Source: a virus
Virus record (IMG/VR): IMGVR_UViG_3300037452_000138
Span: 1-62,509 of that record
DNA: 62,509 nucleotides
Direction: 5' to 3' (one strand)
In this document: positions 1-62,509 of the stretch, one piece after another
How the letters are laid out: each line of letters starts with the position of its first letter
How positions within the stretch are numbered: the first letter of the stretch is position 1
Position numbers and translations under genes: made by a program
Notes under the pieces: model-generated
What the model saw: only the letters and a program-made list of their open reading frames with translations
Databases searched by the model: none
Told to the model about the DNA's origin: nothing

Positions 1-127
1 CGTCGGTGACGCTGTCGGTCGGCGGCGCTGGCACGTCCGGCTCGCTGACGGCGAATGTGATGCAGACGGTCGTGGCCGCGACGGTGTCGGGTCCGGGCGT
101 CGGCTACGGCACCTCGAACACGCTGAT
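1..127. repeat. Left copy of 127-bp terminal redundancy
   Basis: Bases 1-127 are identical to 62383-62509. A single ORF reads through the join in frame, so the window is a circular or circularly permuted genome opened at an arbitrary point. A length of exactly 127 equals a common de Bruijn assembler k-mer, so this is more likely an assembly overlap than a biological terminal repeat. Confidence 0.97.
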
Positions 128-401
128 CACCACGGTGGGCGGGGTTCCGGCGACCGGCACCATCACCAACAACCCGGAAGCGACTTACCGGGCATGGCTG
201 CCGCGGCCGGCGCAGATCGGGCTGACCCCCGGCAACACCTCGGTGTCGATCGGTTCGTCCGGCGCGATCTACGACGGCGGGCTGTTCGAGGGTGCCCCCG
301 GCATCGTCGTGGCGCCGAACGGCATCCTGACCACGGTGGCGACCATTGCGCTCACCATGGGCAGCGCCTACGACACGGCGGTGATCCAGCAGGCGCCATA
401 A
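1..401 (+). CDS. C-terminal part of GxGY-repeat head/decoration-like protein (continues from 61596)
   Basis: This is the 3' end of the gene that starts at 61596. After removing the duplicated 127 bases, the codon that begins at base 62382 is completed by bases 1-2, and the frame stays open to the stop at 399-401, giving 395 residues in total. The part here carries another GPGVGY element like those upstream. It lies directly after the capsid gene in the late operon. The family is not certain: a head decoration, head-fibre or connector accessory protein is the best guess from position and repeats. Confidence 0.85.
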   Translation, partial: SVTLSVGGAGTSGSLTANVMQTVVAATVSGPGVGYGTSNTLITTVGGVPATGTITNNPEATYRAWLPRPAQIGLTPGNTSVSIGSSGAIYDGGLFEGAPGIVVAPNGILTTVATIALTMGSAYDTAVIQQAP

Positions 402-402
402 G

Positions 403-660
403 ATGGCCCAGACCTACAGCCAAAGTGTGACGGGCATCAACGCTGGCTCGCGCTATACGGCAAAGGCGGTTCAGGTTGGTGACGTCAGCATTATTGCCGG
501 CGACGTCATCGGCCCTGCGGCAGCTTCACAGGCAGGAGCCATGTCGCAGGGCGTGCAGGTGCTTTGTAAAAACGCGGATGGGTCGCAAAGCTGGTACACG
601 ATCGACGCCGAGCGTTCGATTCCGGGAGTATCGCTTGTGATGCGACCGGTAGGGCCGTAG
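403..660 (+). CDS. Small structural-region protein, unknown function
   Basis: An 85-residue protein that starts one base after the stop of the GxGY protein. It has no membrane segment or recognisable motif. It is rich in Ala, Gly and Val and reads as a small beta-rich protein. Its place between capsid-proximal and connector genes suggests a minor head component. The ribosome site is weak, so translation may depend on re-initiation from the upstream gene. Confidence 0.75.
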   Translation: MAQTYSQSVTGINAGSRYTAKAVQVGDVSIIAGDVIGPAAASQAGAMSQGVQVLCKNADGSQSWYTIDAERSIPGVSLVMRPVGP

Positions 661-693
661 GCTTGATCGGCAAAGGAGTGCTTTGCCTTGCCG

Positions 694-1218
694 CTATCCA
701 AGATTTACAAATTCACCGTGCAGGCGCTTAGCGGCTTCGCAATATGCGCTGTAAGCATCTTTTTTTGTTTTGTGCAGTCCCAATTCTTGCGGTTTGCCGT
801 AAGCCTGTATCGAGGCGCGCCATTTCCCGCTTCGTTTGTCGTAAGACACCCCCTTAAATCCCGAGGTATTATTTTTTTGCTTGCCGCGGTTGAACCCGTT
901 TTGCGAATTGTTTGCCGGACGTATATTTCTGTTATCGAGGGTATTGTTGGCAACGTGATCTATTTGGGCAATAGGCCACTCGCCGTTTTTGTGCAGGTAT
1001 GCCAAGCGGTGCGCGAGGTAAGAGCGCTTCCCTATTTTTATGTATCGATACCCATCGGAGCATATTTGTCCGGCAATTCTACCCCCGCGGGTATTTCCTC
1101 CAAATCCTTTGCTTCTGTGAGGAAGCGATTTTTTCCAAAACAAATCTCCCGTTTTAGTATCGTAGTAAAAAGTGGAGCGCACAAACTCGACGGTAATATC
1201 GTTTTTGGGAGAAGCCAT
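694..1218 (-). CDS. HNH homing endonuclease with C-terminal AP2 domain
   Basis: A 174-residue protein. The HNH core lies around residues 68-112 (AHRLAYLH, then IDHVANNTLDNR and an N-rich segment). A C-terminal AP2-type DNA-binding domain starts with SGFKGVSYD and ends with LHGEF. It is encoded antisense to the late operon and is visibly AT-richer than its neighbours, as expected for a mobile free-standing endonuclease. An AGGA ribosome site precedes the ATG at 1218. It separates the 85-residue protein from the first connector-like gene, whose start may have been disturbed by the insertion. Confidence 0.93.
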   Translation of the reverse strand: MASPKNDITVEFVRSTFYYDTKTGDLFWKKSLPHRSKGFGGNTRGGRIAGQICSDGYRYIKIGKRSYLAHRLAYLHKNGEWPIAQIDHVANNTLDNRNIRPANNSQNGFNRGKQKNNTSGFKGVSYDKRSGKWRASIQAYGKPQELGLHKTKKDAYSAYCEAAKRLHGEFVNLG

Positions 1219-1259
1219 GAAATGTTCCTGCTTGGGGGTGCGTCATTTTAACATTTTAT

Positions 1260-2006
1260 TTGACACAGACAAGGGGGCTACTCCAGCTCCCGGGGTCCAA
1301 TTCAACCAGCCTTTACACCGACGCGGATCTCACGCGGTGGATCAACATTGCCCGCGGTCAGGTCGCCGGCGAGGGCGAGTGCATCCGGGTCAGCGGCCGA
1401 ATTTCAACCGTGGTCGGGCAGGAAGCCTATAATTTTTCAGGGATCAACGTCGGCACGCCGGCGGCTTCGGGCGTGCAGGGCGTCATCCACGTCAGCAGCT
1501 TGCATTACGGCGCCGGTAACGGGCAGTTGTGGATGACGCCTCGCCCGTGGCCGTGGTTCTCGCTGTACAACCGCAACACTGCTGTCCCGCAGTCCGGACC
1601 TCCCAAGGAGTGGTCCCAGTACGGCCAGGGCGCGGCGCCGAGCGGTGTTGCCAACACCTCAATCAACGGGGGGAGCTTTTATATTTCGCCGCTGCCGGAC
1701 GATGTCTACGTGCTGCAATGCACCTCGATTTGCTACCCAATTGCGCTGGCCGACGACACGACGGTGGAAGCGCTTCCCTACTTCTGGACCGACGCGGTAC
1801 CGTTCTTCGCAGCTTATTTCGCGCTGCTGTCGGCGCAGACCAACGCGCGCATGGCGGACGCCGCGCAGATGTACAAGGGGCATTACAACGAGTTCATGGA
1901 GCGGGCGCGCAAACAGTCCAACCCGAGTGTCAACAACTGGATGTACAGCCAGGCCGGTGATCCCGTGCAGGCTACCAAGATGGGCATCAAGGCAGGTGCT
2001 CAATGA
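1260..2006 (+). CDS. Connector/tail-adaptor-like protein, first of two tandem paralogues
   Basis: About 248 residues from a TTG. It shares order and motifs with the next gene: WINIARGQVAGEGECIR, QEAYNFSGI, YGQGA followed by GSFY, and WTDAVPFFAAYFAL. This resembles podoviral proteins encoded between capsid and tail hub. The start is uncertain. TTG 1260 lacks a nearby ribosome site, while the open frame extends back to 1221 and a GGGGG run sits six bases before an ATT at 1245, directly behind the HNH gene. The stop overlaps the next start by four bases. Confidence 0.8.
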   Translation: MTQTRGLLQLPGSNSTSLYTDADLTRWINIARGQVAGEGECIRVSGRISTVVGQEAYNFSGINVGTPAASGVQGVIHVSSLHYGAGNGQLWMTPRPWPWFSLYNRNTAVPQSGPPKEWSQYGQGAAPSGVANTSINGGSFYISPLPDDVYVLQCTSICYPIALADDTTVEALPYFWTDAVPFFAAYFALLSAQTNARMADAAQMYKGHYNEFMERARKQSNPSVNNWMYSQAGDPVQATKMGIKAGAQ

Positions 2007-2944
2007 TCACCAGTGCGTTCGAATATTTAAAAATGACCCAACGCTTCTTGCGCGAGCAGAAGCAGGATTTTTCCAATCCGGAAGATTTGCTCGTCTACAT
2101 CAACCGGGCTCGCCGGGAGGTCGCTGGTCGCACGCAATGCATTCGCCGCCTGACCCCGATCTCCGGGCAGGTGGTGTCGGCCACGATGCTGACGCCGGGG
2201 TCCGGTTACATCAACCCGGTTGCCACGATCACCTCGCCGGATTGGGCTAGTGGAGTGTTACCGAGTCCGAACGGCAGGCAGGCTACGGCTGCGGTCGAAC
2301 TCAATGGTCACGTTGTCAGCGGGGTCACGATCGAGGACGGCGGCGATGGATATTTCCAGCCGCAGATCGCGATTTCGGATTTGAACGGTCCGGGTACAGG
2401 CGCGACTGCATCGCTGACAATCTCGCCGATCAACACACTCAACCCGGGACAAGAGGTTTATAATTTCAGCGATATTTACGTCGGTAACTGGCCGGGTGTT
2501 GATTCGGTTTTCGCAGTGAAGTCGGTTTCGATCATATACTCTCAGTATCGGTACTCCCTTCCGGTCATCGCGTTTTCGCAATACCAGGCGCAGGTGCGGC
2601 AATTTTCAACGGGCACCTACCAGTACGTGCCGTCGTTTGGTTCGCAGTACGGACAGGGCGCGGGAGGTAGCTTTTATTTTTATCCGCCTCCGAGTCAATT
2701 GTACCAGACGGAATACGATTGCTTCTGCCTGCCAACCGATATGTCGCTCGACAACTCGGTGCCCGAGGCGATCCCGCTGCCGTGGACGGATGCCGTTCCT
2801 TATATGGCCGCGCAACTGGCATTTCAAGAGTTGATGAATTTCAATGCTGCTAAATTCTACGAGCAGCAGTTCGACAAAATGACACTTGGGTATTCACAAC
2901 ATGCCAGAATTAGCCGTGCAATTAATCCTTACGGGAGACCTTAG
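2003..2944 (+). CDS. Connector/tail-adaptor-like protein, second paralogue with GxGY insert
   Basis: A 313-residue paralogue of the preceding product. The N-terminus (YINRARREVAGRTQCIR) and C-terminus (YGQGAGGSFYFYPPP, then WTDAVPYMAAQLAF) align well. Residues roughly 55-145 are an extra insert with GSGYINP and GDGYFQP elements, the same GxGY module seen in the protein after the capsid. It is coupled to the upstream gene by an ATGA overlap. Probably a head-tail connector or adaptor; the exact role is inferred from position. Confidence 0.82.
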   Translation: MITSAFEYLKMTQRFLREQKQDFSNPEDLLVYINRARREVAGRTQCIRRLTPISGQVVSATMLTPGSGYINPVATITSPDWASGVLPSPNGRQATAAVELNGHVVSGVTIEDGGDGYFQPQIAISDLNGPGTGATASLTISPINTLNPGQEVYNFSDIYVGNWPGVDSVFAVKSVSIIYSQYRYSLPVIAFSQYQAQVRQFSTGTYQYVPSFGSQYGQGAGGSFYFYPPPSQLYQTEYDCFCLPTDMSLDNSVPEAIPLPWTDAVPYMAAQLAFQELMNFNAAKFYEQQFDKMTLGYSQHARISRAINPYGRP

Positions 2945-3566
2945 CGATGAGAGCACGAGCGATGTCTACTAGTGTCGTGTCGTCGCTTTCTCCTTTGAAG
3001 GCGTTAAGCGCCCATAGTATGAAACGACAATTATCTTTAGTGTATTCTTTTTTAGGATCGATCTTGTCAACACTAAGAGTGAAAGGGCTTCGTGTAAGCG
3101 CGTCGAGCACAAAAGGAATTCCGGATAGTTCGCAGCATCCTGTCCACCTCGCGCTTGCCCACTCACTATCTAGATTAAACTCTATGCCTAACCTTTTGGC
3201 TTTGCTTTTGAGTGACATCAGCGTGAACTGCCAAGGAACAGTAACCCGTGTTTTACGATAGTATTTGTTTTTCCAGTCGTTTACCATTTTGCGATTCGTT
3301 CTCGCGTAAAAACGTGTGCGACATTTTCGCGTGCAATAAACAGAGGTTTTATGCGCAGGTAAAAATACAGTTCCGCAACCTACACATGGCTTCGGCGCTC
3401 GTTCTGCCGCGCGCCGTTCTTTTTGATACTTTCGCATCCGCGCGTTTACATACGCTCGATTATTTTTTTCCCAATTTCGCTGGTAGCACCTATTGGAACA
3501 CCAACGCTGGTCGCTTTTCTTTTTTGGGTGAACGCTTCCGCATTCTTCGCAAGAAAAATTTGCCAT
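2922..3566 (-). CDS. HNH-type endonuclease with two treble-clef zinc fingers
   Basis: A 214-residue protein started at the ATG preceded by CGGAG. Residues about 5-32 (CEEC...WCSNRC) and 62-88 (CVGC...YCTRKC) are two CxxC...CxxxC zinc fingers. The C-terminal part carries LSVDKIDPKKEYTKDNC followed by ALNAFKG, a pattern common in phage-encoded HNH-like endonucleases. It is antisense within the late operon, AT-rich, and its end overlaps the end of the preceding connector gene by 23 bases. Probably a homing endonuclease. Confidence 0.87.
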   Translation of the reverse strand: MANFSCEECGSVHPKKKSDQRWCSNRCYQRNWEKNNRAYVNARMRKYQKERRAAERAPKPCVGCGTVFLPAHKTSVYCTRKCRTRFYARTNRKMVNDWKNKYYRKTRVTVPWQFTLMSLKSKAKRLGIEFNLDSEWASARWTGCCELSGIPFVLDALTRSPFTLSVDKIDPKKEYTKDNCRFILWALNAFKGESDDTTLVDIARALIAKVSRKD

Positions 3567-3615
3567 TTCGCTTACTCCGAATAGCATTAATATATATGTA
3601 TTACGGAGTTGTCAA

Positions 3616-5226
3616 GTGATCGAAGCTCCCCAACCACAGGGCGATCAGCCCACCCAGTATCTTCCGGCAGGTCCGGCCGATCCACTGATATTCGAGGCGT
3701 TTGAGGGCATCAACACCGCGACGACCAGGCCGGGCGTGGATGACAAGCAGTCGCCATGGCTCGACGGGTTCATGCCGCTCGGCCCCGGGCGAAACCTGCG
3801 CACCATGTGGGGCGTTGGCCCGGCGTTGTTCACGCCTCCTGACGGCATTTCGCATGTATCGTTTTTTGATTTTTTCAATATCGGCACGACGCCGTACATG
3901 CTCGTGGTAACTAATTTCGGCGCTATCTACGCCGTTAACACCAACACCGGCGTATCTAATTTGATCGCCGTCGGAGGCACTATATCGAACCCATCGCGCA
4001 GCACTGTAGGACTTGCACAATATGGCTCCAAGTATGTTCTGATCATTGCATTCCAGACCAACGGCTATTTTGCATGGGACGGCACCACGTTCTATTCCCC
4101 TGGCGGTGCGCCCTTGGCAGGCAACCAGTTGCCTCTCGGTATCGCAGGCACTGCGATCGAGATTTACGCCGGTCGTGTATGGATTGCCGAAGGGCCTACC
4201 ATTACGTACAGCGCTCCCGGTTCGGTAACTGATTTCTCGTCTGCTAACGGTGGCGGCAACTTCACTTCGTCCGATAGTTTCTTGCGCGTCGGATTTACCC
4301 AATTGAAGCAAACCAACGGCTTCCTTTATTTGATCGCCGACTCGTCGATCAATTACATCTCGGGAGTTCAGACATCCGGATCGCCGCCGGTCACGACGTT
4401 CACCAACCAGAACGCCGATCCGGAAGTCGGTTCGGCGTGGGCTTCGACCGTCGATGTGTTCAGCCGCAATATTCTGTTCGCAAACGCCTTTGGCGTACAT
4501 GTGTCGTATGGTGGCGCGGTTACCAAGATCAGTGAAGCCCTGGACGGCATTTACAACACGGTGCCGAATTTCGGTAACATCACGCCTTCGGCGGGCAAGG
4601 CGATCATATTCGGCAAGAAATGCTGGGTGGTATTGCTGCCCATCATCGATCCGATCAAGGCGCAACAGGTCAACAAACTCCTGCTTTGGAACGGCAAAAT
4701 ATGGTGGGCGTCCGAGCAGGATGTGCCTCTGATTTATATCCAGCACCAGGAAATCAAGTCGATTATTAGCTGCTACGGAACCGACGGCAGTTCGATTTAT
4801 CCGTTGTTTGCCCGACCATCTACGGCATTCCAGAAAACCGCACAGAGCAAATTGTGGGACAAGCCGGGCGGCTACCAGCTGACGAAATTCGTAACGCGGC
4901 TGTGGGGCATCGTCCAGTTTTACAGCGGATTAAGTCCGACGATCAACGTGTCGATCGACAATGAGACGGGGTCAAACACTAATCCGACGATAGTGGTTCC
5001 GAAGGTGATTTCGTGGGTCAACAATTCCGGACAGATCGTGGCATGGCTCAATAATCTCGGCGCGGCGATCCAGTGGCAGTCCAACGGCGGAGGGTACTCG
5101 GTGCTTGCCCCCGATGCTGTCGCACAAAATGGCGCCCTGACGGGGTTCACCATCTCGACAAACGCCGCAGACATGGCCATCGTGTCGATGATGATCAAGG
5201 CCGAGATCGCCGGGTATCGAGGGTAG
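3616..5226 (+). CDS. Tail hub / DNA-stabilisation-like protein (P22 gp10-like)
   Basis: A 536-residue protein from GTG 3616, six bases after a CGGAGTT ribosome site. It is beta-rich with repeated short blades (for example VWIAEGPTITYSAPG, LYLIADSSINYISG, ILFANAFGVHVSYGG), typical of the beta-propeller-like hub proteins that plug the portal in short-tailed phages. An early segment (FEGINTATTRPGVDDKQ) resembles the conserved start of such proteins. It follows the connector-like pair across an HNH insertion and precedes the tail genes. Confidence 0.75.
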   Translation: MIEAPQPQGDQPTQYLPAGPADPLIFEAFEGINTATTRPGVDDKQSPWLDGFMPLGPGRNLRTMWGVGPALFTPPDGISHVSFFDFFNIGTTPYMLVVTNFGAIYAVNTNTGVSNLIAVGGTISNPSRSTVGLAQYGSKYVLIIAFQTNGYFAWDGTTFYSPGGAPLAGNQLPLGIAGTAIEIYAGRVWIAEGPTITYSAPGSVTDFSSANGGGNFTSSDSFLRVGFTQLKQTNGFLYLIADSSINYISGVQTSGSPPVTTFTNQNADPEVGSAWASTVDVFSRNILFANAFGVHVSYGGAVTKISEALDGIYNTVPNFGNITPSAGKAIIFGKKCWVVLLPIIDPIKAQQVNKLLLWNGKIWWASEQDVPLIYIQHQEIKSIISCYGTDGSSIYPLFARPSTAFQKTAQSKLWDKPGGYQLTKFVTRLWGIVQFYSGLSPTINVSIDNETGSNTNPTIVVPKVISWVNNSGQIVAWLNNLGAAIQWQSNGGGYSVLAPDAVAQNGALTGFTISTNAADMAIVSMMIKAEIAGYRG

Positions 5227-5229
5227 CAC

Positions 5230-6000
5230 ATGGCTTTCAGCATTACCCAGTTTCAGAACAGTCCGGGTCCGGATCAGTTGTCGGCGCTTGACAACAATTT
5301 CACGACGCTGAGTGCGCAGGCCCCGATCCCTTGCGGCGTGTCGGGCACCAATACGCTGGTGCTGACGCAGAATGCCGCTGGCCTCGTGCCGACCGTTACG
5401 ATAGCGGCTTATACGCAAGGCATGTCGTTTTCCGGCATAGCGTCCGCGACAAATACCGGACCGGTGACGGCGAATGTCGGCACTGCCGGTGCGCTGAATG
5501 TTTACAAGGATACGCCGTCAGGGCCGCAGGTGTTGTCCGGCAGCGAGATCGTCATCGGCAACGCCTTCACCATGGTCTACGATCCGGCGTTGAACAGCGG
5601 CGCCGGCGGCTTCCATTTGGTGTCGACCACGGCGCAGTGGAATACACGCATCAATCCGTCGGCAATTCAGGTCAACGGCAATGCCACGATAACGAACCTG
5701 TTGTCGGGCGGGGTGAGCGTCACGTTCAACGCCACGGCGGGCTGGTCGTCGCAGGATCAGTCATTCACGCTGACCGGTCTGCCCCCGAACATCCCGCTCG
5801 TCGGCGATTTCGTTCAGGTGACCCCGCCGTCGCTGGCCGCCGTCGGCGTCGATTTTTCCGCCATGGTTACGGCGGTGGGGTCGCTCAGTTCGGTAGCGTC
5901 GGTTGCAACCGTCAATATCCGCCTGCTGAACGCGGCCTCGGCGTCGCTGGCGTCGAACAGCGGGCTGTACCGGTGGGCAGCGTGGAGGACGGTGCCGTGA
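5230..6000 (+). CDS. Tail-fibre/needle-like structural protein
   Basis: 256 residues, poor in charge and rich in Thr, Ser, Ala, Gly and Val. The N-terminus SITQFQNSPGPDQLSALDNN is helical, followed by repetitive beta-type sequence and a C-terminus YRWAAWRTVP. It starts three bases after the tail-hub gene and overlaps the next gene by four bases (GTGA). Likely a minor tail component; the family is not recognised. Confidence 0.75.
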   Translation: MAFSITQFQNSPGPDQLSALDNNFTTLSAQAPIPCGVSGTNTLVLTQNAAGLVPTVTIAAYTQGMSFSGIASATNTGPVTANVGTAGALNVYKDTPSGPQVLSGSEIVIGNAFTMVYDPALNSGAGGFHLVSTTAQWNTRINPSAIQVNGNATITNLLSGGVSVTFNATAGWSSQDQSFTLTGLPPNIPLVGDFVQVTPPSLAAVGVDFSAMVTAVGSLSSVASVATVNIRLLNAASASLASNSGLYRWAAWRTVP

Positions 6001-6338
6001 GCGGGCTGGCCGACCTCTACAACGTCCCTTCGAACGACGCCGAGCGGGCAGAATGGGCGTTCGCGCACATGGCCCACCACCGGGACATCAACCGGCGGCT
6101 TTATGAACTGGTCAAGGCGGCACTTCCGGAGTATCCCTTGGACCAGATCGACCCGAAAGATACCGGCCAATGGGAGTATCAGCATCAGGTGATGCATGAT
6201 AATCAGAACCAACTGCTCGGGATCAGCGGGCAGGATCTGACCGGCATCGACTGGAAGGATCAGAACTTGCTGGCGGGCTGGATATGGCTGAATGCCAACG
6301 AGCACGTCCAGGCATCGAACATATTGGAGATCGGCTAG
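5997..6338 (+). CDS. Tail-module protein, unknown function
   Basis: 113 residues from a GTG overlapping the preceding stop (GTGA). It is mostly alpha-helical by composition, with an aromatic and His-rich central part (HMAHHRDINRRLYEL) and a Gln/Asp-rich segment (QHQVMHDNQNQLLGI). The stop TAG overlaps the GTG start of the next gene by one base. Probably a small tail or virion-associated protein; no family assigned. Confidence 0.78.
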   Translation: MSGLADLYNVPSNDAERAEWAFAHMAHHRDINRRLYELVKAALPEYPLDQIDPKDTGQWEYQHQVMHDNQNQLLGISGQDLTGIDWKDQNLLAGWIWLNANEHVQASNILEIG

Positions 6339-6802
6339 TGAGCGAAGCAGCATTGAAGATCGAACCCCACGAACCCGCCTTCATGCGCCGGTTCGAACTG
6401 GCGGACCTGTCACGGCACGGCCCGTGGCTGATGAAGCGGTTCGCGATGAAATTGCCGGATATCCCGGAGCGGCAGGTGGCCGGATATTTGAACGGACTGC
6501 TGACCAGCAACGAGCACACTTTTCTGTACCAGGATCACGCGGTCGCACTGGCGCAGGTTGTCCATAGCTTCGGAATCAAGTCCGCGAAGATCGTTCAGGA
6601 GCGTTTTGTCTGGGTCGAGAACCGGGAGGACAAGGCCCAGCTCGAAGCCGCCGCCGATTTCTATCTGATGTTCAAGGAGTGGGCGAAGCGGCTCGACGCC
6701 GAGCGCATTTTCGTGTGCGAGGACAGCGACGTGCCGAAGTCGTTGATCGAAGTCCGTCTCGGCCGCCTGTTCGACACCAAGATCAGCCACGCGAGGATGT
6801 GA
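6338..6802 (+). CDS. GNAT-like N-acyltransferase candidate in tail module
   Basis: 154 residues from GTG 6338. The layout (N-terminal helical pair, central hydrophobic strand followed by VVHSFGIKSAKIVQE, then helix and strand) is compatible with a divergent GNAT fold, and the gene lies next to a clearer GNAT gene. I see no clean acetyl-CoA-binding motif, so the call is weak. It could instead be a structural protein. Confidence 0.6.
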   Translation: MSEAALKIEPHEPAFMRRFELADLSRHGPWLMKRFAMKLPDIPERQVAGYLNGLLTSNEHTFLYQDHAVALAQVVHSFGIKSAKIVQERFVWVENREDKAQLEAAADFYLMFKEWAKRLDAERIFVCEDSDVPKSLIEVRLGRLFDTKISHARM

Positions 6803-6912
6803 TGACGTACCTCAAAGTGCTTGCAATCGTCTTGCTAATCGACGGGACTTTTTTATGGATGCTATGGCGGCTGTTCGGAGGCTGCTTTGTAGGGCCGTGC
6901 TATCATGATTGA
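6802..6912 (+). CDS. 36-residue single-span membrane peptide
   Basis: The ATG overlaps the preceding stop (TGATG). The product is a hydrophobic span (YLKVLAIVLLIDGTFLWMLW) followed by a short Gly/Cys tail GGCFVGPCYHD. The end overlaps the following GNAT start by eight bases. Tight coupling on both sides supports a real gene. Confidence 0.65.
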   Translation: MTYLKVLAIVLLIDGTFLWMLWRLFGGCFVGPCYHD

Positions 6913-7351
6913 GTTCGCCGTCGAAACCATCGGTGCGGTGTGGGAGCGCATGGACGTGGTTCGACGGCATTACGAGGAAATCGCGCAGTTCAAGGATGTG
7001 CAGCAACTTGACCCGGACTTCGAGGCTTACGATCGCATGGAGAAGGCGGGCAAGCTCTGGGTGATGACGGCGCGGAATGGCGACGACCTTGTCGGGTACA
7101 TCGTGATGTTTTTGGCGTTCGATCTGCACTATCGGAAACTGAAGCGGGCGACCGAGGATATTCATTTTATCCTGCCCGAGCACCGCAAGGGGCTTGTCGG
7201 GTACCAGATGCTGGCGAAGACCACACAGGCAATGCGGGACTTGGGGGTCCACACCGCGACTTTCAGGACCAAGGCCGACAACAGTCATGGGGTGCTGTTC
7301 GAGCGGCTGGGTGGAGTTTTGCACGATCTGGTGTATACCATCGTGCTGTAG
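6905..7351 (+). CDS. GNAT-family N-acetyltransferase
   Basis: 148 residues. The acetyl-CoA-binding motif A is visible as FILPEHRKGLVGYQML, with the RKGLVGY loop in the Q/R-x-x-G-x-G/A position. It is preceded by a strand GDDLVGYIVMFLAF and followed by AMRDLGVHTATFRTKADN and a final strand, the normal GNAT order and length. The gene lies inside the tail region and overlaps the small membrane peptide. Its substrate is unknown; modification of a virion or host surface component is only a possibility. Confidence 0.82.
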   Translation: MIEFAVETIGAVWERMDVVRRHYEEIAQFKDVQQLDPDFEAYDRMEKAGKLWVMTARNGDDLVGYIVMFLAFDLHYRKLKRATEDIHFILPEHRKGLVGYQMLAKTTQAMRDLGVHTATFRTKADNSHGVLFERLGGVLHDLVYTIVL

Positions 7352-7360
7352 GAGTGTGCC

Positions 7361-8677
7361 ATGGGCGATTTGGTCGGAATCGGCATCGATGCTTTAGCCA
7401 GCATATTCAGCAGTGGTGCGGGTGATGCAGCGGCGGGGCTAGGTACTGCCGCGGCGGATGTCGGTGCTGGCGCGGCCGGCGGGGGGATTGCCGATATCGT
7501 GGGTACCGGTGCAGGACTGGCTGGCGGTGCGACGGGGTTGGAAGGTACCCTGGCCAGCGCCGGCGGGCTCGGGCTGGCCGATGCTGCAGGAGCCGGGGGA
7601 TTGGGAGCCTTGGGTACTGCGGCTGATTTCCTGGCCGCCCCAGCGGCATCCGGATTGAGTGCCGCGGCCCTAACGCCCGGTATTTCGGGCGCTGCGGCGG
7701 ACACTGCGCTGACCAGCGCAGCCGATACCGGGCTCGCCAGCGGTGTCAGCGGCATTACCGGCTCGCCGTCGATCTCCAGTTTAGCGGGCGATCCCAGTGC
7801 TTTCCCCGGGGTGTCTTCGTCCTCCCTGTCGCCGAACGTCGCCAATGCGAACGCGGCTGCCCCAGGGTCTTCGGTGTTCAACACCGGCACCTCACCTGTG
7901 GCTGGCGTGAACCCTGCGGGAACGCCCAGCGTCAATCCGGGGGGAGCCAGTGCTGCGGGTGTATCGGCGCCCAGCGGCGTGACTGCCCCGACCGATGCGA
8001 CCGCCGCAGGCGTGCCCGGGAATGCTGCCGGTGGCGGGTCGCCTACCGGTACGCCGGCCGGCGGTTCAACCAGTATTTCCGATATGCTGAGCAATGCTGG
8101 CTCGAAAACCATGGATTCACTGACCAACAATCCCCTCGGCGTTGCGCTGGGAGCGGGCGGGCTCGGCTACAACATTTTAAAGGGTCAGCAGCAGACAAAG
8201 AACCAGAATGCGCTGTCGGCGGATGCCGCGCAGGCGACGGCGAACAGTAACAAGCTGACGGCGAGCGGCACCGATTTGCAGAAGTACCTGACGGACGGCA
8301 CCTTGCCGGCGAATTATCAGAAGATCGTCGATCAGTCGATCCAGGACGCCAAGACCACGGCGATCTCGAACGCAGCGCAGCAAGGGCTGCCGACCGATCC
8401 GACGCAGAACACGGCGCTGGCCGCCACGCTGGCCAAGATCGACGCTTCGAGGGCCGGCATGCAGGCGCAGGTAGCGCAGACCCTGTTCTCGTCAGGCAGC
8501 TCGCTGGTTAGTGCAGGCCAGTCGGCAGCTGGATTGTCCGGGAATCTCTACCAGACCCTGGTGCAGAACGACACCGCGCAGGCGGCGAACACCGGCAAGG
8601 CGATCGCCACGCTGGCGTCGGCGCTGAATGGCAAGTCGTCGGCGAATATCAACGGCACCAACGTCACGATCGGGTAA
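7361..8677 (+). CDS. Ala/Gly/Ser-rich internal virion-like protein
   Basis: 438 residues after a TAGGAG ribosome site. The first 270 are extremely rich in Ala, Gly, Ser, Thr and Pro, with GAGAAGGG and GGSPTGTPAGG runs. The last third is helical and charged (QQQTKNQNALSADAAQATAN, then NAAQQGLPTDPTQNTALAAT). It is the first of three consecutive large, low-complexity virion-type genes, the usual position of ejection proteins in short-tailed phages. Role inferred from composition and context. Confidence 0.72.
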   Translation: MGDLVGIGIDALASIFSSGAGDAAAGLGTAAADVGAGAAGGGIADIVGTGAGLAGGATGLEGTLASAGGLGLADAAGAGGLGALGTAADFLAAPAASGLSAAALTPGISGAAADTALTSAADTGLASGVSGITGSPSISSLAGDPSAFPGVSSSSLSPNVANANAAAPGSSVFNTGTSPVAGVNPAGTPSVNPGGASAAGVSAPSGVTAPTDATAAGVPGNAAGGGSPTGTPAGGSTSISDMLSNAGSKTMDSLTNNPLGVALGAGGLGYNILKGQQQTKNQNALSADAAQATANSNKLTASGTDLQKYLTDGTLPANYQKIVDQSIQDAKTTAISNAAQQGLPTDPTQNTALAATLAKIDASRAGMQAQVAQTLFSSGSSLVSAGQSAAGLSGNLYQTLVQNDTAQAANTGKAIATLASALNGKSSANINGTNVTIG

Positions 8678-8680
8678 CGC

Positions 8681-10378
8681 ATGGCCGACACGCAGCCGCA
8701 GGACACCGGGCAGTCGTCACCCGCGATCGCCGATCTGGCGGGCAGCGACGACAAGTCGATGTCCGGACTGGTGTCGAGCCTGACCGAGTTGCAGCGCAAG
8801 AAGGTCGGAAGCGATACCAAGCTCGAGGGCGAGTTCAACGTCGAGTCCGCGCAGGATCGCGCCCGCCGCGAACAGGCGTTCAAGGCGGAAGGTGTGGCGG
8901 CGTCCGAGATGCCGAAGGCATGGGACGCCGACAAGGAGCACAAGAAGTGGGAGACCAACCCGATCGAGGGGTTCGGGTCGGCCGGCGGCCTGTTCGCGAT
9001 GGTGGCGTCGGCCTTCACCAAGGCCCCGATGGAGAACGCCATCAACGGCATGGCGGGCGCGATCAACTCGATCAAGGAAGGCAACGAGGCTGGTTACACG
9101 CGGGCTTACGATGCGTTCAAGGAGAACGTGAAGCTGGCCGACCAGCGTTTCAAGACCCAGCACGAGCTTTACAACGACGCGCTGTCGCTCGGCACCGCCG
9201 ACATGGCGGCCTCGCAGGCCAAATTTCGCAACGCGGCAACCAAGTTCGGCGACAGCCAGATGCTGATGCTGGCCGAGCACGGCATGATCAAGGAAATCTA
9301 CGAGCTTCAGTCGGCGCGGGCGACAGCCAATGAGCAGATGATGAAGGCTGCCGACGCCATTGACCTGCATACCGTGCAAAAGGCCGCCGTCAACGCGATC
9401 AAGGCCAACCCGCCGGCGACCGGCGACCCCGTGCAGGACAAGATGATGCTGGCCGCGCAAATCCAGCGGGTGTACGACGCCAACGGCAAGTATGGCACCG
9501 CCGAGCAGGAGGCGGTCGGCCGGTACATGCAGGCCAATATGCAAAAGAGCCCGCAGGAGATCGCCGACGGGCTGGCCGAGATACACCAGAAATTCAGCGT
9601 CAAGGCGCCGAACATCCAGGGCTATCAGGAGGCACGCCAGGCTTACATGGATGCCCATGACGGTGCGATCCCGCCGGACGAGGATGCAAAATTGCTGCAG
9701 CAGTTCGGGCTGACCTACCGGCCGCCGGGGGCCACCGGCTCGGGCGGCGGGGCCTCGCTGACCAACGAGCGCGTCATCAACCGCGATGCCGAGGCGCACA
9801 AGCAGCAGATGGCCAAGGAGCATCCGGACTGGGACGAGGCCAAGCTGGAAGCCGACCGCGACAAGTATGTCAAGGAGCGCAAGATCGCGACCACCGCACC
9901 GACGGCAACCAATCTCGACACGATCCGCGGCAAGCAGGACCGCATCACCAACATGGATCACACCATCGACGAGGTCGAGGCGCTGCTGAAGAAGCACAAT
10001 GCGCTGACCGGTCTGGGTGGCAAGATCACCCGTCCGGCGGAAGTCGTCGGCAACATCTTCGGATCGAACGAGACCGACCGCAAGCAGTTCGAGCGTTACG
10101 TGGCAGAGTTGCAGGAGTGGGCACCGGCGGCTTTGAACGATCGCAACGGGCGTCCGCTGTCGTCGGAAGCGTCGAAAATCCAGACCATCATCGCAGGGCT
10201 TAACCTTGGAGACACGACCGCCAATACCGCTCGCGCCTATGCCGAGTTGCGCCCGCTTCTCAAGACGATCAAACAGCAGCTGGAGGCGCGCGGTGCGGGC
10301 GGGTCATCGCCGCCACCCGCGAAGTCGGAAGATACCGGCAAGGATGCCCCGTGGCTCCGGGATCCGGTGAAGCCGTGA
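8681..10378 (+). CDS. Internal virion / ejection protein candidate
   Basis: 565 residues, three bases after the preceding gene. It is largely alpha-helical and charged with long heptad-like segments (around residues 120-330 and 430-540) and a short Gly-rich turn (TGSGGGASL). A hydrophobic segment (GLFAMVASAF) occurs near residue 110. The stop overlaps the next start as GTGA. No enzyme motif is visible. Probably an internal head protein released with DNA. Confidence 0.72.
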   Translation: MADTQPQDTGQSSPAIADLAGSDDKSMSGLVSSLTELQRKKVGSDTKLEGEFNVESAQDRARREQAFKAEGVAASEMPKAWDADKEHKKWETNPIEGFGSAGGLFAMVASAFTKAPMENAINGMAGAINSIKEGNEAGYTRAYDAFKENVKLADQRFKTQHELYNDALSLGTADMAASQAKFRNAATKFGDSQMLMLAEHGMIKEIYELQSARATANEQMMKAADAIDLHTVQKAAVNAIKANPPATGDPVQDKMMLAAQIQRVYDANGKYGTAEQEAVGRYMQANMQKSPQEIADGLAEIHQKFSVKAPNIQGYQEARQAYMDAHDGAIPPDEDAKLLQQFGLTYRPPGATGSGGGASLTNERVINRDAEAHKQQMAKEHPDWDEAKLEADRDKYVKERKIATTAPTATNLDTIRGKQDRITNMDHTIDEVEALLKKHNALTGLGGKITRPAEVVGNIFGSNETDRKQFERYVAELQEWAPAALNDRNGRPLSSEASKIQTIIAGLNLGDTTANTARAYAELRPLLKTIKQQLEARGAGGSSPPPAKSEDTGKDAPWLRDPVKP

Positions 10379-13300
10379 GTGAATTAGGGCTCGACACCGA
10401 AAGCATGGCGTCCGGCGATCCCGGCGGTGGAGCCGCGCTCGATCTTGGCGAGCAGACCCTCGAAAGCAAGAACTATCCGAAGGTCGCGAATGAGAACGAT
10501 TGGCGGGCGTTGCCGCATGGAGCGACCTACCTTGATCCCGAAGGCAAGCAGCGCTTCAAGCCTATTCGCAATAAGGACGATTATCTCGGACTTCCGGAAG
10601 GGGCGGAATACGCCGATCCGGAAGGCAATGTTCGGACAAAGCCGAAATACGAGGGCATCGACTTCACCCCGCAGGCCTTGTTCGACATGGCGCATTCCGA
10701 CAAGGGGCGGAAGAAGGCGCTTGAAAAATACTACCCCGGCAAGGTCCGCGACGACCCGCAAGGCGGGTTTTTTATCGAGGACGACGGCGGCAAGCTGCGC
10801 AAGCCAGGCCGTGGAGCAAGTTCTGTCGGCGGCTTCCTCGCTTCGGAAACTGCTCCCTCCATACTGGCCGGTCTCGGCTCAATGGCGGGCGGGGCGGCGG
10901 GCACGGCCGTTGCTCCCGGCGTGGGCACGGCCGCAGGAGGCGCTGGGGGTGCAGCCCTTGGCGGCTATGTCGGATCGAAATTCAACGACACGATCTCGCA
11001 ACTGGCGGGTGTTTATGACGACGAGGGCGCCGATACGGCGGCAATGACCAGTGCCGCGTTTTCTGCTGTCGGTGATGTCGGTGGCCGGGCGCTGTCGGCA
11101 ATCCCGGCGGTTGCGAAAGGAACCGGGCAGCTGGCTGCTCGCGGCGCGGCAAAAACCGCCAACAAATTCCTCGGTACCGATCAGGAAGCACTGGAAACCG
11201 CGGTCCCGATCGCCGAGGCCGGGGAACAGCCGGGTAAAGGACCGCTAGGCTTATCCAAGGCTGGCACCGAGGTGTCGCCATCGGCGATTTTCAAATCGTC
11301 ACCGCATTTGACCAACGTCGCCGAAATCCTCGCGCAGAAATTCGACTCGTCCGACACCTATCTGATGCACGCCGAACGCTTCATGGATCAACGGGCCAAG
11401 GATATCCTCGCGCACAAGGATATCGGTGCCATCGTCGAAAGCATCGTCCATCCCAAAGCGGCGGTGCCGACGGAGGAAACCGGCTGGCTTCTCAAACGGT
11501 CGGCGGAAGCCAAGGCGGTGCAGCAGTCGGCCGAGCACGACCGCGCGCTGGCCGACGCGCTGGCAAACCGCAAGGCTGCCGTCGAAGACAAGTACAAGCC
11601 GGATATCGAGAAGTACCGTCAGCGCAACGAGAGCGTCGTGGTCACCGCCGAGCAGGCAAAAAAATCCGCCGATGAACTGGTACAGCAGGGGTTCAAGGAC
11701 ATCGAGAAACAGGCCGATGACGCCTTCAAGGTTGCCAAGGTCGGGCATAACAGCGGTGACCTCTGGCGCACGGTAGCGGAGAGTTTTGTCAAGCTGCGGC
11801 GCTCGATCGGCATGCGGGCCGAGAAAATGTACGGCGATGCCGAGACCGCGTCAGGAGGGTTGGTACCACAGGGTTCGAACGGCTTGTCTCGTCCCGCCGA
11901 GCAACTGCTTTCCGAGTTGCCCGAGGGCTTCGAGTCGCTGCACCCGTCGATAGTTAAAAAACTGCGCGACATGGCGGGCGTAAAAGACCCGAAGACTGGT
12001 GAGTGGGTCAAGGAGCCCGCCGATGCGTCGTGGGTGCAACTGCACAACCTGCGCACTCAGATCAGGCAGGACATCAAGTGGAATGACCTGACCTCGGACG
12101 TACGCAACGGCACCCTTAAATTCCTTGATGGCAAGATCAACGAAGTACTGCATCCTATCGAGGACTCGGCGGCGCCGGAGATCAAGGAAGCCTCGCGACT
12201 TTTGAAGCTGGCCGATGGTTTTTACCGCGAAAACATGGGTCCGCTGAATGACCGTCAATTGCGGACGCTGGTAAAGGCGCTTGAGACCGGCGGCGTGCAG
12301 GCCGATCCCAAGGCGCTGCTGAAGGTAGCGATCAGGGACGGCAAGACCGAGACGGCCAACGTCATTAAGAAAACGGTCGGCCCGCAGGTGTGGGACGCCA
12401 TGCGCGCGGCTGACGTCAAGGAGATGCTGGCGCAGTCGCAACAGATCGGCACCAAGGCATACGACGGTGTCGCGTTCGCCAAGCAGATACTCGACCGCAA
12501 GAAGAACGGCGTGCTCGACGTGCTGCACGGCGATGCCGGGGCGGCCAGGCTCGAACAGCAGGCGGCTTATGTCGAGAAGCTGCGGGGCAAGCTGGAAATA
12601 GAACCTCGTCCGGGCGATACCGCCAACGATATCATCCTGCGCGCCCGCGCCGCGGCGGCGGATGCGGAGGCAAAGGCGGCGTCCGACCCGCTGAAGGCCA
12701 TGCAAAACGAGATGCGCAAGGTGGAAGCGGCAACCAAGAAGGAATTTGCCGCGCAGCAGGCCGAGCGTACCGCTGCCGACCCGCTGGCGTTCCTCAACAA
12801 CGCTACCGTCGGCGCCCACGCCGCCGTGGACAAGATACTCGGAAATCCCGACCTGATCGTGGCTGCCGCCCGCTCGTTCGCCGGCGGCGAGCAGTCGCCC
12901 GAATTCAAGCTGCTGCGACAGGCGTGGACCGAGCGATTCATGCGCGAGACGCTGGAACCGGGAGAAAAACTGGCGAAGGTGAGCCCCGAAATCCAGGAAC
13001 TGATGTTCCCGGGCGTCACGCTCGATGACATGCACATGCTGGCCAAGGAGATGAAGCTGCTGATGAGCGGGCATACCATGCGCGGCGAGGATACTGCTGG
13101 CGGCATGATGGCGCAGGCGGCGGTTGAACACCCGTTCGGGCAGATAACGGGACTGGGTAAGCTGGCAGGACCGATAAAAATCGCCCCCGGTGCCAATTTC
13201 GCCGCTAGAGCGGGGTTGACCGCTTTTTACAACACGATCCGTGGGGTTTTGACCTCCCCGTCGACTTTGAGATGGCTGCGGAAAGGGCTACAGTCCCGCG

Positions 13301-13431
13301 ACCCCGCGGAGCGTGAGGCAGCTCGCGAGGGGCTGAAGGCCGCGCTACAGCGCGGAGGGGCCATGGGAGCGGCCATGGGACAAGGCGTAGGGGACTGGAT
13401 GGAAGAACCTGGAGCAGGAACATCACAATGA
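10375..13431 (+). CDS. Very large internal virion / ejection protein (1018 aa)
   Basis: The GTG at 10375 overlaps the previous stop by four bases and is preferred over the GTG at 10351. Near the N-terminus, repeated short YLDPEG/YADPEG units occur around residues 52-85. A Gly/Ala-rich hydrophobic stretch (residues about 165-200) could insert in a membrane. The remaining part is mostly long charged helices and carries the GHNSGDLW motif common in rhizobial phage proteins. I see no lysozyme or transglycosylase active site. Size and position fit a DNA-ejection protein. Confidence 0.78.
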   Translation: MSELGLDTESMASGDPGGGAALDLGEQTLESKNYPKVANENDWRALPHGATYLDPEGKQRFKPIRNKDDYLGLPEGAEYADPEGNVRTKPKYEGIDFTPQALFDMAHSDKGRKKALEKYYPGKVRDDPQGGFFIEDDGGKLRKPGRGASSVGGFLASETAPSILAGLGSMAGGAAGTAVAPGVGTAAGGAGGAALGGYVGSKFNDTISQLAGVYDDEGADTAAMTSAAFSAVGDVGGRALSAIPAVAKGTGQLAARGAAKTANKFLGTDQEALETAVPIAEAGEQPGKGPLGLSKAGTEVSPSAIFKSSPHLTNVAEILAQKFDSSDTYLMHAERFMDQRAKDILAHKDIGAIVESIVHPKAAVPTEETGWLLKRSAEAKAVQQSAEHDRALADALANRKAAVEDKYKPDIEKYRQRNESVVVTAEQAKKSADELVQQGFKDIEKQADDAFKVAKVGHNSGDLWRTVAESFVKLRRSIGMRAEKMYGDAETASGGLVPQGSNGLSRPAEQLLSELPEGFESLHPSIVKKLRDMAGVKDPKTGEWVKEPADASWVQLHNLRTQIRQDIKWNDLTSDVRNGTLKFLDGKINEVLHPIEDSAAPEIKEASRLLKLADGFYRENMGPLNDRQLRTLVKALETGGVQADPKALLKVAIRDGKTETANVIKKTVGPQVWDAMRAADVKEMLAQSQQIGTKAYDGVAFAKQILDRKKNGVLDVLHGDAGAARLEQQAAYVEKLRGKLEIEPRPGDTANDIILRARAAAADAEAKAASDPLKAMQNEMRKVEAATKKEFAAQQAERTAADPLAFLNNATVGAHAAVDKILGNPDLIVAAARSFAGGEQSPEFKLLRQAWTERFMRETLEPGEKLAKVSPEIQELMFPGVTLDDMHMLAKEMKLLMSGHTMRGEDTAGGMMAQAAVEHPFGQITGLGKLAGPIKIAPGANFAARAGLTAFYNTIRGVLTSPSTLRWLRKGLQSRDPAEREAAREGLKAALQRGGAMGAAMGQGVGDWMEEPGAGTSQ

Positions 13432-13634
13432 TTGAAAGCGAAACACAAACTTTGTTAGCACTAGGCTATACCGCAGAAGGCATAAGCGAAGTCGAAAGAG
13501 TTATGCGGGAAAATGGTGTGAGTGCATTGGTCGCCCACGAACTTATTTCGGCAGCCCCCGCGTATGACGCCGAAAGGGATAAGCACATTCCCGGCATAGG
13601 ACCGTATCTTCCCGAATTTGCCCGAAGGTGCTGA
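13428..13634 (+). CDS. 68-residue hypothetical protein
   Basis: The ATG overlaps the stop of the giant virion protein (ATGA). The protein is acidic with an N-terminal helix-turn-like part (LLALGYTAEGISEVERVM). It has no known motif. Co-translation suggests a small partner of the ejection proteins. Confidence 0.75.
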   Translation: MIESETQTLLALGYTAEGISEVERVMRENGVSALVAHELISAAPAYDAERDKHIPGIGPYLPEFARRC

Positions 13635-13850
13635 GTGACCGATTTTACCGACGAGATGGACAAACTGGCGGCCCAGCTCGCTCACGATGCCAATATGTCG
13701 GAAAAGGCGTTCGGTGACCGGCTCGACGCCTTCAAGGCGCTGATGCCCTACTACGCCCTGCTGAAGAAAAATGCGGGCAAGGACGATCCCGAGGACGGCG
13801 ACCTGCCGAATTTCGATAATTTCCGAAGCAATATCCACGCGGTCAAGTGA
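13635..13850 (+). CDS. 71-residue acidic hypothetical protein
   Basis: It begins at GTG immediately after the preceding TGA. It is highly acidic and helical (FTDEMDKLAAQLAHDANM), ending in an Asp/Asn-rich tail. No family recognised. It lies between virion and membrane-protein genes in the late operon. Confidence 0.72.
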   Translation: MTDFTDEMDKLAAQLAHDANMSEKAFGDRLDAFKALMPYYALLKKNAGKDDPEDGDLPNFDNFRSNIHAVK

Positions 13851-13862
13851 CGGAGTACACCG

Positions 13863-14144
13863 ATGGCACAAACCAATCCGGGGTTCGAAGTGGTCGGCGG
13901 CACCGAGGCCGAGCCGAAGCCGCCCGTCGATAACGGCGTGGCCGTCGCCATGCTCCAGATAGGGCTGAAGGCACTCGGCCAGCGGGCGCTGACCGCGGCA
14001 GCCGACCTGTTCACCCTGATCACCTGCGTCGGTGCCTGGTGGCTGTGGCGCATGACCCCGGATCCCAACCCGCAGCAGATCGTCCACAACTCGATTTTCG
14101 CGTTGTTCGTGCTGGCGGCCAATTACATCGTGAGGCGGAAATGA
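13863..14144 (+). CDS. Two-span membrane protein, late operon
   Basis: 93 residues. A cytoplasmic-looking N-terminus is followed by two hydrophobic segments (DLFTLITCVGAWWLW and SIFALFVLAANYIV) and a basic C-terminus RRK. Its size and topology fit a holin-like or phage-exclusion-type protein, but it lies upstream of the fibres rather than beside the amidase. The end overlaps the next ATG (ATGA). Confidence 0.72.
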   Translation: MAQTNPGFEVVGGTEAEPKPPVDNGVAVAMLQIGLKALGQRALTAAADLFTLITCVGAWWLWRMTPDPNPQQIVHNSIFALFVLAANYIVRRK

Positions 14145-15532
14145 AGCGATTTATCAAGCGCCTCGCGCTCGGTTTTATCCTCGCACTGCCGTGGATCGGG
14201 GCGGCGTCGGCGCAGCAGGTCAATATGTACTGCGTCGTCAATCCGGCCTCGCCGCCGTACCAGTGGACGCCTTGCCAAACTTCGTCACCATTACCGACGA
14301 CGTCAGTCTCCCTCAACGGCATCGCGCAGGGTGTTTCCGCTCCCGGCGCCGCGGCGCGCGTGGCGCAGGAACCCACACAGCTGTTCTGGGACGATTTCGG
14401 CACCGGCACGCTGGACACCACCGCGAAGTGGACATCGCCCACCACTGGCGGCGGGGGCAACGCAACCGCTGCTTCGAACGCGGTGGGTTTTACCGCACTC
14501 GGTTCGGGCACAACCGCCGGCGGATGGTCGCTTTTATCGTCGCAGTTCTCGTTTCCCGGTAAAAATCCCTCGTGGAATTTTTTCCAGGAGCAAAACAACT
14601 TCGAATTTCCGGTGTTGCTGAATGCCGTCAGGTTCTGGGGTTTTGCTACATTCCCGGCAGCGCCCACCGCTGCCGCCCCCTACGCTGACGCAGTCGGATT
14701 TGAACTCGGCACCGACGGGCATCTTCGCGCGGTGATGTCGGCCAGTGCGGGCTCGCTGGCCGCCGGCACCAAGACGGTCATCGCCGACTTGTCCGTCGCT
14801 TGTCTATCGGCAAACCCCTATGGCGGGCCGCTGGGCACGGGCACGACGACCTCGGGCTGCGCGTCCGGTTTGATCGGTAAAGTGGCCCAGCCGCAGGATA
14901 ATGGCGTCCACAAGTACATCATCTATTTCCGCGGCGACAACACTTACTGGGCGATCGACGGCATCGACAACATCGTCGCGTTCACCATCACCGGCGCTCC
15001 CGGACCGAACGTCAACACGCTGCCCGTCGCCCATGCGGCGATCGCCAATACCGGCACCGGACCTACCGGCACCGCACTTCTGACTGTTAACCAGACGACG
15101 GTTGGCGACACCGGGCGCAACGAGATCAGGATATGCGACCCGACCAACCCGTGGAGGTGTGCTGCCGTCAGTTCGGGCGGCGCATTGTCGGTCTCGGCGG
15201 TAACGACCGCCAACACGGCAGCCTCGGCGCTTGCCGCCAACCTCGTGGTCAACAACGCGGCTTCCAGCCTGTATTCATTCAACGTGTCGGCGGATTCCAC
15301 GCTGTCGGCCGCCGCGTGGTGGATCATGGTCTACAACGCCACGACGCCTCCCGTGGACGGCGCGGTCACGCCTGCGCGCTGCTACGCCATGGCTTCGGGC
15401 AGCACGAGCTTTTCCGCGGCATTTCCCACCGGGCTTCCTTTCGGTACCGGCATCGTTATCGGCGTCAGCACCACCGGCTGCTTTACCAAGACCGCTTCGA
15501 CCCACGCCTTTATCGCGGGGGATTTCAAATGA
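14141..15532 (+). CDS. Fibre-like protein with Sec signal peptide (1 of 3)
   Basis: 463 residues from the ATG in an ATGA overlap. The N-terminus KRFIKRLALGFILALPWIGA followed by ASAQQ is a textbook Sec signal peptide with an Ala-x-Ala cleavage site. The rest is beta-rich, with a lectin/jelly-roll-like central part (LFWDDFGTGTLDTTAKW, then GFELGTDGHLRAVM and YWAIDGIDN) and a repetitive Thr/Ala/Val C-terminus. It has several cysteines, which would suit an oxidising periplasm. Likely a receptor-binding or surface protein. A signal peptide on a cytoplasmically assembled tail part is unusual. Confidence 0.75.
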   Translation: MKRFIKRLALGFILALPWIGAASAQQVNMYCVVNPASPPYQWTPCQTSSPLPTTSVSLNGIAQGVSAPGAAARVAQEPTQLFWDDFGTGTLDTTAKWTSPTTGGGGNATAASNAVGFTALGSGTTAGGWSLLSSQFSFPGKNPSWNFFQEQNNFEFPVLLNAVRFWGFATFPAAPTAAAPYADAVGFELGTDGHLRAVMSASAGSLAAGTKTVIADLSVACLSANPYGGPLGTGTTTSGCASGLIGKVAQPQDNGVHKYIIYFRGDNTYWAIDGIDNIVAFTITGAPGPNVNTLPVAHAAIANTGTGPTGTALLTVNQTTVGDTGRNEIRICDPTNPWRCAAVSSGGALSVSAVTTANTAASALAANLVVNNAASSLYSFNVSADSTLSAAAWWIMVYNATTPPVDGAVTPARCYAMASGSTSFSAAFPTGLPFGTGIVIGVSTTGCFTKTASTHAFIAGDFK

Positions 15533-16644
15533 TCCGGTTGATCACGGGCCTGCTGCTTCTTTTTGCGGGTGCGGCTGAAGCGCAGCAGGGGCAGGCGGTC
15601 GGACCCACTGCGCCCTGTTCGGCCTTCGGTACGGCGAGCGGCACCTGCGCGCAGGGTAATGACATCCGATTCGGTGTCATCACCGCGCAAGGTCGCCTGA
15701 CCCTGACCGCCAACACCCCGGTGATGACGGCGACGGCCTCCGCGCAAACCACCCTGCGATACGACTGCTACCTCGGCAACACCGTGCCCTACTTCAACGG
15801 CACGGTCGACACGCTCGACACCGTTGCATCGTGCGAGGTCACCGATGCGATGGTGTCGGCAGCCAGTGCGGGGCAAGTGGTCAACAACAACGTGTACGAC
15901 GTATGGTGGGTTACCGGCGGTGCGAATAAAATCTGCCTGGCCATGTCGGCAGCGGTTGGCGGCGGTGGTGGCTGGTCTGCCGATACCGGCGGTTCAAATA
16001 CGGTACGCGGCACCGGCTACACGCAGCTGGATCGTATAACCCGGCCTTACATCACCAATAAAAACTCGATTACCAACTGCTTCAACGGAGCCACTAACTA
16101 CGGTCCGGTAAGCGCTAATCAAGGCACTTACCTCGGGACGGTTTATGCCAGTGCTAACGGGCAGATCAGCTGGACACTGGGAGCTTCGGCATCAGGCGGC
16201 ACCGCTGCCGTGCTCGGTGTTTGGAATATGTACAACCGCGTGAATGTTTTTACGTCCGTAACCGATAGTGGAGCTGCCTATACCTACACCACGGCGACCA
16301 TACGGCAGGCGCGGGCCAGTGCGGGCAATCAGGTGACCTGTGTTACCGGACTGCAAGAAGATGCTTTTACCGCAACATATCAGGTCAATAACCATCCCGT
16401 GGCAGCTATCGCCGCAAATATGAAAATCGGCGTAGGGCTAGATACAACTTCCGCTTTTACGTCGCCATTTTGGACAACTACCTCAATGGCGGCTAATTCG
16501 GAAGCTGAAGGAGCCATGGCTTTTTTAACTTCAACTGCCATTGGATTGCATGTCATTTCCGCCAATGAAAACGGAGATGGTGTAAACGCTAACACCTTCG
16601 ACAACGACTCGCTGAACACTTTCAGCGTGAACCTGAGAATGTGA
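15529..16644 (+). CDS. Fibre-like protein with Sec signal peptide (2 of 3)
   Basis: 371 residues, coupled to the previous gene by ATGA. The signal peptide is IRLITGLLLLFAGAAEA followed by QQ. Near residue 55 begins a module GRLTLTANTPVMTATASAQT followed by a Tyr-rich segment and VPYFNGTVD. Such modules recur in rhizobial prophage surface proteins, as I recall. A later conserved stretch reads VLGVWNMYNRVNV. The next gene carries a diverged copy. Probably receptor-binding; at least six cysteines. Confidence 0.77.
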   Translation: MIRLITGLLLLFAGAAEAQQGQAVGPTAPCSAFGTASGTCAQGNDIRFGVITAQGRLTLTANTPVMTATASAQTTLRYDCYLGNTVPYFNGTVDTLDTVASCEVTDAMVSAASAGQVVNNNVYDVWWVTGGANKICLAMSAAVGGGGGWSADTGGSNTVRGTGYTQLDRITRPYITNKNSITNCFNGATNYGPVSANQGTYLGTVYASANGQISWTLGASASGGTAAVLGVWNMYNRVNVFTSVTDSGAAYTYTTATIRQARASAGNQVTCVTGLQEDAFTATYQVNNHPVAAIAANMKIGVGLDTTSAFTSPFWTTTSMAANSEAEGAMAFLTSTAIGLHVISANENGDGVNANTFDNDSLNTFSVNLRM

Positions 16645-19343
16645 CGATGAAAAAAATCCTTGCCCTGATCGCGCTGCTTCTTGCTCCCTCGGCGCTTGCC
16701 CAGAACGTCCAGTATTCCGGCACGATTACCCGCAACCAGATCCCGGTATGGGTCACCAACGGGGTGATCGGCGCCGGCACCTCGGCCGCCGACAGCCCGA
16801 TCTCGTCGATCGGCGTGACCAACGAGGGCGGCGCCGGGTTCTGCGTGTCGAGCCAGCGGCAGACCGCGGCGGGGCGCAACCAGCTTTGCCTGTCGGCCTC
16901 GACCACTGGCCCCGCGACGATCAGTGTGCAGAACTATGGCACCGCGGCCCCGCAACCCCTCCAGTACGTCATCAACGGCACCGTCGTCACAATCCCGACT
17001 GGCGGCGGCTCGTTCATTTTCGGCAACCCGCCCTTCACAACCGGCGACGTGCCGTGCTTCGTCAATACCTCTGGCCTCTTGCAGGACTGCGGGCTGGCAG
17101 TTAACAGCGGCACCGTCACGACGGGCGTTTGGAACGGCACCGCTGTGGCCGTCGGATTTGGCGGCACGGGCAGCAACAATGCTGCGGGAGCCCGGACCAA
17201 TCTCGGCCTCCTGTCGATGGCGACCCAGGCTTCCAACAGCGTGTCGATCACTGGCGGCGCAATTACCGGCATGGCCTCGCCGGTCGCTGCTTCCGACGTC
17301 GCCACTAAATCCTACGTCGATGCCTCGTCCAGCGGCCTCAACATCCTGGCTCCCAGCAGGCTGGCTACGGCAGCTGCCCTCCCGAACACCCCGACCTATT
17401 CCAACGGCACCGCCGGCGTCGGCGCGACGCTGACTGCCGGTTCGAACACGACGTTGACCGTGGACGGCACCGTTGCGAATCTCAACGACGTCGTTCTTGT
17501 CAAGAACCAGGTATCGACTTTCCAGAACGGTATCTATCAGGTCACGACCGCGGGCGGCGGCGTGCCGTGGGTGCTGACCCGGGCTACCTACTTCGACACC
17601 GCCGCGAAGATGAAGGTGGGCTCGTACACCTTCATCACTGCCGGCTCGGTCAACATCAACTCGTCATACACCCTGCAATCGACCGTGGTAACGGTCGGCA
17701 CCGACGCCCTGACTTTCGTGCAATTTTCGGCCGGCAATGCTGGCACGGTGACTAGTGCTACGATTGCGGCGGGCACCGGCATCTCGGTCACCGGTACCTG
17801 CACGATCACCACCAGCGGCACCTGCACCATCGCCAATACCGGCGTTACCTCGGTCACGGGCGGTGTCGGATTGCTGGGCGGGGCCATCACCACAACCGGG
17901 ACGCTGTCGGTCGATCCGACCATCATCAACTCGCAGGGCGGACGGCTGACACTGGTGTCCGGGCAGCCTTATATGACCGCCGATGCCGTCGGCGCGCAGA
18001 CGATCTATTATGCGCCCGACACTGGGCAATTCGTTCCGGTCTATAGCGGTAGTGCGTGGACGCTCAACCAGTTCACGTCAGGCAACACCGACCAGGTTGG
18101 TTTGTCACTGGCGTTGGGCGGGTCCGCCAGCTGGGCCGCCAACAGCATCTTCGACGTGTTCGCCGTGATTAACAGCGGATCGCTGGTGCTCGCCACCCGT
18201 GCATGGGACGCGAGCATGCTGCCGACTACGTCGCAGATCGCCAACAACGCAACGATCACGACCGGCACCACGCCGACGGCGTGGACCAATCCCAATAATG
18301 CTTTTGACGGCATCGTGGTGAAAAGCAGCACGACGGCGGCCAATATCCAGCCGGGTAATGCCGGAACCGCCAACTGCCTGGGACAGAATTTCGGGTCGCC
18401 GCAGACGGTTTCGCAGGTGGTGATAACGGCGCCGACCGATAAACAGCTAGTCGGTAGCGCCAGCACGACGGACGTCCGCACCTACGCATCTTCGGACGGC
18501 ACTAATTTTTATCTGATGTCGGTTAACTGGGTTGACGATCTCTCGATAGGTGCTGGTTACACACTCCCGATCCCCGTCGGCACCCAGCTTCCGTTCCAAT
18601 ACTGGCGGACATGCATCGATAGCAACTTCAAAGGGGGCGGTCCGTATAATGTGTGGGTCGCGCAAATCCAGTACAACACCACGGCTGCGCCTTCCACGCG
18701 CCGCCTGACGCATTTCGGCGGCATCCTGGTCAACGATGCGTCGATGACAGCACGTGTGTCATCGAGCACAACGATTACCACTGGACAATACCAGGGCACT
18801 TATCTGGGCTCATTCCAGACCGATGCTGCCTCTGCCGGGCAAGTGTCGGCTTATTTCTCCTACGGTCCGAGCCGGGTGTTCAACATCTGGAATGCCTACC
18901 GACAAACCGACATCACGCTACAAGCCGGTTTGGTCGCAGACACCAACACGTCTTACGTGCTTACCAACCAACTGTTCAGTCCGTGCGAGAACTCGACATT
19001 CAGCGTCGTGCCGTTCCTCGGCCTGGCGCAGCAGTCGATTACGGCACAGGTACAGCGGGCGGTGGCGCTGAATTCTATTACGCCCAATGCTTCCGCGGCT
19101 TATGAAGTAGGCATCGGAGTGGACACCATCACGGCCTTATCAGGGACCGACGCCAGCACTAATTTCGATGTGCTCAACATTGTTCACGGGCTTCCGATCC
19201 CATCGAACGTGGTGCTTCCTCCGTACTTCGGCACTCACACGCTGACTTGCATCGAACGCGCCGGGAACGGCTCTGCCGGCGGCACGGTCACGTTGTTCAC
19301 CGGGGCAAGAAACACTTTCCTGCAAGTGAAATATAAGGGGTAA
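16641..19343 (+). CDS. Large fibre/receptor-binding-like protein with Sec signal peptide (3 of 3)
   Basis: 900 residues from GTG 16641 in a GTGA overlap; ATG 16647 would give a tidier signal peptide (KKILALIALLLAPSALA, then QN). An N-terminal repetitive part is followed by a segment with the pattern DVATKSYVDA, seen in many tail fibres, and a long Thr/Gly/Val beta-helix-like region. From about residue 430 it carries the module GRLTLVSGQPYMTADAVGAQ shared with the preceding protein. The extreme C-terminus is basic. Likely the main host-recognition protein. Confidence 0.8.
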   Translation: MTMKKILALIALLLAPSALAQNVQYSGTITRNQIPVWVTNGVIGAGTSAADSPISSIGVTNEGGAGFCVSSQRQTAAGRNQLCLSASTTGPATISVQNYGTAAPQPLQYVINGTVVTIPTGGGSFIFGNPPFTTGDVPCFVNTSGLLQDCGLAVNSGTVTTGVWNGTAVAVGFGGTGSNNAAGARTNLGLLSMATQASNSVSITGGAITGMASPVAASDVATKSYVDASSSGLNILAPSRLATAAALPNTPTYSNGTAGVGATLTAGSNTTLTVDGTVANLNDVVLVKNQVSTFQNGIYQVTTAGGGVPWVLTRATYFDTAAKMKVGSYTFITAGSVNINSSYTLQSTVVTVGTDALTFVQFSAGNAGTVTSATIAAGTGISVTGTCTITTSGTCTIANTGVTSVTGGVGLLGGAITTTGTLSVDPTIINSQGGRLTLVSGQPYMTADAVGAQTIYYAPDTGQFVPVYSGSAWTLNQFTSGNTDQVGLSLALGGSASWAANSIFDVFAVINSGSLVLATRAWDASMLPTTSQIANNATITTGTTPTAWTNPNNAFDGIVVKSSTTAANIQPGNAGTANCLGQNFGSPQTVSQVVITAPTDKQLVGSASTTDVRTYASSDGTNFYLMSVNWVDDLSIGAGYTLPIPVGTQLPFQYWRTCIDSNFKGGGPYNVWVAQIQYNTTAAPSTRRLTHFGGILVNDASMTARVSSSTTITTGQYQGTYLGSFQTDAASAGQVSAYFSYGPSRVFNIWNAYRQTDITLQAGLVADTNTSYVLTNQLFSPCENSTFSVVPFLGLAQQSITAQVQRAVALNSITPNASAAYEVGIGVDTITALSGTDASTNFDVLNIVHGLPIPSNVVLPPYFGTHTLTCIERAGNGSAGGTVTLFTGARNTFLQVKYKG

Positions 19344-19348
19344 ATGAA

Positions 19349-20104
19349 ATGACTTTTTCTCTCTTGTGGCTTCCCGGCATCCTGCGAGCCGCCGGGCTCA
19401 TCGTGAACGAAGTGCCGGGCTGGCAGAACCGCGGCCATGGTGACGAGGGCAAGGTGCTTGGCGTGTTGTGTCATCACACCTGCGGGCCGCTACATGGCGA
19501 TCTGCCCGATCTCAACGTGCTCATTGACGGCCGCCCCGATCTGGGCGGTCCGCTCTGCAATCTTGGCCTTGGCCGTTCCGGGCAGTACTGGATGATCGCG
19601 GCCGGCAAGGGCTGGCACGCCGGCGGCGGCAACTGGCAGGGCATCACCGACGGCAACGCACATCTGATCGGAATCGAGGCCGAGAACATCGGCACCAGTG
19701 ACCGGCAAGGCAACCCGCTCGAGCCGTGGCCGGCGGTGCAGATGGATGCCTACAAGCGGGGCTGCGCGGCCATCCTTCGGCACATCGGGGCGCTGCCAAT
19801 CATGTGCGCCGGGCACAAGGAGTACGCCCTGCCGCACGGCCGCAAGGACGATCCGAATTTCGACATGGTGGCCTTCAGGCGCGACGTGGCCGCCTTGATG
19901 GCGCTGCCTGCTGGCGTCTCACCAGTTGCAGTGCCTTCCCCCGTTGCGACGCCTTCCTCGGTCGCCCCACCCGTGGTTTCCAGCCCACCGCCTGCGTCCC
20001 CGCCGCACACACCCCTTCCCAACACACCGACAAAGCCCGCACAAACCGACGTGGATACCGCCTTCGACGCCGCCGCGTCCGATACACCCGGCAGCACAGG
20101 CTAG
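19349..20104 (+). CDS. N-acetylmuramoyl-L-alanine amidase endolysin (Amidase_2 type)
   Basis: 251 residues behind an AAGGGG ribosome site. The catalytic domain covers about residues 25-185. LCHHTCG supplies a zinc ligand (His42 or His43), AGHKEYALPHGRKDDP supplies His156 and Asp168, and IGIEAENIG is the usual conserved strand. The C-terminal 65 residues are a Pro/Ser/Thr-rich tail without a recognisable binding repeat. There is no signal peptide, so release would need the holin-like protein encoded next. Hydrolyses the amide bond between MurNAc and the peptide stem. Confidence 0.93.
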   Translation: MTFSLLWLPGILRAAGLIVNEVPGWQNRGHGDEGKVLGVLCHHTCGPLHGDLPDLNVLIDGRPDLGGPLCNLGLGRSGQYWMIAAGKGWHAGGGNWQGITDGNAHLIGIEAENIGTSDRQGNPLEPWPAVQMDAYKRGCAAILRHIGALPIMCAGHKEYALPHGRKDDPNFDMVAFRRDVAALMALPAGVSPVAVPSPVATPSSVAPPVVSSPPPASPPHTPLPNTPTKPAQTDVDTAFDAAASDTPGSTG

Positions 20105-20154
20105 ACGCTCCCTCGTAATTGTGGCAGGTTCCGACAACCTAGGAGATATGTCAG

Positions 20155-20520
20155 ATGGCGTTATCCACCGAGACTGTTGGAAGGCTGCTCGCCTCCGGGC
20201 GCAATTACGTCAGCATCGTCGTCGGTTTCGTCGGTGGTATCGGCCTGATGTCGGCCTCCCAGCAGCAGGGGCTGAAAGACGCCTTCAACCAGATATTCGA
20301 CGGGCTCAGCCAGGTCGTCCATGGCGCGACGTCGCTATGGCAAATCCTGATCGTGGCGTTCCCGGTCATCGGCGTGGTCATGGCCCAGCTCGCCAGCCGC
20401 AGCGCCAAGGTCACCAGCCAGGCCGCCGCCGTGGTCGCTGCGGTCAAAGACCCCAATACCCCGATCCCCGCCGAAGCGAAAACATCCATCGTCACCGCCG
20501 CCAACGAGGTCACCAAATGA
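20155..20520 (+). CDS. Holin-like two-span membrane protein
   Basis: 121 residues after a GGAGA ribosome site. Two hydrophobic segments (YVSIVVGFVGGIGLMSA and LWQILIVAFPVIGVVMAQLA) are separated by a short polar loop, with a polar C-terminus. Position directly after the amidase and before a lipoprotein makes it the best holin candidate. Not a family I can name with certainty. Confidence 0.7.
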   Translation: MALSTETVGRLLASGRNYVSIVVGFVGGIGLMSASQQQGLKDAFNQIFDGLSQVVHGATSLWQILIVAFPVIGVVMAQLASRSAKVTSQAAAVVAAVKDPNTPIPAEAKTSIVTAANEVTK

Positions 20521-20891
20521 AAAAGCTCCTGCTGATTATCCCGCTCGCGCTGTCGCTCGGCGCCTGCGCCTCCCTGCAAACCGCGTGGTCGGTCGTCACC
20601 GGGGTCTCGGTGTCGCCAACCCAGATACTCGTGGCCGCCAATGCCTTCGATGCCGGCGAGGCCAGCGCCACCCAGTACCTGCTGTTTTGCAAGGCCAACC
20701 CGGCCCAGTCGGTCTGTGCCCTGAAAACTCGGCAGGCCGTGGTTTCCGCGGTGCGCGCCGGCCGCGTCACCCGCAACCAGCTCGAGCCGTACATCGTCTC
20801 GAACACCGCTGGTCCCGCCGCCCTCTACAACGCCCTGGTGGCGACGGTCACCGCCCTCAAGTCCCAGATCCCCGCAGGAGCCGCCCAATGA
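20517..20891 (+). CDS. Lipoprotein in lysis cassette (possible outer-membrane spanin)
   Basis: 124 residues, ATGA-coupled to the holin-like gene. KKLLLIIPLALSLGAC is a lipoprotein signal with lipobox LGAC (Cys at residue 17). The mature part is helical with two more cysteines. Context suggests an outer-membrane spanin or lysis accessory, although it lacks the usual Pro-rich linker. Confidence 0.72.
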   Translation: MKKLLLIIPLALSLGACASLQTAWSVVTGVSVSPTQILVAANAFDAGEASATQYLLFCKANPAQSVCALKTRQAVVSAVRAGRVTRNQLEPYIVSNTAGPAALYNALVATVTALKSQIPAGAAQ

Positions 20892-21190
20892 CCATAGCAA
20901 TCACCGCCCTGCTCTCGCTGATCGAGCAGCTTCTGCCGCTATTGGGCACGGGTGCGAACGTCGTGCTGGTCGACTCGATCCTCAACGCACTCACCCAGTT
21001 CCTGCCGTTCATCGTCAACGAGATCGCCTCGCTGTACCAGCCGGTCAAGAACATCATCGCGGCACTCAGCGCCTCGCCGGCGGCCAATGCCGACCAGCTG
21101 GCCACCCTGCAGGTGCTGGACAAGCAGGTCGATGCCGCGTTCGACGCGATCGCCTCACAGACCGATAGCGATGGAACGGCGCCTGCGTAG
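20888..21190 (+). CDS. Hydrophobic helical protein, lysis cassette
   Basis: 100 residues, ATGA overlap with the lipoprotein gene. The N-terminal half is a long amphipathic/hydrophobic helix (ALLSLIEQLLPLLGTGANVV, then FLPFIVNEIASLY). The C-terminal half is polar with a LATLQVLDKQVDAAFDAI helix. It may be membrane-associated. Function unknown. Confidence 0.7.
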   Translation: MTIAITALLSLIEQLLPLLGTGANVVLVDSILNALTQFLPFIVNEIASLYQPVKNIIAALSASPAANADQLATLQVLDKQVDAAFDAIASQTDSDGTAPA

Positions 21191-21221
21191 AATCGTTGAT
21201 TTCCCGCCGGGGTAGGTGAGA

Positions 21222-21548
21222 ATGGCACGAAATCCGAGACGCCGCATGAACGAATTCAGCGACAATGGGAATGCTGAATCAGAAAGCCACTGGCACGTCA
21301 ACCGGGGGATACCGGTCGTCTGGCTGGTCGGCAGTGTGTTCATCGGGATCGCCCAGTTCGGCGGCTTCGTCTGGTACGCCTCCCAGTTCAATACCCGGGT
21401 CGACGTCGTTGAAAAAACCGTGGCGCTGATCGCCCCGCAAGGCGAGCGGCTGACCCGCGTCGAGGAAAGCCTGAAAGGCGTCAAGGAAGGCATCGGCGAT
21501 CTGAAAATCGACATGAAGACCCTTCTGACACAAGCCAAGGCGCGGTAA
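21222..21548 (+). CDS. Membrane-anchored coiled-coil protein
   Basis: 108 residues from the ATG. A basic N-terminus is followed by one membrane span (IPVVWLVGSVFIGIAQFGGF) and a heptad-rich tail (LTRVEESLKGVKEGIGDLKI). This N-in architecture resembles inner-membrane spanin-type or XhlA-like lysis accessory proteins. Confidence 0.72.
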   Translation: MARNPRRRMNEFSDNGNAESESHWHVNRGIPVVWLVGSVFIGIAQFGGFVWYASQFNTRVDVVEKTVALIAPQGERLTRVEESLKGVKEGIGDLKIDMKTLLTQAKAR

Positions 21549-21551
21549 GTA

Positions 21552-22025
21552 ATGCCAACCAGTTCCAGCAACGGAGACTGGATACGCACCATGATCGGCG
21601 CACTAAGCGCCATCATCGTCACCATGGGAAGTCTCTACTCGGTTGTCATTATTCCGCAGACGGCGCGGATCGAGAAGCTGGAGATCGGGCGGGAAAAGGA
21701 CAGCGACCAACTCGCCAAACTGTACACTTCGATCCAGACCAACGACGAGTACAAGAAAACCGTCGCGACCGAATTCCTGTGGATCAGAAGCGACATTGCA
21801 AAAAACATCGGACGGATCGATCATATTGAAGGGGAGCAGCTACGACGCACCTCTGCTGTGGCGATTGTGGCATCGCTTGAAGCGCGGATGGATCGAATCG
21901 AACGCCGCAACGAGGAACAGGACCGGCGATCCGCACCGACGATCATCGAGGAAGTGAAGACGCTGCGTTCGGAACTCGAAAGTTTGCGCCAGCGAATCAT
22001 GGTTCCGATAACGACGAGCAAATGA
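21552..22025 (+). CDS. Membrane-anchored coiled-coil protein
   Basis: 157 residues. It has one N-terminal span (MIGALSAIIVTMGSLYSVVI) and a long charged coiled coil over the remaining 120 residues. The architecture parallels the upstream gene; the pair could form a periplasmic complex during lysis. Not a named family. Confidence 0.72.
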   Translation: MPTSSSNGDWIRTMIGALSAIIVTMGSLYSVVIIPQTARIEKLEIGREKDSDQLAKLYTSIQTNDEYKKTVATEFLWIRSDIAKNIGRIDHIEGEQLRRTSAVAIVASLEARMDRIERRNEEQDRRSAPTIIEEVKTLRSELESLRQRIMVPITTSK

Positions 22026-22026
22026 C

Positions 22027-22212
22027 ATGCCGTTTGCAGCCAAATGCTCAGCGATTGTCGCGCATAACGGCATCGTCAAGGTTCTGCTGACCGTCGAATC
22101 CGCACCCAACTCCCAGGACGAACACCTGCTTTGCAATCTGCTGAAGTCTCGTGTAAATTTCGAGCAGGACGACACGGTCGAGATAACCTTCAGAAAACTA
22201 CCCCGTTCGTAA
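22027..22212 (+). CDS. 61-residue hypothetical protein
   Basis: Starts one base after the preceding stop. It has alternating strands and a helix (IVKVLLTVESAPNSQDEHLL) but no recognised motif. Late operon, before a secreted protein. Confidence 0.65.
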   Translation: MPFAAKCSAIVAHNGIVKVLLTVESAPNSQDEHLLCNLLKSRVNFEQDDTVEITFRKLPRS

Positions 22213-22230
22213 CTACTTCAGGAGCATCAC

Positions 22231-22851
22231 ATGAAGTATCTGGTTTCCGCACTGATCCTGCTCGGCCTTGTTTCCTCGGCCGAAGCCAAGTCCCGACATC
22301 ATGCTGCTTCCGGCCTGCATCCGATGTGCAACATCACGATGCCCTGCGAGATCCCGGCGACGGTCGCAGCGGTCAGGGAGACCCAGCGCGTGGCGCGCGG
22401 CAAGTACGTGGCCCGGCAGATGGGGTTCGGCGGGGTCGCTCCGCTCAAACACCGGAAGGAGGCGATGCATCATTCCACCCGATTACGACAGGGCCTTTAT
22501 AACGCACGACCCCGGCCTCACACCCAGCAGGCCGGGGCCACGCGCGTTGCTTCGCAGATCGTAGCACACCCGGCGGGGTGTCCGTCGCGGGCGTTTTGCG
22601 GTTGCGGCGCTGCGGTCCGCCTGCTGGGGGCACCGGTTCGCGCGTTGTGGCTGGCCGCCAACTGGTTTCGGTTCCCCCGTGTAGCGCCGGCTCCTGACAC
22701 GGCCGGCGTCCGCCGGCATCACGTCATCGCCTTGATCGAGCATCGGCACGGCAGCGTGTGGCTGGTCTACGACGCCAACAGCGGCGGCCACGCCACCCGC
22801 ATCCACGAGGTCGATATTTCCCGGTATACGATCGTCAATCCGAGGACTTAG
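22231..22851 (+). CDS. Secreted cysteine-containing protein of rhizobial type
   Basis: 206 residues behind AGGAG. KYLVSALILLGLVSSAEA is a Sec signal peptide. The mature N-terminus GLHPMCNITMPC and the C-terminal domain around residues 112-205 (AGCPSRAFCGCGAAVRLLG, then LVYDANSGG) match secreted proteins I recall as widespread in Bradyrhizobium genomes and prophages. It is the last gene of the late operon and overlaps the opposing gene end by 17 bases. Function unknown; possibly a periplasmic enzyme of the papain/NlpC type because of the Cys-Gly-Cys element, but this is not proven. Confidence 0.78.
   Translation: MKYLVSALILLGLVSSAEAKSRHHAASGLHPMCNITMPCEIPATVAAVRETQRVARGKYVARQMGFGGVAPLKHRKEAMHHSTRLRQGLYNARPRPHTQQAGATRVASQIVAHPAGCPSRAFCGCGAAVRLLGAPVRALWLAANWFRFPRVAPAPDTAGVRRHHVIALIEHRHGSVWLVYDANSGGHATRIHEVDISRYTIVNPRT
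22510..22537. terminator. Perfect 9-bp hairpin inside the last late gene
   Basis: CCCCGGCCT and AGGCCGGGG are separated by ten bases, forming a strong stem without a following T run. It lies about 300 bases before the convergent junction of the late and early operons, so it may impede transcription. It lies within coding sequence, so it may have no regulatory role. Confidence 0.35.
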
Positions 22852-23545
22852 GCTTGCCGCCGTCAGGGCGGTCCAGCGTTTTAGCGGCGCGACCGCGTAG
22901 CTGCCCCGAAAATTCGCGGATCATGTCGCCAACCGTGTCGCCGTGGCCTGTAGCCAAACCGTGTTCGGCTGCGAGTTCAAGGCAGGCATTGCTCGCGTCA
23001 TCCAACTCGGAGATTTGCGCTGCGCTCTTATCGGAGGACGGTTGTGCTGGCGGGAGGGCGGCGAGGGCCGACCTCGCTAAATTCAATGCGCCCGCGAGAT
23101 GATTTAGAACCATCTCGTCATAAGAATTTCCCGCGACCAGAAAGAAATATTCCGCAGGAGGCTTCCCAAACACGCCGCACAATTTTCCTTCACACAGTCC
23201 GGTGACCGGCGTTTGAACAGAAAACTGATTAACGAAGTTCTCCAGCGCCTCCCTCACTCCCGTCCCCGCCGTCAGGGCAGGGGCGGCAGCCGGCAGAGAT
23301 TCAATGCCTGCAATTGCCCGCTCATACGCTTCTTCATGTTCCGGCAAGAGCGTGATCGCCAAATTTAATCGGACGGAATTCAGATCAAGCGTTCGCGTCA
23401 ACTGATTGGAGGCGGTGCGGAGCTTACCGAGCACGTCAAGCATCACGCCTCGACGGAATGGCCAATCCGAATTGTAGATGCTGTACTCCCGAATGAGAGT
23501 TTCTAATTCGTCCGCCAGTTCCAACATCTTCTTCGTGCCTGTCAT
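22835..23545 (-). CDS. Helical hypothetical protein, end of early operon
   Basis: 236 residues. The ATG at 23545 overlaps the preceding stop (ATGA) and is chosen over the upstream TTG. It is largely helical and acidic, with an internal hydrophobic patch (KPPAEYFFLVAGNSYDEMVL). No motif recognised. It is the most distal gene of the leftward operon. Confidence 0.72.
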   Translation of the reverse strand: MTGTKKMLELADELETLIREYSIYNSDWPFRRGVMLDVLGKLRTASNQLTRTLDLNSVRLNLAITLLPEHEEAYERAIAGIESLPAAAPALTAGTGVREALENFVNQFSVQTPVTGLCEGKLCGVFGKPPAEYFFLVAGNSYDEMVLNHLAGALNLARSALAALPPAQPSSDKSAAQISELDDASNACLELAAEHGLATGHGDTVGDMIREFSGQLRGRAAKTLDRPDGGKPKSSD

Positions 23546-23871
23546 GATGTACTGTCCGGTGTTTTTTCGCGAGGCATAAACCAACAGCCGGGAATGTGTA
23601 AATTTTCGAGGCTAGAATCATGAATGATGCAGATGTGGCAGCGATCGTCCAATGACGGCGCCACCCAGCCCTTTTTTCCTCTAAACTTTTGCCACACGAT
23701 TTCATCGCCTTCGAATTTTACTTCCTCGCATGGAATTGGATGGCAGTCTTTGCCTCCGCAACAAGCTGATGGATACCAATCGTGCGCAGATGCATTTATA
23801 GCTATTGAGCTAACGATGACCGCGCAGGTTATAGCTATGGCCCAGTCGTAAAGGGATTTAGAGAAATTCAT
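23542..23871 (-). CDS. Secreted cysteine/histidine-rich small protein
   Basis: 109 residues. It has an N-terminal signal peptide (WAIAITCAVIVSSIAINASA) and a mature part beginning HDWYPSACCGGKDCHPI, with further CHICII and CW pairs. This Cys/His pattern recurs in small periplasmic proteins of rhizobia and their phages, as I recall, and may bind metal. An early-operon secreted protein suggests action on the infected cell envelope. Its stop overlaps the next start (ATGA). Confidence 0.75.
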   Translation of the reverse strand: MNFSKSLYDWAIAITCAVIVSSIAINASAHDWYPSACCGGKDCHPIPCEEVKFEGDEIVWQKFRGKKGWVAPSLDDRCHICIIHDSSLENLHIPGCWFMPREKTPDSTS

Positions 23872-23880
23872 GGGCGATCC

Positions 23881-24012
23881 TTAAAAGGCTGGATGGCTTA
23901 CGGCATAGGCCGTTCGTTCCAAGTCCTGAAAACTCTGCAAAGCAATCGCACCGAAATAAAGCACTGCGCTTGCAAGCAAGACGCCGCCAGCGATTTGAAA
24001 AATCAGTTTCAT
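23881..24012 (-). CDS. 43-residue single-span membrane protein
   Basis: The ATG follows a GGAGG ribosome site by eight bases. The product is one hydrophobic span (LIFQIAGGVLLASAVLYFGA) with a short polar C-terminus. No homologue recognised. Confidence 0.68.
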   Translation of the reverse strand: MKLIFQIAGGVLLASAVLYFGAIALQSFQDLERTAYAVSHPAF

Positions 24013-24051
24013 CCTATCCGCCTCCCGCCTCGCCGGCAGCGCAAGCAGGCA

Positions 24052-24225
24052 TTATGCCTGCCGCTCCAGCATCGCCACCCGCTTCTCGATTGCCTTGTCC
24101 GGCTTCCGGCCGTGCAGCACCCACTCCCGGACCGTGGTGTAGGGGGCGCCCAGGGCGCGGGCGAGGTCGGCCACCCTCATGTCCCGCCGCCGCATGATCC
24201 GCTTCAGCCGCTTCTGCAGGGTCAT
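24052..24225 (-). CDS. 57-residue helix-turn-helix protein
   Basis: The product reads MTLQKRLKRIMRRRDMRVAD, then LARALGAPYTTVREWVLHGR and a basic tail. LARALGAPYTTVREWV is a classical HTH. It starts three bases after the stop of the ssDNA-binding-like gene. Likely a small transcriptional regulator of the early operon, Cro-like in size. Confidence 0.75.
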   Translation of the reverse strand: MTLQKRLKRIMRRRDMRVADLARALGAPYTTVREWVLHGRKPDKAIEKRVAMLERQA

Positions 24226-24228
24226 GGC

Positions 24229-25434
24229 TCAGCCCTTGAAGAAGCTGTCGAGCACAGCGGCGATCGCCGGATCCGCGCCGGCCGGCTGCCCCTGACCCAT
24301 GCCGAATGCGTCGAGCTGGCCGGGCAGGGCTCCGGGGGCCACGGAAGGCTGGAATTGCCCTTGGGGAGTTGTTTGCTGCCTCGGATGCGGGAACGGGGCC
24401 TGCGGGGCGGCAGGCGCTGGCTGGCCCGTTGCGGGCTGCGCAGCTGCCATCTCGGCCGCGGTGCGCCGGCGCCGGCGGGTAGGGGCGGGGTCAGACGAAG
24501 ATACCTGTGGGGTCGCAGACCCCGCACCAGTGTCCGTTGGCCACGCGGGCTGCACAGTCTGGACAGGGGCCGTCACCGGAGGAACGAAAGGGGTGGGCTG
24601 TTGCACCTGCATGGTGCTGCCGGGCTGCGCGGTAAGCAGGGGGGCCTGACCGGTCGAATTCGGCGCAAGCTGCTGAACGGGAGCCTGCTGAACAGGCGCT
24701 GAAAGCATCCCCGCCGTCCTCGGCGCGTCGTTCCGGCCAACCAGGGCGTCGGTCTTCTTCTCGGCATAAGCCGCCTGCCGCAGCTTGGCGATGTCCTCGC
24801 TGATATAGCTCACCGGCTGGAACTGGAGGGTGCCCTGCACGCCCGGGACGAACGAGATACGTGTGACCAAATTGGCCATGTTGGTGCTGTTGCCCTTGCA
24901 CTTCTCGACGTACTCCCGCAGCGGCCCGTGGGAATTGGGCGGAATCGCCAGCAGGAACAGAGTCGGGAAGCCGGGGATCAGCAGTGCTACCTTCTGCTTC
25001 TGCGAACAGGCCGGAACCTTCTTGCCGTTGGCGTTGATCTTCGATCCCCACACCGCCCATTTGCAGCCGTGCTGGCCGGTCGGATCCGGCTGGCAGGAGT
25101 TGGCCTGCGGGGAGTTCGCACTGATCGACGGGCCGATGCCGTTGTCGGACCAGCAGTCGGGACGGACGCCCTCGGCGTCGGCATCGTAGGCACCGGAGAA
25201 GTAGATGCGACTCATCACGCTGTTGACATCGACGATACAGGCGTCGAGGTAAACGCCGATCTGGGGGTCGAAGGTCGGAACCGGGATCTCGTTGTTGCCC
25301 GCGTCGATCAGGGTGAACCGGCCACCGCCGATCGAGACGTGCGGAGGCATGGCCGAGCCGAGATTGGCTGACAGGGCAGCGCCAACGTCGGGGGCTTCGT
25401 ATTGCTGGAGGTAGGCAGGCAGGTTCTGAGTCAT
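24229..25434 (-). CDS. Putative ssDNA-binding protein with Cys4 zinc site and disordered tail
   Basis: 401 residues. The N-terminal 215 residues form a compact domain with Cys94, Cys114, Cys124 and Cys143 and the segment CKWAVWGSKINANGKK, a pattern I associate with phage proteins annotated as ssDNA-binding. The C-terminal half is low-complexity (Pro, Gln, Ala), with an RRRRR patch and a final helical FFKG tip, as in SSB-like proteins with a flexible partner-binding tail. It is co-operonic with polymerase, nucleases and helicase. The function is by context and pattern, not proven. Confidence 0.62.
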   Translation of the reverse strand: MTQNLPAYLQQYEAPDVGAALSANLGSAMPPHVSIGGGRFTLIDAGNNEIPVPTFDPQIGVYLDACIVDVNSVMSRIYFSGAYDADAEGVRPDCWSDNGIGPSISANSPQANSCQPDPTGQHGCKWAVWGSKINANGKKVPACSQKQKVALLIPGFPTLFLLAIPPNSHGPLREYVEKCKGNSTNMANLVTRISFVPGVQGTLQFQPVSYISEDIAKLRQAAYAEKKTDALVGRNDAPRTAGMLSAPVQQAPVQQLAPNSTGQAPLLTAQPGSTMQVQQPTPFVPPVTAPVQTVQPAWPTDTGAGSATPQVSSSDPAPTRRRRRTAAEMAAAQPATGQPAPAAPQAPFPHPRQQTTPQGQFQPSVAPGALPGQLDAFGMGQGQPAGADPAIAAVLDSFFKG

Positions 25435-25435
25435 T

Positions 25436-25897
25436 TTAGCTCCGTTTGATGTTCAGTCGGGAAAAATACGAGATCGAGATGCCCGGCGGCGGGCGGCCTT
25501 CGTTCTGCTCCATATGCGAGCGGACCACGCCGACGGGGACGCTGATCTTCACCTCGGAGCCGACCTCGGCCCAGTGATCGGCCACGAAGTCGAACAGCGT
25601 CTCCACGCTCTCGATCTTCTGGTTCATGATATTGGAAATGTAGGCGGTGCCGGCGTCGGTCTTGGTTGAGTCGGCCCCGCGCTCGAGCAGCCGGCGCTGA
25701 ATCTCGTTCTCGATTTCCGCGATGCGGTCCTTGTGTGGCTTGGCCCACTCGTTGAACTTGAGGGTCGCGGCCTTGATCAAGTCCTCGAGCTTGTGGTTCT
25801 CGGCGATCAGATCGTTGTCGGTCACCTGGCTGTTGTGGCCGACGGCGGGCACGACTTCAGGTATGATCTTCGGAGCGGGTGTGCGGCGGGGGGGCAT
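25436..25897 (-). CDS. Early coiled-coil protein (Gp157/Gam-like)
   Basis: 153 residues with AGAAGGA before the ATG. After a short basic, Pro-rich start and the rhizobial-type GHNSQ motif, residues 30-70 form a charged coiled coil (IAEIENEIQRRLLERG) followed by TDAGTAYISNI. This order resembles phage Gp157-like or host-nuclease-inhibitor proteins. It lies one base upstream of the ssDNA-binding-like gene. Assignment tentative. Confidence 0.62.
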   Translation of the reverse strand: MPPRRTPAPKIIPEVVPAVGHNSQVTDNDLIAENHKLEDLIKAATLKFNEWAKPHKDRIAEIENEIQRRLLERGADSTKTDAGTAYISNIMNQKIESVETLFDFVADHWAEVGSEVKISVPVGVVRSHMEQNEGRPPPGISISYFSRLNIKRS

Positions 25898-25921
25898 TTA
25901 GGTTCCTTCTAAGACCATGAT

Positions 25922-25940
25922 GCCGGGGCTTTCCCCCGGC
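25922..25940 (-). promoter_or_regulatory. Leader hairpin before the ssDNA-binding operon
   Basis: GCCGGGG and CCCCGGC pair across a five-base loop, between the promoter at 26061-26089 and the ATG at 25897. No T run follows on the - strand, so it is more likely an mRNA stabiliser or attenuator element than a terminator. Confidence 0.4.
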
Positions 25941-26060
25941 TGATTTCATGGACGGCTCCTGCGTTCGTTACGTTCCATATATTCAGGAATTTGGTCATTA
26001 CTCAATATGCGGGATCAGTGCTCTGCGCTACTTCATGACTTACCCTCCCTGAGTTCGTAA

Positions 26061-26089
26061 TTTCTACGAGCATGTTTTATCGTTGTCAA
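26061..26089 (-). promoter_or_regulatory. Promoter candidate for the ssDNA-binding-like operon
   Basis: On the - strand, TTGACA (26089-26084) is a perfect -35, followed by a 17-base spacer and TAGAAA (26066-26061). It lies directly after the helicase stop and gives a 160-base leader before the next gene. This would boost the distal part of the early operon. Confidence 0.6.
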
Positions 26090-26090
26090 C

Positions 26091-27746
26091 CTAAAAAGTG
26101 CCGTCGCGAATCGCCTGCAGCATCAGTCCCTGCATCGACGTGTTGTTCTCCAGCCGGTCGAATATTTCTTCCTCCAGCTTGTTGGACACCAGCTGGAAGC
26201 AGTTCGACGGGTATTTCTGGCCGGGCCGGCGGACACGGGCGTTGCCCTGAATCCATGCCTTGGCGCGGTCGGTAGCGCCGAACCAGACCACGGTATCCGC
26301 GATCACGAATTCGTTGATCCCCTCGGTGGCGGTCTGGGGGTCGGCCACCACCAGCTTGAAGTCGGGATCGCTGACGAACGCCTTGATCACGGCGTCACGC
26401 TCCTTGCCGGCCTTAACCTCACCGTTGATGAAGTCGCATTTCCACGGCAACTGCTTTTTCTTCCACGTCTCGCGCAGGTACTTGACCACCAGATGCACCA
26501 CGCTGGTGATCGGCACGAACACCACCACCTTGCGGGATGTCGCCTCGACGATTTCCTCCAGCTCACGGTACCGCGGCAAGGCGTCGATCAGGTGTGCGAC
26601 GTGCTCGCCGTCGTACACCGCGCCCAGCGATAACTGGATCAGTTTCTGGCGGGCCGCCGATTCGTTGGCGGCGCTGATGGCATGGCCGGACGCGGCGATA
26701 ACCTGCAACTCGTTCTTGAGCCGCTTCATCTCCTTCTTCTGATCCTCGGTCAGATCGACCTTGCGGCGCTGCACCGTCATCGGCGGGCCGTCCCAAATCT
26801 CGTCCAGGCCGAACCGGATCGCGGGCGTCAGCAGGCGGCGGGCCTTGTCGTAGCCGTCCTTCTGGGGCACCCACTTGAACTCGGTCACCTTCAGCATCGT
26901 CTCCATGCGGAAGCGGGTGAACGACTTTCCGAACGCATTGTTGGACAGCTTCGCCATGCCATAAGCGTCCGTGGGCGCGGTGGCGTTGGGCGTGCCGGTG
27001 AGCTGCTTCAGCATCGGCCGCTTGCCGACACCGAATATCATGTCGGCTACCGCCGAGCGGGCCGAGCGAGGGTCACCAAAGCCGTGGGCCTCGTCTACCA
27101 CCACCATTTTGATGTCGGTGCGGGCGGCGAGCGCGGCCGAGAAGCCGTCGAGTTCGATCCGCTTCTGTTTTGGCGCCCTCGGATCGACCTTGTGACGGAT
27201 ATGGGCGCCGACCTTGATACCGTCATGATTGACGATAAACACATCGACGTCGGATTCGAGTTTTTTCAGCCGGCGCTCGGGCGTGCCGGTGAGGATTTCG
27301 AACGTACGGCGGCCGAGGAAGTTCCTGAAAATGGCCGAGGCCCATGTGGTTTCGAGGATGGTCAGCGGGGCCACGATCAGGCAGCGGAACCGCTCGCGGG
27401 CCTGCATCATCAGATAATCCATCGCCCAGAGTGTACTGAGCGTCTTCATCGTCCCGGGATCCCCGAGGTTGAACATCCGGTTGTGCAGGACGGTGAAGTT
27501 GGCGTACATTTTTTGGTGAGCTAGAGGAGTCTTCCCGGGTTCGATGGGGAAGTCGTAGGTTTCATCCGTCATCACGAACGGGACCGGGTAGTTGTACCAC
27601 GCCATCACCTGCAGGGAAGGCAGGGTTCGGGGGACGGCGAAAAAAGCGGGGGACAGGACTGCGAGTTTGGGGATGTATTGCGCGAGGGCGCCGGGCTGGC
27701 CGGGGTAGATCACCAGTGATCGTTTTTCATCCACCCAAAAAGTCAT
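26091..27746 (-). CDS. SNF2-type superfamily 2 DNA helicase
   Basis: 551 residues. SF2 motifs are in order: Walker A GDPGTMKT (95-102), motif II DEAH (218-221), motif III LTGTP (249-253), and motif VI QGNARVRRPGQ (about 500-510), where the RxxRxGQ form points to SNF2/Rad54-like proteins. ATP-driven remodelling or unwinding during phage replication or recombination is expected. It is ATGA-coupled to the HNH gene upstream. Confidence 0.92.
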   Translation of the reverse strand: MTFWVDEKRSLVIYPGQPGALAQYIPKLAVLSPAFFAVPRTLPSLQVMAWYNYPVPFVMTDETYDFPIEPGKTPLAHQKMYANFTVLHNRMFNLGDPGTMKTLSTLWAMDYLMMQARERFRCLIVAPLTILETTWASAIFRNFLGRRTFEILTGTPERRLKKLESDVDVFIVNHDGIKVGAHIRHKVDPRAPKQKRIELDGFSAALAARTDIKMVVVDEAHGFGDPRSARSAVADMIFGVGKRPMLKQLTGTPNATAPTDAYGMAKLSNNAFGKSFTRFRMETMLKVTEFKWVPQKDGYDKARRLLTPAIRFGLDEIWDGPPMTVQRRKVDLTEDQKKEMKRLKNELQVIAASGHAISAANESAARQKLIQLSLGAVYDGEHVAHLIDALPRYRELEEIVEATSRKVVVFVPITSVVHLVVKYLRETWKKKQLPWKCDFINGEVKAGKERDAVIKAFVSDPDFKLVVADPQTATEGINEFVIADTVVWFGATDRAKAWIQGNARVRRPGQKYPSNCFQLVSNKLEEEIFDRLENNTSMQGLMLQAIRDGTF

Positions 27747-28315
27747 GCGAACTCGCCGCGTAACTCTTTAGCTTTCTTTCGATAAGATTTTCCGGCCGCC
27801 GCAGACGTTTTAAAATACCCCAATGCGTGTCTTACGCCGTCGAATTGTATTTCCGCTTTCCACGGCTTGTTCTTAGAATTTAGATTTCGACTGACACCTT
27901 TAAACCCAGAAGTGTTATTTTTGTATTTTTTTGTGTTTCCTAGGTTTTGCGCTCGTGTTGCTGGTCGCAAAAATTTCCAGCGGTTATCGGCTCCATTTCC
28001 GTATCTATGATCCATGTGAAATGGAGGCCATTCGCCCGTCATATAAAAATAAATGATGCGTTGTGCTACGTACACACAGCCGTCAAATCGCAACTGAATG
28101 TACCCGTTACTGCGATTTATAGTAGTTGCAATATCTCCCGGCTTGCGAGAACCTTTTTGTTTTATCCATTTCAAAACGCCCGTTTTTGGATTGTAGTGTA
28201 TAAATTCTTTCAATCGTTGTTGTGTTATTCTATAGCGCGTTCCTTTGTGCGCGTAGTAGTGCGCTCTTGAACGCCGCGCTGCACGTTCTTTTTGGTCCGG
28301 TGTTCGTGCGGTCAC
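27743..28315 (-). CDS. HNH homing endonuclease with AP2 domain, embedded in early operon
   Basis: 190 residues from GTG 28315. This start forms a GTGA overlap with the VRR-NUC stop and replaces a longer reading frame from 28477. HNH residues lie in FHMDHRYGNGADNRWKFL, with N-rich ATRAQNLGN following, and the C-terminal AP2 domain starts at SGFKGVSRN. AT-rich against GC-rich neighbours. It overlaps the genes on both sides by four bases, so it is neatly integrated into the translation chain. Confidence 0.9.
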   Translation of the reverse strand: MTARTPDQKERAARRSRAHYYAHKGTRYRITQQRLKEFIHYNPKTGVLKWIKQKGSRKPGDIATTINRSNGYIQLRFDGCVYVAQRIIYFYMTGEWPPFHMDHRYGNGADNRWKFLRPATRAQNLGNTKKYKNNTSGFKGVSRNLNSKNKPWKAEIQFDGVRHALGYFKTSAAAGKSYRKKAKELRGEFA

Positions 28316-28626
28316 ACCACAACCCCTCGCACCGCCAGCCAACCGCGCAGTTCCTCGATCACGACCTCGGCGGTGCCGGCGACGGCCAGTCCGTTGGTTC
28401 GTGCGATCTCGCTCATCCGCCGCGTCTGGATTGGCGTCGGTTTCTTGCCCGGTCGCTTCACCTCGATTCCGAAGCACGCGCCTAGCAGGCTGCCCATGAT
28501 GTCGGGCACACCGGACTTGCCGTATCCCGCCATCAACGGCATGAAGTACCAGCAGCGCTCGGGGCCGAGCGAATCAAGAAACTGCTTGATCGCCTGTTTT
28601 TCATGCCATTCGGGGCTACGCATCAT
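28312..28626 (-). CDS. VRR-NUC domain nuclease
   Basis: 104 residues, the full length of a free-standing phage VRR-NUC. GYGKSGVPDI (Asp42) and FGIEVKRPGK (Glu55, Lys57) form the PD-(D/E)xK active site, followed by the typical PTPIQTRRM helix. The start overlaps the preceding stop (ATGA). Probably a structure-specific or recombination nuclease acting with the nearby polymerase and helicase. Confidence 0.93.
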   Translation of the reverse strand: MMRSPEWHEKQAIKQFLDSLGPERCWYFMPLMAGYGKSGVPDIMGSLLGACFGIEVKRPGKKPTPIQTRRMSEIARTNGLAVAGTAEVVIEELRGWLAVRGVVV

Positions 28627-29294
28627 TTTGCCTTTGCATCAAACCAGTTTTCGCAATCCTTTACGCCACAATAACCGCACAACGGTCCCTTGGTCTTCGG
28701 CCACTCGCCGGCCGCCATGGCGTCCTCGATCACCTCGACCTTGTTATTGACCTTGGCCCACGTCGAGTTGCATTCGGACAGGTCGTAAAGCTGCCCCATC
28801 CGGTTTTCCTTCAGCCATGCGTACTGACCGAGTATCCTGGTCAGCTGCGGGTTGGCCGCCTTCACCAGCAGCGCCTGGATTTCCAGTTCGAACGGATCCT
28901 CGTACTTGCTCGATCCCGTCTTCCAGTCCGGCAAAAACGCGGCGGCGCCGTGCATTATCGTGACGTCGACCTTGCCGCGAAGGAAAACATCCTTGCCGAA
29001 AAACTCGGTCGGCTTGGCTTCGCGGGTGATCCCCATCTTCATCTCGGCGCGGGGTTTGCGTTCGGCGAAGGCCGCGGCGATCGGCTCCCACTGCTGCATG
29101 TTGAGCGGCAGCGGCTTGCCGCCCATCCGGTGCTCCATGGCGGCATGGACCTCGTTGCCCCACTTCATCTCCGGGGTCTCGACATAAGGGATGTCGCGCT
29201 TGACGTATTGCCGGTAACAGCGATGCAGGCAGGTATCGGCCGTCTTCAGCAAAGTGAAGCTGTAAACAAGCGGCTTGAAGACGGGTTCGGGCAT
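28623..29294 (-). CDS. Cas4/AddB-like PD-(D/E)XK exonuclease with probable Fe-S cluster
   Basis: 223 residues, started at ATG 29294 behind AAGGAT. The nuclease core includes RGKVDV and LPDWKTG (Asp-Trp-Lys). Cys22 near the N-terminus and Cys206, Cys209 and Cys214 at the C-terminus (LCGYCGVKDC) match the split Cys4 arrangement of Cas4/AddB iron-sulfur nucleases. Expected to resect DNA ends in recombination-dependent replication. It lies between DNA polymerase and VRR-NUC/helicase genes. Confidence 0.88.
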   Translation of the reverse strand: MPEPVFKPLVYSFTLLKTADTCLHRCYRQYVKRDIPYVETPEMKWGNEVHAAMEHRMGGKPLPLNMQQWEPIAAAFAERKPRAEMKMGITREAKPTEFFGKDVFLRGKVDVTIMHGAAAFLPDWKTGSSKYEDPFELEIQALLVKAANPQLTRILGQYAWLKENRMGQLYDLSECNSTWAKVNNKVEVIEDAMAAGEWPKTKGPLCGYCGVKDCENWFDAKAK

Positions 29295-29337
29295 CCGGTT
29301 ATCCTTGGTTCGGCGCAAATAGTCGGGGATGTCGATG

Positions 29338-29505
29338 TCAACTATCGCGGACAATCTCGATCTCCAATGGCTTTATTTTTCCATCGACATATTCGTAAAC
29401 TCGTAAGGAAGTCGCAAGCAAGATTCGATCTCGAAAGTTAACCATCGCTACGATCGGTTCCTCGGGAGGAAACTGGTGGGTGATCTCGATTTTGCGTTCA
29501 GGCAT
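29338..29505 (-). CDS. 55-residue beta-type hypothetical protein
   Basis: Started at the ATG behind GAGGAAG. It is beta-strand-rich (IVAMVNFRDRILLATS, then VYEYVDGKIKPL), like one beta-propeller blade. It overlaps the upstream gene by eight bases. Function unknown. Confidence 0.65.
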   Translation of the reverse strand: MPERKIEITHQFPPEEPIVAMVNFRDRILLATSLRVYEYVDGKIKPLEIEIVRDS

Positions 29506-29629
29506 TGACTTCCTCGACCAGTTTTTCAACCGCCGATTCGAGATCGTCAACAATGTCCGCCAGCACCACGCCGGGATGGTCCCGCCACTTGTCGATCAAT
29601 TCCTTGAGTTCTTCGGCGAAGTTGTTCAT
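29498..29629 (-). CDS. 43-residue acidic helical protein
   Basis: The product is one acidic amphipathic protein (NNFAEELKELIDKWRDHPG, then DDLESAVEKLVEEV). The ATG overlaps the preceding stop (ATGA). Overlaps on both sides support translation. No family. Confidence 0.68.
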   Translation of the reverse strand: MNNFAEELKELIDKWRDHPGVVLADIVDDLESAVEKLVEEVNA

Positions 29630-29904
29630 TTGGTCAGCCCATGCACGATGCCGAGAACCAGCGCGCGGGAGGCGGGGCTGAGCCCCATCAACTCGCCGAT
29701 CAGGCGGTAGGCCTCGGGCGTGAACCGGCCACCGGCGTGTTCGGCCTTGACCGGTGTGGCCTTGCGCTTTTTGCGGCGGCGTTTCTTCGGGGTTGCCTTG
29801 ATAATGGTTCGCGTGGGCGGGATCTTAGTGCGTTTACGCCGAGGTCTTCGGGAGGGTGCCGAGGTTTCCGGCTGCTGTGGCTGATCGAACTGCGGCAAGT
29901 CCAT
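29626..29904 (-). CDS. Highly basic hypothetical protein
   Basis: 92 residues behind AAGGAGA. Residues 18-50 are a Lys/Arg block (KKRRRKKRK), which could bind nucleic acid. The C-terminal 40 residues are a helical domain (FTPEAYRLIGELMGLSPASR). The start lies inside the preceding gene by 71 bases. Confidence 0.7.
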   Translation of the reverse strand: MDLPQFDQPQQPETSAPSRRPRRKRTKIPPTRTIIKATPKKRRRKKRKATPVKAEHAGGRFTPEAYRLIGELMGLSPASRALVLGIVHGLTK

Positions 29905-30034
29905 GGGGATTCTCCTTGGTTAAACGCTTTTCGAGCGCGGCGATCAGGTTTCGAATCTCGTCCTGCTGCGTGTTGACGTTGAGCGAGGCGCGAACATGGA
30001 TGGTGTCGTTGACGTCGTCTACGAGGGTCCACAT
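29834..30034 (-). CDS. 66-residue hypothetical protein overlapping its neighbour
   Basis: Started at the ATG that overlaps the 35-residue gene's stop (TGATG). The N-terminal part (WTLVDDVNDTIHVRASLNV) and the helix DEIRNLIAALEKRL look coding. The last 23 residues overlap the basic protein's start in another frame. Confidence 0.62.
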   Translation of the reverse strand: MWTLVDDVNDTIHVRASLNVNTQQDEIRNLIAALEKRLTKENPHGLAAVRSATAAGNLGTLPKTSA

Positions 30035-30141
30035 CAGTAGCGAACTCCATTGCCAGAGTGGTACGCAGGAAGTGCGAACAAGTGGTAACTCCACCACCAC
30101 GGGTTGGCGAAGGAGTGGCGGACGATGAGGCTATTTCTCAT
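30034..30141 (-). CDS. 35-residue peptide after DNA polymerase
   Basis: The ATG lies within the last codons of the polymerase gene, and the TGA overlaps the next ATG (TGATG). The product is aromatic and His-rich (FANPWWWSYHLFALPAYHSG). The tight overlap on both sides is the main support. Confidence 0.55.
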   Translation of the reverse strand: MRNSLIVRHSFANPWWWSYHLFALPAYHSGNGVRY

Positions 30142-31999
30142 AGCGATCTGACAACGCTCCTTCCGCAGCAAGAGGTAATCCGGGCAGCCATGAAGGTTCG
30201 ACGATCATCTCGGCAATGCACAGTTGAAGCATTTCTTCCTCGCGGCCATTACGAGGGATCAGCAACAATAGCTCATCGTAAGGCCAGTTCAAGGTGCGGA
30301 TGCCGTATTTTTTCTTGATCCGGGTCATCGCCTGACTGACGATCATCCGGCTGACACCTTCGCAGATATTCTGCGTCAGCTTCGAACCCCAGATGAACCG
30401 CCAGCCGTCGCGCTTCTTGACGCGCCAGCCTTTCTTGCCGTCTTCGTCGTCGGGCTGCGGCGTGTGATACTCGATGGTGTTGTAGATCATCGGGCAGCCC
30501 TGAATGTAAATCCGCCCATTCTCGACATGCATGGGGCCAAATTCCATCGGCGGGCCGCCACCCAAGCGGGCCAGCAGGCGTTCGCATTGCGCCCAGTAGC
30601 CGGTGTTGCGGGCGCAGATCGACGGGTTGGTGGCGCGATAAGTTTCCACCCACTGGTTGGCAACTTCGATCGACATGTCGACGCGAGGGCCGTACTGCCC
30701 GGATGCGGCGGTTGCCTTGAACATCTTGCCGGATGAACCGTAACCGCACATGAGTCTCCCCTGCTTGCCTAGGCCCCGTTTGGCGGTCATCTCGGCGTAC
30801 CGCGGATCATCCGGCTTCGGCTTGTAGACTTCCTCCTTGTAGAAGTGCGACGCCAGGTCGGTGTACGGATCCTCGTTGTTCCTGAATTTTTGCACCACGG
30901 GCTCATCGGGACCGCCGGCGAGATAGTGCAGCACACGGCATTCTATCTGACTGGCGTCTACCGGGGCCAGGTAAAATCCAGTCGGTGCCTTGACCGCGCG
31001 ACGGATAGGGGAACCACGTTTGAAATTGAGCCAGTTGCATCCGTCTCCCCCCGACGGTCGTAGCGTTCCAGCTCCAGAGTAAAATAGATAAACAGGTGCA
31101 GGTCCGCGTGACGCCACCCAGCCCAGGGTCTCGGCGCGCGTCTGCAAGAGAGTGGATTTTTCCGCGAGGCGTGCTTCCGCCAGCGCACGAACGCGCGGGT
31201 TGTCGTGCTCACGCAGGTAATCCCGCATGAACGGGTCGTTCTTGGCGATGGCGGGGATCGGTGCATTTTTGCCGTCCTTGTATTCGATCTCGATGCCTTC
31301 GGCTTCCAGCAAGCCGCAGAACAACTCGGCGGAACGCAACTCGCTACCGTCGACACCCAGCAGCGCATTGCCTTCGGCCTTCCGCGTGTTCTCCGACTCC
31401 CACAGGTCAGCCAGCATGGCGGTGTCGAGTTCGAGCACGGGATCGGTGAACATCCGGATGACGCTGTCGACGACGTCCAGTTCGGCGGGGGGAAAGTCGG
31501 CCTGCATCAGGAGGCCGAAGATTTTCCAGATCGACTCGACCTCGTCGACCGCGCCTTCGCCGATCAGTCGGCGGGAATTGGCGTCGATCTCGGACCAGTG
31601 TTTTCCGCGGAAAAGGTGGTAGGGCGTGACTTTAGCCGCGATTCCGAAATGCTTTCTAACAGAATCAAGACTGACTGAGAGATGATTTCCAAGGAGCAAG
31701 CGTGCCATTGACAGCGTGCATCCGAACATCGCTGGAGAGACATTGTAGTGATGTTTGAGGATGAACCCGTCAAATTGAGCGTGGTGATGGATAAGGAACA
31801 CATCGGACCAGTCTTCCTCCTTCAGGATGTACGCGAGTTCGCGCTGATCGTACCACTGCGCCGACGTGTTCTTGTCCCACTTGATCGCGGCGCCGTGGGC
31901 CTCGAAACGAGGGTCGCGAATATATGACTCAGTGCTGAGCTTAGACAGTGTGTAATCGTCGCCAAAATGAGTCTCGAAGTCGATGACAACCGGCCTCAT
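30131..31999 (-). CDS. Family A DNA polymerase with 3'-5' exonuclease domain
   Basis: 622 residues. The exonuclease domain has Asp7/Glu9 (DFET), HAQFD (Asp77) and Asp152. The polymerase domain has motif A VDASQIE (catalytic Asp348), motif B from Lys408 (KRGLGKQG, then GYG), the TQNICEGVSR helix, and motif C PYDEL (Asp575, Glu576). The usual His of motif C is Tyr574. There is no 5'-3' exonuclease domain, as is normal for phage replicative polymerases. ATGA-coupled to the gene upstream. Confidence 0.96.
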   Translation of the reverse strand: MRPVVIDFETHFGDDYTLSKLSTESYIRDPRFEAHGAAIKWDKNTSAQWYDQRELAYILKEEDWSDVFLIHHHAQFDGFILKHHYNVSPAMFGCTLSMARLLLGNHLSVSLDSVRKHFGIAAKVTPYHLFRGKHWSEIDANSRRLIGEGAVDEVESIWKIFGLLMQADFPPAELDVVDSVIRMFTDPVLELDTAMLADLWESENTRKAEGNALLGVDGSELRSAELFCGLLEAEGIEIEYKDGKNAPIPAIAKNDPFMRDYLREHDNPRVRALAEARLAEKSTLLQTRAETLGWVASRGPAPVYLFYSGAGTLRPSGGDGCNWLNFKRGSPIRRAVKAPTGFYLAPVDASQIECRVLHYLAGGPDEPVVQKFRNNEDPYTDLASHFYKEEVYKPKPDDPRYAEMTAKRGLGKQGRLMCGYGSSGKMFKATAASGQYGPRVDMSIEVANQWVETYRATNPSICARNTGYWAQCERLLARLGGGPPMEFGPMHVENGRIYIQGCPMIYNTIEYHTPQPDDEDGKKGWRVKKRDGWRFIWGSKLTQNICEGVSRMIVSQAMTRIKKKYGIRTLNWPYDELLLLIPRNGREEEMLQLCIAEMIVEPSWLPGLPLAAEGALSDRYEK

Positions 32000-32316
32000 T
32001 GCACTGCCCGCTCAATCATCATCTCGTGGATAATCGTCAGCAGCGTCTTGTCGTCATCGGCGATCGCCTCGTCGGCGAACATCAGGAACGGGATCTTGAG
32101 CAGGTGATTGGCGTGGGTCGGGTGGTCGGCAGGTGTCTTGTAGACGATGATTCGCCGGCGCTTTTCGTCGTGGGAGCCAAGCGATCGGAATTCCAGCTCG
32201 CACTCGCTCAGGTACCGAACGGAACGCTGCTGGTCCCTGAACGGCTCCCGGCCGGGCAGGCGGATGCGCGCCCTGCGGTCCGGGTGATCGGTGAAAAATT
32301 GCTGGTCCTGGTCCAT
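31996..32316 (-). CDS. Hypothetical protein upstream of DNA polymerase
   Basis: 106 residues, started at the ATG in a TAATG overlap. It is charged, with a C-terminal helix (KTLLTIIHEMMIER). No known motif. Translational coupling to the polymerase suggests a replication role. Confidence 0.7.
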   Translation of the reverse strand: MDQDQQFFTDHPDRRARIRLPGREPFRDQQRSVRYLSECELEFRSLGSHDEKRRRIIVYKTPADHPTHANHLLKIPFLMFADEAIADDDKTLLTIIHEMMIERAVQ

Positions 32317-32495
32317 TATACAGTGTCTTGTGCTATCGTCCAATCGGCCAGCCTTTTATTTGTCACGGCTTCAGCCAAGCGCCGTGCAGCATTTTCGGAT
32401 AATTTTAATCCGATCGTTTTTGCGGCGCTTAGCAATTCGTCAGAAGTGACCCGGCGCATTGCTTTTTCACGTTCCATTACTTCTCCTAATGTCAT
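32316..32495 (-). CDS. 59-residue helical hypothetical protein
   Basis: Started at the ATG in a TGATG overlap. It is an all-helical charged protein (LGEVMEREKAMRRVTSDELL). No motif. Confidence 0.65.
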   Translation of the reverse strand: MTLGEVMEREKAMRRVTSDELLSAAKTIGLKLSENAARRLAEAVTNKRLADWTIAQDTV

Positions 32496-32902
32496 CACAG
32501 CAACTCCAGTGCTCTCTTGGCGATCAGCAGTGTCCACTTCTCCAGCGCCACTTTCGGATCGTCGCCCGTCACCTTGTTCGATGCCGTGGCGAGGTCGACC
32601 AGCTGCACCGCGATCTGCTCGGCATTGGCCCGGATCTTGCGCTGCTCGTGCGAAATTGCTGTCGCCGTCATCCCGGCGTCGCGGACAACATCGCCGTCGT
32701 TCTGCTGCGCCACCGCCATGCCTTCGGGCGTGATGTAGTTGTTGAAATGGCCGGTGGGGTCGCCGGGGTGCGGGCGTGGCTTCATGTAGCCGCGGGCGAT
32801 CAGGTTGACTGTCGGCTCCCGCCAGCGGCCGATCGGCATCATCGGCTCGCCCTTGGAGGCGATCAGGAGGACAGTCAGTTCGTCTTGGGAGAGGTCAGAC
32901 AT
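32495..32902 (-). CDS. Hypothetical early protein with winged-helix-like start
   Basis: 135 residues from ATG 32902, eight bases inside the preceding gene. The N-terminal half (LSQDELTVLLIASKGEPMM, then VNLIARGYMKP and NNYITPEGMAVAQ) is laid out like a winged helix. The C-terminal half is a long helix. Possibly DNA-binding. Confidence 0.65.
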   Translation of the reverse strand: MSDLSQDELTVLLIASKGEPMMPIGRWREPTVNLIARGYMKPRPHPGDPTGHFNNYITPEGMAVAQQNDGDVVRDAGMTATAISHEQRKIRANAEQIAVQLVDLATASNKVTGDDPKVALEKWTLLIAKRALELL

Positions 32903-33197
32903 CGAAGCGCTCCAATCTATAGCCGCCGCCTTCACCGTGGGTTTCCGATGTGATCCTGATACCCGCCTTTGCCAGCCGCTCGTTCGCCCGTTTGATTTGC
33001 ACCTGCACCGAGTTGTAGGCGTTGATGGGTCCGCCGTCCGATCTGTGGGCGTAAACCCTGTCGACCAGTGCGGTGCCGGGAATTCCGTACTTTGAACGCC
33101 TGACGATATCGTAAATCCGGAACTGAATCGGCGACAAAGGAACCGGCGCGCGTTCCTCGATCTCGCCTTTGCCCATGCAGCAGGGGCAGGTGATCAT
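32895..33197 (-). CDS. Winged-helix DNA-binding protein with CPCC motif
   Basis: 100 residues. The start ATG is in a TGATG overlap. After CPCCMGKG, the domain LSPIQFRIYDIVRRSKYGIP, then VQVQIKRANERLAKAGIRI and GGGYRLERF has the order of an OmpR/PhoB-type winged helix (helix, recognition helix, G-x-GYRL hairpin). Probably an early transcription regulator. Confidence 0.78.
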   Translation of the reverse strand: MITCPCCMGKGEIEERAPVPLSPIQFRIYDIVRRSKYGIPGTALVDRVYAHRSDGGPINAYNSVQVQIKRANERLAKAGIRITSETHGEGGGYRLERFDV

Positions 33198-33424
33198 CAC
33201 CACTCGAATTTCCTCCCCGCCTTCAACTGAGCCTCGACGCCGGCACAGGCCATCTGGTAGCGATGCCACACCCACTCCGAGTGCTTCTCGCCGGCCGCCC
33301 GGCGCCGGAAACCGGATTCCAGTTTTCGAATCGCAATTACCGAGTACCCCGTGAGATCCGACAACTGCTCGCGGGTGAGGTCGCGGCGTTCGCGCCAGGC
33401 CTTTGCTTTTTCGTGGGGTTTCAC
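33197..33424 (-). CDS. XRE-type helix-turn-helix protein
   Basis: 75 residues from GTG in a GTGA overlap. WRERRDLTREQLSDLTGYSV followed by IAIRKLESGFRRR is a standard XRE HTH, then a Trp-rich helix. It lies early in the leftward operon; a Cro-like regulator is plausible. Confidence 0.8.
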   Translation of the reverse strand: MKPHEKAKAWRERRDLTREQLSDLTGYSVIAIRKLESGFRRRAAGEKHSEWVWHRYQMACAGVEAQLKAGRKFEW

Positions 33425-33696
33425 AATTCAACTTCCTGCGTTCTGCCCGGCATGCTCCAACGACGTCGGCCGGTCTTCTTCGGGAACGTGTCCGGCTCGC
33501 CGTTCCAATAAGTTACTACGTCGACACGACTGTGCAGTGCGCACACACTTCTGCCGGCCCGCCCCTGTGTTGCTCGACGCACACAGCGGTGCGCATCGCG
33601 CCGCCAATCCTGATACGTGTCGGTTGGCTTTGCCATGGCCTCGCAGCGGAATTCGCTTGCAGGTACCATGCAATCCGGATGCGTGCGGTAGCTCAC
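33421..33696 (-). CDS. 91-residue hypothetical protein
   Basis: Started at the GTG overlapping the previous stop (GTGA). It is basic with four cysteines spread through the first two thirds and no recognisable domain. Overlaps at both ends support it. Confidence 0.65.
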   Translation of the reverse strand: MSYRTHPDCMVPASEFRCEAMAKPTDTYQDWRRDAHRCVRRATQGRAGRSVCALHSRVDVVTYWNGEPDTFPKKTGRRRWSMPGRTQEVEL

Positions 33697-33878
33697 TGGC
33701 GTTCCATCTTCAGCAGGTTTAACTCGGTGGTCGCTTTCTTCGGCAGATAACCGTAAAAGGTCAGGCTGCGGATGTACGTCGCATCGCCGATCGCGCCCTT
33801 CCTCCACGCCTGATCCATACGCAGTTTTTGCATGTCGAGCAGCGCCGGGCGCTCAGAATCACTGAAATGTGGCTGCAC
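33693..33878 (-). CDS. First gene of the leftward early operon, 61 aa
   Basis: GTG start behind AAGGGG. It is a helical charged protein (LLDMQKLRMDQAWRKGAIGD). No family. It lies directly downstream of the candidate early promoter. Confidence 0.68.
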   Translation of the reverse strand: MQPHFSDSERPALLDMQKLRMDQAWRKGAIGDATYIRSLTFYGYLPKKATTELNLLKMERQ

Positions 33879-33927
33879 GATTTCCCCTTAGGCAAGCCTC
33901 GCCGAAGCGTGTTTGACGCGAACGCGG

Positions 33928-33959
33928 GTACAATGTACAGGAAAAACTACGAGGTGCAA
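33928..33959 (-). promoter_or_regulatory. Candidate early promoter with GTACATTGTAC operator
   Basis: On the - strand, TTGCAC (33959-33954), 16-base spacer, TACATT (33937-33932). The -10 lies inside the perfect palindrome GTACAATGTAC (33928-33938). The arrangement matches those at 38216-38244, 39694-39721 and 40325-40353, so a common repressor is likely. Confidence 0.55.
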
Positions 33960-34044
33960 GCGGAAAAATGCGCAACTTTATTGCGTGTTAGATTTCGCTT
34001 GACGAAACAACGGTGTCAGGCGCAAGTTCGAACTCCGCACAGAA

Positions 34045-34077
34045 AAAGGCCCGCCGCGGGGACGCTGACGGGCCTTT
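34045..34077. terminator. Bidirectional terminator-like hairpin
   Basis: AAAGGCCCG and CGGGCCTTT form a perfect 9-bp stem with a 15-base loop, preceded by A and followed by T residues. It separates the early leftward promoter region from the rightward primase gene. Confidence 0.6.
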
Positions 34078-34160
34078 AACCACCGAGCGGCGCCAAGGGG
34101 GATCAACGACCGCTCCCCCTTTTTAGCATCCCGCACGGATGATGGTCAAGGGGTAAGGGA

Positions 34161-36410
34161 GTGAATGTAAAGCTCGAAGCGGCTCTCGCATACTCCCGCA
34201 TGCGCTGGCGCATTTTCCCGTGCCACTCGATTGTGGATGGCCGATGCAACTGCGGCAAGAAGGACTGCGGGTCGCCAGGGAAACACCCGCGGACGCGCGG
34301 CGGGTTCAAGGACGCCACCGACGACCCCGCGCAAATAAAGCGGTGGTGGGGCCGCTGGCCGGACGCCAATATTGCACTGGCCACCGGCTCGGGTTTGGTG
34401 GTGCTCGACATCGACGGACAGGAGGGCAGCAATGAATTCAAGGCGCTGGTGGCGGCGAACGGTCCACCCCCTGAGACGCTTATCGCACAGACAGGACGCG
34501 GTTATCACCTTGTATATGCAACACGCCCTGATTCGCCTGAAGTACGGTCTTCGGCCCGGGGCCATGTACACGTCCGAGGGGAAGGTGGCTATTGTGTCGT
34601 GGCGCCTTCCAGTCACATATCAGGCAATGAATACAAATGGTTGCACAAAAAACCCGTAGCATTACTTCCGGAATGGTTGAGGCAATGGAGCCAAGGCTAT
34701 GAGATTACAAATAAAACTGCCGGGAGGCAGAGTTTTGACCATCTTGGTGCTATGCCAGCGTATCTTCAAGGATCGCAACGGGATATCTCCCAACAGTTAA
34801 ACGAGTCTCTTAAAGCCGTCTGGTCGATTCCCGAGGAAATGCGGCTCAAGTCGGCCTTATCCGCCATCGATGTCAAAGCCTGCGGCTACGAAGACTTCCT
34901 CCGGGTCGGCATGGCGCTGAAGGAACTGGATTGGGAGCGTTCAGACGGAACCTCAATTTCGTTCGATATCTGGGACGAGTGGTGCCAGCGATCCGAGCAT
35001 TACAACCAGGCCGGCCTCGAATTCAAATGGAAGTCGTTCCGCCGGACCGGGGTGACCGTGGGGACCGTCTACCACCTCGCCCAGCAGCACGGCTGGAACG
35101 GCGGGGCGCCGATGCCGCAGAACTTGGGCGCCGCCGCGCTGGCGAGCCCACCGGTGGGCGAGAAACCAGTCGGCCTCAATGGACACCACGCCGGCCCGGC
35201 GGCCCTGCCGGCGGCCTTCGGCGGCCTTAAACCGATCTTTTTCCCCGACATGACCGAGGAAGGCAAAATCAAGTCGACCATGTTGAACGCCAAGGTGGCG
35301 ATCGCCGCGCTGGGGCTGGAATGCCGCTACGACCTGTTCCACAACCGCATGCTGGTGGCGGGCGAACTGATAAACAAGTGGAATTCCAGCGAGTTGAGCG
35401 ACCATGTTGCCACCATGGTTCGGGATATCATCCGCTACCGGTTCGGATTCGACCCCAACAAGGCCAATGTGCAGGACGCCTGCGAGGCGCTGTGCCTGTC
35501 CCGCCGGTTCGACCCCGTGCTGGACTATCTGGACAGCCTGCGCTGGGACGGCCAGCCGCGGCTGGACCGCTGGATGAGCCAGTATTTGGGCGCCGCCGAC
35601 AACGACCTCAACCGCGCCATCGGCCGGCTGTCCCTGCTCGCCGCGGTACGACGCGCCCGCCGCCCCGGCGCCAAGTTCGACCAGATCATCGTGCTCGAAG
35701 GACCGCAGGGACAAGGCAAGTCCGAGGCGATCGAGATCCTCGCAGGCGCGGAAAACTTCTCGGACCAGTCGATCCTGGGGGTCGACGACCGCAAGCAGCA
35801 GGAGTTGACCGAGGGGGTGTGGCTGTACGAGATCGGCGAGTTGTCGGGCCTGCGGCGCGCGGAGATCGAGCACGTCAAGGCGTTTGCCTCCCGCAAGGTC
35901 GACCGTGCGCGGCCGGCCTATGGCCGCTACAGCGTCTCCCAGCCGCGCCGGACCGTGTTCTTCGCCTCGACCAATAAGGACGACTACCTGCAGGACGAGA
36001 CCGGCAACCGCCGGTTCTGGCCGGTGGCGCTGGGGCGCATCGACCTGGCCGGGCTGCGCCGTGATAGGGACCAGCTATGGGCGGAAACCAGTTTGCGGGA
36101 GGCGGCGGGCGAGTCGCACTTCCTGCCGGAATCGTTGTGGAAGGCGGCCGGCGACGTCCAGGAAAGCCGGAAAATCTATGACGAATGGACCGAAGCTATC
36201 AACCAGTACGTCACCCTGAAAAACCGGAACGAGGTCAGCATCACCGAGGTGCTGGCGGATAACCAGTTCCTGCAGCTGCGCGCCGGCGATATCGGGCAGA
36301 AAGAGCAAAGTCGCGCGGCACGGGTGCTGCGCGACCTCGATTTCGTGCGCTACCAGAAGCGGACCGCCGAAGGCAAGCGGATCTGGCGCTACCGTCGACC
36401 TTCGCCCTGA
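34161..36410 (+). CDS. Primase-polymerase / VapE-type helicase fusion
   Basis: 749 residues behind AAGGGAG. The N-terminal bifunctional primase-polymerase domain (about 1-170) has the acidic pair Asp83/Asp85 (LDIDG) and TGRGYHLVY. A PriCT-like linker (residues 215-300) precedes the C-terminal VapE/D5-like ATPase domain: Walker A GPQGQGKS near 514-521, Walker B-like VWLYEIGEL, and FFASTNKDDYLQDETGNRRF, the sensor and arginine-finger region. It should prime and unwind DNA at the origin. It is the only rightward gene between two leftward blocks. Confidence 0.93.
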   Translation: MNVKLEAALAYSRMRWRIFPCHSIVDGRCNCGKKDCGSPGKHPRTRGGFKDATDDPAQIKRWWGRWPDANIALATGSGLVVLDIDGQEGSNEFKALVAANGPPPETLIAQTGRGYHLVYATRPDSPEVRSSARGHVHVRGEGGYCVVAPSSHISGNEYKWLHKKPVALLPEWLRQWSQGYEITNKTAGRQSFDHLGAMPAYLQGSQRDISQQLNESLKAVWSIPEEMRLKSALSAIDVKACGYEDFLRVGMALKELDWERSDGTSISFDIWDEWCQRSEHYNQAGLEFKWKSFRRTGVTVGTVYHLAQQHGWNGGAPMPQNLGAAALASPPVGEKPVGLNGHHAGPAALPAAFGGLKPIFFPDMTEEGKIKSTMLNAKVAIAALGLECRYDLFHNRMLVAGELINKWNSSELSDHVATMVRDIIRYRFGFDPNKANVQDACEALCLSRRFDPVLDYLDSLRWDGQPRLDRWMSQYLGAADNDLNRAIGRLSLLAAVRRARRPGAKFDQIIVLEGPQGQGKSEAIEILAGAENFSDQSILGVDDRKQQELTEGVWLYEIGELSGLRRAEIEHVKAFASRKVDRARPAYGRYSVSQPRRTVFFASTNKDDYLQDETGNRRFWPVALGRIDLAGLRRDRDQLWAETSLREAAGESHFLPESLWKAAGDVQESRKIYDEWTEAINQYVTLKNRNEVSITEVLADNQFLQLRAGDIGQKEQSRAARVLRDLDFVRYQKRTAEGKRIWRYRRPSP

Positions 36411-36411
36411 A

Positions 36412-36445
36412 AGTAGGGCTTCGGCCCGACAAGTCGGCCTTTACG
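36412..36445. terminator. Short hairpin between convergent genes
   Basis: CCGAC and GTCGG pair around an AA loop with flanking GGC/GCC and a short TTT. It occupies the 30-base gap between the primase stop and the stop of the IPT protein gene. Weak. Confidence 0.35.
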
Positions 36446-37019
36446 TGAACGACCAGGTTGGGCCGACGGCGCTGGGACCGGCCGGCGTGGTCACGACCAC
36501 GGGCAGGCTGGCGCCGACGACAGCCGCGGGGGTCACTGCGGTCAACGTGGTATCATTTTTCACAGAAAAAGAAGCTGCCGGGATGCTGGAGAACGTCACC
36601 TGGGTGGTGCCGGTGAAGTTGGCGCCGGTCAGGGTCACCAGCGTGCCGCCGGCGGCCGGACCGGATGTCGGGCTGAGCGAGGTGACCTCGGGCAATGCGG
36701 GAGGCGGCGGGGGAACCGGGGCGGCCAGCGAGTTGTTGAGGACGGCGGTCATGTCCTTGATTTTCTGCACGCTGGCCTCGATCGCCGGGGAGTTGTTGAC
36801 GCCTTGCGCGTTCATGGCGGCCTGGAGGGCGACGACTTCGGCGGCAATGGCGGTGCCAATGCCGGTAATGGCTGACTGGAGATCGGCGAGGGCTTGGGCT
36901 TCGGTGGCGGCCATGAGCTGGAATCCTTCCTTGATGGCGGTTGAAATGCGGTGCGCGGCGTGGCCGATCGCTTCGATCAAGTCGTCGCTATGGCGTTCGG
37001 CCGGCTCTTTCCACGGCAT
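36441..37019 (-). CDS. IPT/TIG immunoglobulin-like domain protein
   Basis: 192 residues from ATG 37019; a longer start at 37127 would overlap the 29-residue gene. Residues 1-110 are helical (FQLMAATEAQALADLQSAIT). A PPPPP linker follows, then an IPT/TIG Ig-like domain (VTSLSPTSGPAAGGTLVTLT, then GANFTGTTQVTF) to the end. Such domains usually sit on virions or cell surfaces, so a position in a leftward non-structural block is unexpected. Possibly a head decoration or adhesin. Confidence 0.75.
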   Translation of the reverse strand: MPWKEPAERHSDDLIEAIGHAAHRISTAIKEGFQLMAATEAQALADLQSAITGIGTAIAAEVVALQAAMNAQGVNNSPAIEASVQKIKDMTAVLNNSLAAPVPPPPPALPEVTSLSPTSGPAAGGTLVTLTGANFTGTTQVTFSSIPAASFSVKNDTTLTAVTPAAVVGASLPVVVTTPAGPSAVGPTWSFT

Positions 37020-37081
37020 AAGCGACGTTTCCGGGGGAGTACGGAGAACGGCATAGCACGGGTTTGGTTGCGTGGCTAGGG

Positions 37082-37171
37082 CTATCGCCCCTTGAGCCAC
37101 GGCGGCGAGATCCGCCAGATCAGCCATCCGGCCGCGGCGCCGAGGGCCAGGTGGGCGAGGAAGGAGGTCAC
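37082..37171 (-). CDS. 29-residue single-span membrane peptide
   Basis: The GTG overlaps the preceding stop (GTGA). The product is a single span (SFLAHLALGAAAGWLIW) ending in a basic tail LKGR. Very short, but the overlap and hydrophobicity support it. Confidence 0.55.
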   Translation of the reverse strand: MTSFLAHLALGAAAGWLIWRISPPWLKGR

Positions 37172-37479
37172 GTCGTCAGCGCTGCAATGGCAAAATCAAT
37201 ATCGGATAACGTATCCGGGCAGACGACAGCGCAGTGCAGCGAAATAGCCTGTTTTGCCGCGCGCAAGGCGCATAGCGCGAACCATGCGGAACGGTCGTAT
37301 TCCTGTCCCCACTCCCGCTTATAGTCGACGGCGAGCTGGCGCTGCTGCTTTGGCGTGATAACCACCGAATCGGGGTAACGCGCTTTGAGCCGGTCGCTGG
37401 TGCGTTGCGCATAGACCCACTTCGGGCCGTAGCGCTCGACGATGAATTCGCCGAATGATTTTTGCACTAAAAAAGTCAT
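37168..37479 (-). CDS. 103-residue hypothetical protein
   Basis: Behind GAGGGAG. It is a mixed alpha/beta protein (FGEFIVERYGPKWVYAQ, then TPKQQRQLAVDYKREW). No motif recognised. Confidence 0.7.
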   Translation of the reverse strand: MTFLVQKSFGEFIVERYGPKWVYAQRTSDRLKARYPDSVVITPKQQRQLAVDYKREWGQEYDRSAWFALCALRAAKQAISLHCAVVCPDTLSDIDFAIAALTT

Positions 37480-37512
37480 CCCAAATGCTCCCTCTTGTCT
37501 CGCCGAAGCGCA

Positions 37513-37719
37513 CTATTGCGCGAAGGCGGATGCGTTGTTGAATGCGTCGGCGATTACCGCGGCGGCCTCGTCGCGGGTAGCAAACTCCTTGGCGCCCCAT
37601 TGCCCGAGGGCGCCTACCAGCCAATGCCTGCCGTCGTAACCCAGCCAGGCGCCGTGGTACTCGTACAGGCTGGGGGACTCGGCGCGGAAGGTGAGGCCGG
37701 CGAGGGTGCGGGTGGTCAT
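37513..37719 (-). CDS. 68-residue hypothetical protein
   Basis: An AGGGGA ribosome site precedes the ATG. It is an alpha/beta protein with LYEYHGAWLGYDGRHWLVG followed by a helix DEAAAVIADAF. Similar in layout to the product of 39438-39662 (strand, WLLIGHSRNYATYP, Ala-rich helix), so the two may be distant paralogues. Confidence 0.68.
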   Translation of the reverse strand: MTTRTLAGLTFRAESPSLYEYHGAWLGYDGRHWLVGALGQWGAKEFATRDEAAAVIADAFNNASAFAQ

Positions 37720-37738
37720 CTGCTAATCCCCTAGTTAT

Positions 37739-37770
37739 GGCCGCCACACCCGTTTAAAAGTGTGGCGGCC
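37739..37770. terminator. Perfect 11-bp inverted repeat
   Basis: GGCCGCCACAC and GTGTGGCGGCC are separated by ten bases rich in T and A. It lies between two leftward genes. It could end transcription of the upstream gene or act as an mRNA processing element. Confidence 0.55.
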
Positions 37771-37778
37771 GGTTAAGT

Positions 37779-38165
37779 CTACTCCTTCTCGGGCGCGATG
37801 CGATAGCGCTTGATGGACTGGGCCTGGATGTTCTCGCCCTTGGTTCGCAAGCGCGTTATCAGCGAGTGGACGCGGTTGGCGGACCAGCCGCTTGCCGCGC
37901 ACAATGCCGCGATCTCCTGCCATCCCGAGCGCAGCATGTCCGTGATCTTGACGGTCTCCGGCGATGTCGGGCGCACGGGCGCCGCGGCCGGCAGCTGTTC
38001 CTCGGCCATGATGTCAAGCGCGGCCTTGAGATAGCGGCGGGCCGACTCGGTGTCGCCTTGCTGGCGAGCATGATCGGCTCGCAACAGCAAATCGCGGGCC
38101 ACGGTGTACAGGTCGTCGGAGACAGGCGCTTCCTGCACCATTTCCACTTCTGGGGCACTCAACAT
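37779..38165 (-). CDS. 128-residue hypothetical protein, possible DNA-binding
   Basis: The ATG is chosen because GAAGGGG sits seven bases upstream. It is helical. The C-terminal part (MLRSGWQEIAALCAASGWSA, then NRVHSLITRLRTKG) reads like a winged helix or HTH. It has its own promoter/operator and leader hairpin. Confidence 0.7.
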   Translation of the reverse strand: MLSAPEVEMVQEAPVSDDLYTVARDLLLRADHARQQGDTESARRYLKAALDIMAEEQLPAAAPVRPTSPETVKITDMLRSGWQEIAALCAASGWSANRVHSLITRLRTKGENIQAQSIKRYRIAPEKE

Positions 38166-38186
38166 TTGCATTCCCCTTCCATGTTG

Positions 38187-38208
38187 CCGGGGACAGAATT
38201 GTCCCCGG
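38187..38208 (-). promoter_or_regulatory. Leader hairpin with 9-bp stem
   Basis: CCGGGGACA and TGTCCCCGG flank a four-base loop, directly downstream of the promoter at 38216-38244 and ending 22 bases before the ATG. It may be an operator or 5' mRNA stabiliser. Confidence 0.5.
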
Positions 38209-38215
38209 ACACTGT

Positions 38216-38244
38216 TGTATACATTGTATCGACGGCGGCTGCAA
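38216..38244 (-). promoter_or_regulatory. Promoter with ATACATTGTAT operator
   Basis: On the - strand, TTGCAG (38244-38239), 17-base spacer, TATACA (38221-38216). The palindrome ATACATTGTAT (38219-38229) spans the spacer end and the -10. Confidence 0.55.
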
Positions 38245-38263
38245 GCCGTTTTCTGTCGTATGG

Positions 38264-38659
38264 TTATTTGCAGACGACAATGCCGCGAGAGTAGCAGGAG
38301 TCCATGGTGGCCCCTTCCGGAATGTCGCCGGGCCGCAGGATGTACAGCGCGGCACCGCGGGGATCTCCCTGCACGTAGGACTCGAAGCCGGGATAGCGGG
38401 CCATGATCGCGGCCAGGCGCTTGAGGGCGCCGCGCTCGCGGTCGGCGATCCTGCTCCTGCCGCGCGGGCCTTTGTTGCCGGGCCAGTCCCATGTAAGATA
38501 GGGGACGTCGGTTTCGTCCTCGCGTTCGATGCAGCCGGCATCCGTGCCGCATTCCAGCTCGTGCCAGCGGTGCAGCGTCATCGAGATGCGGCGCAAGGAC
38601 ATGGCGTCCTCGTACGAGAAGCCGGCGTTTTCCAAGGTGTGGACGCAATCATATTTCAT
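38264..38659 (-). CDS. 131-residue hypothetical protein
   Basis: AGGGGA precedes the ATG. It is charged, with cysteines early (KYDCVHTLENAGFSYEDAMS) and at the extreme C-terminus (VVCK). No known motif. Confidence 0.7.
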   Translation of the reverse strand: MKYDCVHTLENAGFSYEDAMSLRRISMTLHRWHELECGTDAGCIEREDETDVPYLTWDWPGNKGPRGRSRIADRERGALKRLAAIMARYPGFESYVQGDPRGAALYILRPGDIPEGATMDSCYSRGIVVCK

Positions 38660-38685
38660 TTTGGTTCCCCTTTGAGGTTTGGTGG

Positions 38686-39081
38686 TTAGCGGTGGCTGGC
38701 GAGCAATTCCAAACCTTGCGCCAGTTTGGAAGTGAACTCGTCAAGCGTCGCGGCGATCGTCGTGGCCTTCTGCTTGTGATAGGTGTTGAGCGAGCCGACG
38801 CGCCAAAATGTGTCGGGATAGGTCTTGGCGCGGTCGCCGTCCGGCGCGCGGTTCATGTGCCAATGACCCAGGAAGGCGCCGATTTTCTCGCCGCCGTCGA
38901 AATGCATCATGCAGGCGTATGGGCCATAGTGCAGGTCAAGCCCGACTTCGCGCGGTCCGTTGAACTCGTGCAGTTCCACGGCAGCGCCAGCAAAGCGCTC
39001 GGCAACCAACCGGACGGCGGTGAGACAAAGCTCGCGGCCTTTTTTGGTAGCACAAAGCCTGTCGTATTCGTTGTCGCGCAT
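38686..39081 (-). CDS. 131-residue hypothetical protein
   Basis: GGAGCGA precedes the ATG. Alpha/beta, with a His/aromatic-rich core (LDLHYGPYACMMHFDGGEKI, then FLGHWHMN). No family recognised. Confidence 0.7.
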   Translation of the reverse strand: MRDNEYDRLCATKKGRELCLTAVRLVAERFAGAAVELHEFNGPREVGLDLHYGPYACMMHFDGGEKIGAFLGHWHMNRAPDGDRAKTYPDTFWRVGSLNTYHKQKATTIAATLDEFTSKLAQGLELLASHR

Positions 39082-39109
39082 TTGATTCGCTCCGGTTGGG
39101 GGTGAGGGG

Positions 39110-39418
39110 TTAGACTTCCAAGATGGCGCCGCGCGACACGGCGAATATTTGTTGCCTCAATTTTTGCATGGCGCGGAAATTGTCATCGCGCCGGGCTTGG
39201 AAGTGGAAAGCCGACATGCCGGTATCGGTTTCTTTCAATCCCGTGGTGCAGCACGGATAAGAGCGGCCGCTTTCAAGGTAGCGAGCTGGTGCGCGGCAAT
39301 CGAGCGACCGATCCAGGGTGTAGCCTAGCGCGGCAAAGCGCGCGGCGAATTGCTTGACGGTCAAATGCTCGCAACCGTGCGCAAGGAGGTGCGCAATCTC
39401 TTGTTCCAAGGCGCTCAT
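39110..39418 (-). CDS. 102-residue hypothetical protein
   Basis: AAGGGGA precedes the ATG. N-terminal helices (EQEIAHLLAHGCEHLTVKQF) are followed by a Cys-containing strand region. No motif. Confidence 0.7.
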   Translation of the reverse strand: MSALEQEIAHLLAHGCEHLTVKQFAARFAALGYTLDRSLDCRAPARYLESGRSYPCCTTGLKETDTGMSAFHFQARRDDNFRAMQKLRQQIFAVSRGAILEV

Positions 39419-39437
39419 GGTAGTTCCCCTTGCGTGG

Positions 39438-39662
39438 TTAGACGCGTTCGGACGTGAACGTGCAAAGCGGAAAATGCTTGCGCGCGTGTTGTCGGCACAG
39501 CGACTCGGCCGCAGCGCGAGCGCGCACCGTGCGGGGATAGGTGGCGTAGTTCCGGGAATGGCCGATCAAGAGCCAAGTTTTCCCGTCGCTCGCCAGAACG
39601 AACGCGGCGCCATAAGAGGCGGTGCCATCGCGGTTGTCGCGGACTTCAGTTTTGTATTTCAT
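39438..39662 (-). CDS. 74-residue hypothetical protein
   Basis: Started at the ATG behind AAGGGGA; a longer frame runs through the promoter and is discarded. Alpha/beta (TASYGAAFVLASDGKTWLLI, then an Ala/Arg helix). It is the first gene of the leftward block. Confidence 0.7.
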   Translation of the reverse strand: MKYKTEVRDNRDGTASYGAAFVLASDGKTWLLIGHSRNYATYPRTVRARAAAESLCRQHARKHFPLCTFTSERV

Positions 39663-39693
39663 GGCGGTTCCCCTTCCGTTGTTCGGTCCACGC

Positions 39694-39721
39694 AAGATAC
39701 ATTGTATAGCCAGGCTTGCAA
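39694..39721 (-). promoter_or_regulatory. Promoter with ATACATTGTAT operator
   Basis: On the - strand, TTGCAA (39721-39716), 16-base spacer, TATCTT (39699-39694), with ATACATTGTAT at 39697-39707. It drives the leftward block of small genes. Confidence 0.55.
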
Positions 39722-39731
39722 GGGGTTTATT

Positions 39732-39747
39732 ATCACGAAAGCGTGAT
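39732..39747. promoter_or_regulatory. ATCACG-CGTGAT inverted repeat in divergent control region
   Basis: Two 6-base arms around AAAG lie between the leftward promoter and the rightward gene at 39803. A second operator for another regulator is possible. Confidence 0.4.
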
Positions 39748-39802
39748 TACAACGGGTGACGCGGTTTGCTATGGTGCTTGATGTATTACAATGGAGGATA
39801 GC

Positions 39803-40018
39803 ATGACATTTTTTATAGAAAGCGGCGTTCCCATGCCTGCAGGTCAAACCAGGCGCAAGTATCCTTTCCGGGATATGCAGATCGGGCAATCGTTCGCGGT
39901 CGCCAAGGGTGAGGGGAAACGATTGAGGATGGCAGCAGCACACATGACCATGCGAACGGATATGCGGTTCGTGGTGAGGGCTAGCGAGCTGGAAGTGCGG
40001 TGCTGGCGGGTCGAATGA
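39803..40018 (+). CDS. 71-residue hypothetical protein, first rightward accessory gene
   Basis: Started at the ATG behind GGAGG. The layout IESGVPMP, then KYPFRDMQIGQSFAV and a C-terminal VRASELEVRCWRVE resembles a family of small phage proteins often seen near replication genes. Function unknown. Confidence 0.72.
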   Translation: MTFFIESGVPMPAGQTRRKYPFRDMQIGQSFAVAKGEGKRLRMAAAHMTMRTDMRFVVRASELEVRCWRVE

Positions 40019-40021
40019 GGC

Positions 40022-40059
40022 GTCACCACTATCCGGTGACGGTTTCGGATAGTGGTGAC
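40022..40059. repeat. Perfect 14-bp inverted repeat
   Basis: GTCACCACTATCCG and CGGATAGTGGTGAC flank a ten-base loop that itself contains GGTGAC. It follows the 39803 gene and opens the iteron-rich region. It could terminate transcription (a TCAAAAAA run follows) or belong to the origin. Confidence 0.65.
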
Positions 40060-40324
40060 TCAAAAAACCCTTGCGCCGCAGTCACCGGCACCACGTCTCC
40101 ACTTGTCTCCACTTCTTTATATATGGATTTGTAGAAAGGGGTACAAGGGTGACATGGTGCACATAAGCATGTAACCACTATGTATCGGTAGTACGGGAAT
40201 AAGAGGGAAAAAAAGTGGAGACAGTGAAGGCACCGGTGACAGCGTTGATATTGCTAAGGAAATCGAGTTTTTTAAGCGGTGACAGTACCGGTGACGGACC
40301 GGTGACGGTGACATAAAATAGGTG

Positions 40325-40353
40325 TTTACGCGGTAATTTATACAATGTATAAG
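40325..40353 (+). promoter_or_regulatory. Promoter with 15-bp palindromic operator
   Basis: TTTACG (40325-40330), 17-base spacer, TATAAG (40348-40353). The 15-base perfect palindrome TTATACAATGTATAA (40338-40352) covers the spacer end and the -10. It is the most symmetric of the four sites and sits 30 bases before the next start. Confidence 0.65.
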
Positions 40354-40382
40354 GTGATTTGTGGATTCGGATGGAGGATAAA

Positions 40383-40664
40383 ATGACAGTTTCAGCTAAC
40401 GCAAGAGCGGTTTTAGCTTGGTGTGCAACGCACCAGGATCCAACTGCTACGCGCTATGTGGACGGTAAGTCTTGCCCGGTCGTTAATCTTAATTGGCACG
40501 GCATGGCGCAGGCTCAAGGGTTCCGAGACGATAACACGCCAGGCGCTACGCGTTCGACGTTGAATGCTTTGGATGAGTTGCGCGCGGCCGGGCTCTTGGC
40601 ACACTATGATGAAGGCATCGAAACTTTCGGGCACACGACTACGGTTTTCGTGACGCAGGACTAA
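40383..40664 (+). CDS. 93-residue protein, possible winged-helix regulator
   Basis: Started at the ATG behind GGAGG. RAVLAWCATHQDPTATRYVD, then STLNALDELRAAGLLAHYDE and a C-terminal strand pair suggest a winged-helix fold. It lies directly under the most symmetric palindrome and may be its regulator or target. Confidence 0.7.
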   Translation: MTVSANARAVLAWCATHQDPTATRYVDGKSCPVVNLNWHGMAQAQGFRDDNTPGATRSTLNALDELRAAGLLAHYDEGIETFGHTTTVFVTQD

Positions 40665-40698
40665 GAGTGTCAATACACTATTCGCGCGGGTTTAGCGC

Positions 40699-41001
40699 TT
40701 AGCGTTCCACGCCATGACGTTGCGCTAGCCATCGCGCTAGATTGAACGCTCCTGCTTTCTTGCCGGGGCGTTCTTTCGTTTGTTCGGCGATCTCCGCGAC
40801 CGTGGCCAGCTCGGACATTCGCGCGCGGATCTGTGTTGCCAGGAACTGCAGCGCCCAACGTGGTGCGTGACGTCGGCCGGCAAGCCAATGGTTCGCTACT
40901 TCGCGGGATACCCGGTTAGCGAGTAACGCCGCGGCTTGGCTTCCACTGGCGCCAGGCTGCAAAGCGTCGACGGCTTGCCGGAACGGCGGAACGTCTCGCA
41001 A
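40699..41001 (-). CDS. HTH repressor-like protein
   Basis: 100 residues from TTG with GGAG nine bases upstream. GSQAAALLANRVSREVANHW followed by LAGRRHAPRWALQFL has an HTH-like spacing with a terminal Trp-rich helix. It is encoded alone on the - strand, divergent from a 526-base control region with palindromes, the usual setting of a phage switch regulator. Confidence 0.65.
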   Translation of the reverse strand: MRDVPPFRQAVDALQPGASGSQAAALLANRVSREVANHWLAGRRHAPRWALQFLATQIRARMSELATVAEIAEQTKERPGKKAGAFNLARWLAQRHGVER

Positions 41002-41276
41002 ATCGAAATTCTCCGTGTGGCCTAGAGGGGCTTTCTATACCGCTTCGCACATAATGCATACTACCACACCAGACTCACCCCTAACCACCATCCAACCCGC
41101 GATCCCAGATCGCCAGGAACCCCCATCCCCTCGCCGCTCGTATATCTCACTCAAGAGTGTGATACGTTCCGATAGCCAACTATTTTTGTTTGATAATATA
41201 ATCAATAGCTTAGGAGGATTTTTGCAGGTGACTACGTGCAGAACGCCAGCGCGGCCAGGTGCCGGTTCCACGTCCG

Positions 41277-41334
41277 GCCGACCTCGATAGTCACGCTTCT
41301 GTGATGATTCGCGCGGAGCGTGCGCGAGGTCGGC
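41277..41334. repeat. 10-bp inverted repeat GCCGACCTCG / CGAGGTCGGC
   Basis: Arms at 41277-41286 and 41325-41334 are perfect and 38 bases apart. The spacing suits DNA looping between two operator half-sites rather than an RNA hairpin. Confidence 0.5.
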
Positions 41335-41401
41335 GGCCCAACCGGGAGTGTATTTATGGGTACGTCCGACCCTACGGTCCCAAATTTTTTTCAGAAAAAA
41401 C

Positions 41402-41414
41402 TTGCGATTCGCAA
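41402..41414. promoter_or_regulatory. 13-bp palindrome TTGCGATTCGCAA
   Basis: A perfect odd palindrome in the control region upstream of the 41528 operon. Size and symmetry fit a dimeric HTH regulator site, possibly for the 40699-41001 product. Confidence 0.5.
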
Positions 41415-41527
41415 CTAATTAAATTACCGTCCCCCACGCCACTTAAAACACTCACCACCGACCCCCAAACGCTCACCCGTTCGTTTCTACGCCCTCACCG
41501 CTAAAAACACCGGAGAAAGATACGCAG

Positions 41528-41797
41528 ATGTCCAGCGATGCCAATGCCTCCTTTGAGCCGTTTATCACTGTGTCGCTCGGTAATGTGCGCCAGCCTTATC
41601 AGTCGCATAGCACGACCATGATTGCGATCGGTTCGCACGCCCCCGGCGTCACCTCCATCCACTGGCACGACGCGCCGACCGCTCGCCGCTTGGTTGCTAC
41701 AATCAACAAGCTGATTGACGTGCTCGATCCCCCGCCGACTGCCGCAGTGCAGAAACCCGCTAGGCGGCTCTCCAAACTGCACAAAGGAAGCCGTTAA
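41528..41797 (+). CDS. 89-residue hypothetical protein
   Basis: GGAGAAA precedes the ATG. It has beta-type sequence followed by a helix (ARRLVATINKLIDVLD) and a basic tail. No motif. The stop overlaps the next ATG (TAATG). Confidence 0.7.
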   Translation: MSSDANASFEPFITVSLGNVRQPYQSHSTTMIAIGSHAPGVTSIHWHDAPTARRLVATINKLIDVLDPPPTAAVQKPARRLSKLHKGSR

Positions 41798-41964
41798 TGC
41801 CTCCCCTCACCCCCGAACAGGTCATCCACCAGCTCCGTGCCCCGCTCGAGCCCTCCCATGGAATCTACGAGGTCTACCGTCGCGCCCTCGACGGTCTCGC
41901 CACGCTGATCGAGCAGAACGAGGCGATCCTGGCCGAACTCAGGCCGCAGCCGAAGGAGAAGTAA
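41797..41964 (+). CDS. 55-residue helical protein
   Basis: TAATG overlap with the upstream gene. Helical (IYEVYRRALDGLATLIEQNE), ending LRPQPKEK. No family. Confidence 0.68.
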   Translation: MPPLTPEQVIHQLRAPLEPSHGIYEVYRRALDGLATLIEQNEAILAELRPQPKEK

Positions 41965-41965
41965 G

Positions 41966-42181
41966 GTGCCGATCGATCAGCCGTCAGCAATCATCGAACA
42001 GACAACGCCGGGAAAGCACTTCTCGGTTTACAAAGCCCGCAACGGATGGTGGGCGCACATCGAAGGTCACGCCTATCCGTTCGGGGCATGGCGTATGGAT
42101 CGCGGCCCTTACCTGTTTCGGTGGATGGCTGAACTGGAGTTTCCGATCGAACGGCTAACAAAAGATGGGCCGCGGCGATGA
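41966..42181 (+). CDS. 71-residue hypothetical protein
   Basis: GTG start behind AAGGAG. Aromatic-rich strands (KHFSVYKARNGWWAHIEG) and a C-terminal helix. ATGA-coupled to the next gene. Confidence 0.65.
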   Translation: MPIDQPSAIIEQTTPGKHFSVYKARNGWWAHIEGHAYPFGAWRMDRGPYLFRWMAELEFPIERLTKDGPRR

Positions 42182-42417
42182 CTGCTGACCGCTGCCCCCG
42201 CAACCATCTCTACACACCGCAGACCGAGAAGTGGTACACCCATTCCAACGGCAAGCGGTACCGGACCTGTGGCGCCTGTGCCGCGATGCGAGCCCGATTG
42301 AGGTACCGCCATGACGCCGCGTTCAGGGAGCGGGAGAAGCAGCGAGGCATCGCCCGATACTGGGCCGCCTGCGAAGCCAAAACCCAACCGCAATACGATC
42401 GCCACGCGCCCGCATAA
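42178..42417 (+). CDS. Small zinc-ribbon-like protein
   Basis: 79 residues. CPRNH near the N-terminus and RTCGACAAMRAR about 25 residues later give a putative C/H...CxxC zinc site, like the N-terminal fingers of HNH-type proteins but without a nuclease motif. The 3' half overlaps the next gene. Confidence 0.6.
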   Translation: MTADRCPRNHLYTPQTEKWYTHSNGKRYRTCGACAAMRARLRYRHDAAFREREKQRGIARYWAACEAKTQPQYDRHAPA

Positions 42418-42484
42418 GCACGTCGAGAGGACTAAGGCCGAGATGTACGAGGATCTGCGCAAGGCAGTGGAGAATACGAAATGA
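42311..42484 (+). CDS. 57-residue basic protein overlapping its neighbour
   Basis: GAGG precedes the ATG. The C-terminal half (HVERTKAEMYEDLRKAVENT) looks like a genuine helix and ends in an ATGA overlap with the next gene. The N-terminal 35 residues lie in another frame of the zinc-ribbon gene, so the true start may be further in. Confidence 0.5.
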   Translation: MTPRSGSGRSSEASPDTGPPAKPKPNRNTIATRPHKHVERTKAEMYEDLRKAVENTK

Positions 42485-42609
42485 ACGATCTTATTTGGAT
42501 TGGCAACACGTTGTATCTCCGCTGGTTCGTCATTGCCGTGCCAGTAACGGTGCTACTGGTGATTATCGTGGTAGCCGCTGTCGCGGCACATCTATCGGAT
42601 AAGGAATGA
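42481..42609 (+). CDS. 42-residue single-span membrane protein
   Basis: ATGA overlaps at both ends. The span WFVIAVPVTVLLVIIVVAAV is followed by a short polar tail. No homologue recognised. Confidence 0.68.
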   Translation: MNDLIWIGNTLYLRWFVIAVPVTVLLVIIVVAAVAAHLSDKE

Positions 42610-42890
42610 CCCCCTCCCAACTCGAAACCGCCGCCCACAAAATCTATGGCCGCAAGAAGTGGAAGCCTTCTCTCGCCCGCGACCTCGGGGTGGACACCAG
42701 CACGGTGTTCCGGATCATGCATCGCGAGCAGGTGCCGGGGCCGGTGGAGGTGGCGGTCAAGGGGCTGCTGCAGAACCGGCTGGCGCAGATCAGGCTGGAG
42801 AAGGAGGCCCGCAGGCTGCTGCCGCGCATCCGGCGCGTGCGCATCAAACCGCCGAAGCAGCGAGAGAAAATAAAGGCAGCAGGCACATGA
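42606..42890 (+). CDS. Helix-turn-helix protein
   Basis: 94 residues. WKPSLARDLGVDTSTVFRIM is a canonical HTH, followed by a helix and a strongly basic C-terminus (RIRRVRIKPPKQREKIKAAG). Possible regulator of the accessory operon. Confidence 0.75.
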   Translation: MTPSQLETAAHKIYGRKKWKPSLARDLGVDTSTVFRIMHREQVPGPVEVAVKGLLQNRLAQIRLEKEARRLLPRIRRVRIKPPKQREKIKAAGT

Positions 42891-43360
42891 CCCCTCGCCC
42901 CAACATCAGCTTCGAGAAAATAGCCGCCCAGATCGAGCGCGACGTAGCCCAGGTCGCCCGCAACCAGGCCGCCATCGACAAGATGAAATCGCTCACGCTA
43001 AAAGGAAAACTCATGGCCTTCGCCCGCCGCCTCCCGCTCGACGCCATCATTTTTGCCGCCGCCGTCCTGCTGATCCTTGTGTTGGTGACGCGCCATGCGC
43101 GTGCCGACGACCTTCCCCACGCCCAATGCCCGACCGCCGGCGAGACCTGCAAGATACTGGTCCTGACCGCGCAGGAGGAACGGATGCTGATGGGGCCGAA
43201 CGGGATACTGGACACCGCGGCGCAGGCGCGAGCCCTCGACCTCGGCCAGTTCGTGGTGTACCTCAAGACCCGGATCGCGGGGGCGCCGTCCGGCACCGTG
43301 CAGCCGCTGCCCGAGACGAAGCCGGAAAACACGGCACCGGTTGACAACACCAAAAAGTAG
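42887..43360 (+). CDS. Membrane-anchored extracytoplasmic protein
   Basis: 157 residues, ATGA-coupled. A 45-residue helical N-terminus precedes one span (LDAIIFAAAVLLILVLV) and a periplasmic part beginning ARADDLPHAQCPTAGETCKI, with two cysteines and a Pro-rich tail. An internal ATG just before the span could give a version with a cleavable signal ending at HARA. Function unknown. Confidence 0.7.
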   Translation: MTPRPNISFEKIAAQIERDVAQVARNQAAIDKMKSLTLKGKLMAFARRLPLDAIIFAAAVLLILVLVTRHARADDLPHAQCPTAGETCKILVLTAQEERMLMGPNGILDTAAQARALDLGQFVVYLKTRIAGAPSGTVQPLPETKPENTAPVDNTKK

Positions 43361-43374
43361 TGCATACTGACTAC
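43341..43374 (+). promoter_or_regulatory. Promoter candidate with GTAGT-N8-ACTAC element
   Basis: TTGACA (43341-43346) is a perfect -35, followed by a 16-base spacer and CATACT. GTAGT and ACTAC (43357-43374) flank the -10. The same 18-base layout recurs at 48591-48608. Confidence 0.5.
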
Positions 43375-43440
43375 ATCCCGCGAACCTCCCTGGTTATTTG
43401 TCATCGCGGGTCCGCACCGCCATCCGGCCTTGCGGCACCT

Positions 43441-43485
43441 GCCGGGACGCCGCCCCCAGCCCCCATCCTCGGCGTCCCGGCTTTT
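43441..43485 (+). terminator. Strong rho-independent terminator
   Basis: GCCGGGACGCCG and CGGCGTCCCGGC form a perfect 12-bp stem, followed by TTTT. It ends transcription of the 41528-43360 gene group or attenuates entry into the next one. Confidence 0.75.
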
Positions 43486-43499
43486 CATCCGAGGTTTAC

Positions 43500-43688
43500 T
43501 TGGTTCTTCTTCGTTCTACCTTCAAGCGCCGGCCCCGCAAAAGGGTTGTGAGTCGGTCGTTTAGAATTGCGCCAGACATCGATAAAATGCTTGATGCGGA
43601 GGCAAAAAAACGGGACTGGTCAAAATCTTTTTTAATCCGTGATATCCTAGTGTCGTGGTGCCGCTTTCAGCGAGCGAGTGAAAAATGA
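43500..43688 (+). CDS. Ribbon-helix-helix DNA-binding protein
   Basis: 62 residues from TTG with GAGG upstream. VVSRSFRIAPDIDKMLDAEA, then KKRDWSKSFLIRDILVSWC, is the strand-helix-helix pattern of Arc/CopG-like regulators. It overlaps the HNH gene (ATGA). It probably regulates this operon. Confidence 0.75.
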   Translation: MVLLRSTFKRRPRKRVVSRSFRIAPDIDKMLDAEAKKRDWSKSFLIRDILVSWCRFQRASEK

Positions 43689-44380
43689 TTGCTATGGTAG
43701 CGCCTAGATCACGCGGAGTTTCCCCCGAAGATAGATTTTTTGATTTTTTTATTCCCGAACCCAATAGCGGTTGTTGGTTATGGATGGGGCAAATTTCCAA
43801 TAGTGGTTACGGCAGGTTCAGCGTCGGTAACCGCATTCAGGTGCAGGCGCACCGTTTTTCTTGGGAACTGCATAACGGAAAAATTCCGGAGGGATTGTTT
43901 GCCTGTCACAAGTGCGATGTTCGATGCTGTGTGAATCCAGAACACCTGTTTATCGGAACACAATCTGACAATCTCAACGACATGGTTCAAAAAGGGCGTG
44001 ACAACCCGGCGCGCGGAGAACGCAGTGCTCGGGCACGTTTGACCGAAGCTCAGGCACAAGCAATCCGCCTTGATCCCAGGAGACTTCGGATAATCGCCGA
44101 AGAGTACGGGATTCATAAAAGCTGGATATGGGCTATCAAGCACGGCGAAGGCTGGAAGCATTCACATGCAGATAATCCCGAAGAGGCAGAACGTTCGGAT
44201 CGACATCGTGCGTTTAAGGGATTACGAGGTGAAGCCCATCTAAGCGCAAAACTAACGGCTGAACAAGTGCTGAGCATTCGCAATGATCAGCGCGGATGCA
44301 ATAAATTAGCTGCTGAATATGGCGTGAGTCGTAGCTCGATTAAGCGCATAAGAAACGGAAAATGTTGGGGGTACATCTGA
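43685..44380 (+). CDS. HNH endonuclease with two C-terminal HTH repeats
   Basis: 231 residues. The HNH core (residues 22-105) contains CWLWMG, AHRFSWELHNG, HKCDVRCCVNPEHLFIG and TQSDNLNDM, as in HNH_3-type homing endonucleases. Two similar repeats follow: LTEAQAQAIRLD...IAEEYGI and LTAEQVLSIRND...LAAEYGV, each an HTH with a terminal Trp motif. AT-rich insertion just before the glycosyltransferase genes. Confidence 0.92.
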   Translation: MIAMVAPRSRGVSPEDRFFDFFIPEPNSGCWLWMGQISNSGYGRFSVGNRIQVQAHRFSWELHNGKIPEGLFACHKCDVRCCVNPEHLFIGTQSDNLNDMVQKGRDNPARGERSARARLTEAQAQAIRLDPRRLRIIAEEYGIHKSWIWAIKHGEGWKHSHADNPEEAERSDRHRAFKGLRGEAHLSAKLTAEQVLSIRNDQRGCNKLAAEYGVSRSSIKRIRNGKCWGYI

Positions 44381-45381
44381 TGCGTTTGGCCCTGTGTACG
44401 ACTACGATACACATTCCCCATGCCCTCAAGTTGTTGAGGAAGTGCGGACCGGATGTGCGGTTTTTCGTTGCGGGGGACAAGAAAACTCCGAAAGCTGCCC
44501 TAGATTTTGTCGTCAATATCGACAACGCGCAGCATTACTACCACGGCGGCGGCAACTGGAAGTGTTCCGAGGCCATTGGTTTCGACACTTTGGCCCGCCG
44601 CAACATCGCTTTCCTCGAGGCCCTGAAGTGGGGTGCCGACGTCATCTATTCGTGGGACGACGACAACCTGCCGGTTAACCGAACGCATTTCGATCACATC
44701 GAGTTTCGTTTCGACAGCCTGTTTTCCGGTCTCAAAATCGCCGGTGACGACAACTGGTTCGACCCCGGCTTCCTGCTGGTGCCGCGGACAAAGCACCGCG
44801 GCTTTCCGCACGACAAGTCGCGCATGGTGACCATGGAGCATGTTGTGGACGCCAGGATCGGTGTTGCTGCCGGCCTCGTCATCGGAGATCCCGATATCTC
44901 GGCTGCTACGCGAATGGAGTTGGCCCCGGATATTCAATCCGTCAGCGTTGTTGGACACTCAGGAGTCGTGGTTGACCGCAACACGCGGACTGTCTTTAAC
45001 TCGCAAAATACCTCTGTAATCCGCGAACTGATGCCTTCATGGTTCATGGCACCCGGGTGTCAGCGATTTGATGACATTTACGCGAGTTTGATAGTGCAGC
45101 GAGTTATGCGTGAGCGCGACATGCACGTGCATTTCGGCCCACCGTTCTGCTATCAAGAACGAAACAAACACGATTTGTTGGTTGATCTCCGTGCCGAGAT
45201 TGACGGGATGTCCCATATCCTGAAGATGGCTGAATTGCTGGATAACATCGTTCTCGTCGGCAATAGCGTGATTGACGATACGCGCTTAATTTATCGCGCG
45301 CTCGCCAAGGCAGAGTGGTATCCGAAACAAGGGGCGGCGGCAGCGATAGCATGGTTGGAAGATTGCGAGAACATATTTTGA
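44380..45381 (+). CDS. Glycosyltransferase-like protein (GT-A type, DDD motif)
   Basis: 333 residues, started at the ATG in a TGATG overlap. The N-terminus RLALCTTTIHIPHALKLL is the first GT-A strand. AFLEALKWGADVIYSWDDDN gives an acidic Asp-Asp-Asp motif expected to bind the metal and nucleotide sugar. The later VDARIGVAAGLVIGDPDISA and a His-rich end fit the acceptor side. Divergent; sugar and acceptor unknown. First of three glycosyltransferase-like genes. Confidence 0.72.
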   Translation: MRLALCTTTIHIPHALKLLRKCGPDVRFFVAGDKKTPKAALDFVVNIDNAQHYYHGGGNWKCSEAIGFDTLARRNIAFLEALKWGADVIYSWDDDNLPVNRTHFDHIEFRFDSLFSGLKIAGDDNWFDPGFLLVPRTKHRGFPHDKSRMVTMEHVVDARIGVAAGLVIGDPDISAATRMELAPDIQSVSVVGHSGVVVDRNTRTVFNSQNTSVIRELMPSWFMAPGCQRFDDIYASLIVQRVMRERDMHVHFGPPFCYQERNKHDLLVDLRAEIDGMSHILKMAELLDNIVLVGNSVIDDTRLIYRALAKAEWYPKQGAAAAIAWLEDCENIF

Positions 45382-45896
45382 GAACTTTACCCACACAAAA
45401 CTATCTACGTGAATGCTTTTCCTATTCGCGGGACACAGGAAAGTTGTTTTGGTGCATTCGACCGCCATGCCATTTTAAGAACGCGAGGGCTATGAAATCT
45501 TGGAATTCGCGATATGCCCAAAAAGAAGCGTTTACGGCAATCAGTGCGGAAGGGTATTTTCACGGGCGCTTAGATGATAGGGGATATCTCGCGCATCGGT
45601 TGATTTGGAAGTGGGTAAAAGGTGCCGAACCGCCGCCTTTGATAGACCACGAGGATACAGTACGCAGTAACAATAGATGGAAAAACTTGCGTGCGGCCAC
45701 TAAGGGACAAAACAATGTAAATTCAAAGCGCGGCGCTGGCGTGCATTTTGATAAATCACGAAAAAAGTGGGCGGCGTACACAAAACTGAACGGTAAAAAG
45801 ATTCACTTGGGCAGGCATAGTACCGAAGAACAAGCTAGGGCGGCCAGAAACGCAGGCGCTGTAAAGTACCACGGAGAATTTGCTCGATGCGTTTAG
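45351..45896 (+). CDS. HNH homing endonuclease with AP2 domain
   Basis: 181 residues from ATG 45351; TTG 45378, which overlaps the preceding stop as TTGA, is an alternative. HNH residues lie in AHRLIWKWVKG, PLIDHEDTVRSNNRWKNL and ATKGQNNVN. The C-terminal AP2 domain runs from GAGVHFD to YHGEF. Inserted between two glycosyltransferase genes and AT-rich. The end overlaps the next start by ten bases. Confidence 0.9.
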   Translation: MVGRLREHILRTLPTQNYLRECFSYSRDTGKLFWCIRPPCHFKNARAMKSWNSRYAQKEAFTAISAEGYFHGRLDDRGYLAHRLIWKWVKGAEPPPLIDHEDTVRSNNRWKNLRAATKGQNNVNSKRGAGVHFDKSRKKWAAYTKLNGKKIHLGRHSTEEQARAARNAGAVKYHGEFARCV

Positions 45897-47134
45897 CGAT
45901 TGCCTATTCGACCAGGGATCAGGTCGATCTGACCGAGCAGACCTTGCCCATGCTGGCCAAGGGCAGTTTTGCCTTGTTCTGGGCCGATGGGTCCGTGACC
46001 GAAGCCGGCCGGCGGCTGTTTGAGGACCATCCGGCGGGCGCCAGGAATTACGGCTGCGCACGGGTTATCGGCGGCGCCGACGCGGCGATCGCATGGAAGC
46101 TATCGAGGATGTTGAACGACCCTGCGGACTACACACACGTTGGCCTCGCGGAATCCGACGTCCTGCTCGATCCCGACTGGTTCGAGCCTACCATGGAGTT
46201 GTTCAAAAAGGGAGTTTCAGATGGTCTTTCCGTCGGAGCTGTCTCTCCTCGCAGCTACGTCGATCGCGTCCTTATCCAACGCGATCAATATGCCATTATG
46301 CACAACCTTGGTGCCGGCATCGTCATCTTCACCCGAGAAGCCGCCGAGATCGTGCTGCGATCCTTCCGGACCCAGTGGTGGCCCGACAACTGCAAACTGT
46401 TCGCCCAGCTATCCGGCATCGACCTGCGCACCTATGCCGCCTTCCGCGGCCAGGAGCACTTCGTCACCACCGACTGGGGCTGGGAAGCCCAGCTTGCCCG
46501 CCACGGCCTTGCCAGCCTCGCGCTGACGCCCGCGAAGTGCCAGATGATCGGCCAGGATCCTCCGCTTGAACAGCAGGGCCTGATTCTTACGACACACAGT
46601 GAACGCGATCAGCGTTCCGCTATGTTCGATCTCTATCGAGACAACCTGCAAATGCTCCACGAGGGCATTTACAAATTCGAACGGCCCGATATCATCCACC
46701 GCGACGGCGCGGGTCAGTTGTTTTTTCCGCATCAGGTCAAGGCAATCCTGGGGGCTTCATGGCAAGGCAATTTGGAATTGGTATGGAAGCAAGGATGGGG
46801 ACCGTTCCTGTACCGCGCTGGTCCGGGCGGCGCGTCTCTCTCGGTGCATATTTCTGGTACTTCGTCCTTCCTCGTCACTGGCGGCAGCGCCGGCGCACGG
46901 GTGGCCATCACGGACACCCGCTCTGGATTTAACTTCGCGCCGGATCTCCCAGGCGGCCAACAGGAGTTCGTCCGGATCGACGTGCCGGGCGGTCCGATCC
47001 CGAGGGCGGTGACGTGCGAGATGGCCGAGGGTGCCGTGTTCCACGGACTGGCGACCACCGACCCGCAGATGCTGGATGACACGTTCAGGTTTGACTGGTG
47101 GCAGCTTCCAGAAGTTGCGAATGGAGAGCGTTGA
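45887..47134 (+). CDS. Glycosyltransferase-like protein with C-terminal beta domain
   Basis: 415 residues. The N-terminal part (RLAIAYSTRDQVDLTEQTL, then DYTHVGLAESDVLLDPDWF) is GT-A-like with an ESD acidic motif in the DxD position. FRGQEHFVTTDWGWEAQLAR fits the C-terminal acceptor motif of GT2-type enzymes (ED/TDW...). Residues 290-400 form a beta-rich domain. The first residues resemble those of the 44380 product. Confidence 0.72.
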   Translation: MRLAIAYSTRDQVDLTEQTLPMLAKGSFALFWADGSVTEAGRRLFEDHPAGARNYGCARVIGGADAAIAWKLSRMLNDPADYTHVGLAESDVLLDPDWFEPTMELFKKGVSDGLSVGAVSPRSYVDRVLIQRDQYAIMHNLGAGIVIFTREAAEIVLRSFRTQWWPDNCKLFAQLSGIDLRTYAAFRGQEHFVTTDWGWEAQLARHGLASLALTPAKCQMIGQDPPLEQQGLILTTHSERDQRSAMFDLYRDNLQMLHEGIYKFERPDIIHRDGAGQLFFPHQVKAILGASWQGNLELVWKQGWGPFLYRAGPGGASLSVHISGTSSFLVTGGSAGARVAITDTRSGFNFAPDLPGGQQEFVRIDVPGGPIPRAVTCEMAEGAVFHGLATTDPQMLDDTFRFDWWQLPEVANGER

Positions 47135-47238
47135 TGCCGTGGTCAGAAGCCCTCCTTTGGACGATCTTCGGCATCTGTCTTGCCGTCGGATGCCGACCAT
47201 TTATCGAGTGGATGACCTACATCAACAACAGGGACTGA
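47134..47238 (+). CDS. 34-residue single-span membrane peptide
   Basis: TGATG overlap with the glycosyltransferase gene. One span (SEALLWTIFGICLAVGC) followed by PFIEWMTYINNRD. Small, but similar in kind to other tiny membrane genes here. Confidence 0.6.
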   Translation: MPWSEALLWTIFGICLAVGCRPFIEWMTYINNRD

Positions 47239-47244
47239 TCTGCC

Positions 47245-47457
47245 ATGCCTCTAGTTGACAACATTATCAACCCAAACATGAGCGACATCGACGCGATGGA
47301 GCTTGCATATGGCCTTTTATGGATGGTCGGCTGCGATCGAGGCACCAAGAACGGCGAAGCGCTTTACCTCGCTCGTAAGGCGCTTTACGAGCGGATGACC
47401 AAGGCTGGACAGGCGCGCGGCATCACGGCGGCGCGCGCCGCGCTACAGCCGTCATGA
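47245..47457 (+). CDS. 70-residue hypothetical protein
   Basis: Helical with an Ala/Arg-rich end (YLARKALYERMTKAGQARG). No motif. Spaced six bases from the membrane peptide. Confidence 0.65.
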   Translation: MPLVDNIINPNMSDIDAMELAYGLLWMVGCDRGTKNGEALYLARKALYERMTKAGQARGITAARAALQPS

Positions 47458-47486
47458 GCAGTTACTTCTGACGAGAAAGTTGCAAA

Positions 47487-47600
47487 ATGACCGAAGCACA
47501 GGCGCTGGCGAGATTGTACAGGTACTGGTCGACGTGGTTTGCCCTCGCCGGTGCTTTGCTTTTTCTGTCTTCGATCGCGGCAAGGAAAACTAAAAAATGA
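47487..47600 (+). CDS. 37-residue single-span membrane peptide
   Basis: GAGAAAG precedes the ATG. Span WSTWFALAGALLFLSSIAA with a basic tail RKTKK. The stop overlaps the epimerase start (ATGA). Confidence 0.62.
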   Translation: MTEAQALARLYRYWSTWFALAGALLFLSSIAARKTKK

Positions 47601-48589
47601 AAAAAGTTCTTGTGCTCGGTGCCGCCGGCTTCCTCGGGGGCCACTTAGAGCATCGGCTGAAAGCCGAAGGCCATTACGTCGTCAGCGTAGCGCGAAAACA
47701 TCCTCCTTATCGAAAGTCGGTGGCCGATGAGTACAACATCCTTGATCTTACGAACGTCGCTGATTTCCACACTCATTTTCACCGTCACCATTTTGACGAG
47801 TGCTACCAGCTCGCCGGCGATGTGGGCGGGCTGGGTTATATCGGCGTTGGCAGTCATGACGCTGACATTCTTACGAACTCCCTGAAGATCAATCTGCACA
47901 CACTGGAAGCGATCCGGAAAACCGGCAACTGCAACAAGATTTTCTTCGCGTCCAGCCAGTGTGTTTACCCTGATAGATTCGAGGTCGATCCGTTCGCTGC
48001 GGAGCGGATTGTCGATACCGCGGCGCACCGCGAGATCGACGCCCACTTCGACACCTTCGCATTCGGCCAGGAGAAACTGTATGCCGAGAAACTGTACGAC
48101 GCCTACGCCCGCAATTACGGACTCAATATCCGGGTGGGACGAATCGGAAATACTTATGGCCCGTATTGTCCATGGGATGGAGATCGCGCGAAGGCGCCGG
48201 CAGCAATTTGTTGCAAGGTGGCACAGGCATCCTATGCCGGCGTCGTCGACCTCTGGGGAGACGCCCAGGCTCGGCGCTCCTACACCTATGTCGACGACGT
48301 GATCGACGGCATTTTGCGCCTGATGGCGTCCGGCTACGGCCAGCCGGTCAACATCGCGAACGCCGAGACGGTGACGGTGGAGGAACTGTTCGAGACGGTG
48401 TGCCGTGTCGCCAACAAGGTGCTGGCGTGGAAATCGGTTCCGGGACCGGCCGGGGTGCAGGCGCGGGGGTCGGACAACACCCTGTGCCGGACGGTGCTGC
48501 AGTGGGAGCCCATGACGTCGTTGTGGAACGGGCTTGCTATGACGTACCCGTGGGTGCGGGATCAGGCATTGACGAAGGTGCCGGCCTAG
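47597..48589 (+). CDS. GDP-mannose-3,5-epimerase-like NAD-dependent sugar epimerase
   Basis: 330 residues, an extended SDR. GAAGFLG (8-14) binds NAD. SSQCVYP has Cys122 in the place of the GME acid/base Cys, GRIGNTYGPY and DRAKAPAAICCK (Lys199) match the GME signature, and the C-terminus (VPGPAGVQARGSDNTLC) is typical of the family. The catalytic YGxxK motif reads FGQEK, so the Tyr is Phe156 while Lys160 is kept. It should make or modify a GDP-sugar for the neighbouring glycosyltransferases, if active. Confidence 0.88.
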   Translation: MKKVLVLGAAGFLGGHLEHRLKAEGHYVVSVARKHPPYRKSVADEYNILDLTNVADFHTHFHRHHFDECYQLAGDVGGLGYIGVGSHDADILTNSLKINLHTLEAIRKTGNCNKIFFASSQCVYPDRFEVDPFAAERIVDTAAHREIDAHFDTFAFGQEKLYAEKLYDAYARNYGLNIRVGRIGNTYGPYCPWDGDRAKAPAAICCKVAQASYAGVVDLWGDAQARRSYTYVDDVIDGILRLMASGYGQPVNIANAETVTVEELFETVCRVANKVLAWKSVPGPAGVQARGSDNTLCRTVLQWEPMTSLWNGLAMTYPWVRDQALTKVPA

Positions 48590-48590
48590 T

Positions 48591-48608
48591 GTAGTACAAG
48601 TTGACTAC
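48591..48608. promoter_or_regulatory. Second GTAGT-N8-ACTAC element
   Basis: GTAGT and ACTAC arms with an eight-base centre, the same 18-base layout as at 43357-43374, sit directly before the 48622 gene. One more base pairs on each side here. Probably a shared operator. Confidence 0.45.
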
Positions 48609-48621
48609 ATGGGAGAGGAAT

Positions 48622-48852
48622 ATGCGCTTTATATCAAACAAGGTAAATACGGAGTGGAAACGGTTTTTTGCGTTTTTGCCGGTTGAAGCCGGTACCGTAG
48701 GCGACAAAACCATAAAGATATGGTTGGAGTACGCCGAATTTCGTTATGTGCCTCGTGATAAGGAGTGGTGCAACGCGATTTGGGAATGCCGTCCGCTGGA
48801 TGTGCCGGCTGGTTTCGTAGCGAATCGTCAGACTGAAGGGCAATGGGTATGA
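48622..48852 (+). CDS. 76-residue hypothetical protein
   Basis: Started at the ATG behind GAGAGGA. Aromatic and basic (FISNKVNTEWKRFFAFLP). No motif. The stop overlaps the recombinase start (ATGA). Confidence 0.68.
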   Translation: MRFISNKVNTEWKRFFAFLPVEAGTVGDKTIKIWLEYAEFRYVPRDKEWCNAIWECRPLDVPAGFVANRQTEGQWV

Positions 48853-49541
48853 TTCTTGGATACATCAGGTGCTCGACAGCCGACCAGGCCAAAGACGACC
48901 GTTCGTCCCTGCAGGTTCAAACCGATGTGATCGAGGGCTTCGCCCGCATCCGCGGAGCCCACAGCCTCGACGTCCAGATTTACACCGACGCCGGGGTGTC
49001 CGGTGCGGTCCGGCTGGCCAAGCGAGAGGCCGGTGCGCAGTTGCTCGCCGACATGAAGCCGGGGGACATCGTCGTGGCGTCGAAGCTCGACCGCATGTTC
49101 CGCAGCGCCTCTGACGCCATCGACATGTTCGACGAGTTCAAGAAGCGCGGTGTCGACCTCGTGCTGTTCGACATCTCCCACGAGCCGGTATCCGCCGGGG
49201 TCGGCAAGCTGATCATGACGATCCTGGCGGCGGTGGCCGACATGGAGCGTATCCGGATCAAGGAGCGCACCGCCGACGGCCGCAGGGCCAAGAAGGCCAA
49301 GGGCGGGCCGGTGGGCAATGTCCCGTTCGGTTACCGGAAGGTAGGGGATGGCCGCAGCGCGGTACTGGAAATCGACGCGAAAGAGCAGGAAGCCGCCAAG
49401 TTCATGCGTGGATTTTACGCGCAAGGCGAAAGCCTGCCTGCTATTTCCAAGCGCCTGTTCAATGTCGGCTACGAATCTCGTAACGGCAAGCCCTTCACGC
49501 CGATGGCGATCCGGCGGGTGGTGATGGAGGCGAGGCAGTGA
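48849..49541 (+). CDS. Serine site-specific recombinase (resolvase/invertase type)
   Basis: 230 residues from the ATG in the ATGA overlap. ILGYIRCSTADQ carries the nucleophile Ser9. SKLDRMFRSASDAIDMFDEF and the long AAVADMERIRIKERTADG helix are the standard catalytic and dimer elements. A short C-terminal domain (GNVPFGYRKVGDG, then GKPFTPMAIRRVVMEA) resembles the start of the recombinase domain with an HTH-like end. Much shorter than large phage serine integrases, so an invertase/resolvase or minimal integrase is possible. Confidence 0.9.
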   Translation: MILGYIRCSTADQAKDDRSSLQVQTDVIEGFARIRGAHSLDVQIYTDAGVSGAVRLAKREAGAQLLADMKPGDIVVASKLDRMFRSASDAIDMFDEFKKRGVDLVLFDISHEPVSAGVGKLIMTILAAVADMERIRIKERTADGRRAKKAKGGPVGNVPFGYRKVGDGRSAVLEIDAKEQEAAKFMRGFYAQGESLPAISKRLFNVGYESRNGKPFTPMAIRRVVMEARQ

Positions 49542-49627
49542 TATTCGAGCAGCTTACCGATCCGTGGTTTGCCCTCTTAATGATCGCTGCATTTGTGTCG
49601 GGTATATATTTCGGAATGCGTCAGTGA
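49538..49627 (+). CDS. 29-residue single-span membrane peptide
   Basis: GTGA overlaps at both ends. The single span is WFALLMIAAFVSGIYFGM. It shares the WFAL start with the 37-residue peptide at 47487. Double coupling supports it. Confidence 0.6.
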   Translation: MIFEQLTDPWFALLMIAAFVSGIYFGMRQ

Positions 49628-49839
49628 CCCCCGCCGAATTCGAAGTCCAGTGCAAAACCCTGTGCCCGCACTGCGCGGCCGGCGAGGCCGTGCGGCAGCG
49701 GGAAGACACGAAAGAATTTTGCCACGACTTCTCGTTCGGCGAGACCGATGCGAAGATAGGCCGCCGCGTCGGCATGGGCCACGGTATCTGCCGGGCGCAT
49801 GCGTTCCGGCTTGAGTGGACGGGGAAGCTGGATGGGTAA
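49624..49839 (+). CDS. 71-residue zinc-finger-like protein
   Basis: GTG start in the GTGA overlap. CKTLCPHCAAGE gives a CxxxCxxC set, with CHDFSFGETD and GICRAHAF supplying further Cys/His. Probably a zinc-binding small protein. The end overlaps the next start by eight bases. Confidence 0.72.
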   Translation: MTPAEFEVQCKTLCPHCAAGEAVRQREDTKEFCHDFSFGETDAKIGRRVGMGHGICRAHAFRLEWTGKLDG

Positions 49840-51241
49840 TCGCGACCAAGCATTACAGCTTTTGATGAAAGGCGAGGAAGCGGCTAGGGATAAATCACAG
49901 CCGACGAATCAGGATCATGGCTATCAGCTTTTTAGTTCGGCTTGCTATGCCGATCCTAGCTATGGGCATGCCTTCTACGTCAACGGTTGCGCTGCTTCCG
50001 ATTTGGTTAGGCCGCACGCCGCCGTAGCTCTTTTCCGTAGAGCCATCGAAGGCGATCTTGATGCTGTCGAGCGACCCAAAGCCGAGGTTAATCTCGCGTG
50101 GGAGCTGATGAAAGTCGGCGGGCAGCAGGAAGCCCTTAGTATTTTAGAAAAAGTTACCAGTGAGCATCCTAAATTGGTGCTTGCGTGGATGCATAAATCT
50201 ATGTGTTTTCAGATATTCGGCCAGACTAAAATTGCGGTTTCTTGTGCGCGAAAGTGTTTTGAACTCGCTGATCCTAACGACGGCATGGGCTATCCGATTG
50301 CTGAATTTCAATTAGCTTTTGCCCTTTTGTTTGACGGGCAGTATGCAGCGGGCTTGAAAGCATTCGAATCTCGCTTCGCTGCGAGACTGCCAAATTTTTT
50401 ACTTTACCCATGGCCCAAGTGGCGGGGGGAGAAGGGTAAAACATTGTTTCTCGTAGCCGATCAGGGTCTCGGCGACACACTTTCGTTTTCGCGCTTCCTG
50501 GAAGCGGCTTCGAAGCGGTGCAGATTTATTCATCTTTGTGTACAGTCGGAATTGCGCAGAGTTTTCGAACACGCTTTCCGCCACCTCGACAACATTAACT
50601 TTATGCCGTCGCCTTCTAATTTTCCCGGCGATGCCGATGTATGGAGCACGTTCGTAAGTCTTCCATACGCCCTCGGGCTGACCGATGCCGAGATCATCGA
50701 TGCGCCGAACATCGACGTTCCACGGTACGTGATGCCAACGGCGTGGAAAGTGCCAAGTCGTAAATTTCACATCGGCATCGCGTGGTCCGGTTCGCCGCTG
50801 AACGATATTGACAAACATCGCAATATCCCAATCCACCACTTTATTGATTTGTACAAAGTCCCAGGCATCCAACTTTATGCTTTGCAGTGCGACGCGAGAA
50901 AATCCGATCTAAATCTGTGGGGGTTCGCTCCGCTTATCAAAGACCTGTCGGGTTACATCCGTTGTATTGCTGATACCTATTCCATCTTGCCGCACCTGGA
51001 CTTGGTGATAAGCGTAGAATCGGCTTTAGGACACATTTGTTCGATGGGCGACCATGAGTGCTGGACGCCCTATAGCTGGCTAGGTCGAGATTGGCGCGCG
51101 GGTCCGAACGGAAAAGATAGCCAGAGAGTTTGGACCCCCAAAGCAAGATTCTTCCAGCAATCCGACGACATGCGCTGGGAGCCTGTGTTCGAACGGATCG
51201 TTGAAGCGTTGAAGGAGAAGGTCGATGGCACAGTATCGTAA
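49832..51241 (+). CDS. TPR protein with GT9-like glycosyltransferase domain
   Basis: 469 residues from ATG 49832. Residues 1-190 contain about four TPR units (AVALFRRAIEGDLDAVERPK, QEALSILEKVTSEHPKLVLA). The C-terminal domain has FLVADQGLGDTLSFSRFLEA, IGIAWSGSPLND, IPIHHFIDLYKVPGIQLYAL and LDLVISVESALGHICSMG, the order of heptosyltransferase-like (GT9) domains in TPR-glycosyltransferases. AT-richer than the surroundings. A nucleotide-sugar transferase acting on a protein or glycan is expected. Confidence 0.82.
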   Translation: MGNRDQALQLLMKGEEAARDKSQPTNQDHGYQLFSSACYADPSYGHAFYVNGCAASDLVRPHAAVALFRRAIEGDLDAVERPKAEVNLAWELMKVGGQQEALSILEKVTSEHPKLVLAWMHKSMCFQIFGQTKIAVSCARKCFELADPNDGMGYPIAEFQLAFALLFDGQYAAGLKAFESRFAARLPNFLLYPWPKWRGEKGKTLFLVADQGLGDTLSFSRFLEAASKRCRFIHLCVQSELRRVFEHAFRHLDNINFMPSPSNFPGDADVWSTFVSLPYALGLTDAEIIDAPNIDVPRYVMPTAWKVPSRKFHIGIAWSGSPLNDIDKHRNIPIHHFIDLYKVPGIQLYALQCDARKSDLNLWGFAPLIKDLSGYIRCIADTYSILPHLDLVISVESALGHICSMGDHECWTPYSWLGRDWRAGPNGKDSQRVWTPKARFFQQSDDMRWEPVFERIVEALKEKVDGTVS

Positions 51242-51473
51242 GAAGCCGGTCGTGATCGAGGCCGTGCAGTTGCCTGTCTTAGAAGCGCCTGCTTGGCTCG
51301 CCGACGCGATGGATGCCGGTACCGTGAAGATTTACACGGACGGGATAGCGACGATTTATACGCTGGAAGGCCGGATGCGAGCCGAGCTGGGTGACTGGAT
51401 TATCCGTGGCGTCAAGGGCGAACTTTATCCGTGCAAGCCGGATATTTTCGCTGCGACTTACGAGGTTGTGTGA
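51225..51473 (+). CDS. PGDYG-like small phage protein
   Basis: 82 residues. QYRKKPVVIEAVQLP at the N-terminus, a central TLEGRMRAELGDWIIRGVKG and the C-terminus LYPCKPDIFAATYE are the hallmark of a very common phage/prophage protein family of unknown function. Overlaps the glycosyltransferase end by 17 bases. Confidence 0.88.
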   Translation: MAQYRKKPVVIEAVQLPVLEAPAWLADAMDAGTVKIYTDGIATIYTLEGRMRAELGDWIIRGVKGELYPCKPDIFAATYEVV

Positions 51474-51691
51474 TGGCATGGAACAAACCAGTTCTCTCCG
51501 AGATGATCGCCGAAGTCGGCTGGGATGACGAGACCCAAGAATTGCTGGTGACTTTCCTGAAGAAGGGCCGCACCGCCGCCTACAAGGGTTTCGAGGAATC
51601 GGATGCCGACCGCCTGTCCCGCGCCGGTTCGGTCGGCGGGATGTTTTTGAGCGAGATCAAACCGTTTGCGACGGACTGGCGTTACATATGA
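51473..51691 (+). CDS. KTSC-domain-like protein
   Basis: 72 residues, TGATG start. VGWDDETQELLVTFLKKGRT and the C-terminal SEIKPFATDWRYI follow the layout of the small KTSC domain (strand pair, Tyr, helix, final RYI). Function unknown; often found in phages. Confidence 0.72.
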   Translation: MAWNKPVLSEMIAEVGWDDETQELLVTFLKKGRTAAYKGFEESDADRLSRAGSVGGMFLSEIKPFATDWRYI

Positions 51692-51915
51692 TAGAACTTT
51701 TTTGTTATATAGCCCGAAATTTTGTCAATCGCGGACTTAATCCTGCGCAGTATCGTATTGTGATTACACCGCTTGATACGGCTGCCGAAGCCGATTTGAT
51801 GTTAAATTGGGCGGTAGAAGCCGGCCGGTTGCGGTTGAATTCAAATAAGCCGGTTACGGAATTTCGAGAAGGGTTTATTAGTGGTATGCCTTTTAAGATC
51901 GAGTCTGCCAAATGA
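51688..51915 (+). CDS. 75-residue hypothetical protein
   Basis: ATGA overlaps on both sides. Mixed alpha/beta (YRIVITPLDTAAEADLMLNW). No motif. AT-rich. Confidence 0.65.
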   Translation: MIELFCYIARNFVNRGLNPAQYRIVITPLDTAAEADLMLNWAVEAGRLRLNSNKPVTEFREGFISGMPFKIESAK

Positions 51916-52172
51916 CCGACGATCAACACCCGTTCGATCCCTCCGAAGCCCGCGCCCGCCTGTTCGACGAGATGGCCGCCCAGATACGGCTGAACAAGGA
52001 CGCCAAGTTCGGTGGCGCGTTCCTGATGATCCCGCCGGATGTCGGCGAGCCGTTTTCGAGCCTGATGCTGAATCAGGAGGAACCGTCGATCTTCTGGGCC
52101 GCCGTCAAGACCTTGGCCGACGTCGCCATGGGCCAACTGGATCGCCAGCAGCGGCAGGGGTTCGGCAGGTGA
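51912..52172 (+). CDS. 86-residue hypothetical protein
   Basis: ATGA overlap upstream and GTGA downstream. Acidic, helical (ARARLFDEMAAQIRLNKDAK), ending in a Gln-rich tail. No motif. Confidence 0.68.
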   Translation: MTDDQHPFDPSEARARLFDEMAAQIRLNKDAKFGGAFLMIPPDVGEPFSSLMLNQEEPSIFWAAVKTLADVAMGQLDRQQRQGFGR

Positions 52173-52597
52173 GTAAGCCGTCATGGTGGACCAGTGATCA
52201 TTGGGCTACGCCTGAGTCCTTAGTGCGCGGCCTCGAAGCCGAGTTTGGAAGATTTGATCTCGATCCGTGTTGCCGGATTGAAACGGCGAAAGCGCCGCTC
52301 TGCTTTACGGAAGAAGATGACGGCCTTGCACAGGAATGGTTCGGTAGGGTGTTTATGAACCCGCCGTTTAGCAAGCCCGCCCCATGGCTGACCAAAGCGG
52401 CCAAGGAGGTTGCCGACCGCCGAGCCCGATTGGTAGTGGCTCTGCTTCCCGTTCGGACAGACACACGTTGGTTTCACGATTTGGTTTTGGGCAAAGCCGA
52501 ACTTCGATTCGTGAAAGGGCGAATCAAATGGATAGGCTGGCAGGGAACGCCGATTCCCGCTCCTAAAGATCCGAGCATGTTTGCCGTATATCGCTAA
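52169..52597 (+). CDS. Phage N6-adenine DNA methyltransferase (Dam-like)
   Basis: 142 residues from GTG in the GTGA overlap. WWTSDHWATPESLV, FDLDPCC and FMNPPFSKPAPWLTKAAKEV carry the pattern of phage Dam-type enzymes; NPPF is the catalytic motif IV and FDLDPCC is near the SAM site. Length is normal for the compact phage family. It may protect phage DNA from restriction or mark DNA for packaging. Confidence 0.9.
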   Translation: MSKPSWWTSDHWATPESLVRGLEAEFGRFDLDPCCRIETAKAPLCFTEEDDGLAQEWFGRVFMNPPFSKPAPWLTKAAKEVADRRARLVVALLPVRTDTRWFHDLVLGKAELRFVKGRIKWIGWQGTPIPAPKDPSMFAVYR

Positions 52598-52678
52598 CAG
52601 CCGCGACAGATCGGTTTCGGAGGCGGACCAAGGTCCGGATCGGGTATGTCGCTGCCGTTGTAAAAGCGCGAGGGCGTG

Positions 52679-52930
52679 TTATCGAGCGGGAAAGTGCATC
52701 AGACCACCCCCGGAGCCGATCAGGCAGGAGATCAGCGCGAAGATGATATAGACGCACATGATCGCGACCACGGCCCACAGCACGATGTTGATGATCTGGG
52801 CAACCAGCGGGATGCCGATCAGGCCCATCAAATAGGGTACCAGCAGGCGGATGATGGAGACGATCGCAATAACCATGATCAGCCAGATGCAGAGTTGTTC
52901 AATCCACGCAAGTGAGAAACAGCCGCCCAT
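52679..52930 (-). CDS. Two-span membrane protein, monocistronic
   Basis: 83 residues with two hydrophobic spans (LCIWLIMVIAIVSIIRLLV and INIVLWAVVAIMCVYIIFAL) and Cys in both. It is the only - strand gene between the accessory and terminase regions. Similar proteins occur in rhizobial phages in my memory; role unknown (holin-like or exclusion). Confidence 0.72.
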   Translation of the reverse strand: MGGCFSLAWIEQLCIWLIMVIAIVSIIRLLVPYLMGLIGIPLVAQIINIVLWAVVAIMCVYIIFALISCLIGSGGGLMHFPAR

Positions 52931-53008
52931 GGCGTAGTCCTCCGGGGGTTAGATGCTTTGAACACCTTATGCGTTGATAAGTTCCCCCGTCTGTCCTAAA
53001 TTGCTCAC

Positions 53009-54925
53009 ATGGCAGGCTGGTCCCACCAAAAACGAGAGGCGTTCGAGGAAGCGTTTTATGCGTTTCTCGCCAAGTGCCGGATCAATTCGAAGAATCTCGG
53101 CTTCGTCTCCCTCGGCGACAACCTCTACTACGGCCAGAAGCGGTTTATTACCGCGGTGCTCGACGGGCTGGAGGAAGACAAGCACGACATCTACGTCCTG
53201 AAATCCCGCCAGCTCGGCATCACCACGATCGCCCGCGCCCTTTCCACTTTCTACCTCGGCATCCACCGCGGCCTGTCCGGCGCCCTGGTGTTCGATTCGA
53301 ATGAGAACAAGAACCTGGCGCGTGACGAACTGGTTACCATGATCAGCGACCTGCCGGACACGCTGAAATTCCCGCCGATCAAGAAGGACAATCGGGATGG
53401 CCTCACCCTCAACAATAATTCAAAAATCCTGTTCAAGTCCGCAGGCGTCAAGAAAACAAAAACGTCCGGTACCCTGGGCCGTTCGGCCGGTCTTACCCTT
53501 AGTCACGGATCCGAACTCTGCTCTTGGGATAACGACGAAGGACTGGTCTCCTATCGTAGGTCGCTTTCCGACAGTCATCCTGACCGGCTTTACATCTGGG
53601 AATCCACCGCTCGCGGTCCTAACGCATGGCAAGACATGTGGTACGAGGCACGAGCCGACGTAAACCACTGCATCTGCGTTTTCATTGGGTGGTGGGCGCA
53701 TGATGGTCAGCGCATCGAGCAGGACAGCAAGGACTGGGAGTTCTACGGCGTCCAGCCTCCCACCACCGACGAGCAGAAAAAAATCGACAGGGTCAAGGAG
53801 CTTTACGATTTCGACATTTCGCAGGAGCAGCTTGCGTGGTACCGCCGACTGGTTGATCCGGCTTCTCGCGATAGTGGTGATACTGACGCTGGTTTTGAGG
53901 CAAATCAGTACCAGAAGCAGGAAGACCCGTGGGATGAGGACGAGGCTTTCCAGATTACGGGAAGCGTGTTCTTCTCGGGCGAGAGCCTGAAGGATCAGTC
54001 CGACAAGTACGTTTCGAACAAGTTCAAGTCCTATATGTTCCTGCCGGGCACCGAGTTCTGCGATCTCAAGGTTTATCCGGCCGAGACCTCCCGCAACATC
54101 GAGTTGAAGGTGTGGGAGCCGCCGCAGCGTGAGGCGGTGTACTCGTTCAGCATCGATCCTGCTTTCGGTGAGAACGAGAACAACGATCGTTCCAGCTTCC
54201 AGGTGCTGCGTTGCTATTCCGACGGGGTGGATCAGGTTGCCGAGTACGCCTACCCGCTGATATCGACCAAGCACTTCGCATGGGTGATCGCCGCGGTGAT
54301 GGGCTGGTACGGCGCCGAGCCGCTGACCGAGATATTCTGGATTCTCGAACTAAATGGTCCCGGTAGTGCCGTGCTAGATGAGATGAAGGGGCTTAAATTC
54401 CAGATCGAGAATTCCTATGCGCCGCTGTCGGAGCAGGGACTGCGCAACATTTTTCACAACGTGAAGCAGTACATTCACGCTCGCCCGGACTCGATGACGG
54501 GCGGTAGTGCATGGCATTGGAAAACGTCCGGACAGAATAAGATCATGATCCTGGAAAAATTCCGGGCACTGGTCGGCAATGGCCAAATGCATATTAGGTC
54601 GCAGGAACTGATCCGGGAGATGCAGCGGGTGGCGCGGGATGGTGACACCATCAAGGCCACGGGTACCGGGGACGCCGGGAAAGACGACCGGACCCTGGCC
54701 GGGGCGCTCGGGGTTCACAACTGGGATATCAAGATAAGGCGTAATCTGATCGTGCAGAAGCGGTCGCGGGAGGCCGAGAAGGTCAAGAAGTTGCGCAGTG
54801 TGATTGACCAGACGCAGTTGTTCAATCAGAACATGATGGCGGCGTTCATGGGCAACAAGCAGCAGACCCGGATGCAGGCGCAGCGGCTGGCGATGAAAAA
54901 TGCATGGCGATACGGTCGGAGATAG
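53009..54925 (+). CDS. terL: Terminase large subunit
   Basis: 638 residues. The ATPase domain has the Walker A variant SRQLGITT (about 66-73) and Walker B YIWEST (near 197). The nuclease domain has FSIDPAFGE (first Asp), a middle acidic NGPGSAVLDE, and KDDRTLAGALGVHNW, completing the RNase H-like catalytic set. It drives DNA packaging into the procapsid. I see no ribosome site at ATG 53009, but no better in-frame start. The small subunit is not recognisable nearby. Confidence 0.93.
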   Translation: MAGWSHQKREAFEEAFYAFLAKCRINSKNLGFVSLGDNLYYGQKRFITAVLDGLEEDKHDIYVLKSRQLGITTIARALSTFYLGIHRGLSGALVFDSNENKNLARDELVTMISDLPDTLKFPPIKKDNRDGLTLNNNSKILFKSAGVKKTKTSGTLGRSAGLTLSHGSELCSWDNDEGLVSYRRSLSDSHPDRLYIWESTARGPNAWQDMWYEARADVNHCICVFIGWWAHDGQRIEQDSKDWEFYGVQPPTTDEQKKIDRVKELYDFDISQEQLAWYRRLVDPASRDSGDTDAGFEANQYQKQEDPWDEDEAFQITGSVFFSGESLKDQSDKYVSNKFKSYMFLPGTEFCDLKVYPAETSRNIELKVWEPPQREAVYSFSIDPAFGENENNDRSSFQVLRCYSDGVDQVAEYAYPLISTKHFAWVIAAVMGWYGAEPLTEIFWILELNGPGSAVLDEMKGLKFQIENSYAPLSEQGLRNIFHNVKQYIHARPDSMTGGSAWHWKTSGQNKIMILEKFRALVGNGQMHIRSQELIREMQRVARDGDTIKATGTGDAGKDDRTLAGALGVHNWDIKIRRNLIVQKRSREAEKVKKLRSVIDQTQLFNQNMMAAFMGNKQQTRMQAQRLAMKNAWRYGRR

Positions 54926-54927
54926 GC

Positions 54928-55050
54928 ATGGGACACGTCATAACGCTAGGTGATGTTTTAATGTTTTCAGGCGCTGTAATCGGATTGATTGCTGTGCTGG
55001 GCATATTGATTTTTGTTCTGTCAGCGATAGCGGCGGGGTTTAAGGACTAA
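54928..55050 (+). CDS. 40-residue single-span membrane protein
   Basis: Starts two bases after the terminase stop; GGAGA precedes the ATG. Span SGAVIGLIAVLGILIFVLSA. The stop overlaps the next ATG (TAATG). Confidence 0.68.
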   Translation: MGHVITLGDVLMFSGAVIGLIAVLGILIFVLSAIAAGFKD

Positions 55051-55589
55051 TGGCAATCTTATTGAAGTGTCCCGCTTGCCGGGAAAAATTCAAGTACGAC
55101 GTCACCGACGGATGGCCCGACGCCTGTCCGATCTGCCACACCAACATCAGCAACAAGCGCGACGATGACGATGTGGTTGTCCCCAACATCCTGTCGTTCA
55201 AGACCAAGAACAACGACAAGGTGGCGCGCGACATCATGAACGGGTCGGAGACGCGGGCCGAACTGGCGGCCGGCATGGCCGGTGTCCCGGTGTCCGAGAT
55301 GTCGGGGCTCAAGATCACCGACCTCAACGACCGCAACGACTCGCTGTTTGCGACGCGGGACATCGTCAATCCGGTCACCCAGCAGATGGACATGATCAAG
55401 GCCTGTGGCGGCCAGGTCGGGTTCGGCGCCACCCAAGCCGCGGAATTCGCCGCCAACGCCCACACCAACGTGGAGCCCTACGCTGGCGCCCGCGCCCGTA
55501 ACCGGATACAGAATGCGTTGCGGCCGATCGGCCAGGCTCCGCTGCCGCGCGAGATCGCGGATAATCCGAACTACAGGTCGCGTGTATGA
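55050..55589 (+). CDS. Zinc-ribbon protein upstream of portal
   Basis: 179 residues. LLKCPACREKFKYDVTDGWP followed by ACPICHTNI is a CxxC...CxxC zinc ribbon. The remaining part is helical and polar. ATGA-coupled to the portal gene, so probably a packaging or head-assembly accessory. Confidence 0.82.
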   Translation: MAILLKCPACREKFKYDVTDGWPDACPICHTNISNKRDDDDVVVPNILSFKTKNNDKVARDIMNGSETRAELAAGMAGVPVSEMSGLKITDLNDRNDSLFATRDIVNPVTQQMDMIKACGGQVGFGATQAAEFAANAHTNVEPYAGARARNRIQNALRPIGQAPLPREIADNPNYRSRV

Positions 55590-57304
55590 TCCCGCTTCCG
55601 ACAGGCGAAAAAGAACTCATCCCCGTTGCGAATGAGTTGATCGAGACCTGCCGGGTCAGTCAGGGCAACCGTACCGCCTACTACCGCCTGCTGAATCAGA
55701 TAGCCGAGACCGGCAGGCCCGACGGCTCGAAGGCGCTCATCAACATGATGAACACGCACCTCGAGCGCACCGCCTCCCACCTGTATTCCCCCGTGGAATT
55801 GAAATTCGCCTATGACTTCGACAACGAATACAAGCCCGACACCATCAAGCGCGGACAGGTCGCGGCAAAACACCTGACCCGGCACTGGGAGCGATCCGCG
55901 ACCGGCACCCTGTTCGGGCAGGGTGTGTTCGAGGGGCTAAAATACGGCTGTGCGCTGCTGAAGCAGTGGCCGAAATCCGAGGGGTCGGTTGGCAAGGAGC
56001 GCATTTCCTACGAGAAAAAACTGGTGATGCCGTGGAATTTCGGTGTCTACCGCGAGAGCGAGAGCGACATCGAGAACCAGGAGGCGATGTGCGAGACCTC
56101 GTACCTCACCGGCCCGGAGGTGTGGCAGCGCATCTGGCGCTTTCCCAAGGCGGAAAAGCTGTTCGAGCAGATCATGACCCACGCCCAGATGGGGCAATCG
56201 ACCGGCAGCGGGCCGGATAGTTTTTTCCATCAGGTGCTGTCGACATCCCAACTCAACACCGGTGTGCAAAGCGCGACGCGCCCGCTGCCGGGCGGCATCG
56301 TGCAGATGGGCAACGATCCGAATTACCCGACCATCAGCCCGACCGACGGGGCGCCGACGGTCAAATTTCAGGAGTTGTGGGTCAAGGGCGAGGACGATTA
56401 CCAGACCATCCAGATGATCGAGCCCGACATCCTGATCACCCGGTTCAAGCTGTCAAATCTGACGGGCATCGAACACGCGCAGCCGTACCGGCTGATCCAG
56501 CCGAATCCGATGGTGAACTGGTTCTGGGGCCGCAGCGAGTTGATCGACCTGATCGAGCCGCAGGGGTTCCTGGCGCAGTTATGCGACGACCTGAAGCGGC
56601 TGATCGGGCTGCAGATCGACAAGATACTGTCGTTTTCCGGCGAGAACACCATGACCGACGAGGCTTACGGCCAGTTCCGACTCGCCGGGTACTGGAACGG
56701 CGGGCCGAATTCGAAGGTCGAGGATCTGACACCGAAATTTCCGGCCGAGTTGCTGCCGATCATCAAGTACGTGCAGGAGCAGATCAACACGCTCGGCAGT
56801 TTCCCCGACATCATGCAGGGCAAGGGCGAGTCCGGGGTGCGCGCCGGCGTTCACGCCAACACGCTGCTCAAGACGGCTTCGCCGACGCTGCGAGATCGGG
56901 CGCTGCTGGTCGAACAGCAGTTGGCGTCGTGCGCCGACCTCACGATGACGATGATGGAGGCGAAGGAAAACCGGAAGTTCTGGACCGACCCGGAGAAGAT
57001 GGACGATAATTTCATGCTGACGGACCTGCCGGAAGACTGGAGGGTCACGGTGGACAGCCATTCGTCGAGCCCGATCTTCTCGGACGAGACCACGCAGTTG
57101 CTGTTCGCACTTCGGAAGACCGGCGATATCGACGGTGAGTTCATGATCGACAACACTGCGGTGCCGAACAAGGAGAACGCCAAGGCCCAGTTGCGCGAGC
57201 GCAAGAAGGCGGGGCAGGCAATGCAGAAGGAACTGTTCGGCCAGCTATCGCCGGAAGGCAAGGACAAGGCGATCGAGAAGATGCTGGGTGGAAAGCATCA
57301 CTGA
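55586..57304 (+). CDS. Portal protein
   Basis: 572 residues. A mixed N-terminal domain (ELIETCRVSQGNRTAYYRLL), a central long stem segment (LIEPQGFLAQLCDDLKRLIG), GSFPDIMQGKGESGVRAGVH and a C-terminal helical barrel (KENAKAQLRERKKAGQAMQK) are the order of podoviral portal (head-tail connector) proteins. Position after terminase fits. It forms the dodecameric DNA channel. Confidence 0.88.
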   Translation: MIPLPTGEKELIPVANELIETCRVSQGNRTAYYRLLNQIAETGRPDGSKALINMMNTHLERTASHLYSPVELKFAYDFDNEYKPDTIKRGQVAAKHLTRHWERSATGTLFGQGVFEGLKYGCALLKQWPKSEGSVGKERISYEKKLVMPWNFGVYRESESDIENQEAMCETSYLTGPEVWQRIWRFPKAEKLFEQIMTHAQMGQSTGSGPDSFFHQVLSTSQLNTGVQSATRPLPGGIVQMGNDPNYPTISPTDGAPTVKFQELWVKGEDDYQTIQMIEPDILITRFKLSNLTGIEHAQPYRLIQPNPMVNWFWGRSELIDLIEPQGFLAQLCDDLKRLIGLQIDKILSFSGENTMTDEAYGQFRLAGYWNGGPNSKVEDLTPKFPAELLPIIKYVQEQINTLGSFPDIMQGKGESGVRAGVHANTLLKTASPTLRDRALLVEQQLASCADLTMTMMEAKENRKFWTDPEKMDDNFMLTDLPEDWRVTVDSHSSSPIFSDETTQLLFALRKTGDIDGEFMIDNTAVPNKENAKAQLRERKKAGQAMQKELFGQLSPEGKDKAIEKMLGGKHH

Positions 57305-57546
57305 TGCCGATAATTAGCGGCTATGTAGACAGATAGAGGTTGATAGTTAGCTGCGCGACCCTGTTCGCACGCTAAAATTTTTCCAATTTCAGCCCAACTG
57401 AATCCTTCGTGTTTTAATTTCCAAGCCCGCTTGGTATCAATCCGGGTTCGTCGCGGCGCGCGAAGTTCTTCTTCGTGCAGGGGAGCTAGTTCGACCCCGT
57501 CGAAGTTATTTTCATCGGGGTCGAATCCTGCGTAGCGGGTTATCAC
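57298..57546 (-). CDS. HTH-like small protein, antisense mini-operon
   Basis: 82 residues from GTG in a GTGA overlap. KRAWKLKHEGFSWAEIGKIL looks like the first helices of an HTH. The end touches the portal gene. Third gene of a leftward trio inside the late operon. Confidence 0.6.
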   Translation of the reverse strand: MITRYAGFDPDENNFDGVELAPLHEEELRAPRRTRIDTKRAWKLKHEGFSWAEIGKILACEQGRAANYQPLSVYIAANYRHQ

Positions 57547-57902
57547 TGACGAAATCCCCCACCCATCGGTGTCAGCACCGGAGCGCCTTGCTGCGCGGCG
57601 CGGATCGTCGGGTCGGTGCGGGCACGGCCCTGTAGCTTGGCGGAAGCGCGGGCGTCGGCAAGGCTGCGCTCGATGCGGGCTTCCTCCATCGCGTTGATAT
57701 CTTCGAGCAAAATGCCGCTGATTTCACTTGTCGGGATAGCGAAGGCTTGTCCGAAATCGTCGGTGCCGATGAGCATCGCATCAGCCATGTTTGCTTTGGC
57801 ATCGACGTAGGTGTTGTACACGACACCGGCCTTTTCTTCCGTCTTGAAAAGAAACTGCCACTGGATCGCGTTCGGGCCGAAGTGGATGGTGAGGCTGTAC
57901 AT
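57543..57902 (-). CDS. Hypothetical protein, antisense mini-operon
   Basis: 119 residues, started at the ATG behind AAGGATAG. Alpha/beta N-terminus (YSLTIHFGPNAIQWQFLF) and a long helix (EDINAMEEARIERSLADARA). No motif. Confidence 0.7.
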   Translation of the reverse strand: MYSLTIHFGPNAIQWQFLFKTEEKAGVVYNTYVDAKANMADAMLIGTDDFGQAFAIPTSEISGILLEDINAMEEARIERSLADARASAKLQGRARTDPTIRAAQQGAPVLTPMGGGFRQ

Positions 57903-57906
57903 CGGA

Positions 57907-58125
57907 CTATCCTTGTTTTTGGGCGCCACCATTGGCCCATGTGATGAACTCGTTTTTCGGAAAGCGAAGGCCGCCTTTTGTTTTTCCGGCGAGTCGAAAA
58001 AACGGGGGGCGGCCTTTTCGTAGTTTCAGATAGCTGTACAGCGTACCGGGGGTGACACCGATGTATCCGGCGGCTTCCTTGGCGGTGAACCACGCTCGTT
58101 CGGGTGTCGACTGACTGATTTCCAT
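57907..58125 (-). CDS. Excisionase/AlpA-like HTH protein
   Basis: 72 residues from ATG 58125. AWFTAKEAAGYIGVTPGTLY followed by SYLKLRKGRPPFFRLAGKTK is the MerR/excisionase-type HTH_17 pattern (recognition helix and wing), ending LRFPKNEFITWANG. It could be an Xis/directionality factor for the serine recombinase or a regulator of the late genes. Confidence 0.82.
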   Translation of the reverse strand: MEISQSTPERAWFTAKEAAGYIGVTPGTLYSYLKLRKGRPPFFRLAGKTKGGLRFPKNEFITWANGGAQKQG

Positions 58126-58280
58126 AAAAAACGAGCCATTCCTGCAAATCCGATGAAACCAATACAAAATGCGTCGAATTTTGTCAATTCCACGTCTCGC
58201 CTTCTTTTCGGAACCCAACGAGGTTGTCCGGGCACACAACGTGCGATGACTTCAACCCCTAGATAGGAAAGGGCCGCCAG

Positions 58281-58325
58281 ATGTTCACCGCCAACAAGCG
58301 CAAGCACCGCAAGGGCCGGAAGTAA
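58281..58325 (+). CDS. Possible 14-residue basic peptide
   Basis: The ORF MFTANKRKHRKGRK follows an AGGAAAGG sequence and lies between the antisense trio and the next late gene. Its basic content is suggestive but the length makes it doubtful. Confidence 0.3.
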   Translation: MFTANKRKHRKGRK

Positions 58326-58333
58326 TTCCGCCA

Positions 58334-58723
58334 ATGCCAACCCCAGTTCCTGCAAGCCCGGGCGGACAGCCCCCGCAACCCCCCTTCGGATCGACCCAGG
58401 CAACTGGATCGACGCCGAACAAGGGTTACGAGGCTGCCGGGCTGCAGAAGCTGGGGGTCATTCTCAAGCAGATGGAAGGCGCTCTGCCCGAACTGGGCGC
58501 CAGCTCGGATGCCGGCAAGGCGCTGCTCGACTGCATGAGCAAGCTGGCCAAGTTCGTGCCGTCCGGGTCGGTGACGCCGGCCGCACAGAAGAATTCGATC
58601 GAGGCTCAGCAGCGGCAGGCCGCGCAGAGCAATCAGCAGATGCAGGCGCTCGCCCAGATGCGACAGAAAATGGCGCAAGGCGGCGGGCAGCAACAGCAAC
58701 CCGGCATGGGAGCGGCGGCGTGA
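58334..58723 (+). CDS. Gln/Ala/Pro-rich head-region protein
   Basis: 129 residues. A Pro-rich N-terminus, a helical core (YEAAGLQKLGVILKQMEGAL) and a Gln-rich end (QQRQAAQSNQQMQALAQMRQ). Position between portal and scaffold suggests a minor head or scaffold accessory. The stop overlaps the next GTG. Confidence 0.75.
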   Translation: MPTPVPASPGGQPPQPPFGSTQATGSTPNKGYEAAGLQKLGVILKQMEGALPELGASSDAGKALLDCMSKLAKFVPSGSVTPAAQKNSIEAQQRQAAQSNQQMQALAQMRQKMAQGGGQQQQPGMGAAA

Positions 58724-58899
58724 GGGACACCCTTTTCAAGTCGTCGCAGGAAATGCCGCCGAAGAACAACAGCCCGGATGTGGTGCGCGTGGCGCAGACC
58801 ATGCCCGAACGGAACCGGAATTATCTGCCCGCCGCAATGCCGAACGACGATGCCGGCGTGGAAAACGTCGAGCGGCCCCGCCGCGGCCACGGCTACTGA
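58720..58899 (+). CDS. 59-residue hypothetical head-region protein
   Basis: GTG in a GTGA overlap. Polar, Pro/Asn-rich (SSQEMPPKNNSPDVVRVAQT), ending RPRRGHGY. No motif. Confidence 0.68.
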   Translation: MRDTLFKSSQEMPPKNNSPDVVRVAQTMPERNRNYLPAAMPNDDAGVENVERPRRGHGY

Positions 58900-58910
58900 A
58901 GGAGACCGCT

Positions 58911-59099
58911 ATGTCCAATTTCAACATCTTCCAGAATTCGGCGAAGTCGATCCCGACCTCGGACGACCAGATCGTCCGGGTTAGTATGGAGCAGATCGAT
59001 ATCGGCGGGCGCAAGTCGCACCTGCCGGCACAGGAGAAGTCCGGGGCGCTGACGCTCAGCCATGTGCCGAATTCCGGCACCGCGATCGGGACCAAGTAA
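58911..59099 (+). CDS. 62-residue hypothetical head-region protein
   Basis: AAGGAG precedes the ATG. Short strands (DDQIVRVSMEQIDIGGRKSH). Possibly a small head component; no family. Confidence 0.7.
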   Translation: MSNFNIFQNSAKSIPTSDDQIVRVSMEQIDIGGRKSHLPAQEKSGALTLSHVPNSGTAIGTK

Positions 59100-59102
59100 G
59101 TC

Positions 59103-59708
59103 ATGGCCAAGACAGTCGAGGTCGACGAGGCCGAGTACAACCAGATGGTCGCGCTGCGAGGCGTGGCCGCCAAGATAGTGGCCAAGCCGGAATCCCGGCG
59201 GCTGCTCGAGCAGGCCCAGAAACTGGTTGATCCGAACGCGCCGACCCCGCTGCTCGACCAGGATGCGCAGCACCTCGCGCCGGTCAACGCACTCAAGACG
59301 GAACTGAGCGAGCAGATCGCCGCGCTGAAGAAAGAGCGCGATGACGAGAAGCGCGAGCAGACCCTGGCCAAGATCGCCTCCGACCAGGAACGGGCTTTTG
59401 GCCGCCTGAAGACCCAGCACCACTATACCGATGAAGGTGTCGAAGCCGTCCGCAAGCTGATGGAGGCCAAGGGCATCATCGATGTCGACGACGCGGTCGC
59501 CATTTTCGAGCGTTCGAATCCGCCGCAGATGCCGGTCACGCCCGGCGGCGGCCTCACGGGCGACAAGTGGAATTTTGCCGACACCACCGGGGCCGACAAG
59601 GCCATCGCGGATCTCATCGCCAGTAAAGGCGACGGGGGGATGGCGGACGCCATCGTTAACCGGATGGCGAACGAAACCCTGGTTGAGTTGCGGGGAGGTC
59701 GTCGCTGA
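59103..59708 (+). CDS. Scaffolding-like protein
   Basis: 201 residues. Acidic and alpha-helical with a central coiled coil (KTELSEQIAALKKERDDEKR) and a C-terminal part (TDEGVEAVRKLMEAKGIIDV, then a Gly linker). Placement before the capsid gene is typical of a scaffold. The last 53 bases overlap the antisense HNH gene. Confidence 0.78.
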   Translation: MAKTVEVDEAEYNQMVALRGVAAKIVAKPESRRLLEQAQKLVDPNAPTPLLDQDAQHLAPVNALKTELSEQIAALKKERDDEKREQTLAKIASDQERAFGRLKTQHHYTDEGVEAVRKLMEAKGIIDVDDAVAIFERSNPPQMPVTPGGGLTGDKWNFADTTGADKAIADLIASKGDGGMADAIVNRMANETLVELRGGRR

Positions 59709-60465
59709 GATGACTGATCGGTCGCAATTCGTAGCCGGCGGCAGCCGCGAACTCGGGGTACAAGGTCAGTATCTCGATGGCGAATTGCACCTTGTCGACC
59801 ACACGCTGGCCGGGGCCGTGGCGGCTGGAGAAAAGCTCGAGGTTTTCATCGCGGTTGTCAGCGCGAATGCCGTTGATGTGATGCACAGTCTCTTCAGGAC
59901 GCAGATCACGTCCAAGTCGCTTCGACATGACGTAGCGGTGTTCCATAATATGGCGTTGTCCGTTCTTGCCGCGAGCAAGTTCAGGAACATTAAGCCATAC
60001 ATATCCATGGCGTTTGGTGTGTTTTTTGTACCCGCCGTTTTCAAACTTGTGCAGTGCTTTTTTTCTTTGTGCATCAACTTTGCAGTTGTGATTACAGTAT
60101 TTCTGTTGTTCGTAGAGGCGACCGCCCGGTTTACGGCGTTTTGGGTTTTCTTTGCCGCACGACAGACACACGAAAGTGTTGCCCGATTCGCTTGTTTTGC
60201 GGCGGCCAGCGCCCGAGCACTGTCGAGAGCAGTACCAAGGATCTCGTCCATATTTCTTGTGGTACGCAGCAACAAAGTTTTTCATCATCGAAAATACCTT
60301 ACCGCATTCGCGGCAGGTGAAATTCAACGGCGTTCGTCTTTCGGCAGGAATGCCCTTGGAGAAGCGGTGCGCACTTCGGCAGGCGAGGCCGCAATACCTC
60401 CTGTTTTCGCTAGGGAAACAGGTAAAAGGCTGCTGGCAGTTTTCACAGACTTTCTCAATCGGCAC
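59656..60465 (-). CDS. HNH endonuclease with three treble-clef zinc fingers
   Basis: 269 residues. GTG 60465 is chosen because AAAGGAG precedes it by seven bases; a longer frame would enter the capsid gene. Three CxxC...CxxxC fingers begin near residues 8, 50 and 85 (CENC...YCGLAC, CREC...YCSRQC, CLSC...YCNHNC). The HNH core is HIMEHRYVMSKRLGRDL followed by VHHINGIRADNRDENL. It lies antisense between scaffold and capsid genes, and is AT-rich. Confidence 0.93.
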   Translation of the reverse strand: MPIEKVCENCQQPFTCFPSENRRYCGLACRSAHRFSKGIPAERRTPLNFTCRECGKVFSMMKNFVAAYHKKYGRDPWYCSRQCSGAGRRKTSESGNTFVCLSCGKENPKRRKPGGRLYEQQKYCNHNCKVDAQRKKALHKFENGGYKKHTKRHGYVWLNVPELARGKNGQRHIMEHRYVMSKRLGRDLRPEETVHHINGIRADNRDENLELFSSRHGPGQRVVDKVQFAIEILTLYPEFAAAAGYELRPISHLSDDLPATQPGFRSPSG

Positions 60466-60542
60466 AGTGAGACTCCTTTGTTTGGCGATAAAGGCATCTT
60501 GCTGCTGTCGATTGAGAATGTCAAGTAAATAGGTACAGAGAA

Positions 60543-61583
60543 ATGCCCCTTCCAGGTCTAGGTGTTGCCCCCGCCGCTGGGTCACTTTATACGGAGTTGT
60601 CGGCAGTAACACGCCGCGCGTTCGTTCCGAAATTGTTCGTCCAAATTTATTTTGGATCACCGACTCTGTTCTACATGACCGGCAATGCGCAGCGCGCGGC
60701 CGGCGGCTTGAACCAAGTGACGATTCCGTTGCAAGGCTCAAGTATGGTGCAGGGTCAATTCACCGGCTACGGCGGTGGCTTTAACAGCCCCGTCATCACC
60801 CCCGGCGTACAAAACGGCCAGTGGAATCTGGCGTACTGGGTGGTCCCGGTCCCGCTGCCGTTCGGTGAGACCGTGATTCAGGCCACCGAGCGCGAAGTCA
60901 GTCTGCTCAAGACCCGCATGAACGACGTCTATGCGGTCACCCGCCAGAACATGGCGCGGCTGATGTTCACCAACAACTCGGCCAATCCGCTGCTGCCGGA
61001 TTCGTTCACCAACGCCTTCGACAATGGCACTAACAACCCGACCTACGGCGGCATCAACCGCAACGCGCAGGGCAATTCGGCCTTCCAGGGTCAGTACATC
61101 AACCTCAATTCCGGCACCTACTCGCAGGGTGCCGCTGGCTTCACCCGCGCCGGCATGGCGACGCTGCTGGCCGGCGTGACCGACGCGGCCGGCGGTGAGT
61201 CGCCCACCTTCGTGGTGATGAACCCGGGCGACTACGCCACGCTGAACAACACCTTCATCTCGATCGAGCAGTTGAACCCGCCGCCGGGCTCGACCTACAC
61301 GATGGATACCGCGGTGCGGACCTCGTTCCCGAACCTCGTGGTGTCGGGGGTGCCGATTTTCGCCGACCACTTCTGTCCGAAGGGCAACGTCTTCGGCGTC
61401 AACGTCAAGTACACGTCGATGTACATGAGCGAGGACGCCGCGTTCGACTTCTCGGGCTTCTACTCACTCGTTCCCCTGGGCCAGATCGGTCAGCAGGGCG
61501 TGGTGGTGGTCGGCTACGACATCCTGAGTGCGAAATCCGTCTCCGGGTTCTGGGGATACAATTTGCAGGGCGCGTCCTTTTAA
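60543..61583 (+). CDS. Major capsid protein
   Basis: 346 residues. Typical capsid sequence: early FVPKLFVQIYFGSPTLFYM, a mid-protein helix ERVSL-type segment (ATEREVSLLKTRMNDVYAVT), long loops rich in Asn/Gly, and a C-terminal domain ending VGYDILSAKSVSGFWGYNLQ. Position after the scaffold and before head proteins fits. It should form the HK97-fold shell. Confidence 0.87.
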   Translation: MPLPGLGVAPAAGSLYTELSAVTRRAFVPKLFVQIYFGSPTLFYMTGNAQRAAGGLNQVTIPLQGSSMVQGQFTGYGGGFNSPVITPGVQNGQWNLAYWVVPVPLPFGETVIQATEREVSLLKTRMNDVYAVTRQNMARLMFTNNSANPLLPDSFTNAFDNGTNNPTYGGINRNAQGNSAFQGQYINLNSGTYSQGAAGFTRAGMATLLAGVTDAAGGESPTFVVMNPGDYATLNNTFISIEQLNPPPGSTYTMDTAVRTSFPNLVVSGVPIFADHFCPKGNVFGVNVKYTSMYMSEDAAFDFSGFYSLVPLGQIGQQGVVVVGYDILSAKSVSGFWGYNLQGASF

Positions 61584-61595
61584 GGAGATCGAAAT

Positions 61596-62509
61596 ATGCC
61601 TACTCCCCTTTCAGGCCCCGGCGTCGGATTGGCGTATCCGCAGAACTACTACCCGTCGCAGCTGCAAAACGCGCCGCAGGATCCGTCGTCCAACCGCCTT
61701 GCGCTGTCCCCCGGCGATTCCTTCGTGCTGCCTGCCGGTGACTGGTACATCAATCTCGGCCTGTACAACATCATCCAGTTCCTCGATCCGGTCACCAACA
61801 TCTGGCACACGGGCTCGGGTGCTGCGTGGGAACGCGGTCAGGTGTTCGTCAAGTCGGACGGGTTCAATGCGCGCGTCGCCAACCTGACCGGTTGCGTGAT
61901 CTCGGCCTCCGTCATAAACGGCGGCACCGGCTACGTGCAGGCCACCACGACCATCACGGCGATCGGCACCTTCGGCAACGGTGCGGCTCCGACCCTGCTG
62001 CCGATCGTCGGCGGCGCACTGGGCGAAACCGGTACCTTCACGATCGACATCCCGACCAAGGGCGCCGGCTACGGCGTGGCGCCGCTGGTCATGATCCCGC
62101 CGCCCCCGCCGGCGCAGGCCAATGCCAACGGTGTCGGCGGCATCCCGGCCACGGCGATCGCGGTCATCGGCGCCAGCGGCTCCCTGACCTCGATCAGCAT
62201 CACCAACCCCGGCGCGGGTTATCCCGTGGCCCCGGTGGCGGTCGTGGTACCCAGCCCGTTCGATCCGAACCTCTCGGTCGGCATCACCCAGGCCTCGGTC
62301 GTGTTCTCCCTGACGTCGGCCGGCGTGATCATGGGCGCCCTGGTGACCAACAACGGCTCGCCGCTCAACAACGGCTCGCTGGCGTCGGTGACGCTGTCGG
62401 TCGGCGGCGCTGGCACGTCCGGCTCGCTGACGGCGAATGTGATGCAGACGGTCGTGGCCGCGACGGTGTCGGGTCCGGGCGTCGGCTACGGCACCTCGAA
62501 CACGCTGAT
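61596..62509 (+). CDS. GxGY-repeat head/decoration-like protein (N-terminal part, continues at base 1)
   Basis: AAGGAGA precedes the ATG. Bases 62383-62509 duplicate 1-127, so the complete gene is 61596-62382 joined to 1-401, 395 residues. The first 95 residues contain an aromatic strand region (LPAGDWYINLGLYNIIQFLD). From about residue 105 there are GGTGYVQATTTITAI, GAGYGVAPLVMI, GAGYPVAPVAVV and a last GPGVGY element. These GxGYxxxP modules look like a beta-solenoid or Ig-like stack. Probable capsid decoration or head fibre. Confidence 0.85.
   Translation, partial: MPTPLSGPGVGLAYPQNYYPSQLQNAPQDPSSNRLALSPGDSFVLPAGDWYINLGLYNIIQFLDPVTNIWHTGSGAAWERGQVFVKSDGFNARVANLTGCVISASVINGGTGYVQATTTITAIGTFGNGAAPTLLPIVGGALGETGTFTIDIPTKGAGYGVAPLVMIPPPPPAQANANGVGGIPATAIAVIGASGSLTSISITNPGAGYPVAPVAVVVPSPFDPNLSVGITQASVVFSLTSAGVIMGALVTNNGSPLNNGSLASVTLSVGGAGTSGSLTANVMQTVVAATVSGPGVGYGTSNTL
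62383..62509. repeat. Right copy of 127-bp terminal redundancy
   Basis: Identical to bases 1-127; see the left copy. Removing one copy closes the genome to 62,382 bp with an uninterrupted gene across the junction. Confidence 0.97.

Follow-up and report, generated by a model that had tools for sequence, protein, structure and literature searches.

Candidate exported fibre-type proteins encoded by three consecutive genes in the late region of a soil phage

The window analyzed here, i.e., the whole stretch of DNA under study, is a 62.5-kb virus contig of a soil phage with 63 called genes. Three consecutive genes, termed A, B and C, are located between the tail and ejection-type genes and the endolysin gene, in the late tail and lysis region (Table 1). 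At ATGA and GTGA junctions, they share a few bases with their neighbors and therefore resemble one late cassette. Pfam and PHROG searches yielded no family match for the holin-like protein encoded directly upstream of A. Judging from its position and sequence motif, the 256-aa protein encoded further upstream is a possible cytoplasmic proximal adaptor.

Table 1. Position and composition of the features discussed. Signal peptide scores are those of the rule-based scorer described in the text, cysteines were counted on the translations, and a hyphen marks the predicted cleavage site.
Feature	Position	Strand	Description
Structural genes			start with portal-/capsid-type genes near the right end of the window
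256-aa protein	5230-6000	+	tail-fibre-like N-terminus (LSALDNNFTTL), no signal peptide; directly after 3616-5226
Tail and ejection-type genes	7361-13431		
Holin-like protein	13863-14144	+	93 aa, with a membrane-spanning stretch; directly 5' of A; assigned by position and sequence
Gene A	14141-15532	+	463 aa, ATG 14141; signal peptide followed by a spacer, a conserved beta-rich domain (WDDF...RFWGF...DG.LRA...DLS) and a C-terminal domain that varies; 8 Cys in mature part
Signal peptide of A	14141-14212	+	24 aa, MKRFIKRLALGFILALPWIGAASA-QQ; cleavage ASA-QQ; score 11.1
Gene B	15529-16644	+	371 aa, ATG 15529, ATGA overlap with the stop codon of A; 7 Cys in mature part; signal peptide joined by a short linker to a C-terminal module (residues ~54-371) common to the Pam5 tail spike
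Signal peptide of B	15529-15582	+	18 aa, MIRLITGLLLLFAGAAEA-QQ; cleavage AEA-QQ; score 9.8
B module	15691-16641	+	GRLTL...WNMYNRV...; alignment A1, tree
Gene C	16641-19343	+	900 aa from GTG 16641 or 898 aa from ATG 16647; 10 Cys in mature part; signal peptide, stalk, virion-protein segment, weak C-terminal copy of the B module
Signal peptide of C	16647-16700	+	18 aa from ATG 16647, MKKILALIALLLAPSALA-QN; cleavage ALA-QN; score 11.3-11.5
C segment	17226-17915	+	residues 194-423; homologous to PDB 9efk 'orf22' and to tail-fibre/head-decoration families
Endolysin	19349-20104	+	Amidase_2; directly 3' of C; Pfam PF01510 1.1e-12, phrog_880 3e-40
Small membrane proteins and one lipoprotein			3' of the endolysin gene

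The sequence-only reading of this region had proposed that the three genes in a row encode proteins with Sec signal peptides. This was borne out: the open reading frames are found at the stated places, the signal peptides are of the Sec/signal peptidase I type and the scores lie well above the null. Scores were obtained with a purpose-made, rule-based scorer, which considers the charge of the n-region, the hydrophobicity of the h-region and the -3/-1 rule and for which a cut-off of 8.5 was used. Shuffled N-termini reached the observed score in 0 of 2000 cases for A and in 3 of 2000 cases each for B and C; the cut-off itself is attained by 1-2% of the shuffled N-termini of A, B and C and by 3 of 213 internal-Met starts of window proteins. 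Five of the 63 called genes reach the cut-off, namely A, B, C, the lipoprotein gene at 20517 and the gene for a secreted-type protein at 22231, and all of them are found in one late block of 11 genes, the chance of which is around 0.003 with the choice of the block allowed for. By the same rule-based scoring, n-, h- and c-regions and an AxA site, kept across divergence, mark A, B and C as Sec/signal peptidase I-type sequences. A lipobox cysteine at position +1 (signal peptidase II) is absent; this position is occupied by Q in all three proteins, in contrast to the protein encoded at 20517 (LGAC). Reading the translations by eye revealed polar C-termini and no C-terminal membrane anchor, and no peptidoglycan hydrolase domain was detected in A, B or C in Pfam and PHROG searches. 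The presence of several cysteines in each protein, also part of the earlier proposal, holds for all three mature parts, and this lead opened the way to the best test, which a related fibre family provided (see below).

Further genes of the window deserve mention. The lipoprotein (20517-20891; MKKLLLIIPLALSLGAC) is encoded in the lysis region, and its place would fit an outer-membrane spanin or another late lipoprotein. Signal-peptide-like N-termini are also present in the products of 22231-22851 (+) and 23542-23871 (-), which are candidate secreted proteins without a match in Pfam or PHROG; the latter is small and Cys-rich (SACCGGKDCHPIPC). By eye, three open reading frames are HNH-type endonuclease-like (59656-60741 (-), 43685-44380 (+) and 2922-3587 (-)) and resemble inserted homing endonucleases; two of them run opposite to the late genes, amid the structural genes. 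Glycosyltransferase-like and NAD-dependent epimerase-like genes, likewise assigned by eye, are located at 44362-48589 and possibly serve surface-polysaccharide modification; they are followed by a resolvase-like gene at 48843.

For gene A, no relative was found among GenBank phages, and Pfam and PHROG searches gave no significant match. Relatives with 46-61% identity in the matched parts are encoded at the uncultured-phage loci L016, L094/095, L096/097, L098 and L099. Every distinct homologous locus bears a signal peptide cut at AxA-Q, with A24-Q25 being invariant in the family alignment (A4), and leaders and spacers differ; the -3/-1 site is thus conserved while the remaining leader drifts. 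A possible leaderless start of A at Met29 was rejected, since the relatives do not have it. The two cysteines of the central domain are retained as a pair, including in L016 and L094, where a long insertion separates them. An AlphaFold model of A reached a pLDDT of 42, which is too poor for naming the fold. A homologue of known virion location was not found, and A is filed only as a predicted companion exported protein. In two of the related loci (L097:6870-11679 and L098:6794-9955), three to four consecutive signal peptide genes, all with cysteines, are flanked by a capsid-like gene on one side and later structural genes on the other, a common place of head-decoration genes.

Gene B gave nothing usable in Pfam and PHROG searches. 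In the sister phage L015, two h-region residues of its signal peptide differ and the signal peptide class is kept. The C-terminal module of B is attached to many unrelated N-terminal regions, i.e., it is shuffled between fibres, and its distinct closed open reading frames comprise 19 with a signal peptide, 45 without and 4 unclear cases. The mature cysteine content amounts to 1.31% in the first group versus 0.63% in the second; the coupling of cysteines and signal peptide in this family is significant only when relatedness is ignored (p 9e-5), as independent pairs are too few to correct for it. Ten signal peptide-bearing sequences including B form one starred clade of the module tree, in which Cys 80, 102, 136 and 184 are conserved, and further ones are found elsewhere; the best tree contains five changes of the signal peptide state, two of which are forced by starred branches. 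The structural model of B has a pLDDT of 77, and a fold search matched its C-terminal half to the TNF/C1q-like lectins BC2L-C (N-terminal domain) and PLTL with a TM-score on the target of approximately 0.65, a fold-level likeness at low identity. Cry-toxin matches, which ranked at the top of this search, are spurious (rmsd near 19, TM below 0.2).

The segment of C comprising residues 194-423 is homologous to orf22 of PDB entry 9efk (E 1.1e-26), which is present in 18 chains in that entry. The entry itself names no function; 18 copies would fit six trimers. The segment also matches phrog_2647 (1.4e-14), phrog_30390 (2.8e-18) and tail-fibre and head-decoration segments of cultured phages. At locus L003 (6456-8963), one gene fuses a C-like N-terminal region with a signal peptide to the C-terminal module of B, and B and C therefore look like variants of one fibre kind. 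The earlier description of all three products as fibre-like thus stands for B and C by homology; for A it extends no further than position and company.

Evidence on how signal peptides arise in front of fibres comes from a collar tail-fibre family (phrog_12796/phrog_38625), which includes gp31 of Burkholderia phage Bcep781 and gp31 of Edwardsiella phage GF-2. The collar domain was found in 132 GenBank phage records, and the window encodes no member. Ten cultured members were examined, and they possess neither a signal peptide nor a cysteine pair. In two uncultured phages (L005, L006), the collar fibre, which precedes a signal peptide-bearing fibre and lies right 3' of the baseplate J/I-type genes, carries a signal peptide and two extra cysteines, whereas the corresponding gene of L004 and L007 lacks both. 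A scan of uncultured phages yielded 80 collar loci, from which duplicates were then removed. In a first count, the cysteine pair was present in 20 and absent in 4 proteins with a signal peptide, and of those without, 0 had the pair and 47 did not (Fisher 5e-14). After three leaders accepted by eye had been moved to the signal peptide group and two long branches had been left out, the pair was found in 20 of 27 versus 0 of 42 proteins (Fisher 8e-12). A careful tree, calculated with the cysteines masked, contains 10 changes of the signal peptide state (bootstrap 9-12), two of them forced by starred branches, and among 10 independent pairs on the best tree, the cysteine pair goes with the signal peptide in 5-6 and against it in none. 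Since support is weak deep in the collar tree, the coupling is best described as a strong association for which the phylogenetic control is modest.

The junction between leader and fibre is exact. In 33 of 40 collar proteins without a signal peptide, the initiator Met is located six residues before a P-x-K anchor, and in all 25 anchored proteins with a signal peptide, the leader ends exactly at this ancestral position (e.g., ...PLQA-MQQSDAPTK and ...PALA-LSQSSVPPK). The residue at -1 is A, G or S in 24 of these 25 proteins, and the mature part starts with M in 6 of them, with L in 13, with I in 4 and with another residue in 2. Signal peptides were therefore added precisely before complete fibres, and cleavage would restore the old N-terminus, which, as judged from fibres in general, would be the part that docks to the tail. 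Since the internal Met has been lost in most of these proteins, a retained leaderless form is argued against.

The signal peptides had been treated as a peculiarity of one phage, a view that no longer holds, as the trait recurs in phages of the podovirus and myovirus types and in Bradyrhizobium-family prophages. At loci L004 to L007, fibres with a signal peptide occupy the canonical fibre position 3' of baseplate J/I-type genes, and L009 encodes versions with a signal peptide of two tail genes that lack one in Pseudanabaena phage Pam5. Homologues with a signal peptide are also encoded by Bradyrhizobium sp. 190 (L020) and by other members of its family. One of these prophages (G215) carries baseplate genes, a collar fibre without a signal peptide and then two genes with signal-peptide-like leaders, one of which was recognized by eye; another one (G028) carries three signal peptide genes in series. 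The host of the phage studied here is likely an alphaproteobacterium. A tail spike of the pectate-lyase type (DGVTDDTAAIQ), encoded at L004:8968-10107, probably has a signal peptide and contains cysteines close to its first strands (VCDGVTDD...GTCRV); it possibly represents a further fibre family with such a coupling. Searches of cultured phages with the N-terminal domains of signal peptide-bearing proteins (tblastn) gave nothing or internal matches. The match to Rhizobium phage Paso is internal, and the annotation of the Paso fibre names a T7-type N-terminal domain; matches of the L028 N-terminal domain to Kagunavirus 'neck proteins' are short and were set aside. Circe gp063 (PMC13001222) was considered as a lead, and no link emerged.

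Taken together, export of A, B and C is well supported as a prediction from sequence: signal peptides are retained, they were gained repeatedly, the junction is exact and cysteines are paired in relatives, in agreement with the earlier suggestion that these proteins are exported. We consider it somewhat better than an even bet that A, B and C are produced with cleavable signal peptides, leave the cytoplasm, acquire disulfide bonds in the periplasm and become attached to virions at lysis. According to this model, they would be surface-binding subunits of the fibre or lectin type, which are translocated to the periplasm late in infection and trimmed by signal peptidase I. The mature proteins would fold and gain disulfide bonds there, and proximal tail parts lacking a signal peptide would be assembled in the cytoplasm as usual. 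Upon disruption of the inner membrane by holin and endolysin, the particles would mix with the periplasm, thereby allowing the subunits to join the virions. The sequence-only reading had listed acquisition at lysis next to decoys or exclusion, without choosing between them. We infer each of these steps, i.e., translocation, cleavage, disulfide formation and virion attachment. The phage of the window may in this way pair the 256-aa putative adaptor with exported distal parts. The 18 copies of the homologue of the C segment in a solved assembly support a role as virion part; however, the link between cysteines and signal peptide comes from the collar family, to which no gene of the window belongs, and a free periplasmic fibre would have to reach the tail before diffusing away.

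The main rival, particularly in the case of A and of phages with an additional fibre that lacks a signal peptide, is that the proteins are exported lectins, released or surface-bound, which never become part of the virion and act as decoys, in superinfection exclusion or as receptor masks against re-adsorption of the progeny to debris. The evidence for export fits this equally well, since export is the common core of both readings, and three signal peptide genes in series within a lytic cassette would suit it too. Furthermore, a collar fibre without a signal peptide precedes the signal peptide-bearing fibres in L004, L007 and the G215 prophage, so that those virions would still own a fibre, and the window has its possible adaptor without a signal peptide. 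However, the collar fibre at the canonical position is itself equipped with a signal peptide in L005 and L006, and the mature N-termini match those of virion fibres without a signal peptide exactly, which a free decoy would not need. Because this exported collar fibre holds the canonical locus and keeps the docking N-terminus, virion parts are preferred to decoys, which we regard as unlikely, yet as a serious contender. It is improbable that the N-terminal segment is a tolerated hydrophobic stretch or an uncleaved anchor within the particle, with no export taking place. Tail fibres are normally cytoplasmic, and the sequence-only reading had listed a tolerated signal among its options; however, the AxA-Q site is conserved in spite of leader divergence, leaders were acquired repeatedly and end exactly at the ancestral N-terminus, and they travel with a cysteine pair. 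At least as improbable, and in our view slightly more so, is lysogenic conversion, in which prophage-expressed genes would alter the host surface independently of virions: homologues with a signal peptide do occur in bacterial genomes, but the genes of the window lie in a late cassette reaching from the holin-like gene to the endolysin gene, with overlapping start and stop codons.

In a broader sense, we give an even chance to the proposal that a class of tailed phages builds its virion in two compartments and that a signal peptide was repeatedly added exactly before an existing fibre. Capsid and proximal tail would be assembled in the cytoplasm, and disulfide-bonded receptor-binding parts would take the Sec route and be added after the inner membrane fails; the phages of L097 and L098 perhaps export further outer-surface proteins as well. 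If fibres are exported, late assembly must accept periplasmic parts, receptor-binding proteins can gain stability from disulfides, and kin cells may become coated with free exported fibres. Fibre export would also alter the separation of phage proteins from bacterial secreted adhesins in metagenomes.

To our knowledge, virion proteins of tailed phages have been assumed to remain in the cytoplasm, and no report of a Sec signal peptide on a tailed-phage tail fibre was found in the open-access full-text literature. The adhesin pIII of the filamentous phage Ff is a receptor-binding virion protein with a Sec signal peptide, which acquires its disulfide bonds in the periplasm, remains anchored in the inner membrane and enters the particle there as the phage is extruded. 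By contrast, the C-termini of A, B and C are polar, and the phage that encodes them is a tailed one that lyses its host. The endolysin Lys44 of phage fOg44 possesses a true cleavable signal peptide and is exported via Sec before lysis (PMC6116005); A, B and C are also signal peptide-bearing late phage proteins, but lack a lytic domain. For target proteins of phage diversity-generating retroelements (DGR), Benler 2018 (PMC6199706) noted the lack of signal peptides and saw in this an argument that such surface-binding proteins originate from phages. The module of B is 35% identical to the tail spike Pam5_18 over residues 53-350, and L009 encodes homologues of the tail fibre Pam5_16 and of Pam5_18 in the same order; the Pam5 proteins have no signal peptide and no cysteines at the matching places. 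Another parallel is the collar tail fibre of myoviruses: the members of uncultured phages with a signal peptide share the domain and the gene position after the baseplate genes with the cultured members examined, which differ by having neither signal peptide nor cysteine pair. The collar family thereby supplies matched orthologues with and without a signal peptide, and the question of fibre export is therefore directly testable.
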